From: Chryseobacterium sp. c4a
Lineage (GTDB): Bacteria; Bacteroidota; Bacteroidia; Flavobacteriales; Weeksellaceae
Assembly: GCF_009900745.1 (NCBI RefSeq)
Contig: NZ_WXVU01000014.1
Location: forward strand, 1-64,000
DNA length: 64,000 nt
Direction: 5' to 3'
Shown here: positions 1 through 64,000 of the stretch, one piece after another
Layout: every line of letters begins with the position of its first letter
Position numbering within the stretch: the first letter of the stretch is position 1
Translations under genes and position numbers: made by a program
Notes under the pieces: model-generated
The model's database searches: none
Seen by the model: the letters and a program-made list of their open reading frames with translations, nothing else
Told to the model about the DNA's origin: nothing

Positions 1-2
1 AC

Positions 3-152
3 GACGTTTTGGATGCATACCTATTCGGGTCTATAATGGAGGTAAATGCAATGGCTTATGAGTGGCAAATCGATTACAACAGTAATCATCCGCACACATC
101 TTTAAATGGACTTAGTCCTTGGCTATATGCTAAAGAATCTTTAGTCAATTAG
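3..152 (+). mobile_element. IS3-family transposase, C-terminal fragment (5' part outside window)
   Basis: The open frame entering from the left edge ends with the tail of an IS3-type DDE transposase. Visible hallmarks are DAYLFGSIMEVNAMAYEWQ followed by DYNSNHPHTSLNGLSP and a TAG stop at 150-152. In this family the segment lies just after the catalytic glutamate and contains the conserved W..DYN..RPH.SL pattern (here NHPH). Only about 49 residues are visible, so intactness cannot be judged. The downstream 17-bp iterations at 181-231 probably mark the right end of the element. Family assignment is confident; the subgroup is not determined. Confidence 0.85.
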
Positions 153-180
153 AAGGGATTTTATATTTATTAACTGTTTG

Positions 181-231
181 AAAAAAGGTAAGTCTTCAAA
201 AAAGGTAAGTCTTCAAAAAAGGTAAGTCTTC
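181..231. repeat. Three perfect tandem 17-bp repeats at the presumed IS right end
   Basis: The unit aaaaaaggtaagtcttc occurs at 181-197, 198-214 and 215-231, and a degenerate fourth copy follows at 232-247. IS3-family ends normally terminate in ...CA; here each unit is followed by an A, giving ...gtcttcA. This suggests the terminal sequence of the element has been iterated. No spacers are present, so this is not a CRISPR. Confidence 0.8.
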
Positions 232-247
232 AAAAACAGGGAAGTTT

Positions 248-427
248 ACCATTCGTTTCATATCTAAGTTTATATTATTTGGTTTTTTCTAATTTCTAAG
301 CTTTTCGGATGCCGCTCATCTAAAATTAGCATTTATTCATTTAACAATCAAACATTTAAACCAAAACAACTACTCAAAGTAATGCTTTCTTAATATTTTT
401 AAATATTTTTTATTTTTCACACAACCA
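248..427. other. AT-rich gene-free stretch
   Basis: Between the IS-end repeats and the promoter of the first double-glycine peptide I see no open frame with coding character, no tRNA and no strong hairpin. The sequence is very AT-rich and probably consists of ordinary flank plus upstream promoter DNA. Confidence 0.5.
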
Positions 428-461
428 TTGTATTTATTTAAAAATATTTTAATTAATTTTG
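428..461 (+). promoter_or_regulatory. Bacteroidota-type promoter for the first GG-leader peptide
   Basis: TTG at 428-430 and TAATTTTG at 454-461 are separated by 23 bases, matching the TTG / TAnnTTTG pattern. The start codon follows at 492. Confidence 0.5.
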
Positions 462-491
462 ATTTACTATCAAATTTTTAATTGAATCTAT

Positions 492-653
492 ATGAAAAAT
501 CTAAAAAAACTAAGAAAAGACCAATTGAAAGGGATTTCAGGAGGTGCTAATGTTCCTGTTATTGAATATTGTATGTATTATTGTAGTGGTACTATTATTT
601 GTGCAGCTTGCACAGAGGATTTTAAGTGCCCGGTTACCTCTGAGGAAATGTAA
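492..653 (+). CDS. Double-glycine-leader, cysteine-rich bacteriocin-like peptide
   Basis: This 53-residue peptide begins MKNLKKLRKDQLKGISGG, a typical double-glycine leader of the kind cleaved by peptidase-containing ABC transporters, as seen in class II bacteriocins and related flavobacterial peptides. The core of about 35 residues holds five cysteines in the pattern C-x3-C-S ... C-x5-C-P. The next gene shares both leader and Cys pattern, so the two are paralogs. No transporter or modification gene is visible nearby; the IS fragment lies upstream. A longer open frame at 544-759 overlaps it out of frame but lacks a leader and coding character. Function is inferred: export and a bacteriocin or signalling role are both possible. 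Confidence 0.75.
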   Translation: MKNLKKLRKDQLKGISGGANVPVIEYCMYYCSGTIICAACTEDFKCPVTSEEM

Positions 654-675
654 GATCTATCACCAAAATGTAATG

Positions 676-704
676 ATACCGTTTCTCAGGAAACGGTATT
701 TTTA
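676..704 (+). terminator. Rho-independent terminator after the first GG peptide
   Basis: A 9-bp perfect stem (676-684 with 691-699) encloses a 6-base loop and is followed by a T run. Confidence 0.75.
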
Positions 705-799
705 TTGCCAGGCATCCAGCCCTAAGACTGAAATAAAAAACTCAAAAACAAACACTTAACTAATTTTTCATATCTTTATTGAAACCAAATTCAAACGAT

Positions 800-970
800 A
801 TGAAAAATTTACAAAAATTAAGCAAAGGCAAATTGAAAACCATTTCCGGAGGGATAAGCTTTCCTTATAATGGAGAATGTTTTTATGTCTGTAGTGACGG
901 AATACAGTATAAAGCATTATGCAGACTAGAATTCATCTGCCCAGATGGAGAACAGCCTATTATTTACTAA
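800..970 (+). CDS. Second double-glycine-leader, cysteine-rich bacteriocin-like peptide
   Basis: This 56-residue peptide starts at the ATG at 800, not at the in-frame TTG at 779, because the ATG gives a leader (MKNLQKLSKGKLKTISGG) almost identical to that of the gene before it. The core after Gly-Gly has four cysteines arranged C-x3-C-S-x8-C-x5-C-P, matching the first peptide. A near-consensus -7 element (TATCTTTA, 771-778) precedes it, and it has its own terminator, so it is probably transcribed separately. It is likely exported and possibly disulfide-bonded. No immunity or export gene is in the window. Confidence 0.75.
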   Translation: MKNLQKLSKGKLKTISGGISFPYNGECFYVCSDGIQYKALCRLEFICPDGEQPIIY

Positions 971-974
971 AACA

Positions 975-1001
975 AAAAACGCTTCTTTAGGAGCGTTTTT
1001 T
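975..1001 (+). terminator. Terminator after the second GG peptide
   Basis: A 9-bp stem (975-983 with 992-1000) and a T run lie against the end of the convergent radical SAM gene. The A-rich left arm means it can also serve the minus strand. Confidence 0.75.
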
Positions 1002-1008
1002 ACTCTAT

Positions 1009-2055
1009 TTAATCAAACAATCTCAGTTGCTGATCCTTAGCTCCCGTAAAGTTGGCTGTTGATAATTTGGGAAACTCTTTGCCTTCAAAAAACTTCTTTC
1101 TGCCTATTTTAAAGGTGGTATGAATCATTTCAGCGATATTCCCCTCTCCCCTCTGTCTTTCAAAATATCTTTTATCACCCAGCTTTCCGCCTCGCATAGA
1201 TCGGATAAGATTCAATACCTTTTGAGCCCTGTCTGGGAAATGAGATTCAATCCAATTAACAAAAACAGGTTCTACCGTATCATTTAAACGGACTAAAGTA
1301 TACCCAAATCCCAATGCGCCTGCATCAGAAATCGATTTTAGAATATTTAAAGGTTCATCACTGTTCAGCCCAGGAATAATAGGTGCCACCATAACATGAA
1401 CAGGAATCTTATTTTCGGACAGGATTTCGATGGCTTTTAATTTATTGGGCGCAGAACTTGTTCTTGGCTCCATTTTCCGCCTCAGCTCTTCATTAATGGT
1501 AGGAATACTCAGAGAAACAGAAACAAGATTCTGTTCTGCCATCGGTTTAAGAATATCCAAATCCCTCAATACCAATGCATTTTTTGTCAGAATATTGACA
1601 GGATGTCTGTAATCAAGACAAACTTGCAGGAGTTTTCTGGTTATCTCAAATTGTCTTTCAGCAGGCTGGTAGCAATCGGTGTTTCCAGAGAGCAAAATAG
1701 GAGCAGCTTTATAGCCTCTTTTCTGAAAAAACTTCTCCAGCAATTCAGGAGCATTTTTTTTCACCATGATCTTCCTTTCAAAATCAATTCCGGCACTATA
1801 TCCCCAATATTCATGGGTAGGTCTTGCGAAGCAATAGGAGCAGCCATGCTCACAACCCTGATAAGGATTCATAGAATATTCCATCGGAAGATCTTCGCTT
1901 TTCACCTGATTTACAATTGTTTTCGGAAAAACTTCGGTAAATGACGTTTTTATCGTTTCGAAATCTTCATCCTCAGGTTCATAGGTATACCTGTCGAAAC
2001 GGTTGATAACGTTTCGCTGAGCTCCCTGACCTTTTATGAAATTTTCGTTTGACAT
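1009..2055 (-). CDS. PA0069-family radical SAM protein (SPL-like)
   Basis: The 348-residue protein has the radical SAM cluster motif C68-x3-C72-x2-C75 (QGCEHGCSYCFARPTHEYWG), which binds a 4Fe-4S cluster and S-adenosylmethionine. The surrounding sequence, with Tyr/Trp-rich HEYWGYSAG and a later LSGNTDCYQPAE, matches the PA0069/Rv2578c group, distant relatives of spore photoproduct lyase whose substrate is unknown. It is monocistronic on the minus strand and converges on the GG-peptide gene. The full family length is present and the start ATG at 2055 is clear. The fold and cofactor are secure; the substrate is not. Confidence 0.88.
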   Translation of the reverse strand: MSNENFIKGQGAQRNVINRFDRYTYEPEDEDFETIKTSFTEVFPKTIVNQVKSEDLPMEYSMNPYQGCEHGCSYCFARPTHEYWGYSAGIDFERKIMVKKNAPELLEKFFQKRGYKAAPILLSGNTDCYQPAERQFEITRKLLQVCLDYRHPVNILTKNALVLRDLDILKPMAEQNLVSVSLSIPTINEELRRKMEPRTSSAPNKLKAIEILSENKIPVHVMVAPIIPGLNSDEPLNILKSISDAGALGFGYTLVRLNDTVEPVFVNWIESHFPDRAQKVLNLIRSMRGGKLGDKRYFERQRGEGNIAEMIHTTFKIGRKKFFEGKEFPKLSTANFTGAKDQQLRLFD

Positions 2056-2177
2056 TCTGATGTAAAATTAGAATGGTTTTTTTATAAAATAATGAACTTT
2101 AACATTTAAGTTTTCCACAAAAAAATCCAACACTTTCAAAAGCGTTGGATTTAAACATAATTTAATATATTTTTTTA

Positions 2178-2372
2178 CTACTTCAGCGCGTAAAATTCCA
2201 CTCCGTGTGTTTCGTCGTCGTGGCTCTTTTCATCAAAGTGTCTGTGATAATCTGAATAACTATCACTATATTTTTTATCTTTTTTAGTCAATATTTTTTT
2301 GATACTTATTAAACTTAATACTGCCAAAAGACCAACTCCCCCTGCCAGTAAAACTCCAACTTCTTTTTTCAT
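2178..2372 (-). CDS. Small single-pass membrane protein, hypothetical
   Basis: The 64-residue product begins with a hydrophobic helix at about residues 6-27 (VLLAGGVGLLAVLSLISI). A basic stop-transfer stretch KKILTKKDKK and a Ser/Tyr/His/Asp-rich polar tail follow. The topology resembles other very small flavobacterial membrane proteins of unknown role. It is flanked by non-coding DNA and not obviously in an operon. I do not recognise a family. Confidence 0.6.
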   Translation of the reverse strand: MKKEVGVLLAGGVGLLAVLSLISIKKILTKKDKKYSDSYSDYHRHFDEKSHDDETHGVEFYALK

Positions 2373-2546
2373 ATTTTCTTTGATTTATTGTGATGACTAT
2401 TGCAAAAAGTGTACCTATTTTATTTTTCTGAATTATAAATTTTGTTAACATTAAACTATATTTTTAAGAAAATTATAATCAGCTATTTTTCTTACCTTTA
2501 GAAAAGCAATGGTTTAATTATTGTACTTAAAAACAAAAATATTATT

Positions 2547-2897
2547 ATGGAAAATCCTGAAAACATCGACCAAATGACCACTTTAAGCCAAGTCATGAAA
2601 AAACTCTCTGAGAGAGGTATTCAAAGGGAATTCAGAATGAATGAGAGCTGTGAAATGAAGTTTGAAAACTCCGAAAAAGTGTATCAGCCTTCCGAGCTTA
2701 TCATTATAAAAACCTATCGTTTTGAAGGAGACAGCAATCCGGATGACAATGCGGTCTTATATGTTGTAAAAGATGATGCAGGAAACCGTGGAATGATCAT
2801 CGACTCTTATGGAGCAGACAGCAATTATCCTGGTGAAAAATTTGATGCATTTCTGAGAGACATTCCTATCCTGGAAAGTGATGAATTCAATTTTTAA
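2547..2897 (+). CDS. Conserved hypothetical protein (116 aa)
   Basis: This soluble acidic protein has an N-terminal helix (TLSQVMKKLSERGIQREFRM) and a central RFEGDSNPDDNAVLYVV motif, then GMIIDSYGADS. I recall similar small Bacteroidota proteins carrying RFEG.SNPDD and a database label of phosphoribosylpyrophosphate synthetase. Nothing here resembles a PRPP-binding loop and the length is about a third of that enzyme, so I do not use the label. A near-consensus -7 element lies at 2493-2500. An 11-bp direct repeat (2507-2517 and 2987-2997) brackets the gene. Confidence 0.7.
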   Translation: MENPENIDQMTTLSQVMKKLSERGIQREFRMNESCEMKFENSEKVYQPSELIIIKTYRFEGDSNPDDNAVLYVVKDDAGNRGMIIDSYGADSNYPGEKFDAFLRDIPILESDEFNF

Positions 2898-2918
2898 GAC
2901 TTACCACCAAATATTAAT

Positions 2919-3000
2919 TTTTTAAACCATTAAGGTTATTTTGATTAAAATAAAATTAGTTTCAAGATCAACGTATTTTCGCCCCTCAATGGTTTAAAAA
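2919..3000. repeat. 13-bp perfect inverted repeat between convergent genes
   Basis: The arms 2919-2931 and 2988-3000 are exact reverse complements with 56 bases between them. The right arm abuts the stop of the minus-strand AsmA-like gene. It may be a long bidirectional terminator or the footprint of a small insertion. Confidence 0.6.
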
Positions 3001-3001
3001 A

Positions 3002-5662
3002 TTACTTCTCTTCGGTATTCTTATCTTTCTTTTTAAAGATATTATTTAGAAATCCCTTCTTTTCTTTTTTCTCTTCCTGAGGTGAAGAGCTTTCTTTTTT
3101 ATTTCTGATCTCCTGCTTGATTTCCTTTACCGATTGTTTCATTTCTTTCACATTCGAAACAGCTTTTTTAACTGTTTTCTCAGTCTTCTCTACGTTTTTA
3201 CCAATCAAAGTTTTCTTCAATCCCTGCTCAATTCCCTTCCAGAAAAGATTAAAGAACGATTTGGTAGGATCACGTTCTACATTTTCTACCGTTACAGATT
3301 CCGGATAACTCCCAGAGTTTGATTTCAGAAAAACATTCGCTACAGCCGTTAAAAAGCCTTTCTTTTCATGGTTTTCTTTATTTAAAACGGCTATCTTTAA
3401 ATCTTTATGCTTTAAATTAAATGTTCCGTGCAACCCCGCCGGATTTCCTTTAAAATTAAATAACATTTCCTGAATCGTTCCGCCAGTTGCTGTCACATGT
3501 AGATAAGGTCTTATAAAAGGATTAATTCCATTGGCCGGAAGGTTGGACGTTTTTCCTGAAATGGCAAAATTATCATGCTGATCAGCAACATCGAAACTCC
3601 AATTCACCGAAAGTGGTGATAAATTCATGAATGAACAATGAATAGCAATATCAACCTTGGTAGGCTTTCCTTTTGCCTTCGCTGAGTTCAGGTTTTTGAC
3701 ATTCATCGTAAAGTTACTGAATGTAAGTTTTCCCGGCCCCATACTTTCAGGTGTATCCTCTTCATAGACCAAAATGGAATTCTTCAGATCCAGATTACTG
3801 ACATTCATTGGAATTTTGATCGAACGAAGCATCTTGGAATACAAGGCTTTTATCTTCGGATCATCTTTAGGAATTTTACTTCTGAAAATATTGGCATCTG
3901 CAGACTGAATCACTACATGAGACGCATTGATGAACTTATGATCAGAAAATAATTCCCACTCCCCTTCCGCAGTGATCTGACCAGCCTTCAGGTCGTAGAG
4001 ATCCCTCTCCACAGGAATCATTTTGATAAACTGGCTTCTCGAAACGAGAGGTTTCATTGCAAAATTGTTGACCTGTATTTTATTTTTATTCAACTTTAAA
4101 AGCCCAAGACTGAGATTGTAAAATTGAGTTTTATAAGCAAAATTTCGGGTGGTAAGGAAATAATCTTTTATCTTAAAAGAAAGTCCTTGAGAATTCTCTT
4201 TTTGTCCTATTTCAATACCATTTACTGTAGCATTCAAATCGTGGAATTCCAGAGGCTGTTTTCCTTTATCATACATAAGATTAGAATTCTTTAAAGAAAC
4301 TTTTCTTACGATGACAGATTGTATAATTCCTGAACTGGTATTTTTCTTGGCTTTATTTTCGCCTGCTCTTATTATTCCGTTTGCATTTTCCACAAGAATA
4401 TCTTTGACATCCAGATTCAGCTTTTTGTTGAGAAATTCCAGCTTATTAATAGTAAAAGCTATGTGATTGGATTTTAAATCCATTGTTGTTTTCTCATGAG
4501 TCTGAGTACCTGGCGTTAATGAAAGATTACGTATTTCTCCGTTGGTAGGCTTTAATGCAATACTTCCAATAGCAATATTCTGATGATCAGTATACACGAT
4601 GTTTTTCCCTGAAAACGTAAAATCCTTGTAAGCCACTGGAATTATCTGTTCAGAAGTTTCTTTATTGAATACTAGCTTATTGATATTCAAGTTCAGATTT
4701 CCAGCAGATAAAAGTCTGTTTCCATCGGGTTTATTAATTTGAGCAACAGCATTTTTAAGCTTTATATTCTCCAAATTAACTTCAAAATCGGATATTTTCT
4801 TTTCTTTCTTAGTCTTTTTTACGCCCGTATTATAAACCGTAAGAATTGGATTTTGGAGCTCAGTGTCTGCAAGAGAAATTTTATTTTTACTTAAAAGAAT
4901 ATCCTTGAATTCCATTTTAGGAACGGTAAATTCTAACAGCTGAGCTTTTTGAGGATAAAACTTTCTAAACTGTGTAAACGATAATAACGGAATAAGTTTG
5001 AAGTTCTCAACAGACATCTGCCCGTCCATTGTATTGATAGAACGAATGGTCATGGCATAAACATTATCCGGTCTGAAAAAAAAATTCTGCCCTTTAATAC
5101 TGTATCTATCAAAAACAACAGGGAGTTTATCTTCTACCGATTCTTCTGTCAGCTGCAGATTTTCAACAAACAGATCGAGTTGCTGTACAGATACAAACTT
5201 CTGTTTGGTAGATTTGAAAACGGCAATCTTTCCTTTATTGATTCTAATGTTTTCAAATAAAAAAGGGCTTCCTTTCTTTCCTGTTTTCTGATCAACAGGC
5301 TTTGCCAGAATGACGTTCAGATTAGGTTTTGCCAGCAACAAATCGGAAGAGCTGATTCTTTTATTAAAAATGGCATCATAAATTCCGAAACGACTAATTT
5401 TTAAAGTATCAACAGTTCCCTGAAGTCCTATAACATTGATATTTTGAGGATCTTTACTGTTGACAGAAATTCCTGTCACCAGAATATTTCCGGTACCAAG
5501 ATCTACATTTAAACTTTTATAGGAGACTTTATAATCGGTATTCTTTTTTATATATTCTGGAAGCTGGGTTTTAAGCCAAAAATTTAGTCCAAAATTAGCA
5601 GCAAGAAGAAGTCCTGCCAGGATTCCGAAACTGATTAATAGTCTTTTAACCCATTTATTCAT
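3002..5662 (-). CDS. AsmA/DUF748-like large envelope protein
   Basis: The 886-residue protein has one N-terminal membrane helix (about residues 7-30, LLISFGILAGLLLAANFGL). A long beta-rich region follows, with repeated short segments of the type LxNxxLxN and VxNFxMKP. It ends in a charged Lys/Glu coiled-coil tail (about 800-886). Length, topology and composition fit AsmA-like proteins, which sit in the inner membrane, extend through the periplasm and are linked to outer-membrane lipid homeostasis. It is the last gene of a three-gene operon; only 2 bases separate it from the upstream stop. The family call is by architecture, since no short catalytic motif exists. Confidence 0.65.
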   Translation of the reverse strand: MNKWVKRLLISFGILAGLLLAANFGLNFWLKTQLPEYIKKNTDYKVSYKSLNVDLGTGNILVTGISVNSKDPQNINVIGLQGTVDTLKISRFGIYDAIFNKRISSSDLLLAKPNLNVILAKPVDQKTGKKGSPFLFENIRINKGKIAVFKSTKQKFVSVQQLDLFVENLQLTEESVEDKLPVVFDRYSIKGQNFFFRPDNVYAMTIRSINTMDGQMSVENFKLIPLLSFTQFRKFYPQKAQLLEFTVPKMEFKDILLSKNKISLADTELQNPILTVYNTGVKKTKKEKKISDFEVNLENIKLKNAVAQINKPDGNRLLSAGNLNLNINKLVFNKETSEQIIPVAYKDFTFSGKNIVYTDHQNIAIGSIALKPTNGEIRNLSLTPGTQTHEKTTMDLKSNHIAFTINKLEFLNKKLNLDVKDILVENANGIIRAGENKAKKNTSSGIIQSVIVRKVSLKNSNLMYDKGKQPLEFHDLNATVNGIEIGQKENSQGLSFKIKDYFLTTRNFAYKTQFYNLSLGLLKLNKNKIQVNNFAMKPLVSRSQFIKMIPVERDLYDLKAGQITAEGEWELFSDHKFINASHVVIQSADANIFRSKIPKDDPKIKALYSKMLRSIKIPMNVSNLDLKNSILVYEEDTPESMGPGKLTFSNFTMNVKNLNSAKAKGKPTKVDIAIHCSFMNLSPLSVNWSFDVADQHDNFAISGKTSNLPANGINPFIRPYLHVTATGGTIQEMLFNFKGNPAGLHGTFNLKHKDLKIAVLNKENHEKKGFLTAVANVFLKSNSGSYPESVTVENVERDPTKSFFNLFWKGIEQGLKKTLIGKNVEKTEKTVKKAVSNVKEMKQSVKEIKQEIRNKKESSSPQEEKKEKKGFLNNIFKKKDKNTEEK

Positions 5663-5664
5663 AC

Positions 5665-7440
5665 TTACATATTTTGGTGTTCAGTATTCTTTTTATATTC
5701 TTTCTGAGAAATTTCTTTTATAATTTTCCCTGTTAAGGTTATTTTATAAAACTTATTATCTTTTTTAGAGTAAATCCTGTCATTATCTTTACTATATCCA
5801 ATCCCAAAAAAGTACCCAGGCCTAATCTCATCAAAAATAAAAGGGCAAATTTCCTTATTATTAATATCTAAAATACCTGACTTTCCATTTCTGTGAGCAA
5901 AAATCACATCTCTTCTTTGAATAAACTTATCATAAACTGGTGGAATTACAATCCTGAATGTTTCATTTTCTATTAATCCATGTTTACCCTTTTTAACGAT
6001 AAAATGTCTTTTTTCCGGCCCATATTCTACCCAATTTGATATTTCATCATATTCTAAAGGCAGTAATATTTTATTTTTAACATCAACAATTCCGTACTTT
6101 TTATTTTTAGATACAATAAACCTCTGACTATTATAATAAATTGGTGTAATACGGTCATATCCAAATAGTATTGGTTTGTTATCCAAATCTATAATTTTAT
6201 TATCTGCAATAAATAACTGGTCATTATCATCCAACCCATATAGACTTTTATATTCAAAAGGGATTCTTAGTCTTCCGTTTTTATCAAGAATTCCAACTTT
6301 CCCATTCTTTTTTCCCAGAAAGAGATCTTGATTCAGTTTTTCAAGCTCATTATATTCAAAAGGAATTACAATACTTCCGGTCGAATTCACCATTCCATAT
6401 TGCCCTTTCAAGTTTTTAAATATTAAATTCTGTGTAGAAACTGAAAAATCATTTGAAACCGGTTCATATGATTCTCCTATTTTTTTCAGATCCTTATTAT
6501 AAATATGGAATATCTTTCCTTTTTTTGCATTATAATATTCTGACGAATTGTGATTTGTATCAAAATAACCTACCCAATCATACTCTATAGGAACTTTGGC
6601 AACCCCATCCGGTTTTATAATTCCATATTTACCATTTCTTTTAACAATAGCATTTTTATAAGTATCAAATACAGAAGCAGAATCAAATTTATTTTCATGA
6701 AAAGCAGGTCTTATTTTTTCATTAAGAAATTCATATTTCTTCTCTTTTAATGTTAAAACAGCACCATTTTGAAAATAAGTGGTAACTTCACTGATATTCG
6801 AGGGAGGGGGTATATTTGCATTATAACCACTAAAAACCTTATCATATATAAAGTCTGATAATTGTTTTCCTTTAGAATCAAAAAAGGCCCATTTTCTATT
6901 TTCAGAAACAACCACAATAGAATCTGCATGTGTTTTATCTGCCGCATCATATACTATAGGAATAATGACCTTTCCTTTCCGATCAATAAACCCATATTTT
7001 TTATTTTTTGAAACAATGCATAAGCCTTGACTGAAAAAACCAGCACCATCATATATCATTGGAATTATTAAATCACCTTGAATATTTAGAAAACCACACT
7101 TCCCTTTTCTTTTGGCACTGAGCATACCTTCAGAAAACAGACCCAATTCATCATAATCAGAAGGAATAATAACTTTTCCTTCTTTATTTATATAAAATTC
7201 CTTGCCCTTATCTTTCACATAAGCTAATCCATTTTCATCAAATGGGTTTATAAAATCATATATAAAAGGAATTATGGTAGCGGTATCTTTATCAACGAAT
7301 CCCCATTTCCCGTTTTTATGATGTATTCTAAACAAGTTTGCGTGTTTATCTTTTTCAAAATAATCAATATCTTTTCTTGTTATTTTGGAGTTATTTTGAA
7401 TACATGATATAAAAAAAATTAGTGATAAATATTTGAGCAT
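5665..7440 (-). CDS. WG-repeat lipoprotein
   Basis: The 591-residue protein has a short lipoprotein signal with Cys13 in the lipobox (LIFFISC). About ten or more WG-type repeats follow in tandem, each like NGKWGFVDK...IIPFIYD or KNKKYGFIDRKGKVIIPIVYD, covering almost the whole chain. WG repeats form beta-propeller-like or solenoid surfaces, often in surface-exposed Bacteroidota proteins of unknown ligand. It lies between the DUF2797 gene (3-base gap) and the AsmA-like gene (2-base gap), so the three are almost certainly co-transcribed. No enzymatic motif is visible. Confidence 0.85.
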   Translation of the reverse strand: MLKYLSLIFFISCIQNNSKITRKDIDYFEKDKHANLFRIHHKNGKWGFVDKDTATIIPFIYDFINPFDENGLAYVKDKGKEFYINKEGKVIIPSDYDELGLFSEGMLSAKRKGKCGFLNIQGDLIIPMIYDGAGFFSQGLCIVSKNKKYGFIDRKGKVIIPIVYDAADKTHADSIVVVSENRKWAFFDSKGKQLSDFIYDKVFSGYNANIPPPSNISEVTTYFQNGAVLTLKEKKYEFLNEKIRPAFHENKFDSASVFDTYKNAIVKRNGKYGIIKPDGVAKVPIEYDWVGYFDTNHNSSEYYNAKKGKIFHIYNKDLKKIGESYEPVSNDFSVSTQNLIFKNLKGQYGMVNSTGSIVIPFEYNELEKLNQDLFLGKKNGKVGILDKNGRLRIPFEYKSLYGLDDNDQLFIADNKIIDLDNKPILFGYDRITPIYYNSQRFIVSKNKKYGIVDVKNKILLPLEYDEISNWVEYGPEKRHFIVKKGKHGLIENETFRIVIPPVYDKFIQRRDVIFAHRNGKSGILDINNKEICPFIFDEIRPGYFFGIGYSKDNDRIYSKKDNKFYKITLTGKIIKEISQKEYKKNTEHQNM

Positions 7441-7443
7441 TTC

Positions 7444-8241
7444 TTAGTTTTTAATCTCCAATTCTATCACATATCCTTCATGCCCTCTTACATTAATAAA
7501 ATTTCCGCCTTCAAATCCAAGATACTGTCCTTTGATCCCTGTAAGTTTCCCTGTAAATTCTGGCTTCTTATCTAGAGTAAATGAAGTTACTTTTTCAGGT
7601 TTTTCAAACGGATAATCGAATGCCCAAAGTTCTTCTCCTTCACTGTAGAACTTCTGGAAATCCTCTGGAAAATATTCTTTGATCTTTTGTCTGAAATCTG
7701 CAAGATCAACTTCTCCTTCAAAGTCGTCCTGAAGCATCTTTCTCCAGTTTGTTTTATCTGCTAAATGCTCTTTTAAGGCAACTTCTATCATTCCCGCTTC
7801 ATAACGGTTTTCAGTTCTTGCAATAGGCAGTGCAAAAGTGGCTCCCTGATCAATCCATCTTGTAGGAATCTGAGTATTTCTCGTCACTCCAACTTTTACA
7901 TCTCCGGTATAAGCCAGATATACGGTGTGAGGCTGAAGCTGAATTTCCTTTTCTACTTCAAGATCACGTTCTGCCACCCCTAAATGGGCTGTTGAAAGCT
8001 CCGGACGAATGATTGTATCACTCGCATAAGGACTTTCAAAAAAGCAGCTTTTACAGAAACCCATTCTATAAATAGGCTTATTTTCACCACAGTTTACACA
8101 CTGAAACCCTACATGCTTAATGCTTAATTCCCTTCCAAACAATTCATTAAGGTGGATCAGATCCCCTGAAAGATTGAGATAATATTGGATGGGTTTAGCA
8201 TCATAGCTTATCATTTTTAAAATTTGCCCTTGAAACTGCAT
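7444..8241 (-). CDS. DUF2797 zinc-finger protein with GIY-YIG-like segment
   Basis: The 265-residue protein has a four-cysteine knuckle (C48-x2-C51 and C63-x2-C66) likely to bind zinc. Next comes VYLAYTGDVKVGVTR and a long helix with KEHLADKTNWRKML, which recall the GIY-YIG nuclease fold. This arrangement is that of the DUF2797 family; the biochemical role is unknown. It is the first gene of the operon leading into the WG-repeat and AsmA-like genes. Divergent transcription with the epimerase gene leaves 90 bases of shared promoter DNA. The family call is confident and the function open. Confidence 0.8.
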   Translation of the reverse strand: MQFQGQILKMISYDAKPIQYYLNLSGDLIHLNELFGRELSIKHVGFQCVNCGENKPIYRMGFCKSCFFESPYASDTIIRPELSTAHLGVAERDLEVEKEIQLQPHTVYLAYTGDVKVGVTRNTQIPTRWIDQGATFALPIARTENRYEAGMIEVALKEHLADKTNWRKMLQDDFEGEVDLADFRQKIKEYFPEDFQKFYSEGEELWAFDYPFEKPEKVTSFTLDKKPEFTGKLTGIKGQYLGFEGGNFINVRGHEGYVIELEIKN

Positions 8242-8304
8242 ATTATATTTATATTACTTTTTTAAGTAAATTTAATGATTATATTTTTCAAAAAGTAAAA
8301 TTTA

Positions 8305-8312
8305 TATTTTTG
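8305..8312 (+). promoter_or_regulatory. -7 promoter element TATTTTTG for the epimerase gene
   Basis: This is an exact TAnnTTTG match, 19 bases before the ATG at 8332. Confidence 0.5.
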
Positions 8313-8331
8313 TATTCATAAAAAACCACTG

Positions 8332-9360
8332 ATGATTTATCTTGTAACAGGCGGTAGCGGCTTTATTGGTTCCCATTTAATTGAACAATTATTAAGAAAT
8401 GGACATTCTGTCATAAACGTTGACAATTTTGATGATTTTTACAGCTATCAGATAAAAATTAAAAATACTTTAGAGTCTATTGATACAATTTCGGATTTTG
8501 AATTCTCTGATAAAGAGAGTGATATTCAACATCTGGTTTCTCTCTCTCATTCTGATCAATATTCCCTTTACTATCAGGATATCAGAGATAAAGAGGGGCT
8601 TGAAGAAATTTTCAAAAAACACTCCATCGATATGGTTATCCATTTGGCTGCATTAGCTGGTGTTCGTCCTTCTATTGAAAGGCCATTGGAGTATGAAGAA
8701 GTAAATGTTCGCGGAACAATGAACCTTTGGGAGTTGTGTAAAGATTTCAATATTAAAAAGTTCATTTGCGCCTCTTCATCAAGCGTTTATGGAAATAATG
8801 AAAAAGTTCCTTTTGCAGAAACTGATAATGTAGACAACCCTATTTCACCTTATGCAGCAACAAAAAAATGCGGAGAAATTCTAGGACACGTATACCACAA
8901 TCTTTACCATATTGATATGATTCAATTAAGGTTCTTCACCGTATATGGCCCAAGACAGCGTCCTGATCTTGCCATCCATAAGTTTACAAAGCTTATTTCA
9001 GAGGGTGTAGAAATTCCTTTTTATGGAGATGGCACAACTGCCAGAGATTATACGTATATTGATGACATCATTGATGGAATAATCAAGTCTATTTCTTACC
9101 TGGAAAATAATTCCAAAGTGTATGAAATCCTTAATTTAGGGGAAAATCAGGTAGTCACTTTAACAGAGATGGTAGCCACCATAGAAGATGCCCTGAAAAT
9201 GACAGCCGAGAGAAAAATTCTGCCAATGCAGCCTGGAGATGTCACAAAAACGAATGCCGATATTACCAAAGCAAAGACTTTAATAGGGTATAAACCTGAC
9301 ACAGACTTCCAAAATGGCATAAAAAAATTTGTGGAATGGTTTTTGAGAAAACGACAATAG
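8332..9360 (+). CDS. NAD-dependent sugar-nucleotide epimerase (UDP-glucuronate 4-epimerase-like)
   Basis: The 342-residue extended SDR protein carries the Rossmann motif TGGSGFIGSH (residues 6-15), SSSSVYG, the catalytic Tyr174-x3-Lys178 (YAATKK) and RFFTVYGPRQRPD. Its C-terminal KTNADITKAKTLIGYKP is typical of UDP-glucuronate 4-epimerases and close relatives. It would interconvert UDP-sugars for surface polysaccharide in the cytoplasm. No glycosyltransferase or polysaccharide cluster is adjacent; it stands alone with its own promoter. The exact sugar is inferred from family resemblance only. Confidence 0.82.
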   Translation: MIYLVTGGSGFIGSHLIEQLLRNGHSVINVDNFDDFYSYQIKIKNTLESIDTISDFEFSDKESDIQHLVSLSHSDQYSLYYQDIRDKEGLEEIFKKHSIDMVIHLAALAGVRPSIERPLEYEEVNVRGTMNLWELCKDFNIKKFICASSSSVYGNNEKVPFAETDNVDNPISPYAATKKCGEILGHVYHNLYHIDMIQLRFFTVYGPRQRPDLAIHKFTKLISEGVEIPFYGDGTTARDYTYIDDIIDGIIKSISYLENNSKVYEILNLGENQVVTLTEMVATIEDALKMTAERKILPMQPGDVTKTNADITKAKTLIGYKPDTDFQNGIKKFVEWFLRKRQ

Positions 9361-9470
9361 TAAATTGCTGACACGGCTGCCATGCAGTTGATGACAGACA
9401 TTTACAAGAAAATATTATAAAAAGAATTGAAAATCAAGTATAAAAAAGTTTATTATACAACCTATTTTTA

Positions 9471-9478
9471 TACTTTTG
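9471..9478 (+). promoter_or_regulatory. -7 promoter element TACTTTTG for the DUF2795 gene
   Basis: This is an exact TAnnTTTG match, 17 bases before the ATG at 9496. Confidence 0.5.
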
Positions 9479-9495
9479 CAAAAAATTAGAAAATT

Positions 9496-9717
9496 ATGTA
9501 CTGGACATTAGAATTAGCTTCATATCTAAGTGACGCACCTTGGCCAATGACAAAAGCAGAGCTTATTGACTACGCAATCAGAACTGGTGCACCTATGGAA
9601 GTAGTTGAAAACCTTCAGGCCATTGAGGATGAAGGAGAAATTTATGAATCTATCGAGGAGGTTTGGAGCGATTATCCAACAGACGAAGATTTCCTTTGGA
9701 ACGAGGACGAATATTAA
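9496..9717 (+). CDS. DUF2795 small acidic protein
   Basis: The 73-residue protein reads MYWTLELASYLSDAPWPMTK, with TKAELIDYAIRTGAP and VVENLQAIEDEGE. This is the DUF2795 pattern in which a short helix-turn-helix-like unit is followed by an acidic tail (here SDYPTDEDFLWNEDEY). The function is unknown. It sits just upstream of secA but has its own promoter and a plausible terminator, so it need not be co-transcribed with secA. Confidence 0.8.
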   Translation: MYWTLELASYLSDAPWPMTKAELIDYAIRTGAPMEVVENLQAIEDEGEIYESIEEVWSDYPTDEDFLWNEDEY

Positions 9718-9726
9718 TAAAGCGAT

Positions 9727-9757
9727 AAGCTTTAGGCTACAAGCTTAGAGCTTTTTT
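9727..9757 (+). terminator. Weak terminator after the DUF2795 gene
   Basis: A 6-bp stem (9727-9732 with 9741-9746) with a short extension is followed by six T residues. The stem is short, so confidence is limited. Confidence 0.4.
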
Positions 9758-9802
9758 GCCCTTTTTTATATATTAACTTACACGATAAGCGTGTCATTAA
9801 AA

Positions 9803-9838
9803 CGCTTAAAGCATCTTGCATTAAGCATAAAGCAAAAA
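9803..9838. repeat. Heptad-periodic spacer upstream of secA
   Basis: The dinucleotide GC falls at 9804, 9811, 9818, 9825 and 9832, exactly every 7 bases, inside words such as aaGCATC and aaGCATA. The same periodic construction recurs on both sides of murD. Confidence 0.6.
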
Positions 9839-9842
9839 ATTT

Positions 9843-12800
9843 ATGAGTTTTTTAAACAAAGTTCTTAAAGGGTTTTTGGGAGACAAAAAAGCGCAGGACC
9901 TAAAAGAAGTAAAAAAAGTTGTAACAAAAATCAAGGCTGTAGAACCTAACATCCAACAATTGTCGGATGATGGACTGAGACAAAAAACTGCTGAGTTTAA
10001 AGCAAATATTAAAGATGCTACCAGCAAGATCACAGCTCAAATAGAACAGATTAAAGAGCAGATAAAAAATTCAACAAACGTTGATGAGAAAGAAGCTCTT
10101 TTCTCAAAAATTGAGTCTTTAAAGAAAGAATCATACGAAATTGAAGAAAAAGTTCTAGTTCAGGTTCTTCCGGAAGCTTTTGCATTGATCAAAGAGACCG
10201 CAAGAAGATGGGCTCAGAATGGAGAAATCCGTGTAACAGCAAGTGACTGGGATAGAGAACTGGCTGCTGCAGGGAAGGATTTCGTTTCGATCCAAGGAGA
10301 CCAAGCTGTTTGGAAAAACTCATGGGACGCTGCCGGAACTCCTGTAGTTTGGGATATGGTCCATTATGATGTTCAGTTTATCGGAGGTATTATTCTTCAT
10401 AGTGGTAAAATTGCCGAAATGGCAACCGGTGAAGGTAAAACTTTAGTAGGAACATTACCTATTTACTTAAATTCACTTCCGGAAAGAGGGGTTCACGTTG
10501 TAACGGTGAACGACTATCTTGCGAAAAGAGACTCGGCTTGGATGGGTCCATTGTATCAGTTCCACGGAATGTCTATCGATTGTATCGATAACCACCAACC
10601 GAACTCAGACGGAAGAAGAAAAGCATACAACTCAGATATTACTTACGGAACGAATAACGAATTCGGTTTCGATTATCTAAGAGACAACATGGTAACTTCA
10701 CCTTCAGAATTGGTGCAAAGAGAATTGAACTTTGCGATCGTGGATGAGGTGGATTCAGTATTGGTAGATGATGCAAGAACACCATTGATTATTTCAGGTC
10801 CGGTTCCTCAGGGAGACAGACAGGAATTTGACGTTCTTAAACCTTCTATCGACAGAATCGTTGAAGTTCAGAAAAAAACAGTTTCTGCCATTTTCAATGA
10901 AGCGAAAAAACTAATCGCAGCAGGAAACACTAAAGAAGGAGGATTCAAATTGCTTCAGGCATACAGAGGTCTTCCTAAAAACAGACAATTAATCAAATTC
11001 TTATCGGAAAGCGGAAACAGAGCATTGCTTCAGAAAGTTGAGGCTCAATACATGCAAGACAACAACCGTGATATGCCGATCGTAGATAAAGATCTTTACT
11101 TCGTAATCGAGGAGAAAAATAATCAGGTAGACCTTACAGACAAAGGTGTTGAATACATGTCTCAGGGGAACTCTGATGCCAATTTCTTCGTACTTCCTGA
11201 TATTGGAACTGAGATTGCCGAAGTAGAAGCTAAAAACCTTTCTAAAGAGGAAGAGTTTGAAGCAAAAGAAAGACTTTTTGCTGATTTTGCTGAAAAATCT
11301 GAAAGAGTTCACACGATGAGCCAGCTATTGAAAGCCTACACATTATTTGAAAAAGATGATGAGTATGTAGTTATTGATGGTGAAGTAAAAATCGTTGATG
11401 AGCAGACAGGTCGTATCATGGAAGGAAGACGTTATTCTGACGGTCTTCACCAGGCGATCGAAGCGAAGGAAAATGTAAAAATTGAGGCTGCTACTCAAAC
11501 TTTTGCAACCATTACGCTTCAGAACTATTTCCGTATGTACAACAAGCTTGCGGGGATGACTGGTACTGCTGAAACAGAGGCCGGTGAGCTTTGGGAAATC
11601 TACAAATTAGATGTTGTAGTAATTCCAACCAACCGTCCTATCTTAAGACATGACAGACAAGATTTAGTTTTCAAAACTAACAGAGAAAAATATAACGCTG
11701 TAATTGAAGAAATTGAAAGATTAACAGCAGAAAAGAGACCTGTACTTGTAGGTACAACTTCTGTTGAGATTTCTCAGTTGCTTTCAAAAGCGCTTCAATT
11801 AAGAAAGATTCCACACCAGGTATTGAACGCGAAGCTTCACAAAAAAGAAGCAGAAATTGTTGCAGGAGCTGGGCAACCAGGAGTTGTAACGATTGCAACA
11901 AACATGGCAGGACGTGGTACCGACATTAAGCTTTCGAAAGAAGTAAAAGATGCTGGAGGTTTAGCTATTATTGGTACTGAAAGACACGATTCTAGACGTG
12001 TTGACAGACAGCTAAGAGGTAGAGCTGGTCGTCAGGGAGATCCGGGAAGTTCTCAGTTCTATGTGTCTCTTGAAGATAACTTAATGCGTTTATTCGGTTC
12101 TGAAAGAATCGCTAAGATGATGGACAGAATGGGTCATAAAGAGGGTGAAGTTATTCAGCACTCTATGATCAGTAAGTCTATTGAAAGAGCTCAGAAAAAA
12201 GTAGAAGAGAACAACTTCGGAACAAGAAAGAGACTTCTTGAGTATGATGACGTAATGAACAAACAACGTGACGTAATCTACAAGAGAAGAAAGAATGCTC
12301 TATTCGGAGATCACTTGAAATATGACATCACGAATATGATTTTCGATGTTGCTAATTCTATCGTTGCGAAAGGAAAAGCTACAGGAAACTTTAAAGATTT
12401 CGAATTTGATATCATTAAAACATTTACAATGGAATCTCCGGTTTCACAAAATGATTTTAATAATAAAAACATTCAGGATCTTACGAATATCTTATTCAAA
12501 GCTGCTCAGGAAGATTATCAGATGAAATTGAACCTATTGAAGGAAAAATCATTCCCAATCATTGAGAATGTATACCAAAACCAAGGTTCAATGTTTAAAA
12601 TGATTCAGGTTCCTTTCACAGACGGACATAAAACGATGACTATTGTGGCTGACCTTAAGGAAGCTTATGATACTCAGTGTGAAAGCTTAATCAACGATTT
12701 TGAAAAGAATATCACTTTATCTATCATTGATGAAAACTGGAAGCTTCACCTTCGTGAAATGGACGACTTAAGAAGATCTTCTCAAGGAGCTGTTTATGAG

Positions 12801-12917
12801 CAGAAAGATCCACTTGTAATCTACAAACAGGAATCTTTCCACTTATTCAGTGAAATGATCGAGAAATTGAACAAAGAGATTATTTCTTTCTTATACAAAG
12901 GAGAAATTCCTGCATAA
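9843..12917 (+). CDS. secA: Preprotein translocase ATPase SecA
   Basis: SecA is the motor that pushes preproteins through SecYEG. The 1024-residue protein shows the Walker A segment MATGEGKTL (GEGKT at about residues 196-200), the [16 protein letters not shown] helicase motif, [12 protein letters not shown], and the [25 protein letters not shown] block. An extra coiled-coil segment near residues 65-100 is usual in Bacteroidota. The chain ends at ...[10 protein letters not shown] and lacks the C-terminal CxCxSGKKYK zinc tail that many SecA proteins use for SecB and lipid contact. The start at 9843 follows a heptad-repeat spacer. Confidence 0.97.
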
Positions 12918-12939
12918 GAAATCATTAATGATATTATAA

Positions 12940-12976
12940 AAAAACCGCTCTGGCATTGACCTGAGCGGTTTTTTGT
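12940..12976 (+). terminator. secA terminator
   Basis: An 11-bp perfect stem (12940-12950 with 12963-12973) is followed by a T run. Confidence 0.85.
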
Positions 12977-13016
12977 TATTAATTGTATAATAATTTTATG
13001 ACAAATATCAATATTA

Positions 13017-13051
13017 TTGTTTATTTAGAATAGTTAAAAACAATATATTTG
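13017..13051 (+). promoter_or_regulatory. Promoter of the iron-uptake block
   Basis: TTG (13017-13019) and TATATTTG (13044-13051) are 24 bases apart, slightly long for the class. The ATG follows 17 bases later. No clear Fur box could be identified by eye. Confidence 0.5.
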
Positions 13052-13068
13052 CATAAAATTTGACTTTC

Positions 13069-15258
13069 ATGAAAAATGTACTGATTTGTGCTTCTGCACT
13101 GGGAACAATGCTGGTTTCTGCCCAAAAAAAAGATTCATTAACCACAAAAAGCATTGACGAAGTAGTTATCAGTACATATGTAAAGAAAGACAGCGATTAC
13201 TCCAACAAAATGCCTTTAAAAGCCATAGAAGATCCACAAGTTTATTCTTCTATTGGCAAAGGAGTCTTAGAAAATCAATTATTATTCACCGTAGATGATG
13301 CTTTCAGAAACGTAGCTGGAGCGCAGAAAATGTGGAGTGCAACCAACAGAGCAGGAGATGGTGGAATTTTCCTTAATTTAAGAGGATTTGTAGCCGGAAA
13401 TTCTATAAGAAACGGAATGGTAGCCCCAATTACCACTTCAATGGATGCAATTAATATCGAAAGAATTGAAATTCTAAAAGGCCCTTCTGCAACCCTATTC
13501 GGAAGTAATGTAACTTCTTATGGAGGAGTGGTCAACAGAATCACTAAAAAACCATATGAAACATTTGGGGGAGCTGTATCTTTAGCGGGCGGAAGCTATA
13601 ATTATTACAGAGTACAGGCAGATGTAAATGCCCCTGTTACCAATGACAAAAAATTATTGTTTAGGTTAAATACAGCCTATACCAATCAGGGAACATTCCA
13701 GAAAACCAATGCTAAAAATTCTTTTTATGCATTTACTCCTTCCCTTACCTATCGTCCTACAGAAAACCTAGAGATTAATGCAGAATTAGAAATGTTTGAA
13801 ACCAATGCCTATCCAGAACCGGCATTTTTCTTCTATTCATCAACTGCAGCTCTTGGAGCAGATAACATGAATAAAATGAAGGATCTTGGTTACGATTACA
13901 AACAGACTTATGCTGGTGATGGTCTTAAAACAACGGCCAAAGCAAGGAATTTTTTCGGACAGGTTAATTATAAAATAAACGATTTTATTAAATCATCAAC
14001 AAATGTAAGTACTTCATATTCTTATTCTGATGGTTTCAATCCATACTATTACTTTTCACCCAACCCAACCAATCCATCAGAAATTGGGGTTTCAAGAGCT
14101 GACCAGTCTACCAAGGACAGCAAAAGAACTTATTTCCAGTTACAACAGAATTTCAATGCTGATTTTAAAATCGGAAATGTAAGAAACAGAACAGTTGCAG
14201 GATTCGATTATATGAGGATGAATGATAATCAGTTCTTCATGTTCACTGATTTTGACTGGGTTCCATTTAATGCTGCCAATTATGCTAACATGAACGGTGA
14301 AACTTTGGCTGCAAAGTATAAAAGTTTGCAAAGTGATCCGAACTTTGACCGCAATAACACCTATATAAGCACAGGAAAAAAAGATGTCTACAGCGGATAT
14401 ATTTCCAATGTTATTACCCCTGTAACAGGCCTTAATATCCTTACCTCTTTACGATACGAGAGTGTTGATTTTAAAGGTGGACAAACCGGACAAAATCCAA
14501 CTCCTGCCTATACTCAGGGGGCCTGGTCTCCCAAATTAGGAATTGTGTATCAGATTATTCAGGATAAAGTATCTGTTTTCGGAAATTATCAAAATAGTTT
14601 CACAAGCAATGGATACTATATTTCAGATGCAAATTCTAATGTAACGCTTTCCGATCCTGAAAGAGCTAATCAATTTGAGGGAGGTTTCAAAGCAAGCCTT
14701 GTCAAAGGAAGAATTAGCACAACATTAAGTTATTATAATATCAAAGTAAAGAATACTCTTCTTAATGTTGGGTATACGGCCCAGGGAAGAGCCATTCAAA
14801 GACAGGCTGGTTCTTTAACAAGCCACGGTGTTGAATTGGAAGCAAATGCTTACTTAATCAAAGGATTCTCTGTAATTGCCGGAGTAAGCTATAATGATAT
14901 GAAATACACTGAAGCTGATGAAACGGTTATGGGAAGAAGACCTGCAACAGCTTCATCTCCATGGTTGGTTAACTTTAATGCAAGCTATCAATTCCTGGAT
15001 GGAAACTTAAAAGGTTTAGGATTCGGTGTTGGAGGAAATTATGCCAGTGATAACAAAATCGTTAATTCCACAACAATGGGGACATTTATCCTTCCAAAAT
15101 ATCTTGTTATGAATGCCAATGTATTCTATGATACGGCAAAATTCAGAATCGGAGTAAAAGTAGACAACTTCACCAATGAATATTACTGGAACGGATATAC
15201 TACTGCCAATGCACAGCCACTTGCTAATGTCGTAGGAAGCTTTACTTATAAATTCTAA
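13069..15258 (+). CDS. TonB-dependent siderophore receptor 1
   Basis: The 729-residue outer-membrane receptor starts at the ATG at 13069; a TTG nine bases earlier is less likely because the signal peptide begins cleanly with MKNVLICASALGTMLVSAQ. A TonB-box-like IDEVVIST follows. The plug carries GIFLNLRGFVAGNSIRNG and IERIEILKGPSATLFGS, and the chain ends in a typical barrel terminus (GSFTYKF). The family imports ferric siderophores using TonB energy. It is the first of three receptors in the block. The substrate cannot be read from sequence. Confidence 0.9.
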   Translation: MKNVLICASALGTMLVSAQKKDSLTTKSIDEVVISTYVKKDSDYSNKMPLKAIEDPQVYSSIGKGVLENQLLFTVDDAFRNVAGAQKMWSATNRAGDGGIFLNLRGFVAGNSIRNGMVAPITTSMDAINIERIEILKGPSATLFGSNVTSYGGVVNRITKKPYETFGGAVSLAGGSYNYYRVQADVNAPVTNDKKLLFRLNTAYTNQGTFQKTNAKNSFYAFTPSLTYRPTENLEINAELEMFETNAYPEPAFFFYSSTAALGADNMNKMKDLGYDYKQTYAGDGLKTTAKARNFFGQVNYKINDFIKSSTNVSTSYSYSDGFNPYYYFSPNPTNPSEIGVSRADQSTKDSKRTYFQLQQNFNADFKIGNVRNRTVAGFDYMRMNDNQFFMFTDFDWVPFNAANYANMNGETLAAKYKSLQSDPNFDRNNTYISTGKKDVYSGYISNVITPVTGLNILTSLRYESVDFKGGQTGQNPTPAYTQGAWSPKLGIVYQIIQDKVSVFGNYQNSFTSNGYYISDANSNVTLSDPERANQFEGGFKASLVKGRISTTLSYYNIKVKNTLLNVGYTAQGRAIQRQAGSLTSHGVELEANAYLIKGFSVIAGVSYNDMKYTEADETVMGRRPATASSPWLVNFNASYQFLDGNLKGLGFGVGGNYASDNKIVNSTTMGTFILPKYLVMNANVFYDTAKFRIGVKVDNFTNEYYWNGYTTANAQPLANVVGSFTYKF

Positions 15259-15291
15259 ACTGTTACAATAAATTACTACCCCTTATAAACA

Positions 15292-17478
15292 ATGAAAAAA
15301 CTGACGATAGGAGCAGCATTATTAACTTCCATGTTAACATTTGCTCAGGAAAAAAAAGACACCATCAAATCCAATAATATTGAAGAAGTAGTTGTTAACG
15401 GAAGGTATTATCAGAAATACAAACTGAACGAAGTCTCAGGTTCATTAAGAATCCAGACTCCTATTCTTGAACTTCCCCAGAATGTACAATCGGTAAGCTC
15501 TCAGGTTTTGTCGGATCAACTTACCCTAAACATGTCTGAAGGAATTGTCCGAAACGTAAGTGGGGCAAGAAAAGTAGAACACTGGGATAATGTATATTCT
15601 AATGTTTATATGAGAGGAGCGAGTATTGCCACTTTCATGAACGGAATGAATGTGTCTTCCACATGGGGCCCGATCAATCCTGATGCCTCTATTATAGACA
15701 GAATAGAGTTTGTAAAAGGCCCTGCCGGATTTATGGGTTCTATGGGAGATCCTGCGGGATTCTATAATGTTGTTACTAAAAAACCAACAGGAAAATTCGC
15801 CAATAGTGTACGTTTCACTACAGGAAGCTACAATCTTTTCAGAGGTGAAGCAGACCTGGATGGAGTTCTTGTGAAAAACGGAGTTTTAGATTACAGAATT
15901 AACCTAATGGGTAGTTCGAATAAATCATGGGTGGAAAATGATAAAACAAGCAAAATTATTGTTGCTCCCTCTATTACTTTCAGACCTACAAAGACGACTA
16001 CCTTTACAGCACAGTACAATTATCAGTATTTAAAATTCAATCAGCCCGGAGCTTATCTGATGTCTAATGACGGATATGCTTCACTAAATGTACATACCAA
16101 CTTTAATGATCCCAACTTCAAACAAACCGAAGTAAAAGATCAGAGTTTATTCTTAAGCTTAGACCAGAAACTTTTCAAAGATTGGGTTTGGAGCACACAA
16201 TATGCTTATATGGACTTGAACTATGATGGAGGCTCATGGTGGGGATCCTTTGACCCCGCTAATAAAAATGTGTTAAACAGGACATTAAGCAACTGGCAGG
16301 CAATAGGAAAAAACCACATTTTTCAGACTTATGTAAGAGGTACACTTAATACAGGAAATATTGTTCATAAAATTATTGCAGGATTCGATTATGGAGACAG
16401 AAAATATCAGGCAGACTTTTCTTCCTATTCAAAAATTGTGGACGGTAAAGAAACCTTACAATTCCCCGTTGATATTTACAATGTAAACTATGGAGTAGAT
16501 CCTTCAAGACTACCTTCTTCTGATTTTTATACATTAAATACTTCTGCCCTTTTCTATAATGATCAAGGCGTAAAATATACTTCTTATTATGCTCAGGATC
16601 AGATTGAAATGTTTGATAATAAATTAAGATTAACATTAGCAGGAAGATATACAAGCGGTAAAACCTACTCTGGTTATCCCAATATTATCCCGGGAGTCAA
16701 AACCCCTATAGTAGAAGATAAAGCTGGTGAATTTACACCAAGAGTAGGAGTAAGTTATTCTATTAACGAAAACTTTTCCGCTTACGGGATTTATGATAAA
16801 ACCTTTGTGCCACAATCCGCAACAGGAATCAATAAAACATTGATTACAGACCCTTTCAAGGGACAAAACATTGAGTTTGGATTGAAGAAAGACTGGTTTG
16901 GAGGAAGATGGAATACAACCTTAGCGGTATATGAAATCAGAAGAAAAAATATTCTTGTAGGAGGAAATTCAAACGAAAACGGTGGAGTTCCTTTTCAGGT
17001 TGCGACTGGTGAACAAAGAGCTAGAGGTTTTGAAACCGATATCAAAGGGGAAATCATCAAGGGATTGAACATTATCATCAATTATGCTTATACAGATGCA
17101 AAGACCATCAAAGACTCAGATGTAACAAGAATTGGAATGCAGTCACCCGGAAATGCTAAAAATGTGCAAAATACCTGGGTAAACTATAGGTTTGGACATG
17201 GCCTTATGAAAGGTTTTGGAATTTCCGCAGGGTATCAATATCAAGGGGGAAGACAATCCTGGTACGGAGTAAATGCTAAAAAAGATCAAAGATTACCGGA
17301 TTATTTCGATACCAATTTCGGAGTTTCCTATGTTGCTAAGAAATTCGATGTCAATCTGATGCTGAATAATGTTCTTAACAAAAAACTTTATAGCGGCTAC
17401 AGAGGAGATGCAGGAGAATATGCATGGATCTACAATGCACCACGTAACTGGAGATTATCAATCGGATATAAATTCTAA
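15292..17478 (+). CDS. TonB-dependent siderophore receptor 2 (FhuA/FhuE-like plug)
   Basis: The 728-residue receptor has signal peptide MKKLTIGAALLTSMLTFAQ and TonB-box-like IEEVVVNGR. Its plug motifs are NVYMRGASIATFMNGM and IDRIEFVKGPAGFMGS...DPAGFYNVVTKKP. The barrel ends RNWRLSIGYKF. The plug pattern resembles ferric-hydroxamate-type receptors, a tentative reading. The gap to receptor 1 is 33 bases, so the two are probably co-transcribed. A terminator-like hairpin separates it from the PepSY gene downstream. Confidence 0.88.
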   Translation: MKKLTIGAALLTSMLTFAQEKKDTIKSNNIEEVVVNGRYYQKYKLNEVSGSLRIQTPILELPQNVQSVSSQVLSDQLTLNMSEGIVRNVSGARKVEHWDNVYSNVYMRGASIATFMNGMNVSSTWGPINPDASIIDRIEFVKGPAGFMGSMGDPAGFYNVVTKKPTGKFANSVRFTTGSYNLFRGEADLDGVLVKNGVLDYRINLMGSSNKSWVENDKTSKIIVAPSITFRPTKTTTFTAQYNYQYLKFNQPGAYLMSNDGYASLNVHTNFNDPNFKQTEVKDQSLFLSLDQKLFKDWVWSTQYAYMDLNYDGGSWWGSFDPANKNVLNRTLSNWQAIGKNHIFQTYVRGTLNTGNIVHKIIAGFDYGDRKYQADFSSYSKIVDGKETLQFPVDIYNVNYGVDPSRLPSSDFYTLNTSALFYNDQGVKYTSYYAQDQIEMFDNKLRLTLAGRYTSGKTYSGYPNIIPGVKTPIVEDKAGEFTPRVGVSYSINENFSAYGIYDKTFVPQSATGINKTLITDPFKGQNIEFGLKKDWFGGRWNTTLAVYEIRRKNILVGGNSNENGGVPFQVATGEQRARGFETDIKGEIIKGLNIIINYAYTDAKTIKDSDVTRIGMQSPGNAKNVQNTWVNYRFGHGLMKGFGISAGYQYQGGRQSWYGVNAKKDQRLPDYFDTNFGVSYVAKKFDVNLMLNNVLNKKLYSGYRGDAGEYAWIYNAPRNWRLSIGYKF

Positions 17479-17489
17479 AAATTAAAGGT

Positions 17490-17514
17490 TAACCCCTCGA
17501 GGGTTAGCTTTTTT
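17490..17514 (+). terminator. Terminator-like hairpin abutting the next start codon
   Basis: A 6-bp stem (17490-17495 with 17501-17506) and the run gctttttt end two bases before the ATG at 17517. It either ends the receptor transcript or attenuates the downstream PepSY gene. Confidence 0.55.
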
Positions 17515-17516
17515 CT

Positions 17517-18719
17517 ATGAAAAAAAAGCATCATCATAAAAAGAAAATTTCTCCAACGAAGAAATGGTCTGCCAAACTGCATTTGTGGTTTGGTTTATCT
17601 GTTGGTATCATTGTATTTATAGTCTCTCTTACAGGGACTTTGTACGTTTTTAAGGACGAAGTACAGAATATAATCCGCAAAGAAGCCATCTATGTAAAAA
17701 AGGAAGATCGTAGTAAAAAACCTCTATCTATTCATACACTTCGTGAGAAAGTAAACCTGGAGCTCAATGAAAAGTATCCGATAAATTCTGTTGAAGTATC
17801 ACTAGATAAAGGAAAATCTTACCGATTCTTATATTACGAAAAAAATAAGAAGGGCTGGAATTATTTCCAGGAAGTGCTTATCAATAAACAGGTCTATGTC
17901 AATCAATATACAGGGGAAATTCTTGCGGTCTACAACGAGAAGTACGATTTCTTCAATATTTTAAAATACATCCATTGGGGTCTTCTTCTCAACTCTGAGT
18001 GGGGAAAATATGTCGTAGGAATTCCAACTGTCCTTTTTATTTTTATGCTTATTACAGGAATCATTCTTTGGTGGCCTAAAAATAAAAATGCAAGAAAAGG
18101 ACGTTTCTGGTTCAGCTGGGAAAATGTAAAAACCTGGAAACGTAAAAACTACGACCTCCACAATGTATTGGGCTTTTATGCCTCGTTCATTGCTTTATTG
18201 ATGAGCATCACGGGGATCTATTTTGCATATCCTTATGTAAAAAACGCTTTCAATTATACTTTATCCGGTTCTCTGGAACTTCCCAAAGAAAAACAGATTA
18301 AATCTCCGGACTCATTGATGGCAAAAAGAACTGATATTTTTGATATCACCGCCCAGCAAGCCGAAAAATTGTATGCAGGATCATCCAGCTACAGAATTAG
18401 CTTCAACGGAAAAAATAAGAAAGGAAAGGAACTGAAGAATCTTCCCATCACCATCTATGGACAGGAAGGACAATTCAGTGAAAGAAGCATTCTGACCTTT
18501 GATAAATACTCTGGAAAACTACTAACCAACAAACCTCATCAACAACTGAGTAACGCCGAAAAATATGCCAATGCCAACTATGATATCCATACAGGATCTT
18601 GTTTTGGATTATTTGGAAAAATAATCTGGTTTATGGCCGGCCTTATATGCACCTCACTTCCTGTTACCGGCTTCTTGATCTGGTGGGGAAAAAGAAAGAA
18701 ACAAGGAAAGAAAATATAA
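17517..18719 (+). CDS. PepSY-TM protein, putative ferric-siderophore reductase 1
   Basis: The 400-residue inner-membrane protein has about four helices, with a periplasmic PepSY-type domain between the first and second. Conserved features are KWSAKLHLWFGL, IHWGLLLNSEWGKY, GIILWWPKN, NYDLHNVLGFYAS and NYDIHTGSCFGLFGKI. The histidines at helix ends are the type that ligate heme in FoxB-like siderophore reductases. The neighbouring receptors support a role in releasing iron from imported siderophore. The N-terminus is an unusual Lys/His run (MKKKHHHKKK). Its stop overlaps the next start as TAATG, indicating coupling to receptor 3. Confidence 0.85.
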   Translation: MKKKHHHKKKISPTKKWSAKLHLWFGLSVGIIVFIVSLTGTLYVFKDEVQNIIRKEAIYVKKEDRSKKPLSIHTLREKVNLELNEKYPINSVEVSLDKGKSYRFLYYEKNKKGWNYFQEVLINKQVYVNQYTGEILAVYNEKYDFFNILKYIHWGLLLNSEWGKYVVGIPTVLFIFMLITGIILWWPKNKNARKGRFWFSWENVKTWKRKNYDLHNVLGFYASFIALLMSITGIYFAYPYVKNAFNYTLSGSLELPKEKQIKSPDSLMAKRTDIFDITAQQAEKLYAGSSSYRISFNGKNKKGKELKNLPITIYGQEGQFSERSILTFDKYSGKLLTNKPHQQLSNAEKYANANYDIHTGSCFGLFGKIIWFMAGLICTSLPVTGFLIWWGKRKKQGKKI

Positions 18720-20830
18720 TGAAAAAAGCGCTTTTATCAGCTGCATGCCTGGGAACAATTACAACTTTTGCTCAGGTCAAAGATTCTTTAAAAACTCAAA
18801 AAGTTGAAGAAGTTGTCATGACTGCTTCCAGGAAGAAGGAAAATATTAAGGAAGTTCCAAGCTCCATTACGGTTGTCGGGGAAAAACAGATCCAGTCTCA
18901 ATTGACGGTCAATTCTGATATTACAAGTATCCTCCAATACACTGTTCCCAGTTTAGGAACCAACTCCGGGCAGACTTCCAATACCGGACAAACTTTAAGA
19001 GGCCGTCAGGTACTGGTTTTAATAGACGGTATTCCACAATCTACTCCACTCAGAAATGGAGCAAGAGATTTAAGAGTGATAGATCCGTCAGCTATTGAAA
19101 GAATTGAGGTCATCAAAGGAGCCTCATCCATCTATGGAAATGGAGCAGATGGGGGGATCATCAATTATATTACAAAAAGAAACAAAACCAATAAAACCAT
19201 TTCCGGAATTTCTCAAATTGGTCTTACCGGACAGTTTTCCGGAGGAACTTTAGGAGTAAGAGCAAGTCAGCTTTTATCTGGAAAGATCAATAAATTCGAT
19301 TATACCCTTTCTTTAGCCTATGAAAGAACAGGTTATATGAAAGATGCCGATAAAGTTTATTTAAGCCCAACATACAGTACAGCAAAAATGGATAATTACA
19401 ACGGTATGTTGAAATTAGGCTATGACATCAACGAAAACCAAAGAATTGAAGCTTCATATATTGGGTATTCATCAAAATCAAACTTGAACCTTGGATTACA
19501 TACAGGAACCTATGGTATCGATCCTACCATTGGTGAAGGATTAGGAAAAGGATTAGAAACTACTCCTCAGGGAACGCCAAGAAATCATAATATCAGAATA
19601 AGTTATGATAATAAAAACTTATTTAAAGGAACATCCTTGAATGTGAATCTTTATTATCAGGACTTTAAAACCGTATACGGATATAGCGATACTTTCTTCA
19701 ATGGCGGCCAGTCTAATGTTCTTTCTAAAAAAGCAGGGGCAAGATTCAATTTTGATACCCAGCTTTGGAATTCTCAAAATTCACAGGGAGAAATTATCTA
19801 TGGAGCTGACATATTGAATGATGAAACAGTACAGAAGTTAGAAGACGGCCGTTTCTGGACTCCCAATATGAATATGACCAATATTGCCCCTTTTTTATTG
19901 GCAAAAATTGATCTGTTTAAAAAATTAACCATCAAAGGAGGTCTTCGATATGAAAACATCAAGGTAAATGTAGATGATTTCACCACCCTTTCTGTTCTTA
20001 ATAATAAAGGAACATTTACACAAAGCATTCCTGTAACAGGAGGAAAATTAAGCTATAATGCATTGGTTGGAAATATTGGGGTACGGTACAATATTGAGCC
20101 ATTCATTAACCTTTTCGGAAGCTTTTCACAAGCCTACTCGATCAATGAACTGGGACGAATACTGAGAACCTCAACTTCCGAAACTATTAAACAACTTGAA
20201 ACAAAGCCTATCATTGTTAACAATTACGAATTGGGTGCTACAGGACAAGTTTCCAGCTGGATGAATTATGAGCTAACCTCTTATGTAAGTACTTCTAAAT
20301 TAGGTGCAACATTTGTTCAGGGAGCAGACAGAGCTTTAACCATTAAAAGAGCACCTGAAATTATCTATGGGGTAGAAGGATTCTTACATTTCACTCCTGT
20401 GAAATGGCTTCAGTTCGGTGGTAGCTATAGCTGGATGGAAGGCATCACTTCGCCGGATGATAACGGAAATTACTCAGCAAAAATCAATAACAGCAGAATT
20501 TCTGCACCAAAGGTTCTTGCCTATGTACAGGTGAAACCAATTCCACAAGCCTTCATTGGTATTGACATGCTTCATTCTTTTCAACAAAACAGATTTCAAC
20601 CCGATGCTAAAAAACAATTTACATATGGGGAGGGATTCGTTCCTGACTACACCGTATTTAATGTAAAATTAGGGGGTGACATCAACAAGAACTGGAAAGT
20701 ATCATTAGGAGTTGAAAACCTTTTTAACAGGCTATATCAACCTTCTATTGCATGGTGGTCTGCCAGAGACAATGAATTCGTCAACTCATTGGGAACGAGA
20801 GGAACATTCATTCTTGAATATAAATTTTAA
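18719..20830 (+). CDS. TonB-dependent receptor 3 (IutA-like plug)
   Basis: The start is set at the ATG at 18719, which shares a base with the upstream stop (TAATG). It gives signal peptide MKKALLSAACLGTITTFAQ, whereas the longer in-frame extension begins inside the PepSY gene. The 703-residue protein has TonB-box-like VEEVVMTAS and plug motifs TLRGRQVLVLIDGIPQSTP, DPSAIERIEVIKGASSIYG and GADGGIINYITKR. The last recall aerobactin-type IutA receptors. The terminus is GTFILEYKF. Translational coupling to the PepSY protein argues that reductase and receptor work together. Confidence 0.88.
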   Translation: MKKALLSAACLGTITTFAQVKDSLKTQKVEEVVMTASRKKENIKEVPSSITVVGEKQIQSQLTVNSDITSILQYTVPSLGTNSGQTSNTGQTLRGRQVLVLIDGIPQSTPLRNGARDLRVIDPSAIERIEVIKGASSIYGNGADGGIINYITKRNKTNKTISGISQIGLTGQFSGGTLGVRASQLLSGKINKFDYTLSLAYERTGYMKDADKVYLSPTYSTAKMDNYNGMLKLGYDINENQRIEASYIGYSSKSNLNLGLHTGTYGIDPTIGEGLGKGLETTPQGTPRNHNIRISYDNKNLFKGTSLNVNLYYQDFKTVYGYSDTFFNGGQSNVLSKKAGARFNFDTQLWNSQNSQGEIIYGADILNDETVQKLEDGRFWTPNMNMTNIAPFLLAKIDLFKKLTIKGGLRYENIKVNVDDFTTLSVLNNKGTFTQSIPVTGGKLSYNALVGNIGVRYNIEPFINLFGSFSQAYSINELGRILRTSTSETIKQLETKPIIVNNYELGATGQVSSWMNYELTSYVSTSKLGATFVQGADRALTIKRAPEIIYGVEGFLHFTPVKWLQFGGSYSWMEGITSPDDNGNYSAKINNSRISAPKVLAYVQVKPIPQAFIGIDMLHSFQQNRFQPDAKKQFTYGEGFVPDYTVFNVKLGGDINKNWKVSLGVENLFNRLYQPSIAWWSARDNEFVNSLGTRGTFILEYKF

Positions 20831-20854
20831 TTAATCTAAATAAAAAGTAAAGTT

Positions 20855-20862
20855 TATCTTTG
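20855..20862 (+). promoter_or_regulatory. -7 promoter element TATCTTTG for the second PepSY gene
   Basis: This is an exact TAnnTTTG match, 19 bases before the ATG at 20882. It suggests the second PepSY gene can be expressed apart from receptor 3. Confidence 0.55.
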
Positions 20863-20881
20863 CAAAACTTTAACTGTTTAT

Positions 20882-22093
20882 ATGAAGAAAAATCATCATC
20901 ACAAGAAGAAACCGGGATTCTTTAAGAAATGGTCTGCAAAACTCCATTTATGGTTTGGGCTGGTTATTGGATTTTTAATCTTTATTATCTCTATTACCGG
21001 AGCATTGTATGTCTTTAAAGATGAAGTGGAAAATTATACCCGAAAGGATGTTATCTATCATCATGAACAGAATATAGAGCAAAAGCAGGTACTACCCATC
21101 AGGGTTATGGAAAAAGCTGTTGCTGATCAGGTAAAAGAAAAATATCCCATCCATTGGGTGAATATCCCAATCGACAAAAAGATGTCCTATATGTTCTTCT
21201 GGTATGAGCATAACACGGATGCCTGGAATTATTTTGATGAATTTCCTATCTATAAACAAGCCTACGTAAACCCTTACACCGGAAAGGTTCTGCGAGTATA
21301 TGATGAGAAAAATGGTTTTTTCAATATTGTAAAAATGATTCACTGGAGTTATTTGTTGAAACAGGATTGGGGAACTTATGTGGTGGGAATACCGGTTATC
21401 ATTTTCATCATTATGCTCATTACCGGAATTGTTTTATGGTGGCCTAAAAATAAAGCAGCAAGAAAACAGCGTTTCTCTTTTAAATGGAAAAACATTAAAA
21501 GCTGGAAAAGGAAGAACTATGACCTTCATAATGTTCTCGGCTTTTATGCCTCAATCTTTGCTCTTATCTTTTCAATTACAGGATTATTTTATGCCTTCTT
21601 TATAGTTCAGGCGATGATCTATGTAGTATTTTCCGGTGGAGAAACTCAATATCCGGATTTCTCCCACATCAAGACAAAAGCTCCAATAGAGATGAGAACC
21701 GAGACCACTCTGGATAAGATCATCAGTACTGTTGAGAAAAAATACCCTGATTCCAATGGTTTTGCCATAGATCTTGGACATGAGCACATGGATGATCATG
21801 AGCACCCTAACTTTGAAGTATATGTAAAGCACCTTTCTTATTCTTATCACAAAAGCAGCAGTCTTATTTTTGATGAAAATTCAGGAGAATTATTGCATAC
21901 CCATGATCCCAAGGATAAAAATTTTGGTGAAAAGGTGGTAAGCGCCAATTACGACATTCACGTAGGAGCTATTTTAGGGCTTCCTACAAAGATAATCGCG
22001 TTTATTGTAAGTCTTATCTGTGCTTCACTTCCGGTAACAGGTTTTATGATCTGGTGGGGACGAAGAAAGAAAAAAACAGTAAAAACAGCTTAA
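20882..22093 (+). CDS. PepSY-TM protein, putative ferric-siderophore reductase 2
   Basis: This 403-residue paralog of the 17517 gene shares the His/Lys N-terminus (MKKNHHHKKK), KWSAKLHLWFGL, MIHWSYLLKQDWGTY, GIVLWWPKN, RKNYDLHNVLGFYAS and NYDIHVGAILGLPTKI. It differs by a His-rich periplasmic stretch (DLGHEHMDDHEHPNF) that could bind metal. It has its own promoter element. Two paralogous reductases beside three receptors suggest each serves different siderophores, which is inference. Confidence 0.85.
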   Translation: MKKNHHHKKKPGFFKKWSAKLHLWFGLVIGFLIFIISITGALYVFKDEVENYTRKDVIYHHEQNIEQKQVLPIRVMEKAVADQVKEKYPIHWVNIPIDKKMSYMFFWYEHNTDAWNYFDEFPIYKQAYVNPYTGKVLRVYDEKNGFFNIVKMIHWSYLLKQDWGTYVVGIPVIIFIIMLITGIVLWWPKNKAARKQRFSFKWKNIKSWKRKNYDLHNVLGFYASIFALIFSITGLFYAFFIVQAMIYVVFSGGETQYPDFSHIKTKAPIEMRTETTLDKIISTVEKKYPDSNGFAIDLGHEHMDDHEHPNFEVYVKHLSYSYHKSSSLIFDENSGELLHTHDPKDKNFGEKVVSANYDIHVGAILGLPTKIIAFIVSLICASLPVTGFMIWWGRRKKKTVKTA

Positions 22094-22172
22094 TCTTTTA
22101 AATAATACCAGGTTAATAATCCATTAATACAATCTTTTTTATAATTTTAGCCCTTAGAATTTAATAATAGAA

Positions 22173-23141
22173 ATGTCATTAATAGATTTATCAAAACAGG
22201 TTGCCCTTGGAGTTGACATCGGCGGAACCAATACCAAATTCGGAATTGTAAACCACCGTGGAGAAGTTCTGGATAAAGGAAACCTTAAAACCGATGCCTA
22301 TGATAAAGTAGAAGATTTCATCGATGCTTTATATGAACATGTATATCCTTTAATGGAAAAGCATGGTGCTGAAAAGCACTTCGACGGAATTGGTGTAGGA
22401 GCACCTAACGCCAACTATTATAAAGGAACAATAGAATTAGCCCCCAACTTACCTTGGAAAGGTGTAATTCCTTTTGCTGAACTGATGACCGCAAAATTCA
22501 ATTTACCGTGTACGGTAACCAATGATGCAAATGCTGCAGCTTTGGGTGAAATGCTTTTCGGAGCAGCGCGCGGAATGAAGGATTTTATCATGATTACTTT
22601 AGGAACAGGTGTAGGAAGCGGAATTATCGCCAATGGAAACCTCATCTACGGACATGATGGCTTTGCCGGAGAACTGGGACATACTATTGTAAAACCAGGG
22701 GGAAGAAAGCACTGGAGTACAGGATCTGAAGGAAGTTTAGAAGCCTATGCTTCTGCTACAGGAATCACTATTACAGCTAAGAAAATGAGAGCCGAGTTCC
22801 CAGAATCTATGCTGAACCAATATCCTGAAGATGAGATCAATTCTAAAACCGTATATGAATGTGCGATGAAAGAAGATCCAATTGCTATTGAAGTTTTCAG
22901 ATATACAGGACAAAAGCTGGGTGAAGCACTGGCAAATTTTGTGATGTTTTCTTCACCACAAGCAATTCTTTTATTTGGAGGAGTAATCAAGGCCGGAGAT
23001 TTTATCTTAAAGCCTGCCAAACTCCACATGGAAAGGAATCTATTGCCGATCTTTAGAAATAAAGTAAAACTGGTATTCAGTGAGCTGGACGAAGCCGATG
23101 CTGCTATTTTAGGAGCCAGTGCTTTGGTTTGGGAAAAATAA
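22173..23141 (+). CDS. ROK-family sugar kinase (putative glucokinase)
   Basis: The 322-residue protein has the ROK phosphate loop ALGVDIGGTNTKFGIV (about residues 11-26), TNDANAAALGEMLFGAARG and TLGTGVGSGIIANG, the usual pattern for ATP-dependent sugar phosphorylation. Where most ROK proteins have a zinc site CxCGxxGCxE, this one reads HWSTGSEGSLEAYAS, so all three cysteines are missing. It lies alone between the iron block and msrA and has a strong terminator. Substrate glucose is the default guess, not shown. Confidence 0.83.
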   Translation: MSLIDLSKQVALGVDIGGTNTKFGIVNHRGEVLDKGNLKTDAYDKVEDFIDALYEHVYPLMEKHGAEKHFDGIGVGAPNANYYKGTIELAPNLPWKGVIPFAELMTAKFNLPCTVTNDANAAALGEMLFGAARGMKDFIMITLGTGVGSGIIANGNLIYGHDGFAGELGHTIVKPGGRKHWSTGSEGSLEAYASATGITITAKKMRAEFPESMLNQYPEDEINSKTVYECAMKEDPIAIEVFRYTGQKLGEALANFVMFSSPQAILLFGGVIKAGDFILKPAKLHMERNLLPIFRNKVKLVFSELDEADAAILGASALVWEK

Positions 23142-23161
23142 CTGATACACATCAAATATAT

Positions 23162-23190
23162 AAAGCGATCTCAATGAGAGATCGCTTTTT
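23162..23190 (+). terminator. Terminator after the ROK kinase gene
   Basis: An 11-bp perfect stem (23162-23172 with 23178-23188) with loop AATGA is followed by a T run. Confidence 0.88.
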
Positions 23191-23338
23191 TGTTTTGCTA
23201 CCGATGTACCCATGATTTTATAAATGCATTCGTGACAAAAAATAAATCTTCTATACAGACCGGCAATTCTCTTTTATCATTAGCATTATCTATGAAAACA
23301 ATTCATGAGATCCGTATCAAAATCCATGAAGTTTTTCT

Positions 23339-23346
23339 TACTTTTG
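23339..23346 (+). promoter_or_regulatory. -7 promoter element TACTTTTG upstream of msrA
   Basis: This is an exact TAnnTTTG match 66 bases before the msrA ATG. It would give a 5' leader of about 60 bases. Confidence 0.4.
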
Positions 23347-23412
23347 ATTAGCATTTTCTGCACCTTTCTAGGATGAGTGGAAATGCTTTAAAAACAATAT
23401 AATTACCAACAA

Positions 23413-23967
23413 ATGGATAACAATAATTTAGAAACCATCGTTTTCGGTGGCGGATGTTTCTGGTGTGTAGAAAGCTGTTTTAATCTCTTGAAAGGTGTTG
23501 AATCTGCCATTTCAGGATATTCAGGAGGACATAAAGAAAACCCAACCTATCAGGAAGTATGTACAGGCGAAACAGGCCATGCGGAAGTAGTACAAATTAC
23601 TTATAATCCTTCCATAACTTCTTATGAGCAATTAATGGATGTTTTCTTCTTCCTTCACGATCCTACTCAGCTTAATAGACAAGGAAATGATATCGGAACT
23701 CAATACCGTTCTGTCATTTATTATAAAGATGATGCGGAAAAAGCAAAAGCTGAAGAAGCCATCAAAGTATCTCAGGAATCAGGAAGATGGACAGGAACTT
23801 ATGTGACAGAATTAACAAAATTCGACACATTCTGGCCTGCTGAACAATATCACCAAGGATATTATAATGAAAATCCTACACAACCTTATTGCAGTGCTGT
23901 AGTAGGCCCTAAAATCCAAAAATTTAAAAAATATTTTGGAGAACTGGGAATGCTGAATGCAGAGTAA
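23413..23967 (+). CDS. msrA: Peptide-methionine (S)-S-oxide reductase MsrA
   Basis: The 184-residue enzyme repairs oxidised methionine. The catalytic GCFWC motif (FGGGCFWCVES, nucleophilic Cys15) is followed by GYSGGHKENPTYQEVCTGETGHAEVVQ, with quotation here joined across two adjacent conserved blocks, and then by QLNRQGNDIGTQYRS and EQYHQGYY. It is a stand-alone MsrA with no MsrB fusion. A resolving cysteine is probably the one in QPYCSAVV. It has no signal peptide, so it acts in the cytoplasm. Confidence 0.95.
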   Translation: MDNNNLETIVFGGGCFWCVESCFNLLKGVESAISGYSGGHKENPTYQEVCTGETGHAEVVQITYNPSITSYEQLMDVFFFLHDPTQLNRQGNDIGTQYRSVIYYKDDAEKAKAEEAIKVSQESGRWTGTYVTELTKFDTFWPAEQYHQGYYNENPTQPYCSAVVGPKIQKFKKYFGELGMLNAE

Positions 23968-24026
23968 ATACAATAATTTAACTAGTAAGGGCAATGCTAC
24001 CAAGACAATAAAGTCTTATCATAACA

Positions 24027-24055
24027 AAAGCGGGATATTTTATCCCGCTTTTTTA
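24027..24055. terminator. Bidirectional terminator between msrA and the convergent gene
   Basis: An 11-bp perfect stem (24027-24037 with 24041-24051) has a TTT loop and flanking A and T runs, so it can work on both strands. Confidence 0.85.
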
Positions 24056-24059
24056 TTGA

Positions 24060-24869
24060 TCAATAGCCTGCATATTTATCTATAATATACTCTGTAGAGG
24101 CTCTTAATTCTCGTCCTGTATCAGGATCTACTCCATCCATAGTAAAAAACTCAACATGCCCATTGTACTTTGAATACCAGGTCTTCCCCAAAGCATTATT
24201 TACAGTAAGGGTATCCTTTCTTGTAATCCTTTTAAAATACTTCAGCTGAATGGTATCTTTTGGTATAAGACTGCGTCGAGGATTTTTATCTTCACAATTG
24301 GCCAACTTATACTCATTGTCTTCCCAAAACATACAATTTCTATTATCAAATAAAGTTATTGGCATACTAATTTTACCTTTTGATGAATAATAATTCCCTA
24401 TTAAAACACTTATAATAAGAAAGGCTCCTGCTATGCCTAATCCGTTCTGCTTTACAAATTCCGGCATATTGAAATAAGGAGTATTTGTATTACTAATAGT
24501 TATATTAATTATTCTAGCTAATTTTTCAGGAAATGACTCATCATCTTCGTCTACCTTTATCTTTACTGTTGTTTTACTGGCATCTTCATTCTTTTTGACA
24601 AATGTCTTACAAAAATCATCAAAATTTTCATATTCTAAATACCGACTAAGTTGGTCAAGTATCTCTCCATCTCTTATATCAGGTTCCTTGTTGTTTATTA
24701 TACAAATATTATAATACCTCACGAAAGTTCTTTCATTAATGATGAAGTTCCATTTTTCCTCAAAATGGTTAGATAGCTCCAAAGCTAAACCACTTTTTGC
24801 AGTCTTTTTTGGAAAGTCTTCTCGAGCCTTATTAAATACCTCATGAATTAGTAGTTTTTTCTTGGACAT
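24060..24869 (-). CDS. Membrane-anchored protein with cytoplasmic helical domain (ToxR-like topology), function unknown
   Basis: The 269-residue protein has a soluble N-terminal part (1-140) with helical segments (HEVFNKAREDFPKKTAKSG, ILDQLSRYLEYENFDDFC). One membrane helix follows at about 143-161 (LGIAGAFLIISVLIGNYY), then a C-terminal domain that would lie in the periplasm. The YLEYENFDDFC segment resembles the small helical modules found in Bacteroidota regulators, so a membrane-tethered regulator is plausible but unproven. It is divergent from the small peptide, TPR-kinase and regulator genes, sharing a 382-base structured spacer. Confidence 0.6.
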   Translation of the reverse strand: MSKKKLLIHEVFNKAREDFPKKTAKSGLALELSNHFEEKWNFIINERTFVRYYNICIINNKEPDIRDGEILDQLSRYLEYENFDDFCKTFVKKNEDASKTTVKIKVDEDDESFPEKLARIINITISNTNTPYFNMPEFVKQNGLGIAGAFLIISVLIGNYYSSKGKISMPITLFDNRNCMFWEDNEYKLANCEDKNPRRSLIPKDTIQLKYFKRITRKDTLTVNNALGKTWYSKYNGHVEFFTMDGVDPDTGRELRASTEYIIDKYAGY

Positions 24870-25004
24870 ATATAGTTTTTTGAGTCTTTACAAAATAGAT
24901 GATTATCAATCATTCCACATTACGGATTCCCATAAAGCCTGCATTGTCCATTTCGTGTCCATCAATGTCCAAAACGTGACTTAGTAATGCGTCACGCATT
25001 GTCG
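24870..25004. other. Divergent intergenic region with short repeats
   Basis: It contains the word tgtccat repeated near 24945-24969, and an inverted repeat cgtgac / gtcacg at about 24975-24996. It probably holds operators and promoters for both directions. No coding frame is evident. Confidence 0.45.
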
Positions 25005-25012
25005 CATCTTTG
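25005..25012 (+). promoter_or_regulatory. Possible -7 element CATCTTTG for the small-peptide gene
   Basis: It has one mismatch to TAnnTTTG. If used, transcription would start near 25018 and give a structured leader of about 235 bases before the ATG at 25252. Confidence 0.35.
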
Positions 25013-25019
25013 CTTCAGA

Positions 25020-25251
25020 AAATCAGTGAAAAACAAAACATTACAAAAACAAATTTACAAAACTGATTTCAAAATCACCAGATAAAACGGAGGAAAACTC
25101 CGGGTTGGGAAGCAGATGTTTCTCCTCCGTTTTTGAAGGTTCACTTCCCAAAAAATTTAGAAGCGCTTCGAAATTTTAACTGTGTACTGCCCGAGATAAA
25201 AATGTCTCGGGAGGAAGAAAAACAATTTCAAACGAAAAAAATTTTAAGGAA
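25020..25251 (+). promoter_or_regulatory. Structured 5' leader or small RNA with alternative hairpins
   Basis: Visible stems include 25087-25094 with 25123-25130 followed by TTTTTG, which is terminator-like. A tight CGGAG-GAAAA-CTCCG hairpin lies at 25088-25102. A competing stem pairs ttgggaag near 25105 with cttcccaa near 25145, overlapping the first. There is also a 10-bp palindrome gaagcgcttc near 25160, and a 7-bp hairpin at 25190-25196/25205-25211. The mutually exclusive stems suggest attenuation or a stand-alone RNA. I cannot match it to a known riboswitch. Confidence 0.45.
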
Positions 25252-25452
25252 ATGATCCAGTTTTTTATGATGCTACTTTTAGCATTTACTAATAATGTCA
25301 ATACAACACACTATAATGACAATCAAAAGTCAAATATCACAACTCTAAGTGCCAAAGAAGACCCAGAAACGGAAACGGGTGATGGACATGGCGGTGGCGG
25401 CAATACCACAGGAAATACGGGACAGACTCCCCCTCCTTTTTCATTGCCATAA
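25252..25452 (+). CDS. Small secreted Gly/Pro-rich peptide, unknown
   Basis: The 66-residue product has a hydrophobic start MIQFFMMLLLAFTNNVNTT that could be a short signal peptide. A polar middle follows, then a C-terminal stretch GDGHGGGGNTTGNTGQTPPP ending FSLP. It is followed by a strong terminator and then by the TPR sensor kinase. Being small, exported-looking and next to a sensor with peptide-binding-type repeats, it is a candidate signal or ligand, which is inference. I do not recognise a family. Confidence 0.55.
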   Translation: MIQFFMMLLLAFTNNVNTTHYNDNQKSNITTLSAKEDPETETGDGHGGGGNTTGNTGQTPPPFSLP

Positions 25453-25461
25453 TAAATAAAC

Positions 25462-25492
25462 AAAGGATAGATTGTAAAAATCTATCCTTTTT
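25462..25492 (+). terminator. Terminator after the small-peptide gene
   Basis: A 12-bp perfect stem (25462-25473 with 25479-25490) is followed by a T run. It separates the peptide gene from the kinase gene or sets their ratio. Confidence 0.85.
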
Positions 25493-25518
25493 GTTATTTT
25501 GCACTTTAAACTGCAACC

Positions 25519-27189
25519 ATGAAAAGGAATCTTTTATTTATTGTTGTAATAACAACCCTTTTTTCCTGCTATAAAAAAAGGTCTGAAACAAAAATAGCTC
25601 ATATCCAAAATGCTTTTTATCAAAAAGCAAGGGAGTTCAGAGACAAAAAAATCTCTGATTCTGCATTCTACTACTACAACCTTGCTAAAGACGAATATTT
25701 AAAAGGCAGTGATTCCATTGGAGCCGCAGAGTCATTGATAAATATGGCCATTATCCAGACTTACTATGGTGATTTTTACGGAAGTATAGAATCTTCGTTA
25801 GAAGCTAATAAATTTCTAAAAGATGAGAAAGATAGCATCACCAGAAGAGATCTGGCTTCCAGTTACAACAATATGGGAATTGCTTCTGCATTTTTATACA
25901 ATCATGATCGTGCTATTACTTTTTACCAAAATGCATTGAAATATAATGATGACGATGATAAAAAGTATATCTACTATAACAACCTTGGAAATGCATTTAT
26001 CAACCAGAAAAACTACAGGCTCGCTAAAAAATATCTTAGCTACGCTACTCAATCTAAAGATCATGAAAACCAGGCAAGAGCTATTAATAATCTGGCAAAT
26101 GCAAAATACCTTTCAGATAAAAGCTACGACCCTTTACCAGAGTTTCAACGCGCACTGGATATCAGAGAAAAATATAATAATCTTGAAGGACTCAATTCCA
26201 GCTTTGCCACATTAGCGGATTATTTCGTTTTAAAAGATCAGGAAAAATCTCTTATGTATGCTAAAAAAATGCTACAAACAGCCACAACAATAAATAACCC
26301 GGAGGATAAGCTACAAGCATTACAAAAGATTATTATCATTGATAAAAATGACTATAAAAAATATTTTGACAAATTTCAGTCCATTAATGATAGTGTACAG
26401 ATATCCAGAAATAAGGCTAAAAATCAGTTTGCATATTTCCGATATGGTCTTGAAAAGCAAAAAACGGAAAATCAAACTTTAAAATTTCAAAAAGCAAAAA
26501 AAGAAGTACAGCTGCTGCAACAAAATATTGGGCTGGGAGCTCTATCTCTACTCATTATAGGAGGTATCGTATGGTATAAAAAAAGAAAGAAAGAAGTACA
26601 ACGCGAAAACGAATTAAAGATCAAAGAAAACGAACTTAGACTCTCCAAAAAAGTACATGATGTGGTGGCCAACGGAATCTATCAGGTAATGACCAAAATT
26701 GAAAATCAGGCAGACTTCGATAAGGATAAAGCCTTAGATGAATTGGAATTTGTCTACGAAAAATCCAGAGATATCTCCTATGAAAAACCAGAACTAGAAA
26801 GCATCATGGAGTTTCATGATAAAATATCTACTCTTGTTGGATCTTTTAAAAATGATACAGTGAATACCTTCCTTGCTGGAAACGGAGTAAATATCTGGGC
26901 AGGTCTTAGTTATTCCGTACAGGATGAGGTTTATCAAATCATCCGTGAACTTTTAGTTAATATGAAAAAACATAGTGAAGCCACTTTTGTAACTTTTAAA
27001 TTTGAAAGAAATAATAACCTTATCCATATTCAGTATAAAGACAATGGTATCGGTATCCCAGGAAATATTATTCATGGAAATGGGTTAACGAATACGGTTT
27101 CCCGTATTGAAAAAATAAAGGGGTCAATTATTTTTGACAATAAAACAGAAAAGGGGCTGAAAATCTATATATCATTCCCCACTTCTTAA
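25519..27189 (+). CDS. TPR-domain sensor histidine kinase, lipoprotein-type N-terminus
   Basis: The 556-residue protein starts with a lipobox-like signal (LFSC, Cys17). Several tetratricopeptide-like helical repeats follow at about 27-300, with segments such as SYNNMGIASAFLYNHDRAI and YYNLGNAFINQKNYRLAK. A coiled coil leads to one membrane helix (338-355), then a cytoplasmic kinase with phosphoacceptor His380 (KKVHDVVANG) and ATPase motifs ELLVNMKKHSEA, DNGIGIPG and GNGLTN. The H-box is of the NarX/DesK kind. The TPR region would face the periplasm. The response regulator follows 12 bases later. Confidence 0.85.
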   Translation: MKRNLLFIVVITTLFSCYKKRSETKIAHIQNAFYQKAREFRDKKISDSAFYYYNLAKDEYLKGSDSIGAAESLINMAIIQTYYGDFYGSIESSLEANKFLKDEKDSITRRDLASSYNNMGIASAFLYNHDRAITFYQNALKYNDDDDKKYIYYNNLGNAFINQKNYRLAKKYLSYATQSKDHENQARAINNLANAKYLSDKSYDPLPEFQRALDIREKYNNLEGLNSSFATLADYFVLKDQEKSLMYAKKMLQTATTINNPEDKLQALQKIIIIDKNDYKKYFDKFQSINDSVQISRNKAKNQFAYFRYGLEKQKTENQTLKFQKAKKEVQLLQQNIGLGALSLLIIGGIVWYKKRKKEVQRENELKIKENELRLSKKVHDVVANGIYQVMTKIENQADFDKDKALDELEFVYEKSRDISYEKPELESIMEFHDKISTLVGSFKNDTVNTFLAGNGVNIWAGLSYSVQDEVYQIIRELLVNMKKHSEATFVTFKFERNNNLIHIQYKDNGIGIPGNIIHGNGLTNTVSRIEKIKGSIIFDNKTEKGLKIYISFPTS

Positions 27190-27201
27190 AATGAAAAAGA
27201 A

Positions 27202-27867
27202 ATGTTCAAAAAAATTTTAATAGCCGAAGACCACGAAAGCAGTAGTATTTCTGTACAAAGAACCCTTGAAGATCTTAATATTACCAATACAGACTATGTG
27301 TATTATTGTGATGATGCAGTAGCCAAAGTACAAAAATCTATTAGAGAGAATGATTTATATGATTTACTAATTACGGATCTCTCTTTTGAAGAAGATCATC
27401 GTGAACAAAAAATTAAAGATGGGAAAGAACTTATTAAAACCGTAAAAGAATTACATCCTTCTCTGAAAACAATTGTTTTCTCTGCAGAACATAAATCCGG
27501 TATTATCAATTCTCTTTTTACAGAATATGGAGCTAATGGATTTGTTCGTAAAGCCAGAAATGATGCTAAAGAACTTAAAAAAGCCATTGCCTCAGTATTT
27601 GAAGGTAACAATTATCTATCCCTTGATCTTAAACAGGAAGTGAAGAAACTCAACAATTATGAGTTTTCAGAATATGATATCACCCTTGTCTCTCTTTTGT
27701 CACAAGGAGTGCTACAAAAGAATATTCCTGTGTATCTTCAAAACAACAACATTAAGCCCAATAGTCTGAGCAGCGTAGAAAAAAAGCTAAACAGCCTTAA
27801 AGAAGAACTTGGAATCACCAATAATGAACAACTTGTTGCTTTTTGTAAAGATCTAGGGATTATCTAG
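27202..27867 (+). CDS. Response regulator with atypical LuxR-like output domain
   Basis: The 221-residue protein has a receiver domain with acidic Glu9/Asp10, phosphoacceptor Asp59 (LLITDLSFEED), a Ser in VFSAEHK and Lys in GFVRKARND. The C-terminal 65 residues (YDITLVSLLSQGVLQKNIPV...SSVEKKLNSLKEELG) resemble a NarL/LuxR helix-turn-helix in spacing but are divergent, with an Asn-rich insert QNNNIKPNS before the recognition helix. It is the evident partner of the TPR kinase upstream. DNA targets are unknown; the structured divergent spacer is a candidate. Confidence 0.83.
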   Translation: MFKKILIAEDHESSSISVQRTLEDLNITNTDYVYYCDDAVAKVQKSIRENDLYDLLITDLSFEEDHREQKIKDGKELIKTVKELHPSLKTIVFSAEHKSGIINSLFTEYGANGFVRKARNDAKELKKAIASVFEGNNYLSLDLKQEVKKLNNYEFSEYDITLVSLLSQGVLQKNIPVYLQNNNIKPNSLSSVEKKLNSLKEELGITNNEQLVAFCKDLGII

Positions 27868-27894
27868 ACTAGAACAAAACCTATCATTTTATAC

Positions 27895-27922
27895 AACCTT
27901 TCAACTTTTTGAAAGGTTTTTT
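27895..27922 (+). terminator. Terminator after the response regulator gene
   Basis: An 8-bp stem (27895-27902 with 27911-27918) is followed by a T run. Confidence 0.75.
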
Positions 27923-27963
27923 GTTTTTACGGTTTCCCGTAAGGATTGGAAATTAAACGATCT

Positions 27964-27971
27964 TACTTTTG
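27964..27971 (+). promoter_or_regulatory. -7 promoter element TACTTTTG for the orphan nuclease-like gene
   Basis: This is an exact TAnnTTTG match 19 bases before the ATG at 27991. It falls inside the longer possible reading frame that begins at 27946, which argues for the shorter start. Confidence 0.55.
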
Positions 27972-27990
27972 GGATATAAAAAAAATAATC

Positions 27991-29058
27991 ATGGATCTTA
28001 AGATTAAACTTGAGCAATTACAACAAAAAGTCACAGCATTAAAAGATCATATTGCGACCGAAGAAGCAACTAAAAATGCTTTTGTAATGCCTTTCATACA
28101 AATTCTGGGTTATGACATCTTCAATCCTACAGAAGTTATTCCTGAACATATTTGTGATATTGGAACTAAAAAAGGTGAAAAGGTAGACTATGTAATTAAA
28201 AACAATGACGAACCTATTTTCATAATTGAATGCAAGCATTGGAAAGAAAATGCTGATGCTCATAATTCTCAACTACATAGATATTATCACGTTTCCAAAA
28301 CAAGGTTTGGAGTTCTTACTAACGGTATTATTTATAATTTTTATACTGACCTTGAAAAACCTAATATTATGGATGAAAAACCATTTTTCACTATCAATAT
28401 TGAGGACTTAAAAGACAGTTCTATAAAAATTCTCGAAAGTTTTACCAAAAAAGACTATAATCTTGAAAGCATTTTAGATTCTGCTGAGGCTCTAAAGTAC
28501 ATTAAGGCTATCAGAAAGGAGTTTGAAAAGGAGATAGAATCCCCTTCTGATGAAATTGTTAAACTTTTAGTAAACAGATTTTTTGATAAACCCATTACAG
28601 CAAATAGATTAGTTTCTTTTAAAGAATATACTAAAAAGGCATTAACAACTTCTATCAATGAGTCCATTAGCTATAGGCTTAAGTCTGCTTTAAGCATTAA
28701 TGAACAAATTGAAAAACAAGATGATGATATAAAACCACCCCCATCTATTGATGAAAATAATGATTCTAAAATTGTTACTACTGAAGAAGAACTTGAAGGG
28801 TTTCAAATTGTAAAAGCTATAATGAGAGAGAAGATTCCTTCTACACGTATAGCTTATAGAGATACATTATCCTATTTTGGAATCCTATTGGACGACAATA
28901 ACAGAAAGCCACTTTGTAGACTCCATTTTAACACATCCAACAAGTATATCGAAACATTTCATAATGGGAAAGATTCTGGTGAAAAGGTCTTGCTAAACAG
29001 CCTTGACGAAATATACAATTTCAGAAATGAGCTTCATAAAACGCTTGAACATTATTAA
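27991..29058 (+). CDS. Orphan HsdR-N / PD-(D/E)XK nuclease-like protein
   Basis: The 355-residue protein begins with a coiled coil and the HsdR-N signature ATEEATKNAFVMPFIQILGY. The nuclease core follows: Asp66 (KVDYVIKN) and Glu80-x-Lys82 (PIFIIECKHWKE), the D...ExK pattern of restriction-type endonucleases. There are no helicase motifs and no methyltransferase or specificity gene nearby, so it is not a complete type I system. The C-terminal 70 residues look like a separate globular domain (RLHFNTSNKYIETF). Stand-alone proteins of this type occur widely and are suspected of roles in defence or DNA repair. The ATG at 27991 is preferred over 27946. Confidence 0.75.
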   Translation: MDLKIKLEQLQQKVTALKDHIATEEATKNAFVMPFIQILGYDIFNPTEVIPEHICDIGTKKGEKVDYVIKNNDEPIFIIECKHWKENADAHNSQLHRYYHVSKTRFGVLTNGIIYNFYTDLEKPNIMDEKPFFTINIEDLKDSSIKILESFTKKDYNLESILDSAEALKYIKAIRKEFEKEIESPSDEIVKLLVNRFFDKPITANRLVSFKEYTKKALTTSINESISYRLKSALSINEQIEKQDDDIKPPPSIDENNDSKIVTTEEELEGFQIVKAIMREKIPSTRIAYRDTLSYFGILLDDNNRKPLCRLHFNTSNKYIETFHNGKDSGEKVLLNSLDEIYNFRNELHKTLEHY

Positions 29059-29125
29059 TCTATATCAAATAAAATACTTGCCATAACCATGAAAACATAT
29101 ATATAAAAACTAAAAAACAAATATT

Positions 29126-29440
29126 ATGAAAAAACTACTTTTCACAGGTCTTCTGGGACTTGGTCTTTTATTACCCGCTAACATTTCCGCATCTACAGCC
29201 AGCACATCTTCATCCAAGGAATCTTTCGAAAAGCCAAGAAAGGGGAAAACTAAAACCAGCAGAAAAAGCAAATCAACAAGATCTAGCTATTCTTCACCAA
29301 GATCCTATTCAAGCTCAACCAGTAGAGGATGTACTTACAACGGAAATCAGTTGTACGTCGGATCACGAGGAGGCTGCTATTATTACTCCGGAAATACTAA
29401 GCAGTATGTAGATAGATCTTATTGTGCTGGCTGTAATTAA
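29126..29440 (+). CDS. Small secreted basic Ser/Lys-rich protein with RGGCYYY motif
   Basis: The 104-residue protein has a clear signal peptide (MKKLLFTGLLGLGLLLPANI). A low-complexity Ser/Lys/Arg/Tyr stretch follows (about 25-70). A compact C-terminal module has four cysteines and GSRGGCYYYSGNTKQYVDRS. The RGG-C-YY..SG...YVDRS pattern recalls the PBCV-type basic adaptor motif (GPRGG.YY...GKK.YV) seen at the ends of many small secreted proteins; this is a tentative link. It has its own terminator. Confidence 0.65.
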   Translation: MKKLLFTGLLGLGLLLPANISASTASTSSSKESFEKPRKGKTKTSRKSKSTRSSYSSPRSYSSSTSRGCTYNGNQLYVGSRGGCYYYSGNTKQYVDRSYCAGCN

Positions 29441-29507
29441 AATATAAAGCTAATAACCATGAATTTTAAGTAATTCAAAAAAAAACACTCAACATATAAC
29501 CATCATT

Positions 29508-29537
29508 AAAAAGCGAAGATTCATCTTCGCTTTTTTG
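29508..29537 (+). terminator. Terminator after the secreted basic protein gene
   Basis: A 12-bp perfect stem (29508-29519 with 29524-29535) is followed by a T run. Confidence 0.85.
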
Positions 29538-29746
29538 ACGCATTCAGGCTTTAAAAACTGATAATTGCCATGATAGATGTTTATTATTATTTAAGCATTC
29601 CAACTTAATTCTAATATAGAGCTTTATTCGCAACACAAATCTAAAACCATGAAAATCAGATAGAAATAAATTACACATTTTTATATTTTTCAGCTAACTA
29701 TTATAATTTTTTGTACTTTAGTATAACACCAAAAAACATTTAACTG
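29538..29746. other. AT-rich spacer before the T9SS cargo gene
   Basis: No gene is visible. A one-mismatch -7 element TACTTTAG lies near 29713-29720, about 25 bases before the ATG at 29747, and may be the promoter. Confidence 0.4.
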
Positions 29747-31363
29747 ATGAATAAAAAAATATTTTTTTTATTGCTCCCCTTCCTTGGATATGGACAATAT
29801 AACTTAGTGAACGTTACGAATTACTGTGGGAATACCAATCCATCCCGTTCAAACAGATATACTCATATATTTGAAAAAACAGAAAATTTTCTGGTCTATA
29901 AATTCTATAAAGACTGCCAAGCATCAGGACAGGATAACACTTTTTCAGTTTGGGCTTATGACGGACAAAATCCTCCTTATAAACTAAAATATGATAATGG
30001 CAATGAGGTAAATGATACCTCAAACCTTTGGGCGGGGGAACTAGTAAATAGTAATAATAAAATCTTTTATACTAAACCTCAAATTCCAAATAGCAATAAT
30101 GTAGACACTCATAAAGAACTTTGGTATTTTGATGAAACCATTTCAAAGACCTTGGTTCATCAAGTAAATACAGGCTCTTTTCCCTCTGGCTGCAAAACTT
30201 TTGAAAACCTTACCCCATTTTTGGGTGGATTCTACTATACTGGTGATATCAACAATACTTGTTATATAGACCAAAATATAAATACAACATATCAATTTAC
30301 AGCTAATAGATATAAAAATTACTGGAACCCTCCATTCATTTTTAGCAACATAGAGCACAATGGAAGTTTATTCTATAAAACATGGAAGGATAATACAACA
30401 ATAAGCAATACTATTAAAAAATACAATCCCACAAACAATCAGATAACAAGCATCGTTTCATCTGAAAATGATCAATTTGGTGCTTATCCAAACTATTTAA
30501 CAAAATTCAAAAACAAACTGTTTTTTATCAATCGAACAACTCAATATGGAATTGAAATTTATTATTACGATGATACATCCAATAGTATAACCTGCTTAGA
30601 TGTAACACCAGGAAACAGCTCTTCAAATCCTTCTTTCTTAACAGTCTATAATGATAATTTATACTTTTATAATATAGCAAATAACAAATATTATATCTAT
30701 AAATATGACGGAATCAACTCTCCTACCATAATTCATCAAGAAAATATTACCACGCCGGGAGGAAATTATGATTATACTGGTATATGTGGATATAATGGGA
30801 AGATATATTTTGTAAGAACAACCTCATTATTAGGAGGAGATCAGAATAACTTCACAACAGAATTGTTTGAATATGCAGGTTCCGGTAATGCTCAATTAGT
30901 CGCATCTTTTCCCGAATTCAGAGTTCTTCCTTATGGCCCTATAAATAACACCCTCGTTAATTACCTTCCTCAGTTTAACAGTTCCGGAAGAAGTTCTATA
31001 TTCTCTTTTAAAAATAGCTTGTACATTGTAGGATTTCAAAAATATGGCAGCAATTTTACTGGGGAAGACCTATGGAAGATCTCACCAAACACTACCTTAT
31101 CTGCCAGAGACACTGATACACAGCAAAGAATAGATGTTATAGTATACCCTAACCCCACCAATGATGAGGTTAGTCTAAAGTTCACAAAGAGCCCTACAAC
31201 TGTAAAAGTTGAGATTTATAATGCAGCATCACAATTGATGAAAACAATAGATTTTAATGATAAAGACGAACTCAGGTTTAAGATGCCTGACTCTAAAGGA
31301 ACATATTTGCTAAGAATCATTAGCGATCAAAAAAGTATAGTTACTAAAGTGACAAAAAAATAA
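29747..31363 (+). CDS. Type IX secretion cargo protein with C-terminal sorting domain
   Basis: The 538-residue protein has a signal peptide (MNKKIFFLLLPFLGYGQ). A long region of short beta repeats follows with ELWYFDE, LFFINRTTQYGIEIYYYDD and DNLYFYN motifs, like ELWxSDGT-type propeller proteins. It ends in a type A sorting domain (VYPNPTNDEVSLKF ... GTYLLRIISDQKSIVTKVTKK, here as two fragments). The sorting domain directs export across the outer membrane by the gliding/T9SS machinery. The ligand or activity is unknown. It is monocistronic with a strong terminator. Confidence 0.85.
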   Translation: MNKKIFFLLLPFLGYGQYNLVNVTNYCGNTNPSRSNRYTHIFEKTENFLVYKFYKDCQASGQDNTFSVWAYDGQNPPYKLKYDNGNEVNDTSNLWAGELVNSNNKIFYTKPQIPNSNNVDTHKELWYFDETISKTLVHQVNTGSFPSGCKTFENLTPFLGGFYYTGDINNTCYIDQNINTTYQFTANRYKNYWNPPFIFSNIEHNGSLFYKTWKDNTTISNTIKKYNPTNNQITSIVSSENDQFGAYPNYLTKFKNKLFFINRTTQYGIEIYYYDDTSNSITCLDVTPGNSSSNPSFLTVYNDNLYFYNIANNKYYIYKYDGINSPTIIHQENITTPGGNYDYTGICGYNGKIYFVRTTSLLGGDQNNFTTELFEYAGSGNAQLVASFPEFRVLPYGPINNTLVNYLPQFNSSGRSSIFSFKNSLYIVGFQKYGSNFTGEDLWKISPNTTLSARDTDTQQRIDVIVYPNPTNDEVSLKFTKSPTTVKVEIYNAASQLMKTIDFNDKDELRFKMPDSKGTYLLRIISDQKSIVTKVTKK

Positions 31364-31398
31364 CATTGTACTACTACAAAATTCAGAATCTATAAAAT

Positions 31399-31427
31399 AA
31401 AAAAGCGAAGATTGTCTTCGCTTTTTT
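31399..31427. terminator. Terminator of the T9SS cargo gene
   Basis: A 13-bp perfect stem (31399-31411 with 31415-31427) has a 3-base loop. A and T tracts flank it, so it may be bidirectional. Its stem resembles the one at 29508. Confidence 0.88.
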
Positions 31428-31620
31428 ATTTTATCATCATTTCCGTATGCGGAATATCGTCTTCTAAATATTTCTTTCCGGTATCCTCAAAACCAAAATC
31501 TCCGTAGAATTTCAACAGATAATCTTGCGCTGAAATCCTGATTTCTGAAGTGTGAAAACGATTTTCTATCGTATCAACTGCATACTTAATCAAAAGCTGT
31601 ACAAATAAAGGATGCTAATG
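31426..31620 (-). pseudogene. Remnant of the acetyltransferase gene 3' end
   Basis: Read on the minus strand, this encodes the last 50 or so residues of the intact GNAT protein at 33298-33747 (IRISAQDYLLKFYGDFGFED, then KYLEDDIPHTEMMIK and stop at 31426). Upstream of 31593 the similarity ends abruptly and a stop interrupts the frame, so no N-terminal domain is present. It is a duplicated 3' fragment, not a functional gene. Confidence 0.85.
31437..31593. repeat. 157-bp direct repeat, copy 1
   Basis: It matches 33309-33465 in the same orientation at a constant offset of 1872 bases with three mismatches by eye (about 98 percent identity). Confidence 0.9.
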
Positions 31621-31653
31621 CAGGTACAAGGAAGATATTCCCAAACATATTTT

Positions 31654-31684
31654 AAAAAACAGGCTGCATGTTTTTTAGCAGCCT
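31654..31684 (-). terminator. Terminator of the pectate-lyase-fold gene
   Basis: A 7-bp stem (31661-31667 with 31678-31684) has an A tract at 31654-31659, read as a U tract on the minus strand. Confidence 0.6.
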
Positions 31685-31726
31685 ATTTTTATAGATTCTA
31701 AAGCATTATCTTAAGTTCAAAGAATA

Positions 31727-33178
31727 TTAAACAATATTTCCTGATGCATCTACCCAACTATTTCCATTAAACCAGATCGGCTTTAATAAATCTGTATCAA
31801 AAATCATCGAGCCGACGGAATTATTCTGAGGTCTTTGTGATGAACTTAAATGTATAGTTGAATTATATTTATTAGGAATATATGCACCAAGGTTCTTATC
31901 CCTCACATTTTGGATTGTGGTCATTTTTCCATTATCAATAATACCTGCACTTGGTAATCCAAAATATTTAATGGTTACATTTTCTATTTTTGTAGCTTCA
32001 GCAGAATTATCAATCTGTAATTCCTGCCAAAATCCTCCTAAAACGGTTGCTCCCTGACCTTGAAACCAGGCTTTTTTGGATGCATAGCAATTAATATAAA
32101 CCGTATGAATTCCGTCATCAAGAATATCTGCAATCGAATGATCATTTTCAAAAGCACTTCCAATAAACGTATTGTATCGGCTTTCTCTGCTTACCATTAC
32201 ACCATATTTTGTACAGGACTCCGGAGTTCCACTATAAAAAGTATTTTGATCACCTTGAAAAATATTGACTCCAAAAGGCATTCCCTCCATTTTAATATCA
32301 TAAAAAGAATTGTTACTACAATTTCCAATTCCCTTTAATACCTCTACTATTACTTCTTTTCCGTCTTTTATCTTTTTTTCTTTTTCTATTCTATGCCCAT
32401 GATCCAGTTTTAATCCCTGATAAGGAATATTTTTATTACCTGTTTTCATAACAGTATCAACATCAGAACTACATTGTAAATTTTTGAAACCGGAAAGCAT
32501 AACTCCCTTAAAATGAAAACCAATTCCTAAGTCTTTATCAGCTTCCCGTACAGCAACATTCTCCCAATTACAATGAGCTATTCCTTGGGCTAAGATCAAT
32601 ACTTCTGTATTATACTGCCCTTCTACAACAATATTGTTAAGGTTTAAGTTTTTACAAAACGGTGGCGAATCATTATTATCCTTAAAGGCATTCATCTCCA
32701 ATGCAATACCTCCCTTCATGCATTTCAAAACAACACCTCTAAAAGTTTCTCCTTTAATAGTCAGGTTCTCTATTTTTATATTCCCAATATCAGTATATCG
32801 ATAAATACCATTAGGAAAATAAATAGTGATCGCTTTGTCAAATTGATGGTACATTGCACCATTTTCAGGTATTATTCTCTCTTTTCTGTAATTTTCACAA
32901 AACGCCAAAGCCTTTTTAATCGCAGCACTATTATCTGTAAAATCATCTCCCTTAGCTCCAAATCTTTGGATATTTAATTGTCCACTGGTCAAAAAGTTAA
33001 TATCCACATAAAAATCATTTCCTTTTTTTCTGTAAACGACTCCATCATCAGTTACTGCTGCAGAACCTGTATATTTTTGATAGTTCACATTTTCCTTGGT
33101 AAAACTATCCACTAACTGAACTACATCATCTGAAGGATATGCACTCGTTGGGCTAAAAAAATCTTCTGTAAAAATCAT
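31727..33178 (-). CDS. Pectate-lyase superfamily (GH28-like beta-helix) protein
   Basis: The 483-residue protein has an N-terminal segment of about 75 residues. Then comes NIQRFGAKGDDFTDNSAAIK, the hallmark start of the Pectate_lyase_3 beta-helix fold, followed by rungs such as IKIENLTIKG and LNLNNIVVEGQ. The C-terminus (SVGSMIFDTDLLKPIWFNGN) resembles attachment modules of surface or phage-tail-spike proteins. It lacks a signal peptide. It lies between two copies of the GNAT gene 3' end, which suggests arrival by insertion. It may act on polysaccharide; catalytic residues are not assigned. Confidence 0.75.
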   Translation of the reverse strand: MIFTEDFFSPTSAYPSDDVVQLVDSFTKENVNYQKYTGSAAVTDDGVVYRKKGNDFYVDINFLTSGQLNIQRFGAKGDDFTDNSAAIKKALAFCENYRKERIIPENGAMYHQFDKAITIYFPNGIYRYTDIGNIKIENLTIKGETFRGVVLKCMKGGIALEMNAFKDNNDSPPFCKNLNLNNIVVEGQYNTEVLILAQGIAHCNWENVAVREADKDLGIGFHFKGVMLSGFKNLQCSSDVDTVMKTGNKNIPYQGLKLDHGHRIEKEKKIKDGKEVIVEVLKGIGNCSNNSFYDIKMEGMPFGVNIFQGDQNTFYSGTPESCTKYGVMVSRESRYNTFIGSAFENDHSIADILDDGIHTVYINCYASKKAWFQGQGATVLGGFWQELQIDNSAEATKIENVTIKYFGLPSAGIIDNGKMTTIQNVRDKNLGAYIPNKYNSTIHLSSSQRPQNNSVGSMIFDTDLLKPIWFNGNSWVDASGNIV

Positions 33179-33266
33179 AATAATCTATTGTTTAAGGTTA
33201 ACATGACGAAGATATCAAGAGACAGCGCCAAAACTTGACATATCATAAAAAAGAATCAAGGTAAAA

Positions 33267-33292
33267 AAAGCATCCCATTATTGAGATGCTTT
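33267..33292 (-). terminator. Terminator of the engB-GNAT transcript
   Basis: An 8-bp stem (33267-33274 with 33285-33292) has an A run on its left flank, read as a U tract on the minus strand. Confidence 0.65.
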
Positions 33293-33297
33293 CTATT

Positions 33298-33747
33298 TTA
33301 TTTTCTAATCATTTCCGTATGCGGAATATCGTCTTCTAAATATTTCTTTCCTGTATCCTCAAAACCAAAATCTCCGTAGAATTTCAACAGATAATCTTGC
33401 GCTGAAATCCTGATTTCTGAAGTGTGAAAACGATTTTCTATCGTATCAACAGCATACTTGATCAATACCTTTCCTAAGCTCTTTCCCCTAGCCTGTTCTG
33501 TGGTGAGAACCCTACCAATAGAAGTTTCATCATATTTTATTCCTTTATCGAAAATACGGCAATACGCAAGTACTTCCCCTTTTTCTTCCGCCCAGATATG
33601 AACCGCTTTCTGGTCATAATTATCCAGGTCAGGGTAAGGACAATTTTGTTCAATCACAAAAACATCAATACGAGCCTTTAAAACAGCATATAATTCAGAA
33701 ACTGTAAACTCTTCAAAAGTCTTAATTTTCCAAATAATATTATTCAT
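33298..33747 (-). CDS. ElaA-like GNAT N-acetyltransferase
   Basis: The 149-residue protein matches ElaA-type acetyltransferases: FEEFTVSELYAVLKARIDVF, VIEQNCPYPDLDNYD, then the acetyl-CoA loop TEQARGKSLGKVLIKYA and IRISAQDYLLKFYGDFGF. The substrate is unknown. Its ATG overlaps the end of engB by 8 bases, so it is translationally coupled to it. Its 3' part is duplicated 1.87 kb downstream on the other side of the pectate-lyase-fold gene. Confidence 0.88.
   Translation of the reverse strand: MNNIIWKIKTFEEFTVSELYAVLKARIDVFVIEQNCPYPDLDNYDQKAVHIWAEEKGEVLAYCRIFDKGIKYDETSIGRVLTTEQARGKSLGKVLIKYAVDTIENRFHTSEIRISAQDYLLKFYGDFGFEDTGKKYLEDDIPHTEMIRK
33309..33465. repeat. 157-bp direct repeat, copy 2 (inside the intact GNAT gene)
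   Basis: It is the parental copy of the segment repeated at 31437-31593. The identity begins a few codons before the GNAT stop and ends about 110 codons into the gene, counted from the start. Confidence 0.9.
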
Positions 33748-34363
33748 CGAAGCTTACACCATTTTGAGTTAAAAAATCATTTGTCTTAGATATAAAATCT
33801 AAAATAGCATCTCCTCCTTCTTTCTTTTCAGCTGAGGTAATATATAACTCTGGAAGATCTTCCCATGTTTTATGCAGTTCTAATTTATAGTCTTCAACAT
33901 TCTTGATCACAGCATTAGGTTTTAGCTTGTCTGCTTTTGTAAATACAATTGAAAACGGAACACCACTTTCTCCACACCATTGCATAAAATCAAGATCAAT
34001 GGCCTGAGGTTTATGTCTTATATCTACCAATACAAAAAGGTTCACCAGGTTTCTTCGGTTCAGGATATAATTAGTAATCAGCTTTTCAAAATCCTTTCTC
34101 TGAACCTTTGAAACTTTTGCATATCCATATCCCGGTAAATCGGTAAGATACCAGTCCTCATTAACTAAGAAATGATTGATCAGCTGAGTTTTTCCCGGAG
34201 TCTGTGACGTTTTAGCAAGATCCTTATGATTCATCATGGCATTAATCAATGATGATTTTCCTACATTAGATCTTCCGATAAAAGCATACTCAGGAATATT
34301 CGGTTCAGGACATTCCTGCCATTTTCCACTACTTTTTACAAACGTTGCTGTCTTAATAATCAT
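33740..34363 (-). CDS. engB: Ribosome biogenesis GTPase EngB/YsxC
   Basis: The 207-residue GTPase has G1 GRSNVGKSS (30-38), G3 DLPGYGYAKVS and G4 FTKADK. It acts in large-subunit ribosome assembly. The start is taken at the ATG at 34363 (MIIKTATFVKSSGKWQ) because family members begin there; an in-frame upstream start at 34393 would add ten unusual residues. It overlaps the GNAT gene by 8 bases and lies 63 bases downstream of the hydrolase gene. Confidence 0.95.
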   Translation of the reverse strand: MIIKTATFVKSSGKWQECPEPNIPEYAFIGRSNVGKSSLINAMMNHKDLAKTSQTPGKTQLINHFLVNEDWYLTDLPGYGYAKVSKVQRKDFEKLITNYILNRRNLVNLFVLVDIRHKPQAIDLDFMQWCGESGVPFSIVFTKADKLKPNAVIKNVEDYKLELHKTWEDLPELYITSAEKKEGGDAILDFISKTNDFLTQNGVSFDE

Positions 34364-34426
34364 TTTTGAATATATTTTAGAAAAATAAACCATTAAGAAA
34401 AGCTCTTAATGGTCATTTATTATGTT

Positions 34427-35188
34427 TTAAACTTTATCTTTTATCCAGCTATACAGGATTTCACAAAACTCATCCGGTTTTTCCATCATGGCGGCGTGGC
34501 CACAATGATCGATCCAGAATAGTTCTGAATTAGGAATAAACTTATGCATATCTTCAGCCACTTCAGGCGGAGTTACATTGTCCTGTTTTCCCCAGATCAG
34601 ACAAGTAGGTGTTTGAATCTTTGGAAGATCATTCAACATATTGTGTTTGATGGCACTTCTTGCCAACATTACCGTTTTTATTCCTTTCATTCTGTCATTC
34701 ACCACTGAGAAAACTTCGTCAACAAGATCTTCAGTGGCGATCTTAGGATCGTAGAATACCTCTTCTGTTTTCTTTCTGATATATGATCGGTCATTCTTTC
34801 TTGGAAAACTATCCCCGAAAGTTCTCTCATACAAACCTGAGCTCCCAGTTAGAACCAAGTTCTTTACCAGATCAGGTCTCGCCAAGGTCAAAATAAGCCC
34901 TACATGCCCGCCCATAGAGTTTCCCACAATGGTAACAGGCCCTGAAATATGACTTTCAATAAACTTGATGATATATTTTGCTATAGTGGTAAGATTCGTA
35001 TTGAGTACCGGCAAATCATAGATCGGCAGCTGAGGAACATATACTTTGAATCCTCTGTCTGAAAAAAAATCTACCATTTTATCGAAATTGCTCAAACCAC
35101 CCATTAATCCGTGCAACAGCACTAATGGATGTCCTTCCCCCGCCTCTACATAGGAATATTTCTTTTCTTTTTTCGTACTAAATATCAT
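34427..35188 (-). CDS. Alpha/beta hydrolase
   Basis: The 253-residue protein has the oxyanion segment LVLLHGLMGG, nucleophile elbow GNSMGGH and C-terminal DHCGHAAMMEKPDEF, giving a Ser-Asp-His triad with a probable Asp in WGKQDNVTPP. The start is set at the ATG at 35188; a TTG upstream would add 15 residues lacking family character and would overlap the promoter. It is the first gene of the hydrolase-engB-GNAT transcript, divergent from the dcw cluster. The substrate is unknown. Confidence 0.85.
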   Translation of the reverse strand: MIFSTKKEKKYSYVEAGEGHPLVLLHGLMGGLSNFDKMVDFFSDRGFKVYVPQLPIYDLPVLNTNLTTIAKYIIKFIESHISGPVTIVGNSMGGHVGLILTLARPDLVKNLVLTGSSGLYERTFGDSFPRKNDRSYIRKKTEEVFYDPKIATEDLVDEVFSVVNDRMKGIKTVMLARSAIKHNMLNDLPKIQTPTCLIWGKQDNVTPPEVAEDMHKFIPNSELFWIDHCGHAAMMEKPDEFCEILYSWIKDKV

Positions 35189-35210
35189 ATAATGCCTTAA
35201 TAAAGCCCTG

Positions 35211-35218
35211 CAAAAATA
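35211..35218 (-). promoter_or_regulatory. -7 promoter element of the hydrolase gene
   Basis: The plus-strand CAAAAATA reads TATTTTTG on the minus strand, an exact TAnnTTTG match about 22 bases before the ATG at 35188. Confidence 0.5.
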
Positions 35219-35412
35219 CAAATTAAACCTCAAAAATATTTTGATTATCCTAATTTAAGATAAAAATAATACAATATTCTGCTTTTTAACTTTTTTTTTC
35301 AAAACCCCTTTATTATGGCTTAAATAACAGTTTTAACAACCATCTACATATCAATGAATTACATTCTTGGAACTCAATCTTTAATAAAACTTATTAACAT
35401 TGAGTCAAAAAG

Positions 35413-35437
35413 TGGGAAAAAGTGGGAAATTTTGGAA
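35413..35437 (+). promoter_or_regulatory. Three MraZ-type operator boxes
   Basis: TGGGA at 35413-35417, TGGGA at 35423-35427 and TGGAA at 35433-35437 start exactly 10 bases apart, separated by 5-base spacers. This is the TGGGN-N5 direct-repeat arrangement bound by MraZ in other bacteria. It lies just upstream of the mraZ -7 element, where binding would block RNA polymerase. Confidence 0.8.
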
Positions 35438-35446
35438 ATTATTATA

Positions 35447-35454
35447 TAAATTTG
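35447..35454 (+). promoter_or_regulatory. -7 promoter element TAAATTTG of the dcw cluster
   Basis: This is an exact TAnnTTTG match ending 6 bases before the mraZ ATG at 35461, which would make the transcript leaderless or nearly so. Confidence 0.6.
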
Positions 35455-35460
35455 TCCCAA

Positions 35461-35919
35461 ATGAAAAATTTCATTGGAACATATGAGTGTAAAATTGACG
35501 ACAAAGGCCGCTTAAAAGTTCCTTCATCTTTAATCAAACAGATGGAAAACTTCGAAGACAAGGCATTTGTAGTCAAAAGATCTGTGTTCCAACCTTGTCT
35601 GGAGGTCTATCCAATGAATGCATGGGATAAACTGATGGGCAAAATTAATAAACTGAACAGATTCATAAAAAAGAATGCTGATTTCATACGAATGTTTACG
35701 GCAGGAGTAAAAACAGTAGAATTGGATAACGCAGGCAGACTACAGATTTCAAAAGACCTGATGAGTTTCGCAAATCTTCAGAAAGATATTGTGATTACCA
35801 GTGCAGGAGAGCTCTTCGAAATTTGGGACAAAGATGCTTACGAACAGGTAATTTCCACCAATGAAATTGATTTTGCCAGCCTAGCCGAAGATGTAATGGG
35901 CTCTTTTGACGAAGAATAA
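35461..35919 (+). CDS. mraZ: Transcriptional regulator MraZ
   Basis: The 152-residue protein has two AbrB-like repeats: MKNFIGTYECKIDDKGRLKV and a later VKTVELDNAGRLQISKDL. MraZ binds TGGGN repeats at the head of the division cluster and represses it. The start is the ATG at 35461, matching the family N-terminus; an in-frame extension from 35422 would include the operator boxes and promoter. It is followed by rsmH after 43 bases. Confidence 0.95.
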   Translation: MKNFIGTYECKIDDKGRLKVPSSLIKQMENFEDKAFVVKRSVFQPCLEVYPMNAWDKLMGKINKLNRFIKKNADFIRMFTAGVKTVELDNAGRLQISKDLMSFANLQKDIVITSAGELFEIWDKDAYEQVISTNEIDFASLAEDVMGSFDEE

Positions 35920-35962
35920 CTGTAGTTATTAAGGATTTTATTAATAAAAAACACAATTAAGC

Positions 35963-36856
35963 ATGTATCATAACCCCGTTTTGTTGAAGCAGAGTGTAGA
36001 TGATTTGGTGACGAATCCTGACGGAATCTACGTGGACTGCACCTTTGGAGGTGGAGGCCACTCGAGGGAGATTTTGAGCAGACTTTCTGATAAAGGAAAA
36101 CTGTTCAGCTTTGACCAGGATCTGGATGCGCTTAAAAATACAATTGATGACCCTAGATTTACATTGGTAAATCAGAATTTCAGATTTCTGGAAAACTCAT
36201 TACTAATGTATGGAATATCACAAATTGATGGGGTGTTGGCAGACTTAGGTGTTTCATCTCACCAGTTTGATGAAGCAGACCGTGGGTTCTCTACAAGAAG
36301 CAATGCTCCTTTGGATATGAGAATGAACGTAATGCAAAACCTTGATGCCAAAAGAGTGATTAATGAATATGGAGAAGAAGAGTTGGCAGATATCTTCTAT
36401 CACTATGGAGAATTAAGAGAAGCAAGAAAACTGGCTAGAGATATTGTTCACCATAGAAAAACAAAAAGTATAGAAACCACTGAGGATTTGAAAAAGCTTT
36501 TCAGCTACCTTCCACCTCATAAAGTGAATAAATTCTATGCACAACTTTTCCAGGCCGTAAGAATAGAAGTTAATCAAGAGCTTGAAGTATTAAAGGAAAT
36601 GCTGGTTCAGGCTTTCAATGTTTTAAAACCGGAAGGAAGATTAGTCGTTATTTCTTACCATTCTTTAGAAGACCGTTTGGTAAAAAGATTCCTGAAAAAC
36701 GGAATGTTCGAAGGAGAACCGGAAAGAGATATCTACGGAAATTATAAAAAAGCATTTGAGCTAGTAAAGAGCAAAGCAATCATCCCGGATGATAAGGAGA
36801 TTGAAGAAAACTCAAGAGCAAGAAGTGCTAAAATGAGAACAGGAATAAAAGTTTAA
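35963..36856 (+). CDS. rsmH: 16S rRNA C1402 N4-methyltransferase RsmH
   Basis: The 297-residue enzyme (formerly MraW) methylates cytosine 1402 of 16S rRNA. It has the SAM-binding DCTFGGGGHSREIL, the GVLADLGVSSHQFD segment and the C-terminal ISYHSLEDRLVKRF, then SRARSAKMRTGIK. This is full length and canonical, second in the dcw cluster. Confidence 0.97.
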   Translation: MYHNPVLLKQSVDDLVTNPDGIYVDCTFGGGGHSREILSRLSDKGKLFSFDQDLDALKNTIDDPRFTLVNQNFRFLENSLLMYGISQIDGVLADLGVSSHQFDEADRGFSTRSNAPLDMRMNVMQNLDAKRVINEYGEEELADIFYHYGELREARKLARDIVHHRKTKSIETTEDLKKLFSYLPPHKVNKFYAQLFQAVRIEVNQELEVLKEMLVQAFNVLKPEGRLVVISYHSLEDRLVKRFLKNGMFEGEPERDIYGNYKKAFELVKSKAIIPDDKEIEENSRARSAKMRTGIKV

Positions 36857-36953
36857 AAGTGAATGAATAAACCGTCAATAGTAAATTTTAAAAAATTAGA
36901 TTGACCATTGACAACCAAGTGAATTCACGACAAAACAAATTGATTGAATTAAA

Positions 36954-37319
36954 GTGGCAAAAAGAACAACAAATCGCCCCCAGAAAAGACTCACTTTTAT
37001 AGATATTATAAAAGGAAACTTTCTGAATCGTGATGAGATCAAAATACATTACAAGTATTTTCTCTTGTTGTTTGTCCTGATGATGGCTATGATTTACAGT
37101 AACCATCTCGTCAATAAAAAAATAAAAATTGTAAACGCCTTAAAGGAAGAAACAGAAGAATATAAATCGAGAAACGCTTACGCCCAGAGTAAGCTGATCA
37201 AGGTAAAAATGGAATCAGAGCTGGGGAAAGAGGTTGCAAGGGACTCATTGATGACCCTCGAAAACCACCCTCATAAATTGCTAATAAAACTGGACAGTAC
37301 AGATGCAAAAGCAAAATGA
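36954..37319 (+). CDS. FtsL-like small bitopic division protein
   Basis: The 121-residue protein starts at GTG 36954 and has a basic cytoplasmic N-terminus (AKRTTNRPQKRLTFIDIIKG). One membrane helix follows at about 34-51 (YFLLLFVLMMAMIYSNH), then a periplasmic coiled coil with heptad character. Size, topology and position between rsmH and the transpeptidase gene match FtsL, which recruits the division transpeptidase. Sequence identity to FtsL is always low, so the call is by context. The next gene starts 17 bases before this stop. Confidence 0.8.
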   Translation: MAKRTTNRPQKRLTFIDIIKGNFLNRDEIKIHYKYFLLLFVLMMAMIYSNHLVNKKIKIVNALKEETEEYKSRNAYAQSKLIKVKMESELGKEVARDSLMTLENHPHKLLIKLDSTDAKAK

Positions 37320-39294
37320 ATACGATAATAAACGTAAAAAAACGTTACGATGGGGCTACCTCTTTGCAGTGGTAGCTTTGTGCGTGTTTGTAATGTTCTT
37401 GGCAAGGATTGTAATCCTTCAGAATACCAATGTTCAGGAAATTAAGGATGATTACATTAATAAAAATTATCGTGAAGCCACTTTAAAAGCTGCCCGCGGT
37501 AATCTATTTGCCTCCGATGGATCTATTTTGGCAACAACAGTGATGCGCTACGACATCTATCTTGACTTCAAAACGATGAAAGATACGATCTACAGCAACA
37601 ATATCGGGGCATTAACGGATTCTCTGAGCAAAATGTTCGGAAAATCCAGAGGAGAGTTCAGACAAAAATTTGACGAACAAAAGAAAAAGAAAAACCAATA
37701 TTATACTCTGGTAAAAGGTCTTGATTTTGACCAATACGACAGAATCAGACAGTTTCCGATTTTCAAAAGAGGTAAAAACAAAGGCGGTTTTATCGTAGAC
37801 AGAAACTACAAAAGAGAGCTTGCTACTTCAGAAATTGGTGCAGGAACCATCGGTATAGATAATGGTGAGCTTAAATCCGGATTAGAAGGAGCTTTCTCTA
37901 AACACTTAACCGGTACTGACGGAAAAAGATTAGAGCAAAGAATCAATTCATCCCAATGGAAACCAATTGACTTCTGGAAAGTTCAGGAACCGGTAGATGG
38001 AGAAGATGTATACACCACTTTAGACCTTAGAATTCAAGACATTGCACATTCCGCGTTAGAGAAGCAGCTGATGCACTACGAAGCAAAACACGGAACTGTA
38101 ATTGTCATGGAAGTGGAAACCGGAAAAGTACGTGCATTAGTTAATTTAAGAAAAACAGAATCAGGAGATTATGAAGACTCTTACAACTATGCACTAAAAG
38201 ATAATATCGAACCCGGTTCAACCTTCAAAACCATTTCGCTTTTAGCAGCAATGGATGATGGATTCATCGATGAAAACACAACGGTAAATGTAGGAAACGG
38301 AGTTTGGACGTATGCAAAACAAAGAATTTCTGACGGTCATGGAGGAGGAACATACGATATTAGTGATGTTTTAGCCAAATCCAGTAACGTAGGAACAGCT
38401 AAACTGATCACAAAATATTACGCTGAAAAACCTCAGATCTTCCTTGACCACTTAAAACGTTGGAAATTATTTGACAAAATGGACATCGAGCTTCCGGGAA
38501 TCACAAAACCAAAGATCGTAACTCCGGAAAATAAAAGATGGAATGCAGCTACACTAGCTTCTATTTCATTCGGATACTCTTCCAATGTTAACCTGCTTCA
38601 GCTGGCAACCTTCTACAACGGAGTCGCTAACGGTGGTAAAATGCTTAAACCATTATTCATTGATAAGATCATGAAAGATGGAAAAGTAATGTACAAGGCG
38701 AAACCCGAAGTAATGGTAAACAAAATGGCATCTGAGAAGGCCATCAAAATGATGACCAATGCATTAACCAAAGCCGTAGAAAAAGGAACAGGGCGAAGCA
38801 TCTTTACCCCTAACCTGAAAATGGCAGGGAAAACAGGAACGGCAAGGTTTGAATACTGGCTTCCTGGCCCGATGAAATACCGTGCATCATTCGCAGGGTT
38901 CTATCCGGCAGATGCACCCAAATATACATGCTACGTAATGGTAAGTGAGCCCAATACTTCAATTGGATTTTATGGAGGCCCTGTAGCAGCACCGGTGTTT
39001 AAAGAAATTGCAGGAAAAACATTCCTGAAAACACCACAAAATATTGAAAAAGAAATGCTCGTAGACAAAAAGGTAAACCTTAACAAAATGGTGGAACCTA
39101 ATGTGAAAGTAGCAGTCAATGATAAGCAAATGCCCAATGTAGTAGGACTGATTGGTAAAAACGTCATCCCACAATTGGAAAACTTAGGATATCGTGTCGA
39201 TTTTAAAGGCGTTGGAAGAATCAAAGAACAATTCCCATTAGAAGGCACAACGATCAGTAAGAATCAGAGAATATATTTATCTCTGCAGAATTAA
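37303..39294 (+). CDS. ftsI: Division transpeptidase FtsI (PBP3-type) with PASTA domain
   Basis: The 663-residue class B penicillin-binding protein has one N-terminal membrane helix (about 17-38) and a pedestal domain. The transpeptidase motifs are SxxK (EPGSTFKTISLL), SSNV and KTGTARF. A C-terminal PASTA domain follows (MPNVVGLIGKNVIPQLENLG). It crosslinks septal peptidoglycan in the periplasm. Its start overlaps the FtsL-like gene by 17 bases, implying coupled translation. A REP-like element follows before murE. Confidence 0.95.
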   Translation: MQKQNEYDNKRKKTLRWGYLFAVVALCVFVMFLARIVILQNTNVQEIKDDYINKNYREATLKAARGNLFASDGSILATTVMRYDIYLDFKTMKDTIYSNNIGALTDSLSKMFGKSRGEFRQKFDEQKKKKNQYYTLVKGLDFDQYDRIRQFPIFKRGKNKGGFIVDRNYKRELATSEIGAGTIGIDNGELKSGLEGAFSKHLTGTDGKRLEQRINSSQWKPIDFWKVQEPVDGEDVYTTLDLRIQDIAHSALEKQLMHYEAKHGTVIVMEVETGKVRALVNLRKTESGDYEDSYNYALKDNIEPGSTFKTISLLAAMDDGFIDENTTVNVGNGVWTYAKQRISDGHGGGTYDISDVLAKSSNVGTAKLITKYYAEKPQIFLDHLKRWKLFDKMDIELPGITKPKIVTPENKRWNAATLASISFGYSSNVNLLQLATFYNGVANGGKMLKPLFIDKIMKDGKVMYKAKPEVMVNKMASEKAIKMMTNALTKAVEKGTGRSIFTPNLKMAGKTGTARFEYWLPGPMKYRASFAGFYPADAPKYTCYVMVSEPNTSIGFYGGPVAAPVFKEIAGKTFLKTPQNIEKEMLVDKKVNLNKMVEPNVKVAVNDKQMPNVVGLIGKNVIPQLENLGYRVDFKGVGRIKEQFPLEGTTISKNQRIYLSLQN

Positions 39295-39303
39295 AAAGAA
39301 ACA

Positions 39304-39350
39304 GAGTCCCGAAGGGACGACTTAACAAAAAATAGGATAAAGTCCTATTG
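39304..39350. repeat. REP-like double hairpin, copy A (before murE)
   Basis: gagtcccgaagggacga forms a GTCCC/GGGAC hairpin. A second small dyad AGGA/TCCT follows after ttaacaaaaaat. It is closely similar to copy B at 45190 and more distantly to copy C at 48760. Confidence 0.8.
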
Positions 39351-39357
39351 ATAAAAG

Positions 39358-40818
39358 ATGATAATAACAGAATTAGTAAACAGAATCCCAGTAATAGAAA
39401 TCCACGGTGACAACAACCGTGAGGTATCAGAACTGGTGTTCGACAGCAGAAAGGTTACAGAAAACTCTCTTTACATTGCAATGAGAGGAACAGTGGTGGA
39501 TGGACACTCATTCATTGCATCTTCTATTGAAAAAGGAGCAACAACAATCGTTTGTGAAGAATTCCCTGAAACACTGGCAGAAAATGTAACTTATATTAAA
39601 GTGAAAGATTCTGCTAAAGCTTTAGGTCATCTTGCTTCAAACTTCTATGGAAACCCGTCTAAAAAGCTAAAACTGATCGGAGTTACCGGAACCAACGGAA
39701 AAACCTCTGTTTCTACCCTGCTTTTTGATGTTTTCAAGAATTTAGGATATGATTCTGCTTTATTATCAACTGTTGAAATAAGAATTGGAGAAGAAATTAT
39801 TCCAGCTACTCATACCACTCCGGATGTTATTACCATTAATAAAATCTTAGCTGAAGCAGTGGAAAAGGGATGTGAATTCGCTTTCATGGAAGTAAGTTCT
39901 CACGGAATTGCTCAAAACAGAATTGAGGGGTTACACTTCAAAGTAGCAGGATTTACCAACCTTACTCACGATCATTTAGATTATCATAAAACCTTCGAAG
40001 AATATTTAAAAACCAAAAAAAGATTCTTTGATGAATTAGAAGATACAGCCATTGCCATCACCAATATAGATGACAAAAACGGTAGTGTAATGCTTCAAAA
40101 TACAAAGGCTACAAAGAAGTCTTACGCTCTGAAAACAATGGCAGACTACCACGGAAAACTACTGGAAGTTGATTTCAATGGAATGCTGCTGAACTTCAAT
40201 GGGAAAGAATTCTGGACTACATTAACAGGAAAGTTCAATGTATACAACCTATTACTGGTTTTCGGAATTGCAGAAGAACTTGGATTTGCACAGGATGAAA
40301 TTCTTCAGGCCATCAGTAAGCTAAAAAGAGTTTCCGGAAGATTTGAAACCATGAAATCAGACGGTGGAATTTTCTTTATCGTAGACTATGCACACACGCC
40401 GGATGCCTTAGAAAACATTCTGGACAGCATCAATGATATCAGAACCAAAAACGAAAGATTAATCACCGTTTTCGGTTGCGGAGGAGACAGAGATCACTCG
40501 AAAAGACCTGAAATGGGAAATATTGCCACTAAAAAATCAACATTGGCAATCATCACTTCAGATAATCCGAGAACAGAAGATCCGGGACAGATTATCAAGG
40601 AAATTGAAGCAGGCGTTGAACCTCAGAACTTCAGCAAATACACTTCAATTCCGGACAGAAAAGAAGCCATCAAAATGGCGATAAAGTTTGCAGAACCTAA
40701 AGATATTATTCTCGTAGCCGGAAAAGGACACGAAAATTATCAGGAGATAAATGGCGTAAAACACCATTTTGATGACAAAGAAGTAATTAATGAGCTTTGG
40801 AAATTAATGTCCAAGTAA
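39358..40818 (+). CDS. murE: UDP-MurNAc-tripeptide synthetase MurE
   Basis: The 486-residue ligase adds the third stem residue to UDP-MurNAc-Ala-Glu. ATP loop LIGVTGTNGKTSVSTLLFD, FMEVSSHGIAQNR and VDYAHTPDALENIL are visible. The specificity motif SDNPRTEDP (DNPR) indicates meso-diaminopimelate as substrate, as usual for Gram-negatives. The ATG lies 8 bases after copy A of the REP-like element. Confidence 0.96.
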   Translation: MIITELVNRIPVIEIHGDNNREVSELVFDSRKVTENSLYIAMRGTVVDGHSFIASSIEKGATTIVCEEFPETLAENVTYIKVKDSAKALGHLASNFYGNPSKKLKLIGVTGTNGKTSVSTLLFDVFKNLGYDSALLSTVEIRIGEEIIPATHTTPDVITINKILAEAVEKGCEFAFMEVSSHGIAQNRIEGLHFKVAGFTNLTHDHLDYHKTFEEYLKTKKRFFDELEDTAIAITNIDDKNGSVMLQNTKATKKSYALKTMADYHGKLLEVDFNGMLLNFNGKEFWTTLTGKFNVYNLLLVFGIAEELGFAQDEILQAISKLKRVSGRFETMKSDGGIFFIVDYAHTPDALENILDSINDIRTKNERLITVFGCGGDRDHSKRPEMGNIATKKSTLAIITSDNPRTEDPGQIIKEIEAGVEPQNFSKYTSIPDRKEAIKMAIKFAEPKDIILVAGKGHENYQEINGVKHHFDDKEVINELWKLMSK

Positions 40819-40860
40819 ATTGAAAGATTGAATTCATTTAAATGATTTAAAAATTTGATT
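40819..40860. repeat. Iterated AT-rich words before the four-helix-bundle gene
   Basis: ATTGAAAG, ATTGAATT, then ATTTAAATG, ATTTAAAA and ATTTGATT recur with 8-9 base spacing. It belongs to the same class as the octad spacers further along the cluster. Confidence 0.45.
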
Positions 40861-41238
40861 ATGACGAAGAATTTTGAAAATTTTCCAGTATATATCAAAA
40901 GTTTAGATCTTATTGAAAAAGTTTATTCATTTCTTCAAAGTCAAAGTTTTGAAAAAGAATTTGAATTTAATAACCAGATAAAAAGAGCGAGTTTTTCAAT
41001 TAGCAACAATATTGCAGAAGGCTCAGAATATAATAATAACAGACAATTTATTAAATATTTAAAAATTGCAAAAGGCAGCTGCGCTGAAGTAAGAAGTATG
41101 CTAATTGTAAGTAAAAGATTAAAATTAGGTGATCAAAATAAAGCAGAAGAAATCATTACCCTTTCGAGAGAAGTTTCTTCAAACATATCAAACTTTATTA
41201 AGTATTTAAGTGAAAATATTGAAAAACCCAATCTTTAA
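40861..41238 (+). CDS. Four-helix-bundle protein inserted in the dcw cluster
   Basis: The 125-residue helical protein matches the four-helix-bundle family first seen in 23S rRNA intervening sequences. Recognisable parts are FPVYIKSLDLIEKVYSFLQ, QIKRASFSISNNIAEGSE, then the FIKYLKIAKGSCAEVRSML block. It is not a cell-division gene by family and interrupts murE-mraY, which are neighbours elsewhere. The start is the ATG at 40861. AT-rich iterated words lie on both sides. The function of the family is unknown. Confidence 0.85.
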   Translation: MTKNFENFPVYIKSLDLIEKVYSFLQSQSFEKEFEFNNQIKRASFSISNNIAEGSEYNNNRQFIKYLKIAKGSCAEVRSMLIVSKRLKLGDQNKAEEIITLSREVSSNISNFIKYLSENIEKPNL

Positions 41239-41281
41239 ATCTTTAAATAAATTAAATTTTTAAATAATAAAAAACAGAAAC
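41229..41281. repeat. Octad words after the four-helix-bundle gene
   Basis: AATCTTTA occurs twice in tandem, followed by AATAAATT and an AT run. The first copy overlaps the last codons and stop of the gene. Confidence 0.5.
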
Positions 41282-42523
41282 ATGCTATACTATCTATACG
41301 AATATCTAACCGACCATGGAATTCACGTTCCGGGATTAGGAATGTTGAAATACATCTCCTTCCGTGCCGGAATGGCTGTGCTATTCTCTTTAATTATTGC
41401 TCTTGTCTACGGAAAAAGAGTGATCAATTACCTGAGAACAAAACAAATGGGTGAATTAGTCCGTGATCTTGGATTGGACGGCCAAAAGCAAAAAGAAGGA
41501 ACTCCTACCATGGGAGGTCTTATCATCATTTTGGCTACCATTATTCCTGTATTGTTGTTTACAAGAATAACAAACGTATACATTGTCTTACTGCTGGTTT
41601 CAATGTTTTGGATGGGAGCTATCGGGTTCCTTGATGATTATTTAAAGAAAATCAAGAAAAATAAAGACGGATTAAGCGGTAAATTCAAAATTGTAGGACA
41701 AGTTGGTTTAGGCTTAATTGTCGGAATCACAATGTATTTCCACCCAGACATTACCGTTAAAAGAAAATATGCTGATGCAAAAGTGGTTAATAGAAACAAC
41801 GTAGAGCAAAACTTCATGCCTACAGAAAAAATCACAGTTTCTACAGTACCATTCGCGAAAAACAATGAGTTTGATTACAGCGGAATCCTGTTTTGGATGA
41901 ATGAAAAAGATGCCCATGAGTGGGCATGGATTGTCTTTATCCCTATCGTGATCTTCATTGTAACAGCCGTTTCCAATGGAGCCAATATCACAGACGGAAT
42001 AGACGGTCTCGCCGCAGGAACCAGTGCCATCATACTGCTCACCCTTGCGCTTTTCGCCTACCTTTCAGGGAACATCATCTTCGCAGACTATCTGAATATC
42101 ATGTTCCTGCCGAATATGGGAGAAACCACCATTTTCGCAGTCGCAATGGTAGGTGCCGTCATTGGATTCTTCTGGTATAACACCTATCCTGCCCAGGTTT
42201 TCATGGGAGATACAGGAAGTTTGATGCTGGGCGGAGTAATTGCCGTTTTAGCCATTATTTTAAGAAAAGAATTACTGATTCCTGTTTTATGCGGAATCTT
42301 CCTGATTGAGAATCTATCTGTAATGCTTCAGGTAATCGTTTTCAAATACAGAAAGAAAAAATACGGGCTGGAATATGCTCAAAACAATAGACTATTCAAA
42401 ATGTCACCATTACACCACCATTATCAGAAAGAAGGATTTCACGAAAGTAAAATCGTAAACAGAATGATTATCATTGGAGTAATACTGGCAATTGTTTGTC
42501 TGATCACCTTAAAAATGAGATAA
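41282..42523 (+). CDS. mraY: Phospho-MurNAc-pentapeptide transferase MraY
   Basis: The 413-residue polytopic enzyme makes lipid I by moving phospho-MurNAc-pentapeptide onto undecaprenyl phosphate. It shows [58 protein letters not shown] and the [11 protein letters not shown] loop. It is longer than the 360-residue E. coli enzyme because of an insert at about residues 155-200, common in Bacteroidota. Confidence 0.97.
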
Positions 42524-42524
42524 A

Positions 42525-42582
42525 ATTAAAAGCTGTAAGCAATAAGCTTAAAGCTTAAAGCCTATAGCATAAAGCTTTTATA
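42525..42582. repeat. Heptad-periodic spacer before murD
   Basis: GC dinucleotides fall at 42532, 42539, 42546, 42553, 42560, 42567 and 42574, seven in a row at exactly 7-base spacing, inside words like aaGCTTA. It nearly fills the mraY-murD gap. Confidence 0.75.
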
Positions 42583-42584
42583 AT

Positions 42585-43922
42585 ATGAAAATAGTTGTTT
42601 TAGGAGGAGGAGAAAGCGGATGTGGAGCTGCTTATTTGGCCAAAAAGAAAGGTCTGGAAGTATTTCTTTCAGATAAAGGAGCCATTAAAGATAACTATAA
42701 GCAGTTTCTTACCGAAAATGGAATTGAATTTGAAGAAGGAAACCACGATGAAGAAAGGATTTTAAATGCCGATTGGATCGTAAAAAGCCCGGGAATCCCG
42801 AAAAAAGCAGAGATCATCCACAAAATTCATGAAAAAGGAATAAGACTTTCCTCTGAAATTGAATTCGCTTCTGAATTTACAGATGCTAAGATCATTGCCA
42901 TTACAGGAAGCAACGGAAAAACAACCACCACTTCATTGATCTATTATATCCTGAAAAACGATGGATTAAACGTAGGCTTAGGAGGAAACATTGGATATAG
43001 CTTTGCAAAACAGGTTGCAGATGAAAACCATGAATATTATGTACTGGAAGTAAGTTCTTTTCAGTTAGATGATATTCAGAATTTCAGACCTTATATTTCT
43101 TTATTGTTGAATCTGTCTCAGGATCACCTGGATCAGTATAACTACAACTATGAAGAATATGCATTGGCAAAATTCAGAATCACTGAAAACCAGGAAAATG
43201 ATAACTTCTTCATCTACAATAAAGATGACGAAATGAGCAAAAACCTGCTTGAAAAGTTAGAAATAAAAGCGAAGATGATTCCTTTCTCCACAAAGGAACA
43301 GCTTCCTGAAGGAGGTTTTGTAAGTGACGATCAGATTGTGGTAAAATTGAAGGATGAATTCTCCATGAAAGTTGAAGAATTATCCCTACTTGGGAACCAT
43401 AATGTTGCCAATAGCTTAGCAGCATCAATTGCTGGTAAGATATTGAAGATCAATAATGAAAGTATCAGACATTCATTAATGACATTTCAGGCAGTAGAAC
43501 ACAGATTGGAATTCGTAACTGAAACAGATGGTGTAAAATACATCAACGACAGTAAGGCAACCAATGTGAATGCAACTTACTACGCCTTAGAAAGTATGAA
43601 AACTCCAACCGTATGGATCGTTGGAGGATTAGATAAAGGAAATGACTATACTGAAATTGAAGATTTAGTCAAAAGAAAAGTAAAGGCAATTGTTTGTCTT
43701 GGAGTTGATAATAAGAAGATTATAGATTTCTTCAAAGATAAAAAGGAGTTTATTTATGATACTTCAAGCATGGAAGAAGCCGTGAAAATATCAAAATCAC
43801 TGGCCAAAAAAGGAGACACCGTTCTACTTTCTCCATGTTGTGCAAGCTTTGATTTATTCAAAAGCTATGAAGACAGAGGTCGTCAGTTTAAAGAGCAGGT
43901 ATTAAAAGCCAATAGCCATTAG
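42585..43922 (+). CDS. murD: UDP-MurNAc-alanine--D-glutamate ligase MurD
   Basis: The 445-residue ligase has the N-terminal GGGESGCGAAYLAKKKG, ATP loop IAITGSNGKTTTTSLIYY, EVSSFQLDDIQNF, NLSQDHLDQYN and YINDSKATNVNATYYAL. The C-terminus LLSPCCASFDLFKSYEDRG is typical. It adds D-Glu to UDP-MurNAc-L-Ala in the cytoplasm. The final codons lie inside a heptad-periodic word array, so coding and repeat sequence overlap. Confidence 0.97.
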   Translation: MKIVVLGGGESGCGAAYLAKKKGLEVFLSDKGAIKDNYKQFLTENGIEFEEGNHDEERILNADWIVKSPGIPKKAEIIHKIHEKGIRLSSEIEFASEFTDAKIIAITGSNGKTTTTSLIYYILKNDGLNVGLGGNIGYSFAKQVADENHEYYVLEVSSFQLDDIQNFRPYISLLLNLSQDHLDQYNYNYEEYALAKFRITENQENDNFFIYNKDDEMSKNLLEKLEIKAKMIPFSTKEQLPEGGFVSDDQIVVKLKDEFSMKVEELSLLGNHNVANSLAASIAGKILKINNESIRHSLMTFQAVEHRLEFVTETDGVKYINDSKATNVNATYYALESMKTPTVWIVGGLDKGNDYTEIEDLVKRKVKAIVCLGVDNKKIIDFFKDKKEFIYDTSSMEEAVKISKSLAKKGDTVLLSPCCASFDLFKSYEDRGRQFKEQVLKANSH

Positions 43923-43940
43923 CCAAAAGCAAATAGCATT
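43906..43940. repeat. Heptad-periodic spacer at the murD-ftsW junction
   Basis: GC at 43908, 43915, 43922, 43929 and 43936, exact 7-base period, in words AGCCAAT, AGCCATT, AGCCAAA and AGCAAAT. The first two units encode the last residues of MurD. Confidence 0.7.
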
Positions 43941-43944
43941 AATT

Positions 43945-45183
43945 ATGGACGAGCAGAATACAGAAAACAGATTTGAATTTCTAAAGGGCGATAAAGTACT
44001 TTGGATGGTCATTCTTGTGATCTCCATTTTCTCTATTTTCCCTGTTTACTCTGCAAGTTCAAACCTGGAATATATTGTGAATAACGGAACCACTACAGGC
44101 CACGTTATCAAACACATGTTCTTCGTTCTCTTAGGATTAGCCATTATGCGCCTTGTAGGAACGATAAAATATGAATACATCGGAAAGCTCAGCAGTATTC
44201 TGTTGGGACTGATGATTGTCTTATTGATTGTTACGATGTTTACCGGACAAACCATTGACGGAGCCAGTGCCTCAAGATGGTTAAAAATTCCGGGAACACC
44301 AATATCATTCCAGCCGTCATCATTTGCCTTCCTGATGCTGATTATCTATTTATGCAGATATCTCACCAAGAAGATCACAAGAGAAAGACTCCCTATAGAG
44401 AATATCATGTATATTTTCGGGCCTATTCTTCTTGTTTTTGTATTAGTGGCAAAAGACAACGGTTCCACGGCATTAATGATTCTGATGGTTTCAGTAATTG
44501 TTTTGATTGTCGGGCAGCTTCACTGGAAATACATTGCAGGTTTTATTTCAGCCTCATTTGTAGCCATTGTCTTTTTCCTATTGATTGCATTGAATACCAA
44601 TATGATTGGAGGAAACCGTGTTCACACATGGATGAGCCGTATTGAAACATTTACATCAAGCAAAGCAAAATCAGCAGATACCGATGATGAAAGTGTAAAA
44701 GCCAAAAATTATCAGGTAATGCAGGCTAAAGCTGCTATTGTACATGGTGGAATTACCGGAATGGGGCCAGGAAAAAGTGCATTAAAACAAATGCTTCCAC
44801 AATCTGCCTCCGACTTTATCTTCGCTGTTATTGTAGAAGAATATGGAGTTATTGGAGCAGCATTCCTGATCAGTCTCTATCTGATTATGATGATAAGGAT
44901 TGTGATGATTGCCAGTAAAATGCCAGCCTTCTTCGGATCGTTGCTGGTGCTCAGTCTCGGAGTAATGATTTTTATACAGCTATCGGTAAACATTGCCGTT
45001 GCTGTCAATCTGATCCCGGTAACAGGACAACCATTACCATTGATTAGTTATGGGGGAACCTCAATGTTGGTAACCTATTTACAGTTAGGAATTATCTTAA
45101 ATATAAGCTCAAGAATTCAGATCTATGATGAAGAAGGAATGGGCAAAAAACAAAGCATAGCGGAAATAAACGATATCGCATAA
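43945..45183 (+). CDS. ftsW: Septal peptidoglycan polymerase FtsW
   Basis: The 412-residue SEDS protein has about ten membrane helices and signature segments such as GASASRWLKIPG, SFAFLMLIIYLCRYL, AKDNGSTALMIL, DFIFAVIVEEYGVIGA and LIPVTGQPLPLISYGGTSML. It polymerises septal glycan together with FtsI. It is followed by copy B of the REP-like element. Confidence 0.96.
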   Translation: MDEQNTENRFEFLKGDKVLWMVILVISIFSIFPVYSASSNLEYIVNNGTTTGHVIKHMFFVLLGLAIMRLVGTIKYEYIGKLSSILLGLMIVLLIVTMFTGQTIDGASASRWLKIPGTPISFQPSSFAFLMLIIYLCRYLTKKITRERLPIENIMYIFGPILLVFVLVAKDNGSTALMILMVSVIVLIVGQLHWKYIAGFISASFVAIVFFLLIALNTNMIGGNRVHTWMSRIETFTSSKAKSADTDDESVKAKNYQVMQAKAAIVHGGITGMGPGKSALKQMLPQSASDFIFAVIVEEYGVIGAAFLISLYLIMMIRIVMIASKMPAFFGSLLVLSLGVMIFIQLSVNIAVAVNLIPVTGQPLPLISYGGTSMLVTYLQLGIILNISSRIQIYDEEGMGKKQSIAEINDIA

Positions 45184-45189
45184 ACCCAA

Positions 45190-45236
45190 AGAGTCCCAAG
45201 GGACGATTTAACAAAAAATCGGACACAGTCCTATTA
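45190..45236. repeat. REP-like double hairpin, copy B (before murG)
   Basis: gagtcccaagggacga, ttaacaaaaaat and GGACACAGTCC repeat the layout of copy A with only a few changes. The murG ATG follows at 45243. Confidence 0.8.
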
Positions 45237-45242
45237 ATTAAA

Positions 45243-46346
45243 ATGAACAAAAAATTAAAAGTAATACTATCAGGTGGAGGAACAGGAGGACACATCTTCC
45301 CTGCCATCGCTATCGCTGACGAAATCAAAAAAAGATTTCCGGATGCAGAATTTTTGTTCATTGGTGCCAACGGAAAAATGGAAATGGAAAAAGTTCCACA
45401 AGCAGGCTACAAAATTGAAGGAATTGATATCGCCGGATTCAACAGAGGAAACTTATTATCCAACTTAGGACTTCCTTTTAAGATTCTGAAAAGCTTATCC
45501 AGATCTAAAGACATCATCAAAGACTTCAAACCGGATGTTGCTATAGGAACAGGAGGATTTGCAAGTGGCCCTGCTTTATATGAAGCTACCAAATTGGGAG
45601 TTCCTGTTTTTATTCAAGAACAGAATGCCTATGCTGGAGTAACCAACAAAATTTTAAGTAAAGCAGCTAAAGCCATATTTACAGCCTATCCGAAAGTCGC
45701 AGGATTTCCTGCAGAAAAAATAAAATTCCTGGGAAATCCGATTCGTTCCACAATTATTACGGGAATGCAGGACACCACTCAGGCAAAACAAAAAATGGGA
45801 TTACATAAAGATAAACTTACCATTCTTTCGGTAGGTGGATCTTTAGGCTCCAGAACATTAAACAATGCCTGGGAAGCTCATTTAAAAGAAATTGTAGACA
45901 AAGACTATCAGCTCATCTGGCAGACAGGAAAGCTTGATTATAAAGATATTATTGAAAAAACAAAAGATACTGTAACCAGAAATATTCTGATCCGTGAATT
46001 TATCAAAGACATGGAACTTGCATATTCTGCAGCAGATATCATCGTTTCAAGAGCGGGAGCCATTGCCATTTCAGAGTTGGCAGTAGCACAAAAACCGGTC
46101 TTATTGGTACCATTCCCTTTTGCAGCAGAAGACCACCAAACCAAAAATGCCATGAACCTGGTGGAAAAAAATGCAGCAAGAATGGTAAAAGACTCTGAAA
46201 TGCAGGAAAAATTCTGGAATACATTATCAGAAATCTGCGAAAATGAAAATGTTAGAAAAGAAATGTCCGACAATCTAAAGTATTTTGCTAAACCTGATGC
46301 TACCAAAGAGATTGTAGATGAGATATTTAAAGTGATTAATAGATAA
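45243..46346 (+). CDS. murG: Lipid II synthase MurG
   Basis: The 367-residue glycosyltransferase adds GlcNAc to lipid I at the inner membrane. It shows the N-terminal loop LSGGGTGGHIFPAIAIADE, the GFASGPALYEA region, SVGGSLGSRTLN and the UDP-GlcNAc site SRAGAIAISELAV followed by AAEDHQTKNA. It is full length and canonical, 8 bases from murC. Confidence 0.97.
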   Translation: MNKKLKVILSGGGTGGHIFPAIAIADEIKKRFPDAEFLFIGANGKMEMEKVPQAGYKIEGIDIAGFNRGNLLSNLGLPFKILKSLSRSKDIIKDFKPDVAIGTGGFASGPALYEATKLGVPVFIQEQNAYAGVTNKILSKAAKAIFTAYPKVAGFPAEKIKFLGNPIRSTIITGMQDTTQAKQKMGLHKDKLTILSVGGSLGSRTLNNAWEAHLKEIVDKDYQLIWQTGKLDYKDIIEKTKDTVTRNILIREFIKDMELAYSAADIIVSRAGAIAISELAVAQKPVLLVPFPFAAEDHQTKNAMNLVEKNAARMVKDSEMQEKFWNTLSEICENENVRKEMSDNLKYFAKPDATKEIVDEIFKVINR

Positions 46347-46354
46347 AGGAAGAA

Positions 46355-47713
46355 ATGAAGAACTTAGAAACATATCAAAACTTTTACTTCGTTGGAATCG
46401 GAGGGATAGGAATGAGTGCCTTGGCGCGTTATTTCCATGCGTCCGGAAAAAAAGTATTAGGCTATGATAAAACCAACACCAAACTTACTCAAAATCTGAT
46501 GCAAGAAGGTATTGATATTGTTTTCGAAGATCTTATTGATAAAAGAATAACTTCTCTTCAAAAAGAAGATACACTGATCATCTACACTCCAGCCATCAAA
46601 ACGCTTGGAATTTTAGATTACTTCAATCACAATCAGTTTGAAGTTTTAAAACGTGCTAAAGTTTTAGGATTAATCACTGAGAACACAGATTGTATCGCTG
46701 TAGCAGGAACTCATGGGAAGACGACAACTTCTACCCTTGTTTCTCACTTATGTAAAGAAGCAAATCTTCCTTTTTCATGCTTTTTAGGCGGTATTTCTGA
46801 AAACTTTAAGTCAAACTTTCTTTATAACGGTTCTACCTATTCTGTAGTGGAAGCAGATGAGTATGACAGAAGCTTCCTAAACCTTTCTCCGGATTGGGCT
46901 GTGGTAACTTCTACAGATGCAGACCATTTGGATATTTATGGAGATAAAAGCCATATTGAAGAAGGTTTCAGACAGTTTGCAGCCTTAGTTCCTGAAGACA
47001 AACAACTATTCGTAAGAAAAGGTGTTGAAATCGGAAGAGGACATCAAACTTACGCTGTTAATGAAAAGGCAGATTATTACTCAGACAACCTGAGAATGGA
47101 TCATGATAAGATTTATTTTGACTTCCACACCCCAACAGAAACTATAAAAGATTTCGTTTGGGAGATCCCAGGAATCCATAATGTAGAAAATGCTACTGTA
47201 GCATTAGCTATTTTGCACAATTTGGGCGCAGATTTTGATACGCTGAAAAAGGCAATTGCCAATTTTAAGGGAATTAAAAGAAGATATACCAAACATTTTT
47301 ACGAAAATGGTAAAATTTATATAGATGATTATGCTCACCACCCAACAGAAATCAATGCGGTAATGAGCTCTATCAAAACATTTTATCCTAATAAAAAGCT
47401 ATTGGTAGCCTTCCAGCCTCACCTGTTCAGCAGAACAAGAGATTTTGCAGACGGATTTGCAGAAAGCCTGAGCAATGCGGATGAACTGATCTTATTGGAT
47501 ATCTATCCAGCTAGAGAACTTCAGGAGAATTTTGAAGGAATCACTTCAAGCTGGCTGCTGGAAAAAGTAACATTAGACAAAAAAGAAGTATCAACTTTAT
47601 CCGATGCTTTTGAAAAAATAAAAGAAAAAGATTTTGATATCCTTCTCACCGTAGGAGCCGGAAATATAGACACCCTATATGACCCGATCTGCGAATGGCT
47701 AAATAAATTGTAA
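46355..47713 (+). CDS. murC: UDP-MurNAc--L-alanine ligase MurC
   Basis: The 452-residue ligase has N-terminal FVGIGGIGMSALARYFHASG and ATP loop VAGTHGKTTTSTLVSH, then VVEADEYDRSFL and DDYAHHPTEINAV. It starts the stem peptide by adding L-Ala to UDP-MurNAc. It is followed by an octad-periodic spacer and ftsQ; there is no ddl gene between them as in many Proteobacteria. Confidence 0.97.
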   Translation: MKNLETYQNFYFVGIGGIGMSALARYFHASGKKVLGYDKTNTKLTQNLMQEGIDIVFEDLIDKRITSLQKEDTLIIYTPAIKTLGILDYFNHNQFEVLKRAKVLGLITENTDCIAVAGTHGKTTTSTLVSHLCKEANLPFSCFLGGISENFKSNFLYNGSTYSVVEADEYDRSFLNLSPDWAVVTSTDADHLDIYGDKSHIEEGFRQFAALVPEDKQLFVRKGVEIGRGHQTYAVNEKADYYSDNLRMDHDKIYFDFHTPTETIKDFVWEIPGIHNVENATVALAILHNLGADFDTLKKAIANFKGIKRRYTKHFYENGKIYIDDYAHHPTEINAVMSSIKTFYPNKKLLVAFQPHLFSRTRDFADGFAESLSNADELILLDIYPARELQENFEGITSSWLLEKVTLDKKEVSTLSDAFEKIKEKDFDILLTVGAGNIDTLYDPICEWLNKL

Positions 47714-47720
47714 ACAGTAA

Positions 47721-47778
47721 TAATGTATTTACGTATTCATGAATACATTTTACATAAATACATGAATACAAAAAATGT
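47721..47778. repeat. Octad-periodic spacer before ftsQ
   Basis: Words ATGTATTT, ACGTATTC, ATGAATAC, ATTTTAC, ATAAATAC and ATGAATAC start at 47723, 47731, 47739, 47747, 47754 and 47762, an 8-base period with one 7-base step. The centre can fold as GTATTCATGAATAC. Confidence 0.65.
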
Positions 47779-48756
47779 ATGAAAAATAAGTACAGAATAT
47801 TAAAAATTGTTATCACGGTAATCATCCTAGGGTTGTTACTGAGTTTCTCGTTGAAGAGATTCGGTGGCCAGAAGATTACGGATAATAAGATTTCTGTAAA
47901 AATGAATGAAAGAACTCCCGTTTACTTTGTTGATGAAAAAGATATCAGAGAAATTGTAAGAAAGGAGAATCCGTCAGGAAAAGTAGGAGATCTTAATATT
48001 CCGGTATTAGAAAAAAAGATCAACTCCCTTCCAGCTGTTGACAGTGCCAATGTATATCTGAATCTAAACGGAAAACTTAATCTGGATATCAAACAGAGAG
48101 TTCCTGTTTTCAGACTCAATAAAGATGGGAAAGACTTTTATGTGGATGAAAAAGGTATTGAGTTTCCTATTTCAAGAACCTATTCACACCCTTGTATGTT
48201 GGTCACAGGAAATGTACAACCAGATGAGTATGAAAAACTGGCAGAATTGGTTGGAAAAATTGATAATGATGACTTCAGTAAGAAGTTTTTTATCGGAATT
48301 TCAAAAACTAAAGACAATTACAGTCTTCTGACCAGTGAAGGAAACTATAAAGTGGAAATTGGAGATCTTGACAATATTGATTTTAAAGTAAAAGGATTTA
48401 AAACATTTGTGGAAAAATATCTGGTATATCAGGATCCTCAGAAATATAATATGGTTTCTGTAAAATATCAGAATCAGATTGTAACCACTCTCAATCCGCA
48501 CTTCAAGGAAAACGACAGTATCCTGAAGGCTGGTAAATTAGAAATGGCAAAAGCTCCGGCACTCACAGCTGCAGCCAAAAAAACAGAGGCAAAGCCCAAA
48601 ATAGCCGAAACAAAAAAAACAAACTCAACTTCAGTAAAACCGAAAGAGAGCACAAAACCGAAAACACAGGCAAAAGAAGCTAAGAAAACAGAGAAAAAAA
48701 CAGCGGCCCCGGTACAGTCCAAACCAAAGCCGAAACCAAAGGTGAAAATAGAATAA
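47779..48756 (+). CDS. ftsQ: Cell division protein FtsQ with basic Pro/Lys tail
   Basis: The 325-residue protein has one N-terminal membrane helix (about 7-24). A POTRA-like region follows, with DEKDIREIVRKENPSGKVGD and VYLNLNGKLNLDIKQRVPVF, then the FtsQ beta domain. From about residue 265 it ends in a 60-residue low-complexity Lys/Ala/Pro/Thr tail (KTEAKPKIAETKK, SKPKPKPKVKIE). The position between murC and ftsA and the topology support FtsQ, which links early and late divisome proteins. The tail is unusual compared with proteobacterial FtsQ. Confidence 0.88.
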   Translation: MKNKYRILKIVITVIILGLLLSFSLKRFGGQKITDNKISVKMNERTPVYFVDEKDIREIVRKENPSGKVGDLNIPVLEKKINSLPAVDSANVYLNLNGKLNLDIKQRVPVFRLNKDGKDFYVDEKGIEFPISRTYSHPCMLVTGNVQPDEYEKLAELVGKIDNDDFSKKFFIGISKTKDNYSLLTSEGNYKVEIGDLDNIDFKVKGFKTFVEKYLVYQDPQKYNMVSVKYQNQIVTTLNPHFKENDSILKAGKLEMAKAPALTAAAKKTEAKPKIAETKKTNSTSVKPKESTKPKTQAKEAKKTEKKTAAPVQSKPKPKPKVKIE

Positions 48757-48759
48757 AAA

Positions 48760-48806
48760 AGAGTCTTAAAAGGGCTATGTAACACAAAGCAGGATGTAGT
48801 CCTGTA
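48760..48806. repeat. REP-like element, degenerate copy C (before ftsA)
   Basis: gagtcttaaaagggc and caggatgtagtcctg keep the layout of copies A and B, but the first dyad has decayed. The second stem is now CAGGA/TCCTG. Confidence 0.6.
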
Positions 48807-48840
48807 TGGAAAAAGTAGAAAAAATCAAATCGATATAAAA

Positions 48841-50226
48841 ATGGAAAATCAAGAGTATTCAGTAGGTCTGGACATCGGGACAACAAAGATAGTCGCGATT
48901 GTCGGAAGAAGGAATGCACACGGGAAAATAGAAGTTCTCGGTGTAGGAAAAGCTAAAAGTCTTGGTGTTCATAAAGGTATTGTGAATAATATTTCACAAA
49001 CAATTAATTCAATCAAGGCTGCAGTATCCGAGGCACAATCCAGTGCCGGGGTTCCTATCCGCAAAGTTACGGTAGGTATTGCAGGAAAACACATTCGTTC
49101 TCTGCAGCACTCCGATTATATTATGCGTGAACATCCGGATAAATTCATCACAGATGATGATATTGAAGCATTAAAAGATCAGGTCAAGAAACTGGTTATG
49201 CTTCCTGGAGAAGAAATTATCCATGTACTTCCACAAGAATATAAAGTGGATTCCGAAGGTGAAATTCAAGAGCCGGTAGGAATGCACGGAAAACGTTTAG
49301 AAGCTAACTTCCACGTTGTAGTTGGGCAAATGGGAAGCATCCGTAATATTGCAAGATGCGTTCGTGAAGCCGGTCTAGAAATGGAAGCCCTCACTTTAGA
49401 ACCATTAGCCTCTTCAGAAGCTGTTCTTACCAAAGAAGAGAAAGAAGCCGGAGTAGCCATTGTAGACATTGGAGGGGGAACCACAGATATTGCTATCTTC
49501 AAAGACAATATCATCCGTCATACCTGCGTAATCCCTTACGGAGGCGGAATTATTACGGAAGATATCAAAGAAGGATGCTCCATTATTGAAAAACATGCTG
49601 AACAATTGAAAGTAAAATTCGGTTCGGCTGTGCCTGAATTAGAAAAAGACAGTACTTTTGTAACAATTCCGGGGCTTCATGGGCGACCAGATAAAGAAAT
49701 CTCTTTAAAAACCCTTGCACAAATCATCAATGCAAGAGTAGAAGAAATTTTAGAAATGGTAAACACCGAATTAAAAGCATACGGAGCCTTTGAACAAAAG
49801 AAAAAGCTGATTGCCGGAATCGTTCTTACAGGGGGTGGATCAAACTTGAAGCATCTTAGACAGCTGGCCAACTATACAACAGGTTTTGACAGCAGAATCG
49901 GTTTTGCGAATGAATATATCGCCAACGATAAAAATCAGTACCTGAAAGGCCCTGAATTTGCTACTTCTATTGGGTTACTGATGGAGAGTTTGAAGATCAG
50001 GGATAAAAAACAGACTGTTGATGATATAGAAGAAATCATCAAAGAGCAGACTAAGCCTGAAGTGGCTCCTGTACAAGCAGAAACTGTTCAACCCGTTCAG
50101 CCGACCGCTACTCCTGTTCAGGAACAACCGGTTGCCAATGAAAAGCAGGAAAACAGAAAAGCGAGATTGACCTTTGGCCAATCGCTTATGGAAAAAGTAA
50201 AAAAATTCTTTGAAGAAGTAGAGTAA
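48841..50226 (+). CDS. ftsA: Cell division protein FtsA
   Basis: The 461-residue actin-like ATPase has phosphate loops VGLDIGTTKIVAIVGRR and VDIGGGTTDIAIF, plus VLTGGGSNLKHLRQLA. It tethers FtsZ to the membrane. The C-terminal end RLTFGQSLMEKVKKFFEEVE contains the amphipathic membrane-targeting helix. A Gln/Pro/Val-rich linker (about 400-440) separates this helix from the core. Confidence 0.96.
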   Translation: MENQEYSVGLDIGTTKIVAIVGRRNAHGKIEVLGVGKAKSLGVHKGIVNNISQTINSIKAAVSEAQSSAGVPIRKVTVGIAGKHIRSLQHSDYIMREHPDKFITDDDIEALKDQVKKLVMLPGEEIIHVLPQEYKVDSEGEIQEPVGMHGKRLEANFHVVVGQMGSIRNIARCVREAGLEMEALTLEPLASSEAVLTKEEKEAGVAIVDIGGGTTDIAIFKDNIIRHTCVIPYGGGIITEDIKEGCSIIEKHAEQLKVKFGSAVPELEKDSTFVTIPGLHGRPDKEISLKTLAQIINARVEEILEMVNTELKAYGAFEQKKKLIAGIVLTGGGSNLKHLRQLANYTTGFDSRIGFANEYIANDKNQYLKGPEFATSIGLLMESLKIRDKKQTVDDIEEIIKEQTKPEVAPVQAETVQPVQPTATPVQEQPVANEKQENRKARLTFGQSLMEKVKKFFEEVE

Positions 50227-50228
50227 AT

Positions 50229-50310
50229 TATAAATGGTGAATGATAAGCGATAAACGATCTTTTCCTTATCAATTATCATCAATCAATTATCAATTATAA
50301 TTATTAAAAG
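50229..50310. repeat. Heptad-periodic spacer with inverted arms before ftsZ
   Basis: GAT recurs at 50243, 50250 and 50257, and TCA at 50270, 50277, 50284 and 50291, each with 7-base period. The words GATAAGC/GATAAAC are roughly complementary to TTATCAA/TTATCAT, so the spacer can fold on itself. Confidence 0.65.
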
Positions 50311-50317
50311 TATAGTT

Positions 50318-52222
50318 ATGGAAAATATAGGTACACAAGGATTTTCATTTGACCTACCAAAAGGAAATTCATCCATCATAAAAGTAATCGGTGTAGGAGG
50401 CGGAGGAAACAACGCATTAAAACATATGTACGAAAAAGGGATCCACGGAGTTGATTTCGTAATCTGTAATACAGACGCGCAAACCCTGGATAATAACCCT
50501 GTTGCCAATAAAGTTCAATTAGGAACTTCCATCACGGAAGGTCTTGGAGCTGGTGCAGATCCTGAAGTAGGAGAAAAATCTGCAATTGAAAGTATTGAAG
50601 ATATTAAAGCTGCTATGGGTCAGAACACGAAAATGGTGTTCATCACTGCCGGAATGGGTGGTGGTACAGGTACCGGAGCTGCCCCTGTCATTGCTAAAGT
50701 AGCAAAAGATATGGGAATCTTAACCGTAGGTATTGTGACCGTGCCTTTCAGTTTTGAAGGAAAAAGAAGACTAGAACAAGCCGAAAACGGACTTGATAAA
50801 TTAAAAAATAATGTTGACTCCTTAATTGTGATCAACAATGATAAACTAAGACAGCAATTTGGAAACCTTGGATTCAAACAAGGGTTTTCTAAAGCCGATG
50901 AAGTATTAGCTAATGCCGCTAAAGGAATGGCAGAAGTTATTACAGGTTACTTTGATGTAAACATCGACTTTAGAGATGCTAAATCTGTGCTTCAAAACTC
51001 TGGTACTGCTCTAATGTCTACCGGTACTGCTTCAGGTGAAAATAAAGCTGAAGAAGCCGTAAGAAAAGCATTAGATTCTCCGTTATTGAATGACAACAAA
51101 ATTACAGGTGCTAAAAATGTACTATTGTTGATCAGAAGTGGCGCGGAAGAAGTTACCATGGATGAAATCGGAATCATTATGGATCACATCCAGAAAGAAG
51201 CTGGAAATACAGCCGATATTATTTTTGGAGTAGGTGCTGATGAAGAATTAGGAGATGCAGTAAGCGTTCTTGTTATCGCAACAGGATTTTCTAATGACAA
51301 TAAGAAGTTTTCAGGCCCAACAGAAAAGATTAGAATCAGTCTTAATGACAATTTAGAGACCCCAAAATCCTCTCCTTTTAAAACAAGAGAAGAAAGAGAG
51401 TCTTCGCCAGAAATAACGCATGATTTCGGCGGAAAAAGCCTGTTCAGACTGGATGATGAAGATCATGATACCCCGTTCAATGTGACTTCTACCGAAAAAA
51501 AAATGATTATTGAGGAAGAAGAGATCAGAACAGAGATCAAATTCTTTGATAAAGAAGAAAATACAATCAATACTCCTGAACAAGGGTGGAGAAACGAAGA
51601 TGAGCAAGAAGAATACAGCTTACTTTCTATTGAAGAAGAGGAAGATCCAAATGATTTGGAAATTCAGTCTTTCTCTTTTGATTTTGACAATAAAAAGGAA
51701 GACCCTCAATCTGGAAATGTATTCAACAACAGCGCTTCACAAGAAAAACCTGTTGAATTCAATTTCTTCGTTAATGAACCTATCAGAAATGAGCCAAAAA
51801 CAGATTACGGACAGCCTAAGGCGGAATTTAATACGCCAACAAATGCTGCTGTAGCAGAGCCTGCTCAAAAAATTGAGACGTTCTACCAAAAAGAAGAACC
51901 AAAAGTTGAAACAAGACCAGCTTTTGAAAACAAAACAGAAATCGAAACTCCTAAAACTGAAGAATCAGAATTCACTTTCGTGAACAAAACGATTGATCAG
52001 GACAGAGTAATCGAAAGAAGAAATAAATTAAAAGAATTCAATTCACGTTATCAAAGCTTTGATAGCACAAGCGAATTCGAATCTATTCCTGCGTTCAAGA
52101 GAAAAAATATCTCTATTGACGGAACCAACGCATCAGACCAAAACATCAACACGTATATGTCTGATAACAATGGCTCTATGCAGATCAGAGAAAACAGATT
52201 TTTAAATAAAGACGTAGACTAA
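50318..52222 (+). CDS. ftsZ: Cell division GTPase FtsZ with long C-terminal linker
   Basis: The 634-residue tubulin homolog has nucleotide-binding VIGVGGGGNNALKHM, the GGGTGTGAAPVIAKVAKD loop and NIDFRDAKSVL. The GTPase core ends near residue 330. A long acidic, Glu/Asn-rich linker follows to about 585. The conserved peptide IPAFKRKNI that binds FtsA lies at about 590-598 but is followed by a further 36 residues, so it is not terminal. It forms the division ring. Confidence 0.97.
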   Translation: MENIGTQGFSFDLPKGNSSIIKVIGVGGGGNNALKHMYEKGIHGVDFVICNTDAQTLDNNPVANKVQLGTSITEGLGAGADPEVGEKSAIESIEDIKAAMGQNTKMVFITAGMGGGTGTGAAPVIAKVAKDMGILTVGIVTVPFSFEGKRRLEQAENGLDKLKNNVDSLIVINNDKLRQQFGNLGFKQGFSKADEVLANAAKGMAEVITGYFDVNIDFRDAKSVLQNSGTALMSTGTASGENKAEEAVRKALDSPLLNDNKITGAKNVLLLIRSGAEEVTMDEIGIIMDHIQKEAGNTADIIFGVGADEELGDAVSVLVIATGFSNDNKKFSGPTEKIRISLNDNLETPKSSPFKTREERESSPEITHDFGGKSLFRLDDEDHDTPFNVTSTEKKMIIEEEEIRTEIKFFDKEENTINTPEQGWRNEDEQEEYSLLSIEEEEDPNDLEIQSFSFDFDNKKEDPQSGNVFNNSASQEKPVEFNFFVNEPIRNEPKTDYGQPKAEFNTPTNAAVAEPAQKIETFYQKEEPKVETRPAFENKTEIETPKTEESEFTFVNKTIDQDRVIERRNKLKEFNSRYQSFDSTSEFESIPAFKRKNISIDGTNASDQNINTYMSDNNGSMQIRENRFLNKDVD

Positions 52223-52225
52223 AAT

Positions 52226-52315
52226 AATGTAACAATGTACCAATCTAATAATGTAACAATTCTGTGCATTTTATAATTGGTACATTGGTACACTGTTACA
52301 TTGGTAAATTAATTA
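52226..52315. repeat. Octad-periodic inverted-repeat spacer after ftsZ
   Basis: The left arm has AAT at 52226, 52234, 52242, 52250 and 52258. The right arm has ATT (one ACT) at 52276, 52284, 52292, 52300 and 52308. Both are exact 8-base periods, and the arms are largely reverse-complementary (AATGTACC against GGTACATT). Confidence 0.75.
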
Positions 52316-52317
52316 AA

Positions 52318-52764
52318 ATGAGTTTAGAAAATATAATAAGCGAAGCCATAAAAACAGCGATGAGAGAGAAGGACAGAGTTGCCCTTGATTCTCTTCGTGC
52401 TGTAAAATCTCAAATTCTTCTTTTGCAAACAGAGGCCAGAGGTGCTGAAGTTTCTGCAGAACAAGAAATTGCCATTCTTCAGAGAATGATCAAACAGCGT
52501 AAAGATTCTTTTGAGCAGTTTTCGGCTCAGGGAAGACAAGATCTTGCAGAAGTAGAAGAAGCTCAAATGAAGGTAATTGAAAAGTTTTTACCGAAACAGC
52601 TTTCTGCAGAAGAATTAGAAACAGAAATTAAAAATATAATTTCAGAAACCGGAGCTGAATCTATGAAAGATTTAGGAAAGGTAATGGGAGTCGCTTCAAA
52701 AGCATTAGCCGGAAAATCAGACGGAAAAAGCATTTCCGAGATGGTTAAAAAGCTCCTTTCATAA
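52318..52764 (+). CDS. GatB/YqeY domain protein
   Basis: The 148-residue protein matches YqeY: MSLENIISEAIKTAMREKD, RVALDSLRAVKSQILL, EQEIAILQRMIKQRKDSFEQ and EKFLPKQLSAEELE. The domain is related to the tail of the GatB amidotransferase subunit; its own role is unclear. The start is the ATG at 52318, since the upstream in-frame sequence is the octad spacer. It is the last gene of the dcw run and has a strong terminator downstream. Confidence 0.92.
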   Translation: MSLENIISEAIKTAMREKDRVALDSLRAVKSQILLLQTEARGAEVSAEQEIAILQRMIKQRKDSFEQFSAQGRQDLAEVEEAQMKVIEKFLPKQLSAEELETEIKNIISETGAESMKDLGKVMGVASKALAGKSDGKSISEMVKKLLS

Positions 52765-52859
52765 TGTGATACAAGTTCAGGATTCGGATTTCCGGATTCA
52801 AAACATCTATCTCATTCCATAACTAAGGATATACAACCTTTGCATATCGATTTGATTAA

Positions 52860-52898
52860 GAAGCCCGGGACTTTTTTGAGTCTCGGGCTTCATTTTTT
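52860..52898 (+). terminator. Terminator at the end of the dcw run
   Basis: A 12-bp stem with one G-T wobble (52860-52871 with 52880-52891) is followed by seven T residues. Confidence 0.88.
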
Positions 52899-53157
52899 TG
52901 GATATTAAAGTCAATTGATTCAAAAAACTTTAAAAAAAGAGTTTAGATACGATCATATTTCAGACAGTATTAAGTGATTGATTGCTTGAGGGAAAGCCTT
53001 AAATGTTTTTTTCATGGTCGTCTGTTTTTCAGAATCATTTCAAATTTAATAAAAATATTTCATTATTCCTGATTTTAATTCACATTTTTATGAATATTAT
53101 TGCAATATTAACATTTGATTAATTTTATATACCTAATCCACTCATAGTTATTATATA
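52899..53157. other. AT-rich gene-free stretch upstream of the bacilliredoxin gene
   Basis: No coding frame, tRNA or strong hairpin is visible. The promoter of the next gene begins at its right end. Confidence 0.5.
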
Positions 53158-53188
53158 TTGACCAAAACTAAAGAATTGTTTAACTTTG
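53158..53188 (+). promoter_or_regulatory. Promoter of the bacilliredoxin gene
   Basis: TTG (53158-53160), 20 bases, TAACTTTG (53181-53188): one of the best matches to the Bacteroidota consensus in the window. The ATG follows 21 bases later. Confidence 0.65.
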
Positions 53189-53209
53189 TAGTGATAAAAA
53201 ACAAAATTT

Positions 53210-53620
53210 ATGTATCCAACAGATTTAGTAATGCCTATGAAGGCTGAACTTACAGATAAAGGTTTCCAGGATTTAACAACTCCTGCTCAGGTAGAAGATG
53301 CTTTAAAGCAATCCGGAACAACTCTTTTAGTAATCAACTCCGTATGCGGATGTGCAGCTGGTGCTGCAAGACCTGGGGTAGTTTACTCTTTAACAGGAGA
53401 TAAAAAACCTGATCACTTAACTACCGTATTTGCAGGGTTTGACACTGAAGCTGTAGTAGAAGCAAGAAAACACCTTGCTCCATTTCCTCCAAGTTCTCCT
53501 TGTGTAGCACTTTTCAAGGATGGAGAATTGGTTCACATGCTGGAAAGACATCATATTGAAGGAAATCCTGCAGGAGCAATTGCTGCAAACCTTCAGGCTG
53601 CTTATGATGAGTACTGCTAA
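53210..53620 (+). CDS. BrxA/BrxB-family bacilliredoxin
   Basis: The 136-residue thioredoxin-fold protein has the CGC active site in VINSVCGCAAGAARPGV and conserved PFPPSSPCVALFKDGEL and HMLERHHIEG. Relatives (YphP/YqiW) remove bacillithiol from proteins. Presence suggests a bacillithiol-type redox system in this organism, which is inference. It is monocistronic, with a strong promoter and terminator. Confidence 0.93.
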   Translation: MYPTDLVMPMKAELTDKGFQDLTTPAQVEDALKQSGTTLLVINSVCGCAAGAARPGVVYSLTGDKKPDHLTTVFAGFDTEAVVEARKHLAPFPPSSPCVALFKDGELVHMLERHHIEGNPAGAIAANLQAAYDEYC

Positions 53621-53640
53621 GAAACAATAAACTAGATACT

Positions 53641-53673
53641 AAACCGTTACAAATTTTGTAACGGTTTTTTTAT
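53641..53673 (+). terminator. Terminator after the bacilliredoxin gene
   Basis: An 11-bp stem (53641-53651 with 53657-53667) is followed by a T run. Confidence 0.85.
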
Positions 53674-53712
53674 TTATGCCTATAAAAAATTCTCTAAACA
53701 TTCAAATATTAT

Positions 53713-53720
53713 TATATTTG
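53713..53720 (+). promoter_or_regulatory. -7 promoter element TATATTTG of the GH3 gene
   Basis: This is an exact TAnnTTTG match only 5 bases before the ATG at 53726, so the mRNA is probably leaderless. Confidence 0.6.
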
Positions 53721-53725
53721 TTGGA

Positions 53726-55240
53726 ATGGCAACCAAAGCACTTTTTAATACCGTAGTCAACTGGTTTATCCGTCAAAGGATAGATCAGATTCAGAATTTC
53801 ATGGATCATCCCATTGAGACTCAGAAGGGTATACTATTTTCCCAACTGTTTCATGCGGAGGATACTGAATATGGTAAATTGCATGGATTCAACTCCATTT
53901 CAAGCTATCAGGACTTTAAAAATAAAGTTCCGATTGTTACCTATGAAGAAATGGAACCTTATATTGAAAAAGCAAGGCAGGGACAAAGAGATGTAAGCTG
54001 GCCAGGACTGATTAAACATTTTGCTAAATCTTCCGGGACTACTAATGCTAAGAGTAAATTTATCCCCATTTCTGCAGAAAGCCTTGAATACTGCCATATG
54101 AAGGCCGGAAAAGACATGGTGTCTATTTACGCCAATAATCATCCTGAAAATCAATTGTTTAATTATAAAAACTTACGTTTAGGTGGAAGTTCAGAATTAT
54201 ACGCAGATTTTAACACCAAATTTGGGGATCTTTCCGCTATTTTAATTGATAACCTTCCGTTCTGGGTAGAAATTACGACCACACCAAGCAAAAAGGTTTC
54301 TTTGATGGGCGAATGGGAGAGCAAGCTTAGAGCAATCACTTCAGAAGTAAAAAATGAAGATGTAGGAAGCATCCTTGGTGTACCAAGCTGGATGATGGTT
54401 CTCTTGCAAAGAGTACTGAACGAAACCAATGTAGGAAGTATTTCAGAACTATGGCCTAATTTGGAGGTGTTTTTCCACGGTGGAATAAGTTTTAAGCCCT
54501 ACAGGGAACAATTCCGTCAGATCATCGGAAAAAACATCAATTACTACGAAATTTACAATGCATCGGAGGGCTTCTTCGGAATACAAGATAGATCTAATAG
54601 TGACGAAATGCTTTTGATGCTTGATTATGGAATATTCTACGAGTTTATCCCAATGGATCAATTCCATTTTTCTAATCCTAAAGTGGTAAGCTTAGAAGAT
54701 GTGGAAATTGGAAAAAATTATGCCATGGTCATCACCACCAATGGTGGATTATGGAGATATCTGATTGGTGATACGGTTGTATTTACTTCTATCAATCCTT
54801 TCAGAATAAAAATTACAGGAAGAACGAAACATTATATCAATGCTTTTGGAGAGGAATTAATGATTACTAATGTAGAATCTGCATTGTCTAAAGCCTGCGA
54901 ACTAACAGGTGCTCAAATTACAGATTTTACAGGCGCTCCTGTCTTTATGAAAGAAAATGAGGGCGGTGCTCATGAATGGATCTTTGAATTCAGCCAACGT
55001 CCGGATAATTTGGATAGCTTTATTGATGCTTTTGATCAGCATTTAAAGAAAATCAATTCGGATTACGAAGCCAAAAGGTATAATAATATGACCCTAAGAA
55101 GACCTATTGTTCATATTGCCAAAGACAATCTGTTTTATCACTGGCTGGAATCCAAAGGTAAACTTGGTGGCCAGAATAAAGTCCCTAGATTGAGTAATGA
55201 TAGAGAATACATAGAACCTTTACTGGAACTTAATAAATAG
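53726..55240 (+). CDS. GH3-family acyl-adenylating protein
   Basis: The 504-residue protein matches the GH3 family known from plant auxin conjugation: FSQLFHAEDTEYGKLHGF, AKSSGTTNAKSKFIPIS (ATP loop), EVFFHGGISFKPYR, YNASEGFFGIQD and KITGRTKHYINAFGEELM. In plants these enzymes adenylate a carboxylic acid and join it to an amino acid. Bacterial substrates are unknown. It has its own promoter and a bidirectional terminator. Confidence 0.9.
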   Translation: MATKALFNTVVNWFIRQRIDQIQNFMDHPIETQKGILFSQLFHAEDTEYGKLHGFNSISSYQDFKNKVPIVTYEEMEPYIEKARQGQRDVSWPGLIKHFAKSSGTTNAKSKFIPISAESLEYCHMKAGKDMVSIYANNHPENQLFNYKNLRLGGSSELYADFNTKFGDLSAILIDNLPFWVEITTTPSKKVSLMGEWESKLRAITSEVKNEDVGSILGVPSWMMVLLQRVLNETNVGSISELWPNLEVFFHGGISFKPYREQFRQIIGKNINYYEIYNASEGFFGIQDRSNSDEMLLMLDYGIFYEFIPMDQFHFSNPKVVSLEDVEIGKNYAMVITTNGGLWRYLIGDTVVFTSINPFRIKITGRTKHYINAFGEELMITNVESALSKACELTGAQITDFTGAPVFMKENEGGAHEWIFEFSQRPDNLDSFIDAFDQHLKKINSDYEAKRYNNMTLRRPIVHIAKDNLFYHWLESKGKLGGQNKVPRLSNDREYIEPLLELNK

Positions 55241-55384
55241 AAGAAAGGATGGAAGATGGAGGATCCTTTAGACAACTGATATTTTTCTTTTGAAGTAAAG
55301 TAGAAGGATTTTCACTTACAATGACTATAGTTAGAGGGAGAAGGCACTTCCAGCTTCCCTCTTCTGACTTCCAGCCATAAAAAT
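55241..55384. other. Gene-free spacer
   Basis: It shows short purine-rich words (agaaaggatggaagatggaggat) but no coding frame or structure other than the terminator that follows. Confidence 0.4.
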
Positions 55385-55419
55385 AAACCCGCAGCTGAAT
55401 TCAGTTGCGGGTTTATTTT
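55385..55419. terminator. Bidirectional terminator between GH3 and the convergent lipoprotein gene
   Basis: A stem with G-T pairs (55385-55399 with 55400-55414) has A and T tracts at its sides. Confidence 0.75.
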
Positions 55420-55866
55420 TTATTTGCTTAAATCTTCTTTTAATTTTTTAGCAGCATCTTCTACTTTCGAAGCCCCTTTTCTCGCAGCTTCTTTAGCATC
55501 TTTTCCTGCTTCCTGAGCTCCGGTTTTAATATCCTTCCCTACTTTGTTGGCTTCTGTTTTGATATCTTGCCCTGCCTTGTTAAGGTCTTGCTTTGTTTTA
55601 TCTGCAGTAGCATCAATTTTATCTTTAGCTTTTTGAGCAGCGTTATCTATTTTATTTCCTGCCTGATCCAACTTGGCATCCACTTTTTCCTTAGCTTCGT
55701 TTACTTTCGCCGAATCAACTATATGAGGAGAAGTTTCAGTAACGGTTGTAGTTGTAGTCGTAACAGATCCATCTGCATTTTCTACCTGCTCAGTCTTTGA
55801 TGTTGATTTTGTGCAGGCTACTGCGAATACTGAGATCGCAATTGCTGCAAGAATTTGCTTTTTCAT
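55420..55866 (-). CDS. Small Lys/Ala-rich lipoprotein
   Basis: The 148-residue protein has a lipoprotein signal ending in FAVAC (lipobox Cys19). A Thr-rich linker (VTTTTTTVTET) follows, then amphipathic helical repeats (AGNKIDNAAQKAKDKIDATA, AGQDIKTEANKVGKDIKTGA) of LEA or apolipoprotein character. The start is the ATG at 55866; longer in-frame sequence upstream is highly basic and overlaps the next gene. It is the last gene of the mutL operon. Confidence 0.8.
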   Translation of the reverse strand: MKKQILAAIAISVFAVACTKSTSKTEQVENADGSVTTTTTTVTETSPHIVDSAKVNEAKEKVDAKLDQAGNKIDNAAQKAKDKIDATADKTKQDLNKAGQDIKTEANKVGKDIKTGAQEAGKDAKEAARKGASKVEDAAKKLKEDLSK

Positions 55867-55894
55867 ATTGTATATTTTTAAAAATGTTGTTAGT

Positions 55895-56257
55895 TTATTC
55901 TGTTTTGGTTTCAGTGGAAGAAGGAGTTTCAGCAGTTTTCTTCTTCTTTTCAGCGTCTGCTTTTTTCTTTTCCTCCTCTGCTTTTGCTTTATTTTCTTTT
56001 TCAAGCTCAGCTTTCAGTTTCTTCTCTTCTTCCAAAGCTTTTTTAGCCTGTTTTACCGAGTCCAGATACTGAGGTGAAGACATCTTAATCTTACGGGCAA
56101 TATCTACGGTAACAGCACCATTTGAAAATGAATCTACAGCAACTGTATCATAATGAATTTTCACATCCTGTTCAGCTAAAAATCCCGGAGAATCTTTCTT
56201 GGAACAAGCTGTACAAAGAAGAGTAAAAACAAAAATAGCAAACAGTAAATTTTTCAT
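55895..56257 (-). CDS. Small lipoprotein with charged coiled-coil tail
   Basis: The 120-residue protein has lipobox LLCTAC (Cys18). A short globular part follows (VKIHYDTVAVDSFSNGAVTV), then a Lys/Glu/Ala coiled coil to the end (KKLKAELEKENKAKAEEEKK). It starts 4 bases after the EEP-family gene stop and lies 28 bases before the other lipoprotein gene, so all are co-transcribed. I do not recognise a family. Confidence 0.75.
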   Translation of the reverse strand: MKNLLFAIFVFTLLCTACSKKDSPGFLAEQDVKIHYDTVAVDSFSNGAVTVDIARKIKMSSPQYLDSVKQAKKALEEEKKLKAELEKENKAKAEEEKKKADAEKKKKTAETPSSTETKTE

Positions 56258-56261
56258 GGAA

Positions 56262-57233
56262 CTAATTTAGCAGAAATTCTGCAATTACTGGATAATGATC
56301 CGATAATTCTACAGAGTGATCTACTTTATAGCTTAATGGGATAATTGATTTTGAACTGAAAATATAATCAATTCTTAAAGGAACTTTATAATCATGAAAG
56401 CTTGAAGCACTCCCTTTTCCTGCCGTTAAAAATGCATCCTGAAGGTTTTTTCCCAGATTATAATATTCATACGAATTCGGAACAGAATTAAAGTCTCCAG
56501 CTAAGATTACCGGATAAGGAGAAAAATCAATCGCTTTTCTGATCTTTTTAATCTGATCCTCATGAGCCTGAAAAGTAGGAATCATGTGAGAAAGAAGATT
56601 AGATACATTTCCTATTCCCATCGCATCTAACTTGGTAAACATTGTTTTCTGAAGTCTGAAAGGCTCCAGATAAACATTTACAATTCTTATGATCTTTCCG
56701 TTAATGTCGACATCCGCATAGAAAGAATTTCCTCTTGATTTATCTTCTATGATCTCTGCTTGTCTTACAATTTTATGTTTTGTCTTTAGAATAACTGAAG
56801 GATATTTTACAAGATCCTGTCTTAAAGCACGGTTCGTATCTTTCTCCTGAACCAAAATAATATCCGGATCCTGCTCTTTAATATAATTCTTTACCTTATC
56901 CCATCCATAATCACCATATTTTACATTAAAAGTAAGAACTTTAATATCTCGTATTGTTTTGACTTTATCTGTTTGAGGAGAAAAATTGACCCATCTTCGT
57001 ATCGGATTATAAAAAAGCAATGTTCCTAATGCAAAAGCAATCGCTATTTTATTCTTTTTGATCATCCATACCAGGGTAAGAATAATGTGTACCGATATCA
57101 GATAAGGAAAACCAAGAGACAACAAATTCAGGTTCCCCAAAAGATTTGGCGGAACCCAAGCATTTCCCAGGGTACATAACAGCAAAACAGCAACAGCGAT
57201 ATGTATAAATAGTAATATCTGATTCGACTTCAT
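56262..57233 (-). CDS. EEP-family membrane protein 2 (endonuclease/exonuclease/phosphatase)
   Basis: The 323-residue protein has three N-terminal membrane helices (about 6-24, 36-58, 62-78). A catalytic EEP domain follows: LTFNVKYGD (Asn), ILVQEKD (Glu), VILAGDFNSVPNSYEYY and SDHYPVIAEF (His). The domain would lie outside the inner membrane. Substrates of EEP proteins range from DNA to phospholipids; here unknown. It is a tandem paralog of the 57307-58308 gene. Confidence 0.85.
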   Translation of the reverse strand: MKSNQILLFIHIAVAVLLLCTLGNAWVPPNLLGNLNLLSLGFPYLISVHIILTLVWMIKKNKIAIAFALGTLLFYNPIRRWVNFSPQTDKVKTIRDIKVLTFNVKYGDYGWDKVKNYIKEQDPDIILVQEKDTNRALRQDLVKYPSVILKTKHKIVRQAEIIEDKSRGNSFYADVDINGKIIRIVNVYLEPFRLQKTMFTKLDAMGIGNVSNLLSHMIPTFQAHEDQIKKIRKAIDFSPYPVILAGDFNSVPNSYEYYNLGKNLQDAFLTAGKGSASSFHDYKVPLRIDYIFSSKSIIPLSYKVDHSVELSDHYPVIAEFLLN

Positions 57234-57306
57234 GAAAAAACGGTCTTGGTACTCTTTTTTTAAGCAAAAACCCTACCAAGCGATCAAATTTTAACTATTT
57301 TTATGA

Positions 57307-58308
57307 TTATTCCCCGTTCAAAGAAAGCTCAGAAATTACCGGATAATGATCTGAAATACTGACAGAACGGTCAACGACATAGGAAACAGCCTTTAATGAT
57401 TTTGATGAAAAAACATAGTCTATCCTAATTGGAAACTTATAATCATGAAAGCTGGTTGCACTTCCTCTTCCTGTAGCCATAAATGCATCTTCAAGCCCGT
57501 CTGACAAGTGATAATACTCATAAGAATTGGGAACAGAATTAAAATCTCCGGCTACAACAACAGGATATGGAGAGTTTTCTATAGCTTGGCTGATATTCTT
57601 TACCTGATCCTGATGTTTTTTGAAAGTCGGAATTAATTTTCTTACAACATTCTTTACTTTTTTCTCATTAGCATCAGAATTACCATTAAGCTTAACCATC
57701 TCTTTTTCAAATTGAAATGGATAAAGATATACATCAACAAATCTATAGGTCTTACCTTTTATTTCAATATCTGCCTGAAGGCCACCCGGCAAGCTTGTAC
57801 TTTCGTCTTCGGAATAGATTACTTTTTCGTTGGAGAGTTTATATTTCGTCAGGATTGTTAAAAACCCATTTGATTTGGTTCTATTATAGTCTTTTAGGGT
57901 TGGATATTCCATTCCTCCATCTTCCTGTAAAAGAATAACATCCGCATTTTGAGCTTTCAGATAATTGAGAAGCTCTTCCTTTCCCATAAGTCCTGCTTTT
58001 ATATTAAAGGACACAATTTTTATAGAACTTGAATTTACTTTATTTTCAGAAGAAAAATTAACCCATCGTTTTATAGGATTAATAAACGCTAATCCCACAA
58101 ACATGAATACAAAGGCTCTTTTTTTCCAGCTAAAGACCCAAAATATGGTTAAAATAATATACAGGCTGATAAGAATCGGAAATCCCAAAGACAGCAGATT
58201 AAACCACGGAAATATTTTAGGCGGGATATAAGCATTCAATAACGAACCCAGCAACAGAAATAGGATTCCTACATGCAGGATCAATAGTATAAGTCGGAAA
58301 ATCTTCAC
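57307..58308 (-). CDS. EEP-family membrane protein 1 (endonuclease/exonuclease/phosphatase)
   Basis: The 333-residue paralog of its downstream neighbour has the same three-helix N-terminus ending in INPIKRWVNFSSE. EEP motifs are VSFNIKAG, VILLQEDGG, VVVAGDFNSVPNSYEYYH and SDHYPVISEL. It starts 9 bases after the rhomboid gene stop, so it is in the mutL operon. The block GDFNSVPNSYEYY is identical in both proteins, implying recent duplication of an active enzyme. Confidence 0.85.
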   Translation of the reverse strand: MKIFRLILLILHVGILFLLLGSLLNAYIPPKIFPWFNLLSLGFPILISLYIILTIFWVFSWKKRAFVFMFVGLAFINPIKRWVNFSSENKVNSSSIKIVSFNIKAGLMGKEELLNYLKAQNADVILLQEDGGMEYPTLKDYNRTKSNGFLTILTKYKLSNEKVIYSEDESTSLPGGLQADIEIKGKTYRFVDVYLYPFQFEKEMVKLNGNSDANEKKVKNVVRKLIPTFKKHQDQVKNISQAIENSPYPVVVAGDFNSVPNSYEYYHLSDGLEDAFMATGRGSATSFHDYKFPIRIDYVFSSKSLKAVSYVVDRSVSISDHYPVISELSLNGE

Positions 58309-58317
58309 AGAAAATGA

Positions 58318-59046
58318 TTAATTGAATCTATATAAATATTTTTTCCAGTTTCTTGCCAGCAACCAGCCTACCAGAGCCCCACCTACGTGAGCAAGGTGAG
58401 CAATTCCGCCTCCATTCCCCGAAATTCCAAGATATACAGAGATCACAATAACAATTGGTAAAAGGTATTTTACTTTTATTGGAACCGGAATAAACATAAT
58501 TCCAATTTTTGAATCCGGATATAATGTTGCAAAGGCAGCTACTACTCCAAAAATAGCACCTGAAGCACCTACCATCGGAGTTGCAACAATGCCTTTTAAA
58601 CTCTCTAATAATTCTTTCTGTTTCATGACAGCCGTTGCATCTCCGGAAAATTGTACACTTGCTCCGGACATATAGGCATTTACATTAAATCCTAATTGTT
58701 GTAATTCATTGGAAAGTTGCTGAGCTTCCACAAAATTCCACAAATTAAACAGGAAGAAAGCACCTAAACCACTTAAAAAGTACAGAATAAGGTATTTTTT
58801 TTCACCCAAAGTTTGTTCCAGAATAGGCCCAAAACTAAAGAGTGTCATCATATTAAACAAAATATGCATAATACTTCCATGCATAAACATGTGGGTAATC
58901 ACCTGCCAAGAATGGAAGAAAGGAGAAAAGGGATAAAATCCGGCAAGATAACCGATTACCTGATTTCCCATTAAAGAAGTAACAATAAATACGATCACAT
59001 TGATAATGATGATATTCCTTGTAATTGGTGGTATATTGTTAAACAT
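58318..59046 (-). CDS. Rhomboid-family intramembrane serine protease
   Basis: The 242-residue polytopic protein has the rhomboid signature: HMFMHGSIMHILFNMMTL, catalytic Ser in GASGAIFGVVAAF and catalytic His in AHLAHVGGALVGWL. It cleaves membrane-anchored substrates within the bilayer. It has an extended loop (about 103-155, QQLSNELQQLGFNVNAYMSG). It lies 5 bases from the mutL stop, second in the operon. Confidence 0.93.
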   Translation of the reverse strand: MFNNIPPITRNIIIINVIVFIVTSLMGNQVIGYLAGFYPFSPFFHSWQVITHMFMHGSIMHILFNMMTLFSFGPILEQTLGEKKYLILYFLSGLGAFFLFNLWNFVEAQQLSNELQQLGFNVNAYMSGASVQFSGDATAVMKQKELLESLKGIVATPMVGASGAIFGVVAAFATLYPDSKIGIMFIPVPIKVKYLLPIVIVISVYLGISGNGGGIAHLAHVGGALVGWLLARNWKKYLYRFN

Positions 59047-59051
59047 ATTTT

Positions 59052-60848
59052 TTAAAATTTGTTTTTAAAATCATTAAACGGAACTTCATAGAAACATCTT
59101 TTTCCATCTGGTAAAAACTCTGGAAATCCTAATGCTGTAAAATCTTTGATGACTTGTTCCGCATCTTTTTTATAAATAAAATCAAACCTTGACTTGGATT
59201 GCATTTTACTCCATTGGTTATGATAATACTGCATGAATTCATCTTCTGTTTTATAATCCAGTATTTCGAAAAGATTCTCCAGAAACTTCATGGCCTGTGT
59301 TTCTTTCAGCCCTTCAGGAAGTGAATCTATTCTCAGTACGCTTTCATGAGCAATTTTCATGTCAAACCCAAGCTCAGGAAGATATTTTTTGATGGATTCG
59401 TATTTACTTTTCTCAATTTCATTCATGTGATACTCCAGAGAAAATAAAAGTGCATGACTGTTTGTGTTTGAATGTGCTTTTCTGGTTGACTTATTGTTTT
59501 CTGAAACCAGTAATCTGTGCATTCTTCCCAAATCAAGCATCAAAGTAACATCTCCCTTATTGAACAACCAATATCCGTTCGGAAGTCTCATTAAGTCCTC
59601 ATCAAAATCTTCATCCTCAAACAGGTTGATCTTTGATGGTTCTGCTGTAATATTTTGGTGGTACATTTCCGTAAGATTCTGAATCTCTTCAGGATGCACT
59701 ACATTTTTTTCTTCTAAAAACGGGTTATAATCTCTGTCTACAATAATCTCCGGCATTTTGATAACACCGCTTCCGCCACCGTTACCCTTACTTGGGATAG
59801 GTTTATTCATCATTTCATCCAATTCCGGATCTCTATCAAAATCAAGACTCGGGGAAACATTATAAATTCCCAATGACCTTTTGATCGTAGAACGAAGAAG
59901 AGCAAAAATAAGGTGCTCATCTTCAAATTTTACTTCTGTTTTCTGCGGATGGATATTAACATCAATTTTCTCCGGATCCAGCTCCAGATAAAGGAAAAAT
60001 GACGGAACATATCCTGGCTGAAGAAGGCCCTCAAAGGCTTCTTGTACCGCTTTATTGAAATAAGGGCTCTTGAAATATCTTCCATTGACAAAAAGGAATT
60101 GCTCCCCTCTTGCTTTTTTAGCACCTTCAGGTTTAGCAACAAACCCGTGAAGTTTACACCAGATGATATCTTCTTTGATAGGAATCAAAAGGGGCTGTAA
60201 TTTTCTTCCAAACACATCTACAATACGTTGCATGTGGCTTCCTTTTCTTAGTCTGAAAACCGCCTCATCATCATGAAACAGAGAAAACTCCAAGCCTTCG
60301 TGCGCTAATGCAACACGTTGAAATTCGTCTATAACATGTCTGAATTCAATATTGTTGTTTTTCAGGAATTTCCTTCTGGCAGGAACATTATAAAAAAGAT
60401 TCTTCACCAGAAAGTTAGATCCTTCTGCAGTCTGTACAGGATCTTGAAATTGGAAAACTCCACCTTCAATATATATGTTGGTTCCAATAGAAGCGTCCTT
60501 TTGCTTTGTTCTCAGCTCAACTTGCGAAACAGCTGCGATAGAAGCTAATGCTTCCCCACGGAACCCTTTTGTTGCGATCTTAAAGATATCTTCCGTTCCT
60601 CTGATTTTGGACGTAGCGTGTCTTTCAAATGCTAATCTGGCATCTGTTTCGGACATTCCTTTTCCGTCGTCTACCACTTGGATAAGGTTTTTGCCGGCAT
60701 CTCTGATGATCAGTTCAATCTTCGTTGCATCTGCATCTATAGCGTTTTCCAAAAGTTCCTTCACGATGGATGCAGGTCTCTGCACCACCTCTCCTGCCGC
60801 AATTTGGTTGGCTACATGATCCGGTAAAAGCTGAATAATATCTGACAT
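59052..60848 (-). CDS. mutL: DNA mismatch repair protein MutL
   Basis: The 598-residue protein has GHKL ATPase motifs: ELLENAIDADATKIEL, VVDDGKGMSE, RHATSKIRG and GFRGEALASIAAVS. The start is the ATG at 60848 (MSDIIQLLPDHVANQIAAGE), as in the family. In the C-terminal domain, the place of the endonuclease motif DQHAx2Ex4E reads DLGRMHRLLV, and the place of CPHGRP reads LPDGKRC. The nicking site therefore looks lost. First gene of a six-gene operon. Confidence 0.95.
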   Translation of the reverse strand: MSDIIQLLPDHVANQIAAGEVVQRPASIVKELLENAIDADATKIELIIRDAGKNLIQVVDDGKGMSETDARLAFERHATSKIRGTEDIFKIATKGFRGEALASIAAVSQVELRTKQKDASIGTNIYIEGGVFQFQDPVQTAEGSNFLVKNLFYNVPARRKFLKNNNIEFRHVIDEFQRVALAHEGLEFSLFHDDEAVFRLRKGSHMQRIVDVFGRKLQPLLIPIKEDIIWCKLHGFVAKPEGAKKARGEQFLFVNGRYFKSPYFNKAVQEAFEGLLQPGYVPSFFLYLELDPEKIDVNIHPQKTEVKFEDEHLIFALLRSTIKRSLGIYNVSPSLDFDRDPELDEMMNKPIPSKGNGGGSGVIKMPEIIVDRDYNPFLEEKNVVHPEEIQNLTEMYHQNITAEPSKINLFEDEDFDEDLMRLPNGYWLFNKGDVTLMLDLGRMHRLLVSENNKSTRKAHSNTNSHALLFSLEYHMNEIEKSKYESIKKYLPELGFDMKIAHESVLRIDSLPEGLKETQAMKFLENLFEILDYKTEDEFMQYYHNQWSKMQSKSRFDFIYKKDAEQVIKDFTALGFPEFLPDGKRCFYEVPFNDFKNKF

Positions 60849-60867
60849 AAAAACGTAAATCAACTTA

Positions 60868-60875
60868 CAAAAATA
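60868..60875 (-). promoter_or_regulatory. -7 promoter element of the mutL operon
   Basis: Plus-strand CAAAAATA reads TATTTTTG on the minus strand, an exact match 19 bases before the ATG. Confidence 0.55.
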
Positions 60876-61002
60876 GTCAATGAAAATGGGAATTAAAACA
60901 TTAAAAACGGGAATTAATATTTAATTATCAACATTTCAACAATACAGCTTTCTGCAAATTCTGCTCCAAACTCTCAGAGATTTCAACTTTCAAAGAGAAC
61001 AA

Positions 61003-61035
61003 TCCCCTATTGTTTTTACATCAATAGAGGATTGA
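61003..61035 (-). terminator. Possible terminator after the DUF1275 gene
   Basis: A 12-bp imperfect stem (aatcccctattg with caatagaggatt) lies between 61003 and 61035. It lacks a strong U tract, so the function is uncertain. Confidence 0.35.
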
Positions 61036-61094
61036 ACCAGCTAGTTTATACAAAAAATTAATAGTGATATTTACCCTGCACCAGGTATCTAATC

Positions 61095-61922
61095 CTAGTC
61101 TTCAAAGACCAGTTTTCTATTCTTTTTACTTTTAGGAATCCCATGGATCTTTTCATACAGATAAGCCAAAAGATTTGGTTTCTTATAAATCCTGTTATAT
61201 CTGTACTTCGTATTGAAGTGTCTTACATGAATTTTATAAGCATCATATCCGATCACAATCATAAGACACACACTGATCACATAGAATACTCTAAATTCCA
61301 GGTAGTAATACGTTAATCCTGAGAATACAGCTCCTAATACATAAGCCACCATGATACTCATGAGCAACTTTGCTCTTCCAATTAATTCCCCATTTTTTCT
61401 ATACTTCTTCTGGGTAAACATGGAAACCAGGATTCCTAAATCGGTGGTTGTTCCCGTAAGGTGGGTGGTTTTAACAGAGAAATTGGAGATACTGGCCGTC
61501 AAGCCGTTTTGTAATCCTGTGGCAAAAAGCATCACGGCTACCAAAACTTCTGTTTCCTCTAATGTTTTCTGATAATACAACTGACCATACACTCCTACTC
61601 CAAACAAACATAATATTTCCAGGACAAGAGGCATTGCATGAGCAAAATATTTACTCTTTTTATTGAAATTAATTACAATAAAGTTGGATAAAAAGCTTCC
61701 GAAGAAAAACAAGAAGATCCAACTTCCCATTACCGCTACTTGCGTCCAGTTTCCTTTACTGATTTCCGCAGCTAAAATAGCATAGTGGCCGGTGACGTTC
61801 GATGTAAAAGAGAGAAATATAAGTAGGGATGCTATATTTATAGTACCTGCCGTAAAGGCAGTCAGCGTCCCCAACCTGATATTGTCTCCCAATGTTCTGC
61901 TGTTACTATAATTTCTTAACAT
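61095..61922 (-). CDS. DUF1275/YoaK-family membrane protein
   Basis: The 275-residue protein has about six membrane helices. DUF1275 segments visible are TAFTAGTINIASLLIF, SNVTGHYAILAAEISKGNW, LLFATGLQNG-like LFATGLQNGLTASISNF and THLTGTTTDLGILVSMF. The family is of unknown function, sometimes called YoaK. It starts 32 bases after the stop of the Usp-like gene, so they form an operon. Confidence 0.88.
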   Translation of the reverse strand: MLRNYSNSRTLGDNIRLGTLTAFTAGTINIASLLIFLSFTSNVTGHYAILAAEISKGNWTQVAVMGSWIFLFFFGSFLSNFIVINFNKKSKYFAHAMPLVLEILCLFGVGVYGQLYYQKTLEETEVLVAVMLFATGLQNGLTASISNFSVKTTHLTGTTTDLGILVSMFTQKKYRKNGELIGRAKLLMSIMVAYVLGAVFSGLTYYYLEFRVFYVISVCLMIVIGYDAYKIHVRHFNTKYRYNRIYKKPNLLAYLYEKIHGIPKSKKNRKLVFED

Positions 61923-61954
61923 TTTTAATCTTTTTTAATGATGTTGATAATGAT

Positions 61955-62449
61955 TTAGACCTCTACAAAGATCTCTGCCAACCTTCCTCTTTCCGGAAGT
62001 CTTTCTTTGATTTCAAGGGTAATTTCCCCTGCCTGCAGTTCTTTGCATTTTTTGATATAAGGAACAAGATCAAATTTTCCTTTGCCTTTACTTTTAATGG
62101 AGTTAGAATAATAAGCTTCTTCAATCGTATTCGCTGCCACATATTGGTTAAAGGTTCTCTGAAAACTTCCTGTAAAGATGTCACAGACAATCTTATTGAC
62201 TAAATGAGGATACTTATTCTTGATGATCTCATAAGCATCACAGAATTCTCCAGGTCTGATTTTGTTGAAAATCGTGGTCTTGGTATTGAATAAAAGATCT
62301 CTGATAGAATCTCCGGAATCATATCCTGAAACTAAAAGAATATTATATTGATTCTGATCTTCAGCAGCATCTTTTTCTCTTAATACTTTTTTCAATATGT
62401 TCAATGACTCAAGAGAGTAATCTGTTGCAATTAAAATTGTTTTAGCCAT
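61955..62449 (-). CDS. Universal-stress-like small protein
   Basis: The 164-residue protein begins MAKTILIATDYSLESLNILK, the beginning typical of UspA-fold proteins, and then KKVLREKDA. It has no clear ATP loop (Gx2Gx9GS) at the end, so it would be a divergent member. It precedes a DUF1275 membrane protein gene in a two-gene operon with its own promoter at 62492. The assignment rests on the N-terminal pattern alone. Confidence 0.55.
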   Translation of the reverse strand: MAKTILIATDYSLESLNILKKVLREKDAAEDQNQYNILLVSGYDSGDSIRDLLFNTKTTIFNKIRPGEFCDAYEIIKNKYPHLVNKIVCDIFTGSFQRTFNQYVAANTIEEAYYSNSIKSKGKGKFDLVPYIKKCKELQAGEITLEIKERLPERGRLAEIFVEV

Positions 62450-62491
62450 GTTCTTTATTATTTTGTATTGTGTTTATCTTTTTCGATGATA

Positions 62492-62499
62492 CAAAACTA
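62492..62499 (-). promoter_or_regulatory. -7 promoter element of the Usp-like / DUF1275 operon
   Basis: Plus-strand CAAAACTA reads TAGTTTTG on the minus strand, an exact TAnnTTTG match 42 bases before the ATG. Confidence 0.45.
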
Positions 62500-62654
62500 G
62501 AACGATGAGATTAGAAGTTCTTTGGAACGGAATTAAAATGTCATTAAAGAGATTAAAATGAGATTAGAAAATTGTTAAGAGGTATTAATATAAGGAACAA
62601 AAAAAGCTTAAAAAAACTTTGAAAAACAACGATAACACATTGAAAACTTAACAA

Positions 62655-64000
62655 TTAAGCTTCTTTCTGTGTGTTGTAAAAATTAGGAAAACGCATCTGT
62701 ACCGTAGTTCCTTGGTTCTCATTTGAAGTAACGATCAGTTCACCATGGTGCATTCTTACGATATTTCTTGCCAAAGGAAGTCCAATTCCATACCCTTCAT
62801 AATTATTGGTATTAGAAGCTCTGAAAAACGGATCATAGATTTTGTTCATTTCCTGTTGTGGAATTCCGATCCCGTTATCTTTTACAATGATGTAAACATC
62901 TGCATCTGTGGCTCCCAAGGAAACTTTAACCTGTTGGAAATTAGAATACTTGCAGCCATTACTGATAATATTAGCAACAGCGAGATGTAAAAGTTGTTCG
63001 TTCCCTTGTACTTTAAGCTTTTTAGGGTTGTCAGGAAGCATACTGATATCCAGATAGATATTATTTCTGGAATCAATTTTTCTCAAGGTTTCAATAACAT
63101 CCCAAAGCAATTGATCCATTCTTACCTTATCCATTTTCTGGATCTTGCCATCAAACCCGGTTTGGGCGATCATTAATAAGGCTTTAATCTTTCTGTCTAG
63201 TTTTTCAGCTTCATCCAGAATGATTTCAAGGGTTTCTTTATACTCTTCCGGTGTTCTGCTTATAGAAAGAGCAACATCAGCTTCACCCATAATCGAGGTA
63301 AGCGGAGTTCTCAATTCATGGGAAACATTTCCGATCAGATGATTCTGAGTTTCAAAAGACGTTTCAATACGGTTAAGCATTCCGTTGAAGGTGTCTACTA
63401 GTTCATTCAATTCTTTATTATCCGGTTGTGGCTCAAGTCTCAGGTGAAGGTTCTCCGAACTGATCTCTTTTACTTTCCCTGTAATTTTAAGGATAGGTTT
63501 AAAGAGTGTTTTCGAAAGATAAAATGAAAATATCATACTGAAGAACAGCGATAGTACAATACATGTAAGCAGGGTTCTTTTAAGAAAACCAAGGTAATAA
63601 ATTACATAATGGTTTTTGGCTGAAGCAATAGCGATATAATCTTTATCCTCATATCTGAAACTCTGGCCAATGTAATAGAATTCTTTATCATTATAGTTGT
63701 CTTCTCCTTTTTTGAGAACATTTTTAAAGAAATAATCGGGGATATGAACTTCCTGAGAAATTTTCTTGAAATTAGAATCTGTAGGAACTGCAAAAACGTA
63801 GTCTTTTTCCATCGGAAGCTCTTCATCATTCAGATTACTGAGAATATAATTTTCAGGAAGATCCAGATGATCCTTGCTTTTTTCTATCTGAACAATAGTG
63901 GCAGTACGGATTTTTAAAAGCTCATAAAACCTTTGATGAGAAAAATTAACAATTGAAAAGTAAACCAATCCACTGAACAGTAAAATAATGACGGTAAAAA
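62655..64000 (-). CDS. Sensor histidine kinase, 5' end beyond the window
   Basis: The frame stays open to the right edge, where FTVIILLFSGLVYFSIVNFS looks like the first membrane helix, so the gene is cut at its N-terminus. Visible parts are a periplasmic sensor region, a second membrane helix (LLTCIVLSLFFSMIFSFYL) and a HAMP linker. Next come H-box NVSHELRTPLTSIMGEADVA, N-box NIISNGCKYSN, and ATPase motifs DNGIGIPQ and GYGIGLPLARNIV. It is an OmpR-partner type kinase. The response regulator gene is probably just outside the window. Confidence 0.92.
   Translation of the reverse strand, partial: FTVIILLFSGLVYFSIVNFSHQRFYELLKIRTATIVQIEKSKDHLDLPENYILSNLNDEELPMEKDYVFAVPTDSNFKKISQEVHIPDYFFKNVLKKGEDNYNDKEFYYIGQSFRYEDKDYIAIASAKNHYVIYYLGFLKRTLLTCIVLSLFFSMIFSFYLSKTLFKPILKITGKVKEISSENLHLRLEPQPDNKELNELVDTFNGMLNRIETSFETQNHLIGNVSHELRTPLTSIMGEADVALSISRTPEEYKETLEIILDEAEKLDRKIKALLMIAQTGFDGKIQKMDKVRMDQLLWDVIETLRKIDSRNNIYLDISMLPDNPKKLKVQGNEQLLHLAVANIISNGCKYSNFQQVKVSLGATDADVYIIVKDNGIGIPQQEMNKIYDPFFRASNTNNYEGYGIGLPLARNIVRMHHGELIVTSNENQGTTVQMRFPNFYNTQKEA

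Follow-up and report, generated by a model that had tools for sequence, protein, structure and literature searches.

Why should GC dinucleotides stand at exact seven-base steps in the short spacers of a cell-division operon? In the window, the whole 64-kb stretch of DNA analysed here, which belongs to a 5.41-Mb Chryseobacterium genome in 56 contigs, a step of 7 gives four chains of at least four GC dinucleotides: seven words from 42532, before murD, five from 43908, at the murD-ftsW junction, and two chains of five, from 9722 and 9804, before secA. Three of these had been described in the original prediction, including the one that reaches the coding end of murD (the 43908 run overlaps the murD stop, and the open frame ends at 43922), and all three are found as described, the 9722 chain being an addition. 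The seven-base period with other words that it placed before ftsZ is likewise present, as a TRF array of period 7 (TTATCAA) at 50267-50304. Control steps from 3 to 14 yield one chain at 12, one at 14, which is a subset of the 42532 run, and zero at all others. A chance origin of the GC chains is rejected by these counts of zero or one and by the lag-7 excess over shuffled sequence described below. The earlier claim of a strict phase without constant sequence holds for the phase and not for a wholly free sequence, since direct reading gives a loose unit of about AAGCNNN; the array 5′ of murD reads AAGCTGT AAGCAAT AAGCTTA AAGCTTA AAGCCTA TAGCATA AAGC. In the whole genome, a pattern of four successive AGC(N4) units matches 30 times, overlaps included, and its reversed control 5 times. 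The closest named matches of MurD, among the best 80 of 266, are those of C. jejuense, C. contaminans and C. pennae, at 98-99% identity. At 181-245, TRF reports a tandem array with a 17-bp unit, 3.8 copies and 95% matches.

As its check, the original prediction had proposed the autocorrelation of intergenic regions at lag 7 against shuffled controls, and it was to be given up if no genome-wide excess appeared; the intergenic excess is present. In 42 kb of intergenic DNA drawn from 445 kb, with stretches partly chosen around matches, GC..GC self-matches reach z = 11.8 at lag 7, 11.1 at lag 14 and 8.4 at lag 21, and in the unselected region C1:140-540 kb GC alone gives 51 matches at lag 7 versus 30.4 expected (z = 3.8), with lag 18 at z = 4.2. 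The period was also sought for any word, by requiring a 21-base self-match of at least 15 at a given lag and comparing with 20 shuffles. Among 256 unselected spacers (47 kb, from C1:140-540 kb), 18 are positive at lag 7, against 2.0 expected and a shuffle maximum of 5, which is the largest excess of all lags; lag 14 is found in 14 (1.4 expected) and lag 21 in 6 (1.6 expected), and lesser excesses stand at lag 10 (7 vs. 2.0, maximum 4), lag 20 (6 vs. 1.5, maximum 4) and lag 11 (5 vs. 2.2). In all 500 spacers, partly chosen around matches, the counts are 41 versus 4.0 at lag 7, 10 versus 3.8 at lag 10 and 10 versus 4.0 at lag 11. Helical phasing at about 10-11 bp is rejected, because the modest excess at lags 10 and 11 is far below that at lag 7 and leaves it without power to explain the arrays; an effect of coding or composition is rejected as well, since lag 7 is not raised in coding DNA (2 of 500 pieces, 1.6 expected). 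The heptad words vary between spacers (AAGCNNN, CTTCCAN, TTAGATG, AGATNNN, AATGAGT, GAAATCT), and their tandem 7-nt units exceed chance, a feature of heptanucleotide simple sequence repeats.

The positive spacers are biased in position: 32 of 343 codirectional spacers carry the period (3.3 expected), as do 6 of 78 convergent (0.4) and 3 of 79 divergent ones (1.2). When the 41 heptad spacers are divided into perfect arrays (20-21 of 21 matching) and degenerate ones, the perfect arrays comprise 4 convergent and 2 codirectional spacers, versus 2 convergent, 30 codirectional and 3 divergent for the degenerate (p = 0.0028 over the four convergent and codirectional cells). The four convergent ones among the six perfect arrays lie at C1 89594, 135956, 488521 and 492474. 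With the same test, one genome from another family of the order gives 7 of 88 spacers (0.8 expected, maximum 2), others of the order 2/38, 1/40 and 1/64 (five genomes pooled), two genomes from other orders of the class 2/66 (0.2 expected) and 0/35, two from other classes of the phylum 0/33 and 0/44, and E. coli K-12 0/117. The lag-7 signal thus reaches Chryseobacterium and at least one further family of its order, and the samples beyond these are too small for a wider taxonomic statement. Perfect heptad arrays of varying length, with the words AAGCAAT, AAGCCAT and TAGCGAT, are found within the genus. One genome (G003) holds very long perfect TAGCGAT arrays, for example at C1:146-457; its TAGCGAT pattern has 263 matches in the genome versus 232 for the reversed control, and with a control nearly as frequent, part of that signal is symmetric.

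The simplest reading of such repeats is that they are neutral scars of slippage, a unit of 7 bases being suited to polymerase slippage, which then decay and survive where there are neither promoters nor codons. The prominence of lag 7 and its multiples, the perfect arrays that differ in length within the genus, the different orientation of perfect and degenerate arrays, and the polymerase-footprint idea, as cited in PMC4692102, all agree with it. As the whole account it is nevertheless rather unlikely, for reasons that lie in the folding, the arms and the conservation of the arrays.

Spacers are defined as the DNA between the longest open frames, without a gene finder, and those listed here are all read on the + strand. 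The genes rsmH (mraW), murE, mraY, murD, murG, murC, ftsA, ftsZ, secA and nuoD score above their NCBIfam cut-offs (nuoD with 461.5 bits vs. 459.35); ftsW and ftsI have NCBIfam matches below the cut-off, and ftsQ has no match at 1e-20. From the gene order in the dcw operon, we take four genes to be ftsW, ftsI, ftsQ and ftsL. At mraY-murD, the spacers of 41 genomes follow one of three themes, set by eye, namely A (GC heptads, a label also given to two degraded spacers, L124 and L129), B (TTTAATC/GATTTAA) or C (GTAAAAA/TTTTACA), with another theme once.

In the window, the mraY-murD spacer (42524-42584) holds a theme-A array, with its seven GC words from 42532, and is predicted to form a single imperfect hairpin (z −1.68) whose one stem, at −14.9 kcal/mol, sets GC against GC across the arms. 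As GC is self-complementary, the GC of the left arm faces that of the right arm at every seventh base. The murD-ftsW array (43908-43937, five GC words) begins within the last codons of murD and has a weak predicted fold (z −0.71, computed on 43895-43944); with −0.83 for the array upstream of nuoD, the theme-A arrays alone fold only modestly better than shuffles. The spacer upstream of secA (9718-9842), which contains both runs of five, reaches z −3.33. Predicted hairpins also fill the ftsA-ftsZ spacer (50227-50317, z −2.23), with GATNNNN heptads on the left and TTATCAN heptads on the right, the spacer 3′ of murC (47714-47778, z −1.95), of theme-C type with a TRF period of 8, and the spacer 3′ of rsmH (36857-36953, z −2.11), of a theme E that in relatives consists of degenerate AGTGAAT heptads. 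The short spacer 3′ of murE (40819-40854) has theme-B words (GATTTAA), as called by eye. At the junction 3′ of rsmH in L133, L135 and L137, another palindromic repeat (CCTCCTTTGGAGGGGTGGCG...GACGGGGTGGTT) is seen within the spacer. In one further genome (L176, from G072), a theme-A hairpin stands immediately 5′ of a tRNA-like sequence, and seven places in this genome give that match; from the one copy viewed, rRNA operons are a guess.

A different, non-heptad element, family F, is a dispersed double hairpin (GTCCC-GAA-GGGAC followed by AGGA..TCCT) present at three dcw operon junctions: 5′ of murE (39295-39357), where its z of −4.51 is the best fold among nine spacers tested, between ftsW and murG (45184-45242, z −2.40) and, in an F-like form recognized by eye, 5′ of ftsA (48757-48840). 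By eye, about 30 of 41 genomes have a family F or F-like spacer 5′ of murE. Family F has an Rfam match to Acido-Lenti-1 below threshold. The Rfam search, which covered 35000-53500 of the window, returned three matches, none at gathering, the best being RF01687 with 24.5 bits against a gathering score of 37. No intrinsic terminator, defined as a G+C stem followed by a T run, was called in 42524-42584, 43908-43937 or 9718-9842; the 9722 run, inspected by eye, leads into T6 and is a doubtful case of a terminator. The units of these three spacers, read directly, do not include TAACTGA.

Better folding is a feature of heptad spacers as a group. Among codirectional spacers of 40-150 bp, after removal of the 58 of 191 that are terminator-like, the heptad-positive ones have a median fold z of −2.38, with 11 of 15 at or below −2, compared with −0.79 and 33 of 118 for the others (p = 5e-4). 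Within its own spacer, 14 of 35 heptad segments find a complement at the top 10% level of shuffles, versus 3.5 expected, and 21 fall below that level; over all 35 segments, the self-complement test gives p = 7e-4.

The reading that we prefer, and which may well be correct, is that imperfect fold-back hairpins with heptad arms fill spacers between codirectional genes, having started out as heptanucleotide repeats that were then retained because they fold. The phased GC words would then be part of an imperfect stem-loop occupying the spacer between codirectional genes, and each arm would be a run of 7-nt units in which the intervening bases may vary or mismatch. Slippage would have supplied the repeats, and folding of the transcript at the spacer would have retained them, as the position bias, conservation, balanced arms and folding suggest. 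The hairpins would probably act on the mRNA between cistrons, where they may shield the junction or serve its processing and keep a short unpaired stretch around the start codon that follows. In the themes read by eye, the predicted stems stop a few bases 5′ of the next ATG, which makes an open start codon and a set-off upstream cistron a natural guess.

The balance of the arms is best seen upstream of nuoD, where an array with GCARTAA units on the left, a centre and GCCTANA units on the right, and with AATGC/GCATT closing it, was matched in 57 of 173 genomes of the genus by a pattern that fixes some GC columns; arrays that are lost, diverged or replaced are missing from sets found in this way (nuoD 57/173; murD 27/173). 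In the 45 arrays parsed, four left units go with three right ones, or three with two, allowing 1-base indels, and no further length state is seen among the 45. Some genomes are represented twice among them, and in a set of 44 arrays 34 are distinct. Chopped mechanically into sevens, these 34 give 24 at 4/3, 7 at 3/2, 2 at 3/3 and 1 at 2/2, the three odd ones being read as 1-base deletions in the left arm. If two units are taken as the centre, the arms become 3/3 or 2/2, and one further array (G177) is, by eye, a rearranged 2/2. Parsimony on a tree built from 38 flank sequences requires 6 changes of the length state, against a shuffled mean of 7.4, and this state has no tree signal. Six changes mean that the change recurs, or that exchange of whole spacers has spread fewer events; the coupled arm lengths could go back to one or two events spread in this manner.

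Conservation of the arrays was compared with that of synonymous sites, leaving out the GC columns fixed by the patterns. In 27 nuoD arrays of equal length (27 of 34 loci, two being dropped for a 1-base indel and five with two-unit arms being unmatched by the pattern), the 10 remaining GC columns show 1 change in all, the 35 free non-GC columns 1.83 changes each and 54 four-fold sites of nuoD 4.56 each (p = 0.008 for GC vs. non-GC, 9e-6 for GC vs. four-fold and 3e-5 for non-GC vs. four-fold). If the indel-bearing loci are kept, the values are 0.92, 2.17 and 4.78 changes per column, with p = 0.13 for GC versus non-GC and 7e-5 for GC versus four-fold sites. A coarser run on the murD arrays (16 of 27 loci) gives 0.40, 1.28 and 2.32, with p = 0.036 for GC versus non-GC. 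Since columns depend on one another and a pattern was used to find the loci, these p-values serve as guides. Constraint on the arrays relative to synonymous sites is well supported; that GC columns evolve more slowly than their neighbours rests on the cleaner alignment. Among the theme-A arrays of murD, found in 27 of 173 genomes by a pattern that fixed the middle two GC words, seven words all at step 7 occur in 22, seven words with one 6-base step in 3 and six words in 2.

These data weigh against scars of slippage, as GC columns are nearly frozen while four-fold sites change freely, seven GC words are kept in 25 of 27 murD arrays (the middle two fixed by the pattern), the arms are coupled and the spacers fold better. 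The earlier inference of slippage acting on 7-mers fits the origin of the arrays, to which the perfect arrays of differing length elsewhere in the genus point. The murD array does not look like the product of slippage still under way, given the count of seven in those 25 arrays and, at nuoD, GC words that hardly change and arms whose lengths change together.

The original prediction also inferred binding arrays for a multimeric protein; in the form of sites on DNA or RNA whose GC, or other core, is recognized at every seventh base, this reading is unlikely. It would account for conserved GC with freer neighbours, and it draws on the putative nuoD stem, in which each unit could pair at four positions (G, C, T, A) and almost all units retain the same mismatches (A.A in 77/86, A.C in 85/86). 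No compensatory base changes were found when they were looked for in theme A at the nuoD locus, and conserved mismatches without compensation suit recognition by a protein at least as well as pure pairing. A simple array of sites, however, would not give coupled arm lengths, and unrelated cores stand at the same place across junctions and species, so that a different protein would be needed for each theme. The conserved mismatches speak for binding, but the hairpin better explains the phase, the balanced arms and the interchangeable words.

The interchange of words is most evident at mraY-murD. On a tree of nine dcw genes, the theme of this spacer changes 18 times in the 41 genomes, compared with 19.8 when shuffled (22% of shuffles give 18 or fewer), and is without tree signal; at murD-ftsW, 11 changes versus 16.2 (0.6%) leave some. 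The nearest genome pairs that differ in mraY-murD theme share about 93% dcw identity. Of 80 named loci, 78 were labelled by best similarity to the 41-genome set (in the other two the mraY end was not located), and among these theme B is found 28 times, C 27, A 21 and others twice. The likeness of spacers tracks that of genes in theme A (rho 0.79) and less so in B (0.26) and C (0.35), a mixture of inheritance and exchange. Unrelated spacers thus lie between the same genes, incongruent with the gene tree, as in switched intergenic regions. Transfer of long tracts with the genes is rejected as the cause, since identity of the flanks is independent of theme: partial r is 0.09 and 0.08 in the nearest 60 bp and −0.06 to 0.10 beyond, and a control with the labels of the other junction gives −0.10 to 0.12. 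An r of about 0.5 in the upstream flank of murD-ftsW is an artefact of murD ending at theme-dependent places and was not used.

One exchange, that of sp. ZHDP1, was followed in detail and has a recombination breakpoint in its flank. It shares its 86-bp theme-C spacer base for base with sp. ON_d1, although the flanking coding DNA of the two is 84.5% identical; C. mucoviscidosis and C. gambrini, to which it is closely related (about 96-97%), carry theme B. Its mraY ends in 29 bases equal to those of sp. ON_d1, with 7 of the last 25 differing from C. mucoviscidosis, whereas in the preceding 211 bases 37 of 40 informative sites side with C. mucoviscidosis and 3 with sp. ON_d1; murD begins with 23 bases that these species have in common. 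To judge from this sequence comparison, the case fits recombination over a tract of about 110-140 bp and does not fit simple insertion. On the hairpin reading, the fold outweighs the words, and hence a junction can pass from one heptad family to another; this would happen when the spacer of a related species enters by recombination in tracts of about 0.1 kb. The different versions that related species hold at one junction suggest that structure, and not exact sequence, is kept.

Small mobile palindromic elements (MITE or REP-like) inserted at gene junctions are the least probable alternative: theme-A copies are dispersed within genomes, the C1 spacer (C-type) has matches away from murD (among the matches listed, near-full-length ones at 72-78% and short ones up to 97%) and junctions may be empty or filled (1 bp vs. 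59 bp at ftsW-murG, for instance), but spacers are swapped from stop to start codon and not added, the clear case of exchange took along 25-29 bases of the neighbouring gene, and the full-length C1 matches of at least 87% (at least five), among the matches listed, all lie at murD.

Bacteria are known to have an excess of heptamers (PMC4692102; PMC4679880); the over-representation of heptamer repeats in their genomes was reported in 2007, as cited in both papers, and has no established role. The heptanucleotide repeats of Xanthomonas and Nostoc, with the word GGGAATC (PMC4692102), resemble the present arrays in their 7-base units with a conserved core and free positions, their intergenic location, mostly codirectional or convergent and rarely divergent, and their frequent inverted pairs with potential stem-loops; they differ in having one G-rich, quadruplex-forming word, whereas Chryseobacterium uses many AT-rich words that are interchangeable at one junction. 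The TAACTGA repeats of Beggiatoaceae, Cyanobacteria and some Bacteroidetes, including Elizabethkingia, are likewise intergenic heptamer arrays, often just 5′ of start codons, with indels in 7-nt steps between strains and occasional other heptamers mixed in; unlike the Chryseobacterium arrays, they have one main word in direct repeats, and the excerpts of that source do not describe a balanced-arm hairpin (PMC4679880). Switched intergenic regions, or horizontal regulatory transfer, are described upstream of genes in lineages of S. aureus and, as cited in that paper, E. coli (PMC5890482). There too, a given gene pair can be separated by alternative spacers that are not homologous and disagree with the gene trees, whereas the Chryseobacterium spacers lie within an operon, vary across named species and have a similar architecture. 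Heptad repeats and spacer switching are therefore both known, and what looks new is their combination, in which many words share a similar architecture, the arms are coupled and one word can stand for another at a junction. Among the papers listed in searches of the open-licence literature, none deals with heptad hairpins in Chryseobacterium, which is weak evidence of novelty.

Tentatively, such intercistronic hairpins may form a class in Bacteroidia, set apart by 7-nt periodicity, balanced arms, free words and the trading of spacers through tracts of about 0.1 kb, which would make the operon a mosaic of interchangeable structural spacers. With orthologous arrays in dozens of species, a conserved phase, coupled arms and swaps of words, selection versus slippage becomes directly testable. 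If the hairpin reading is true, a core cell-division operon can swap a spacer without its genes.
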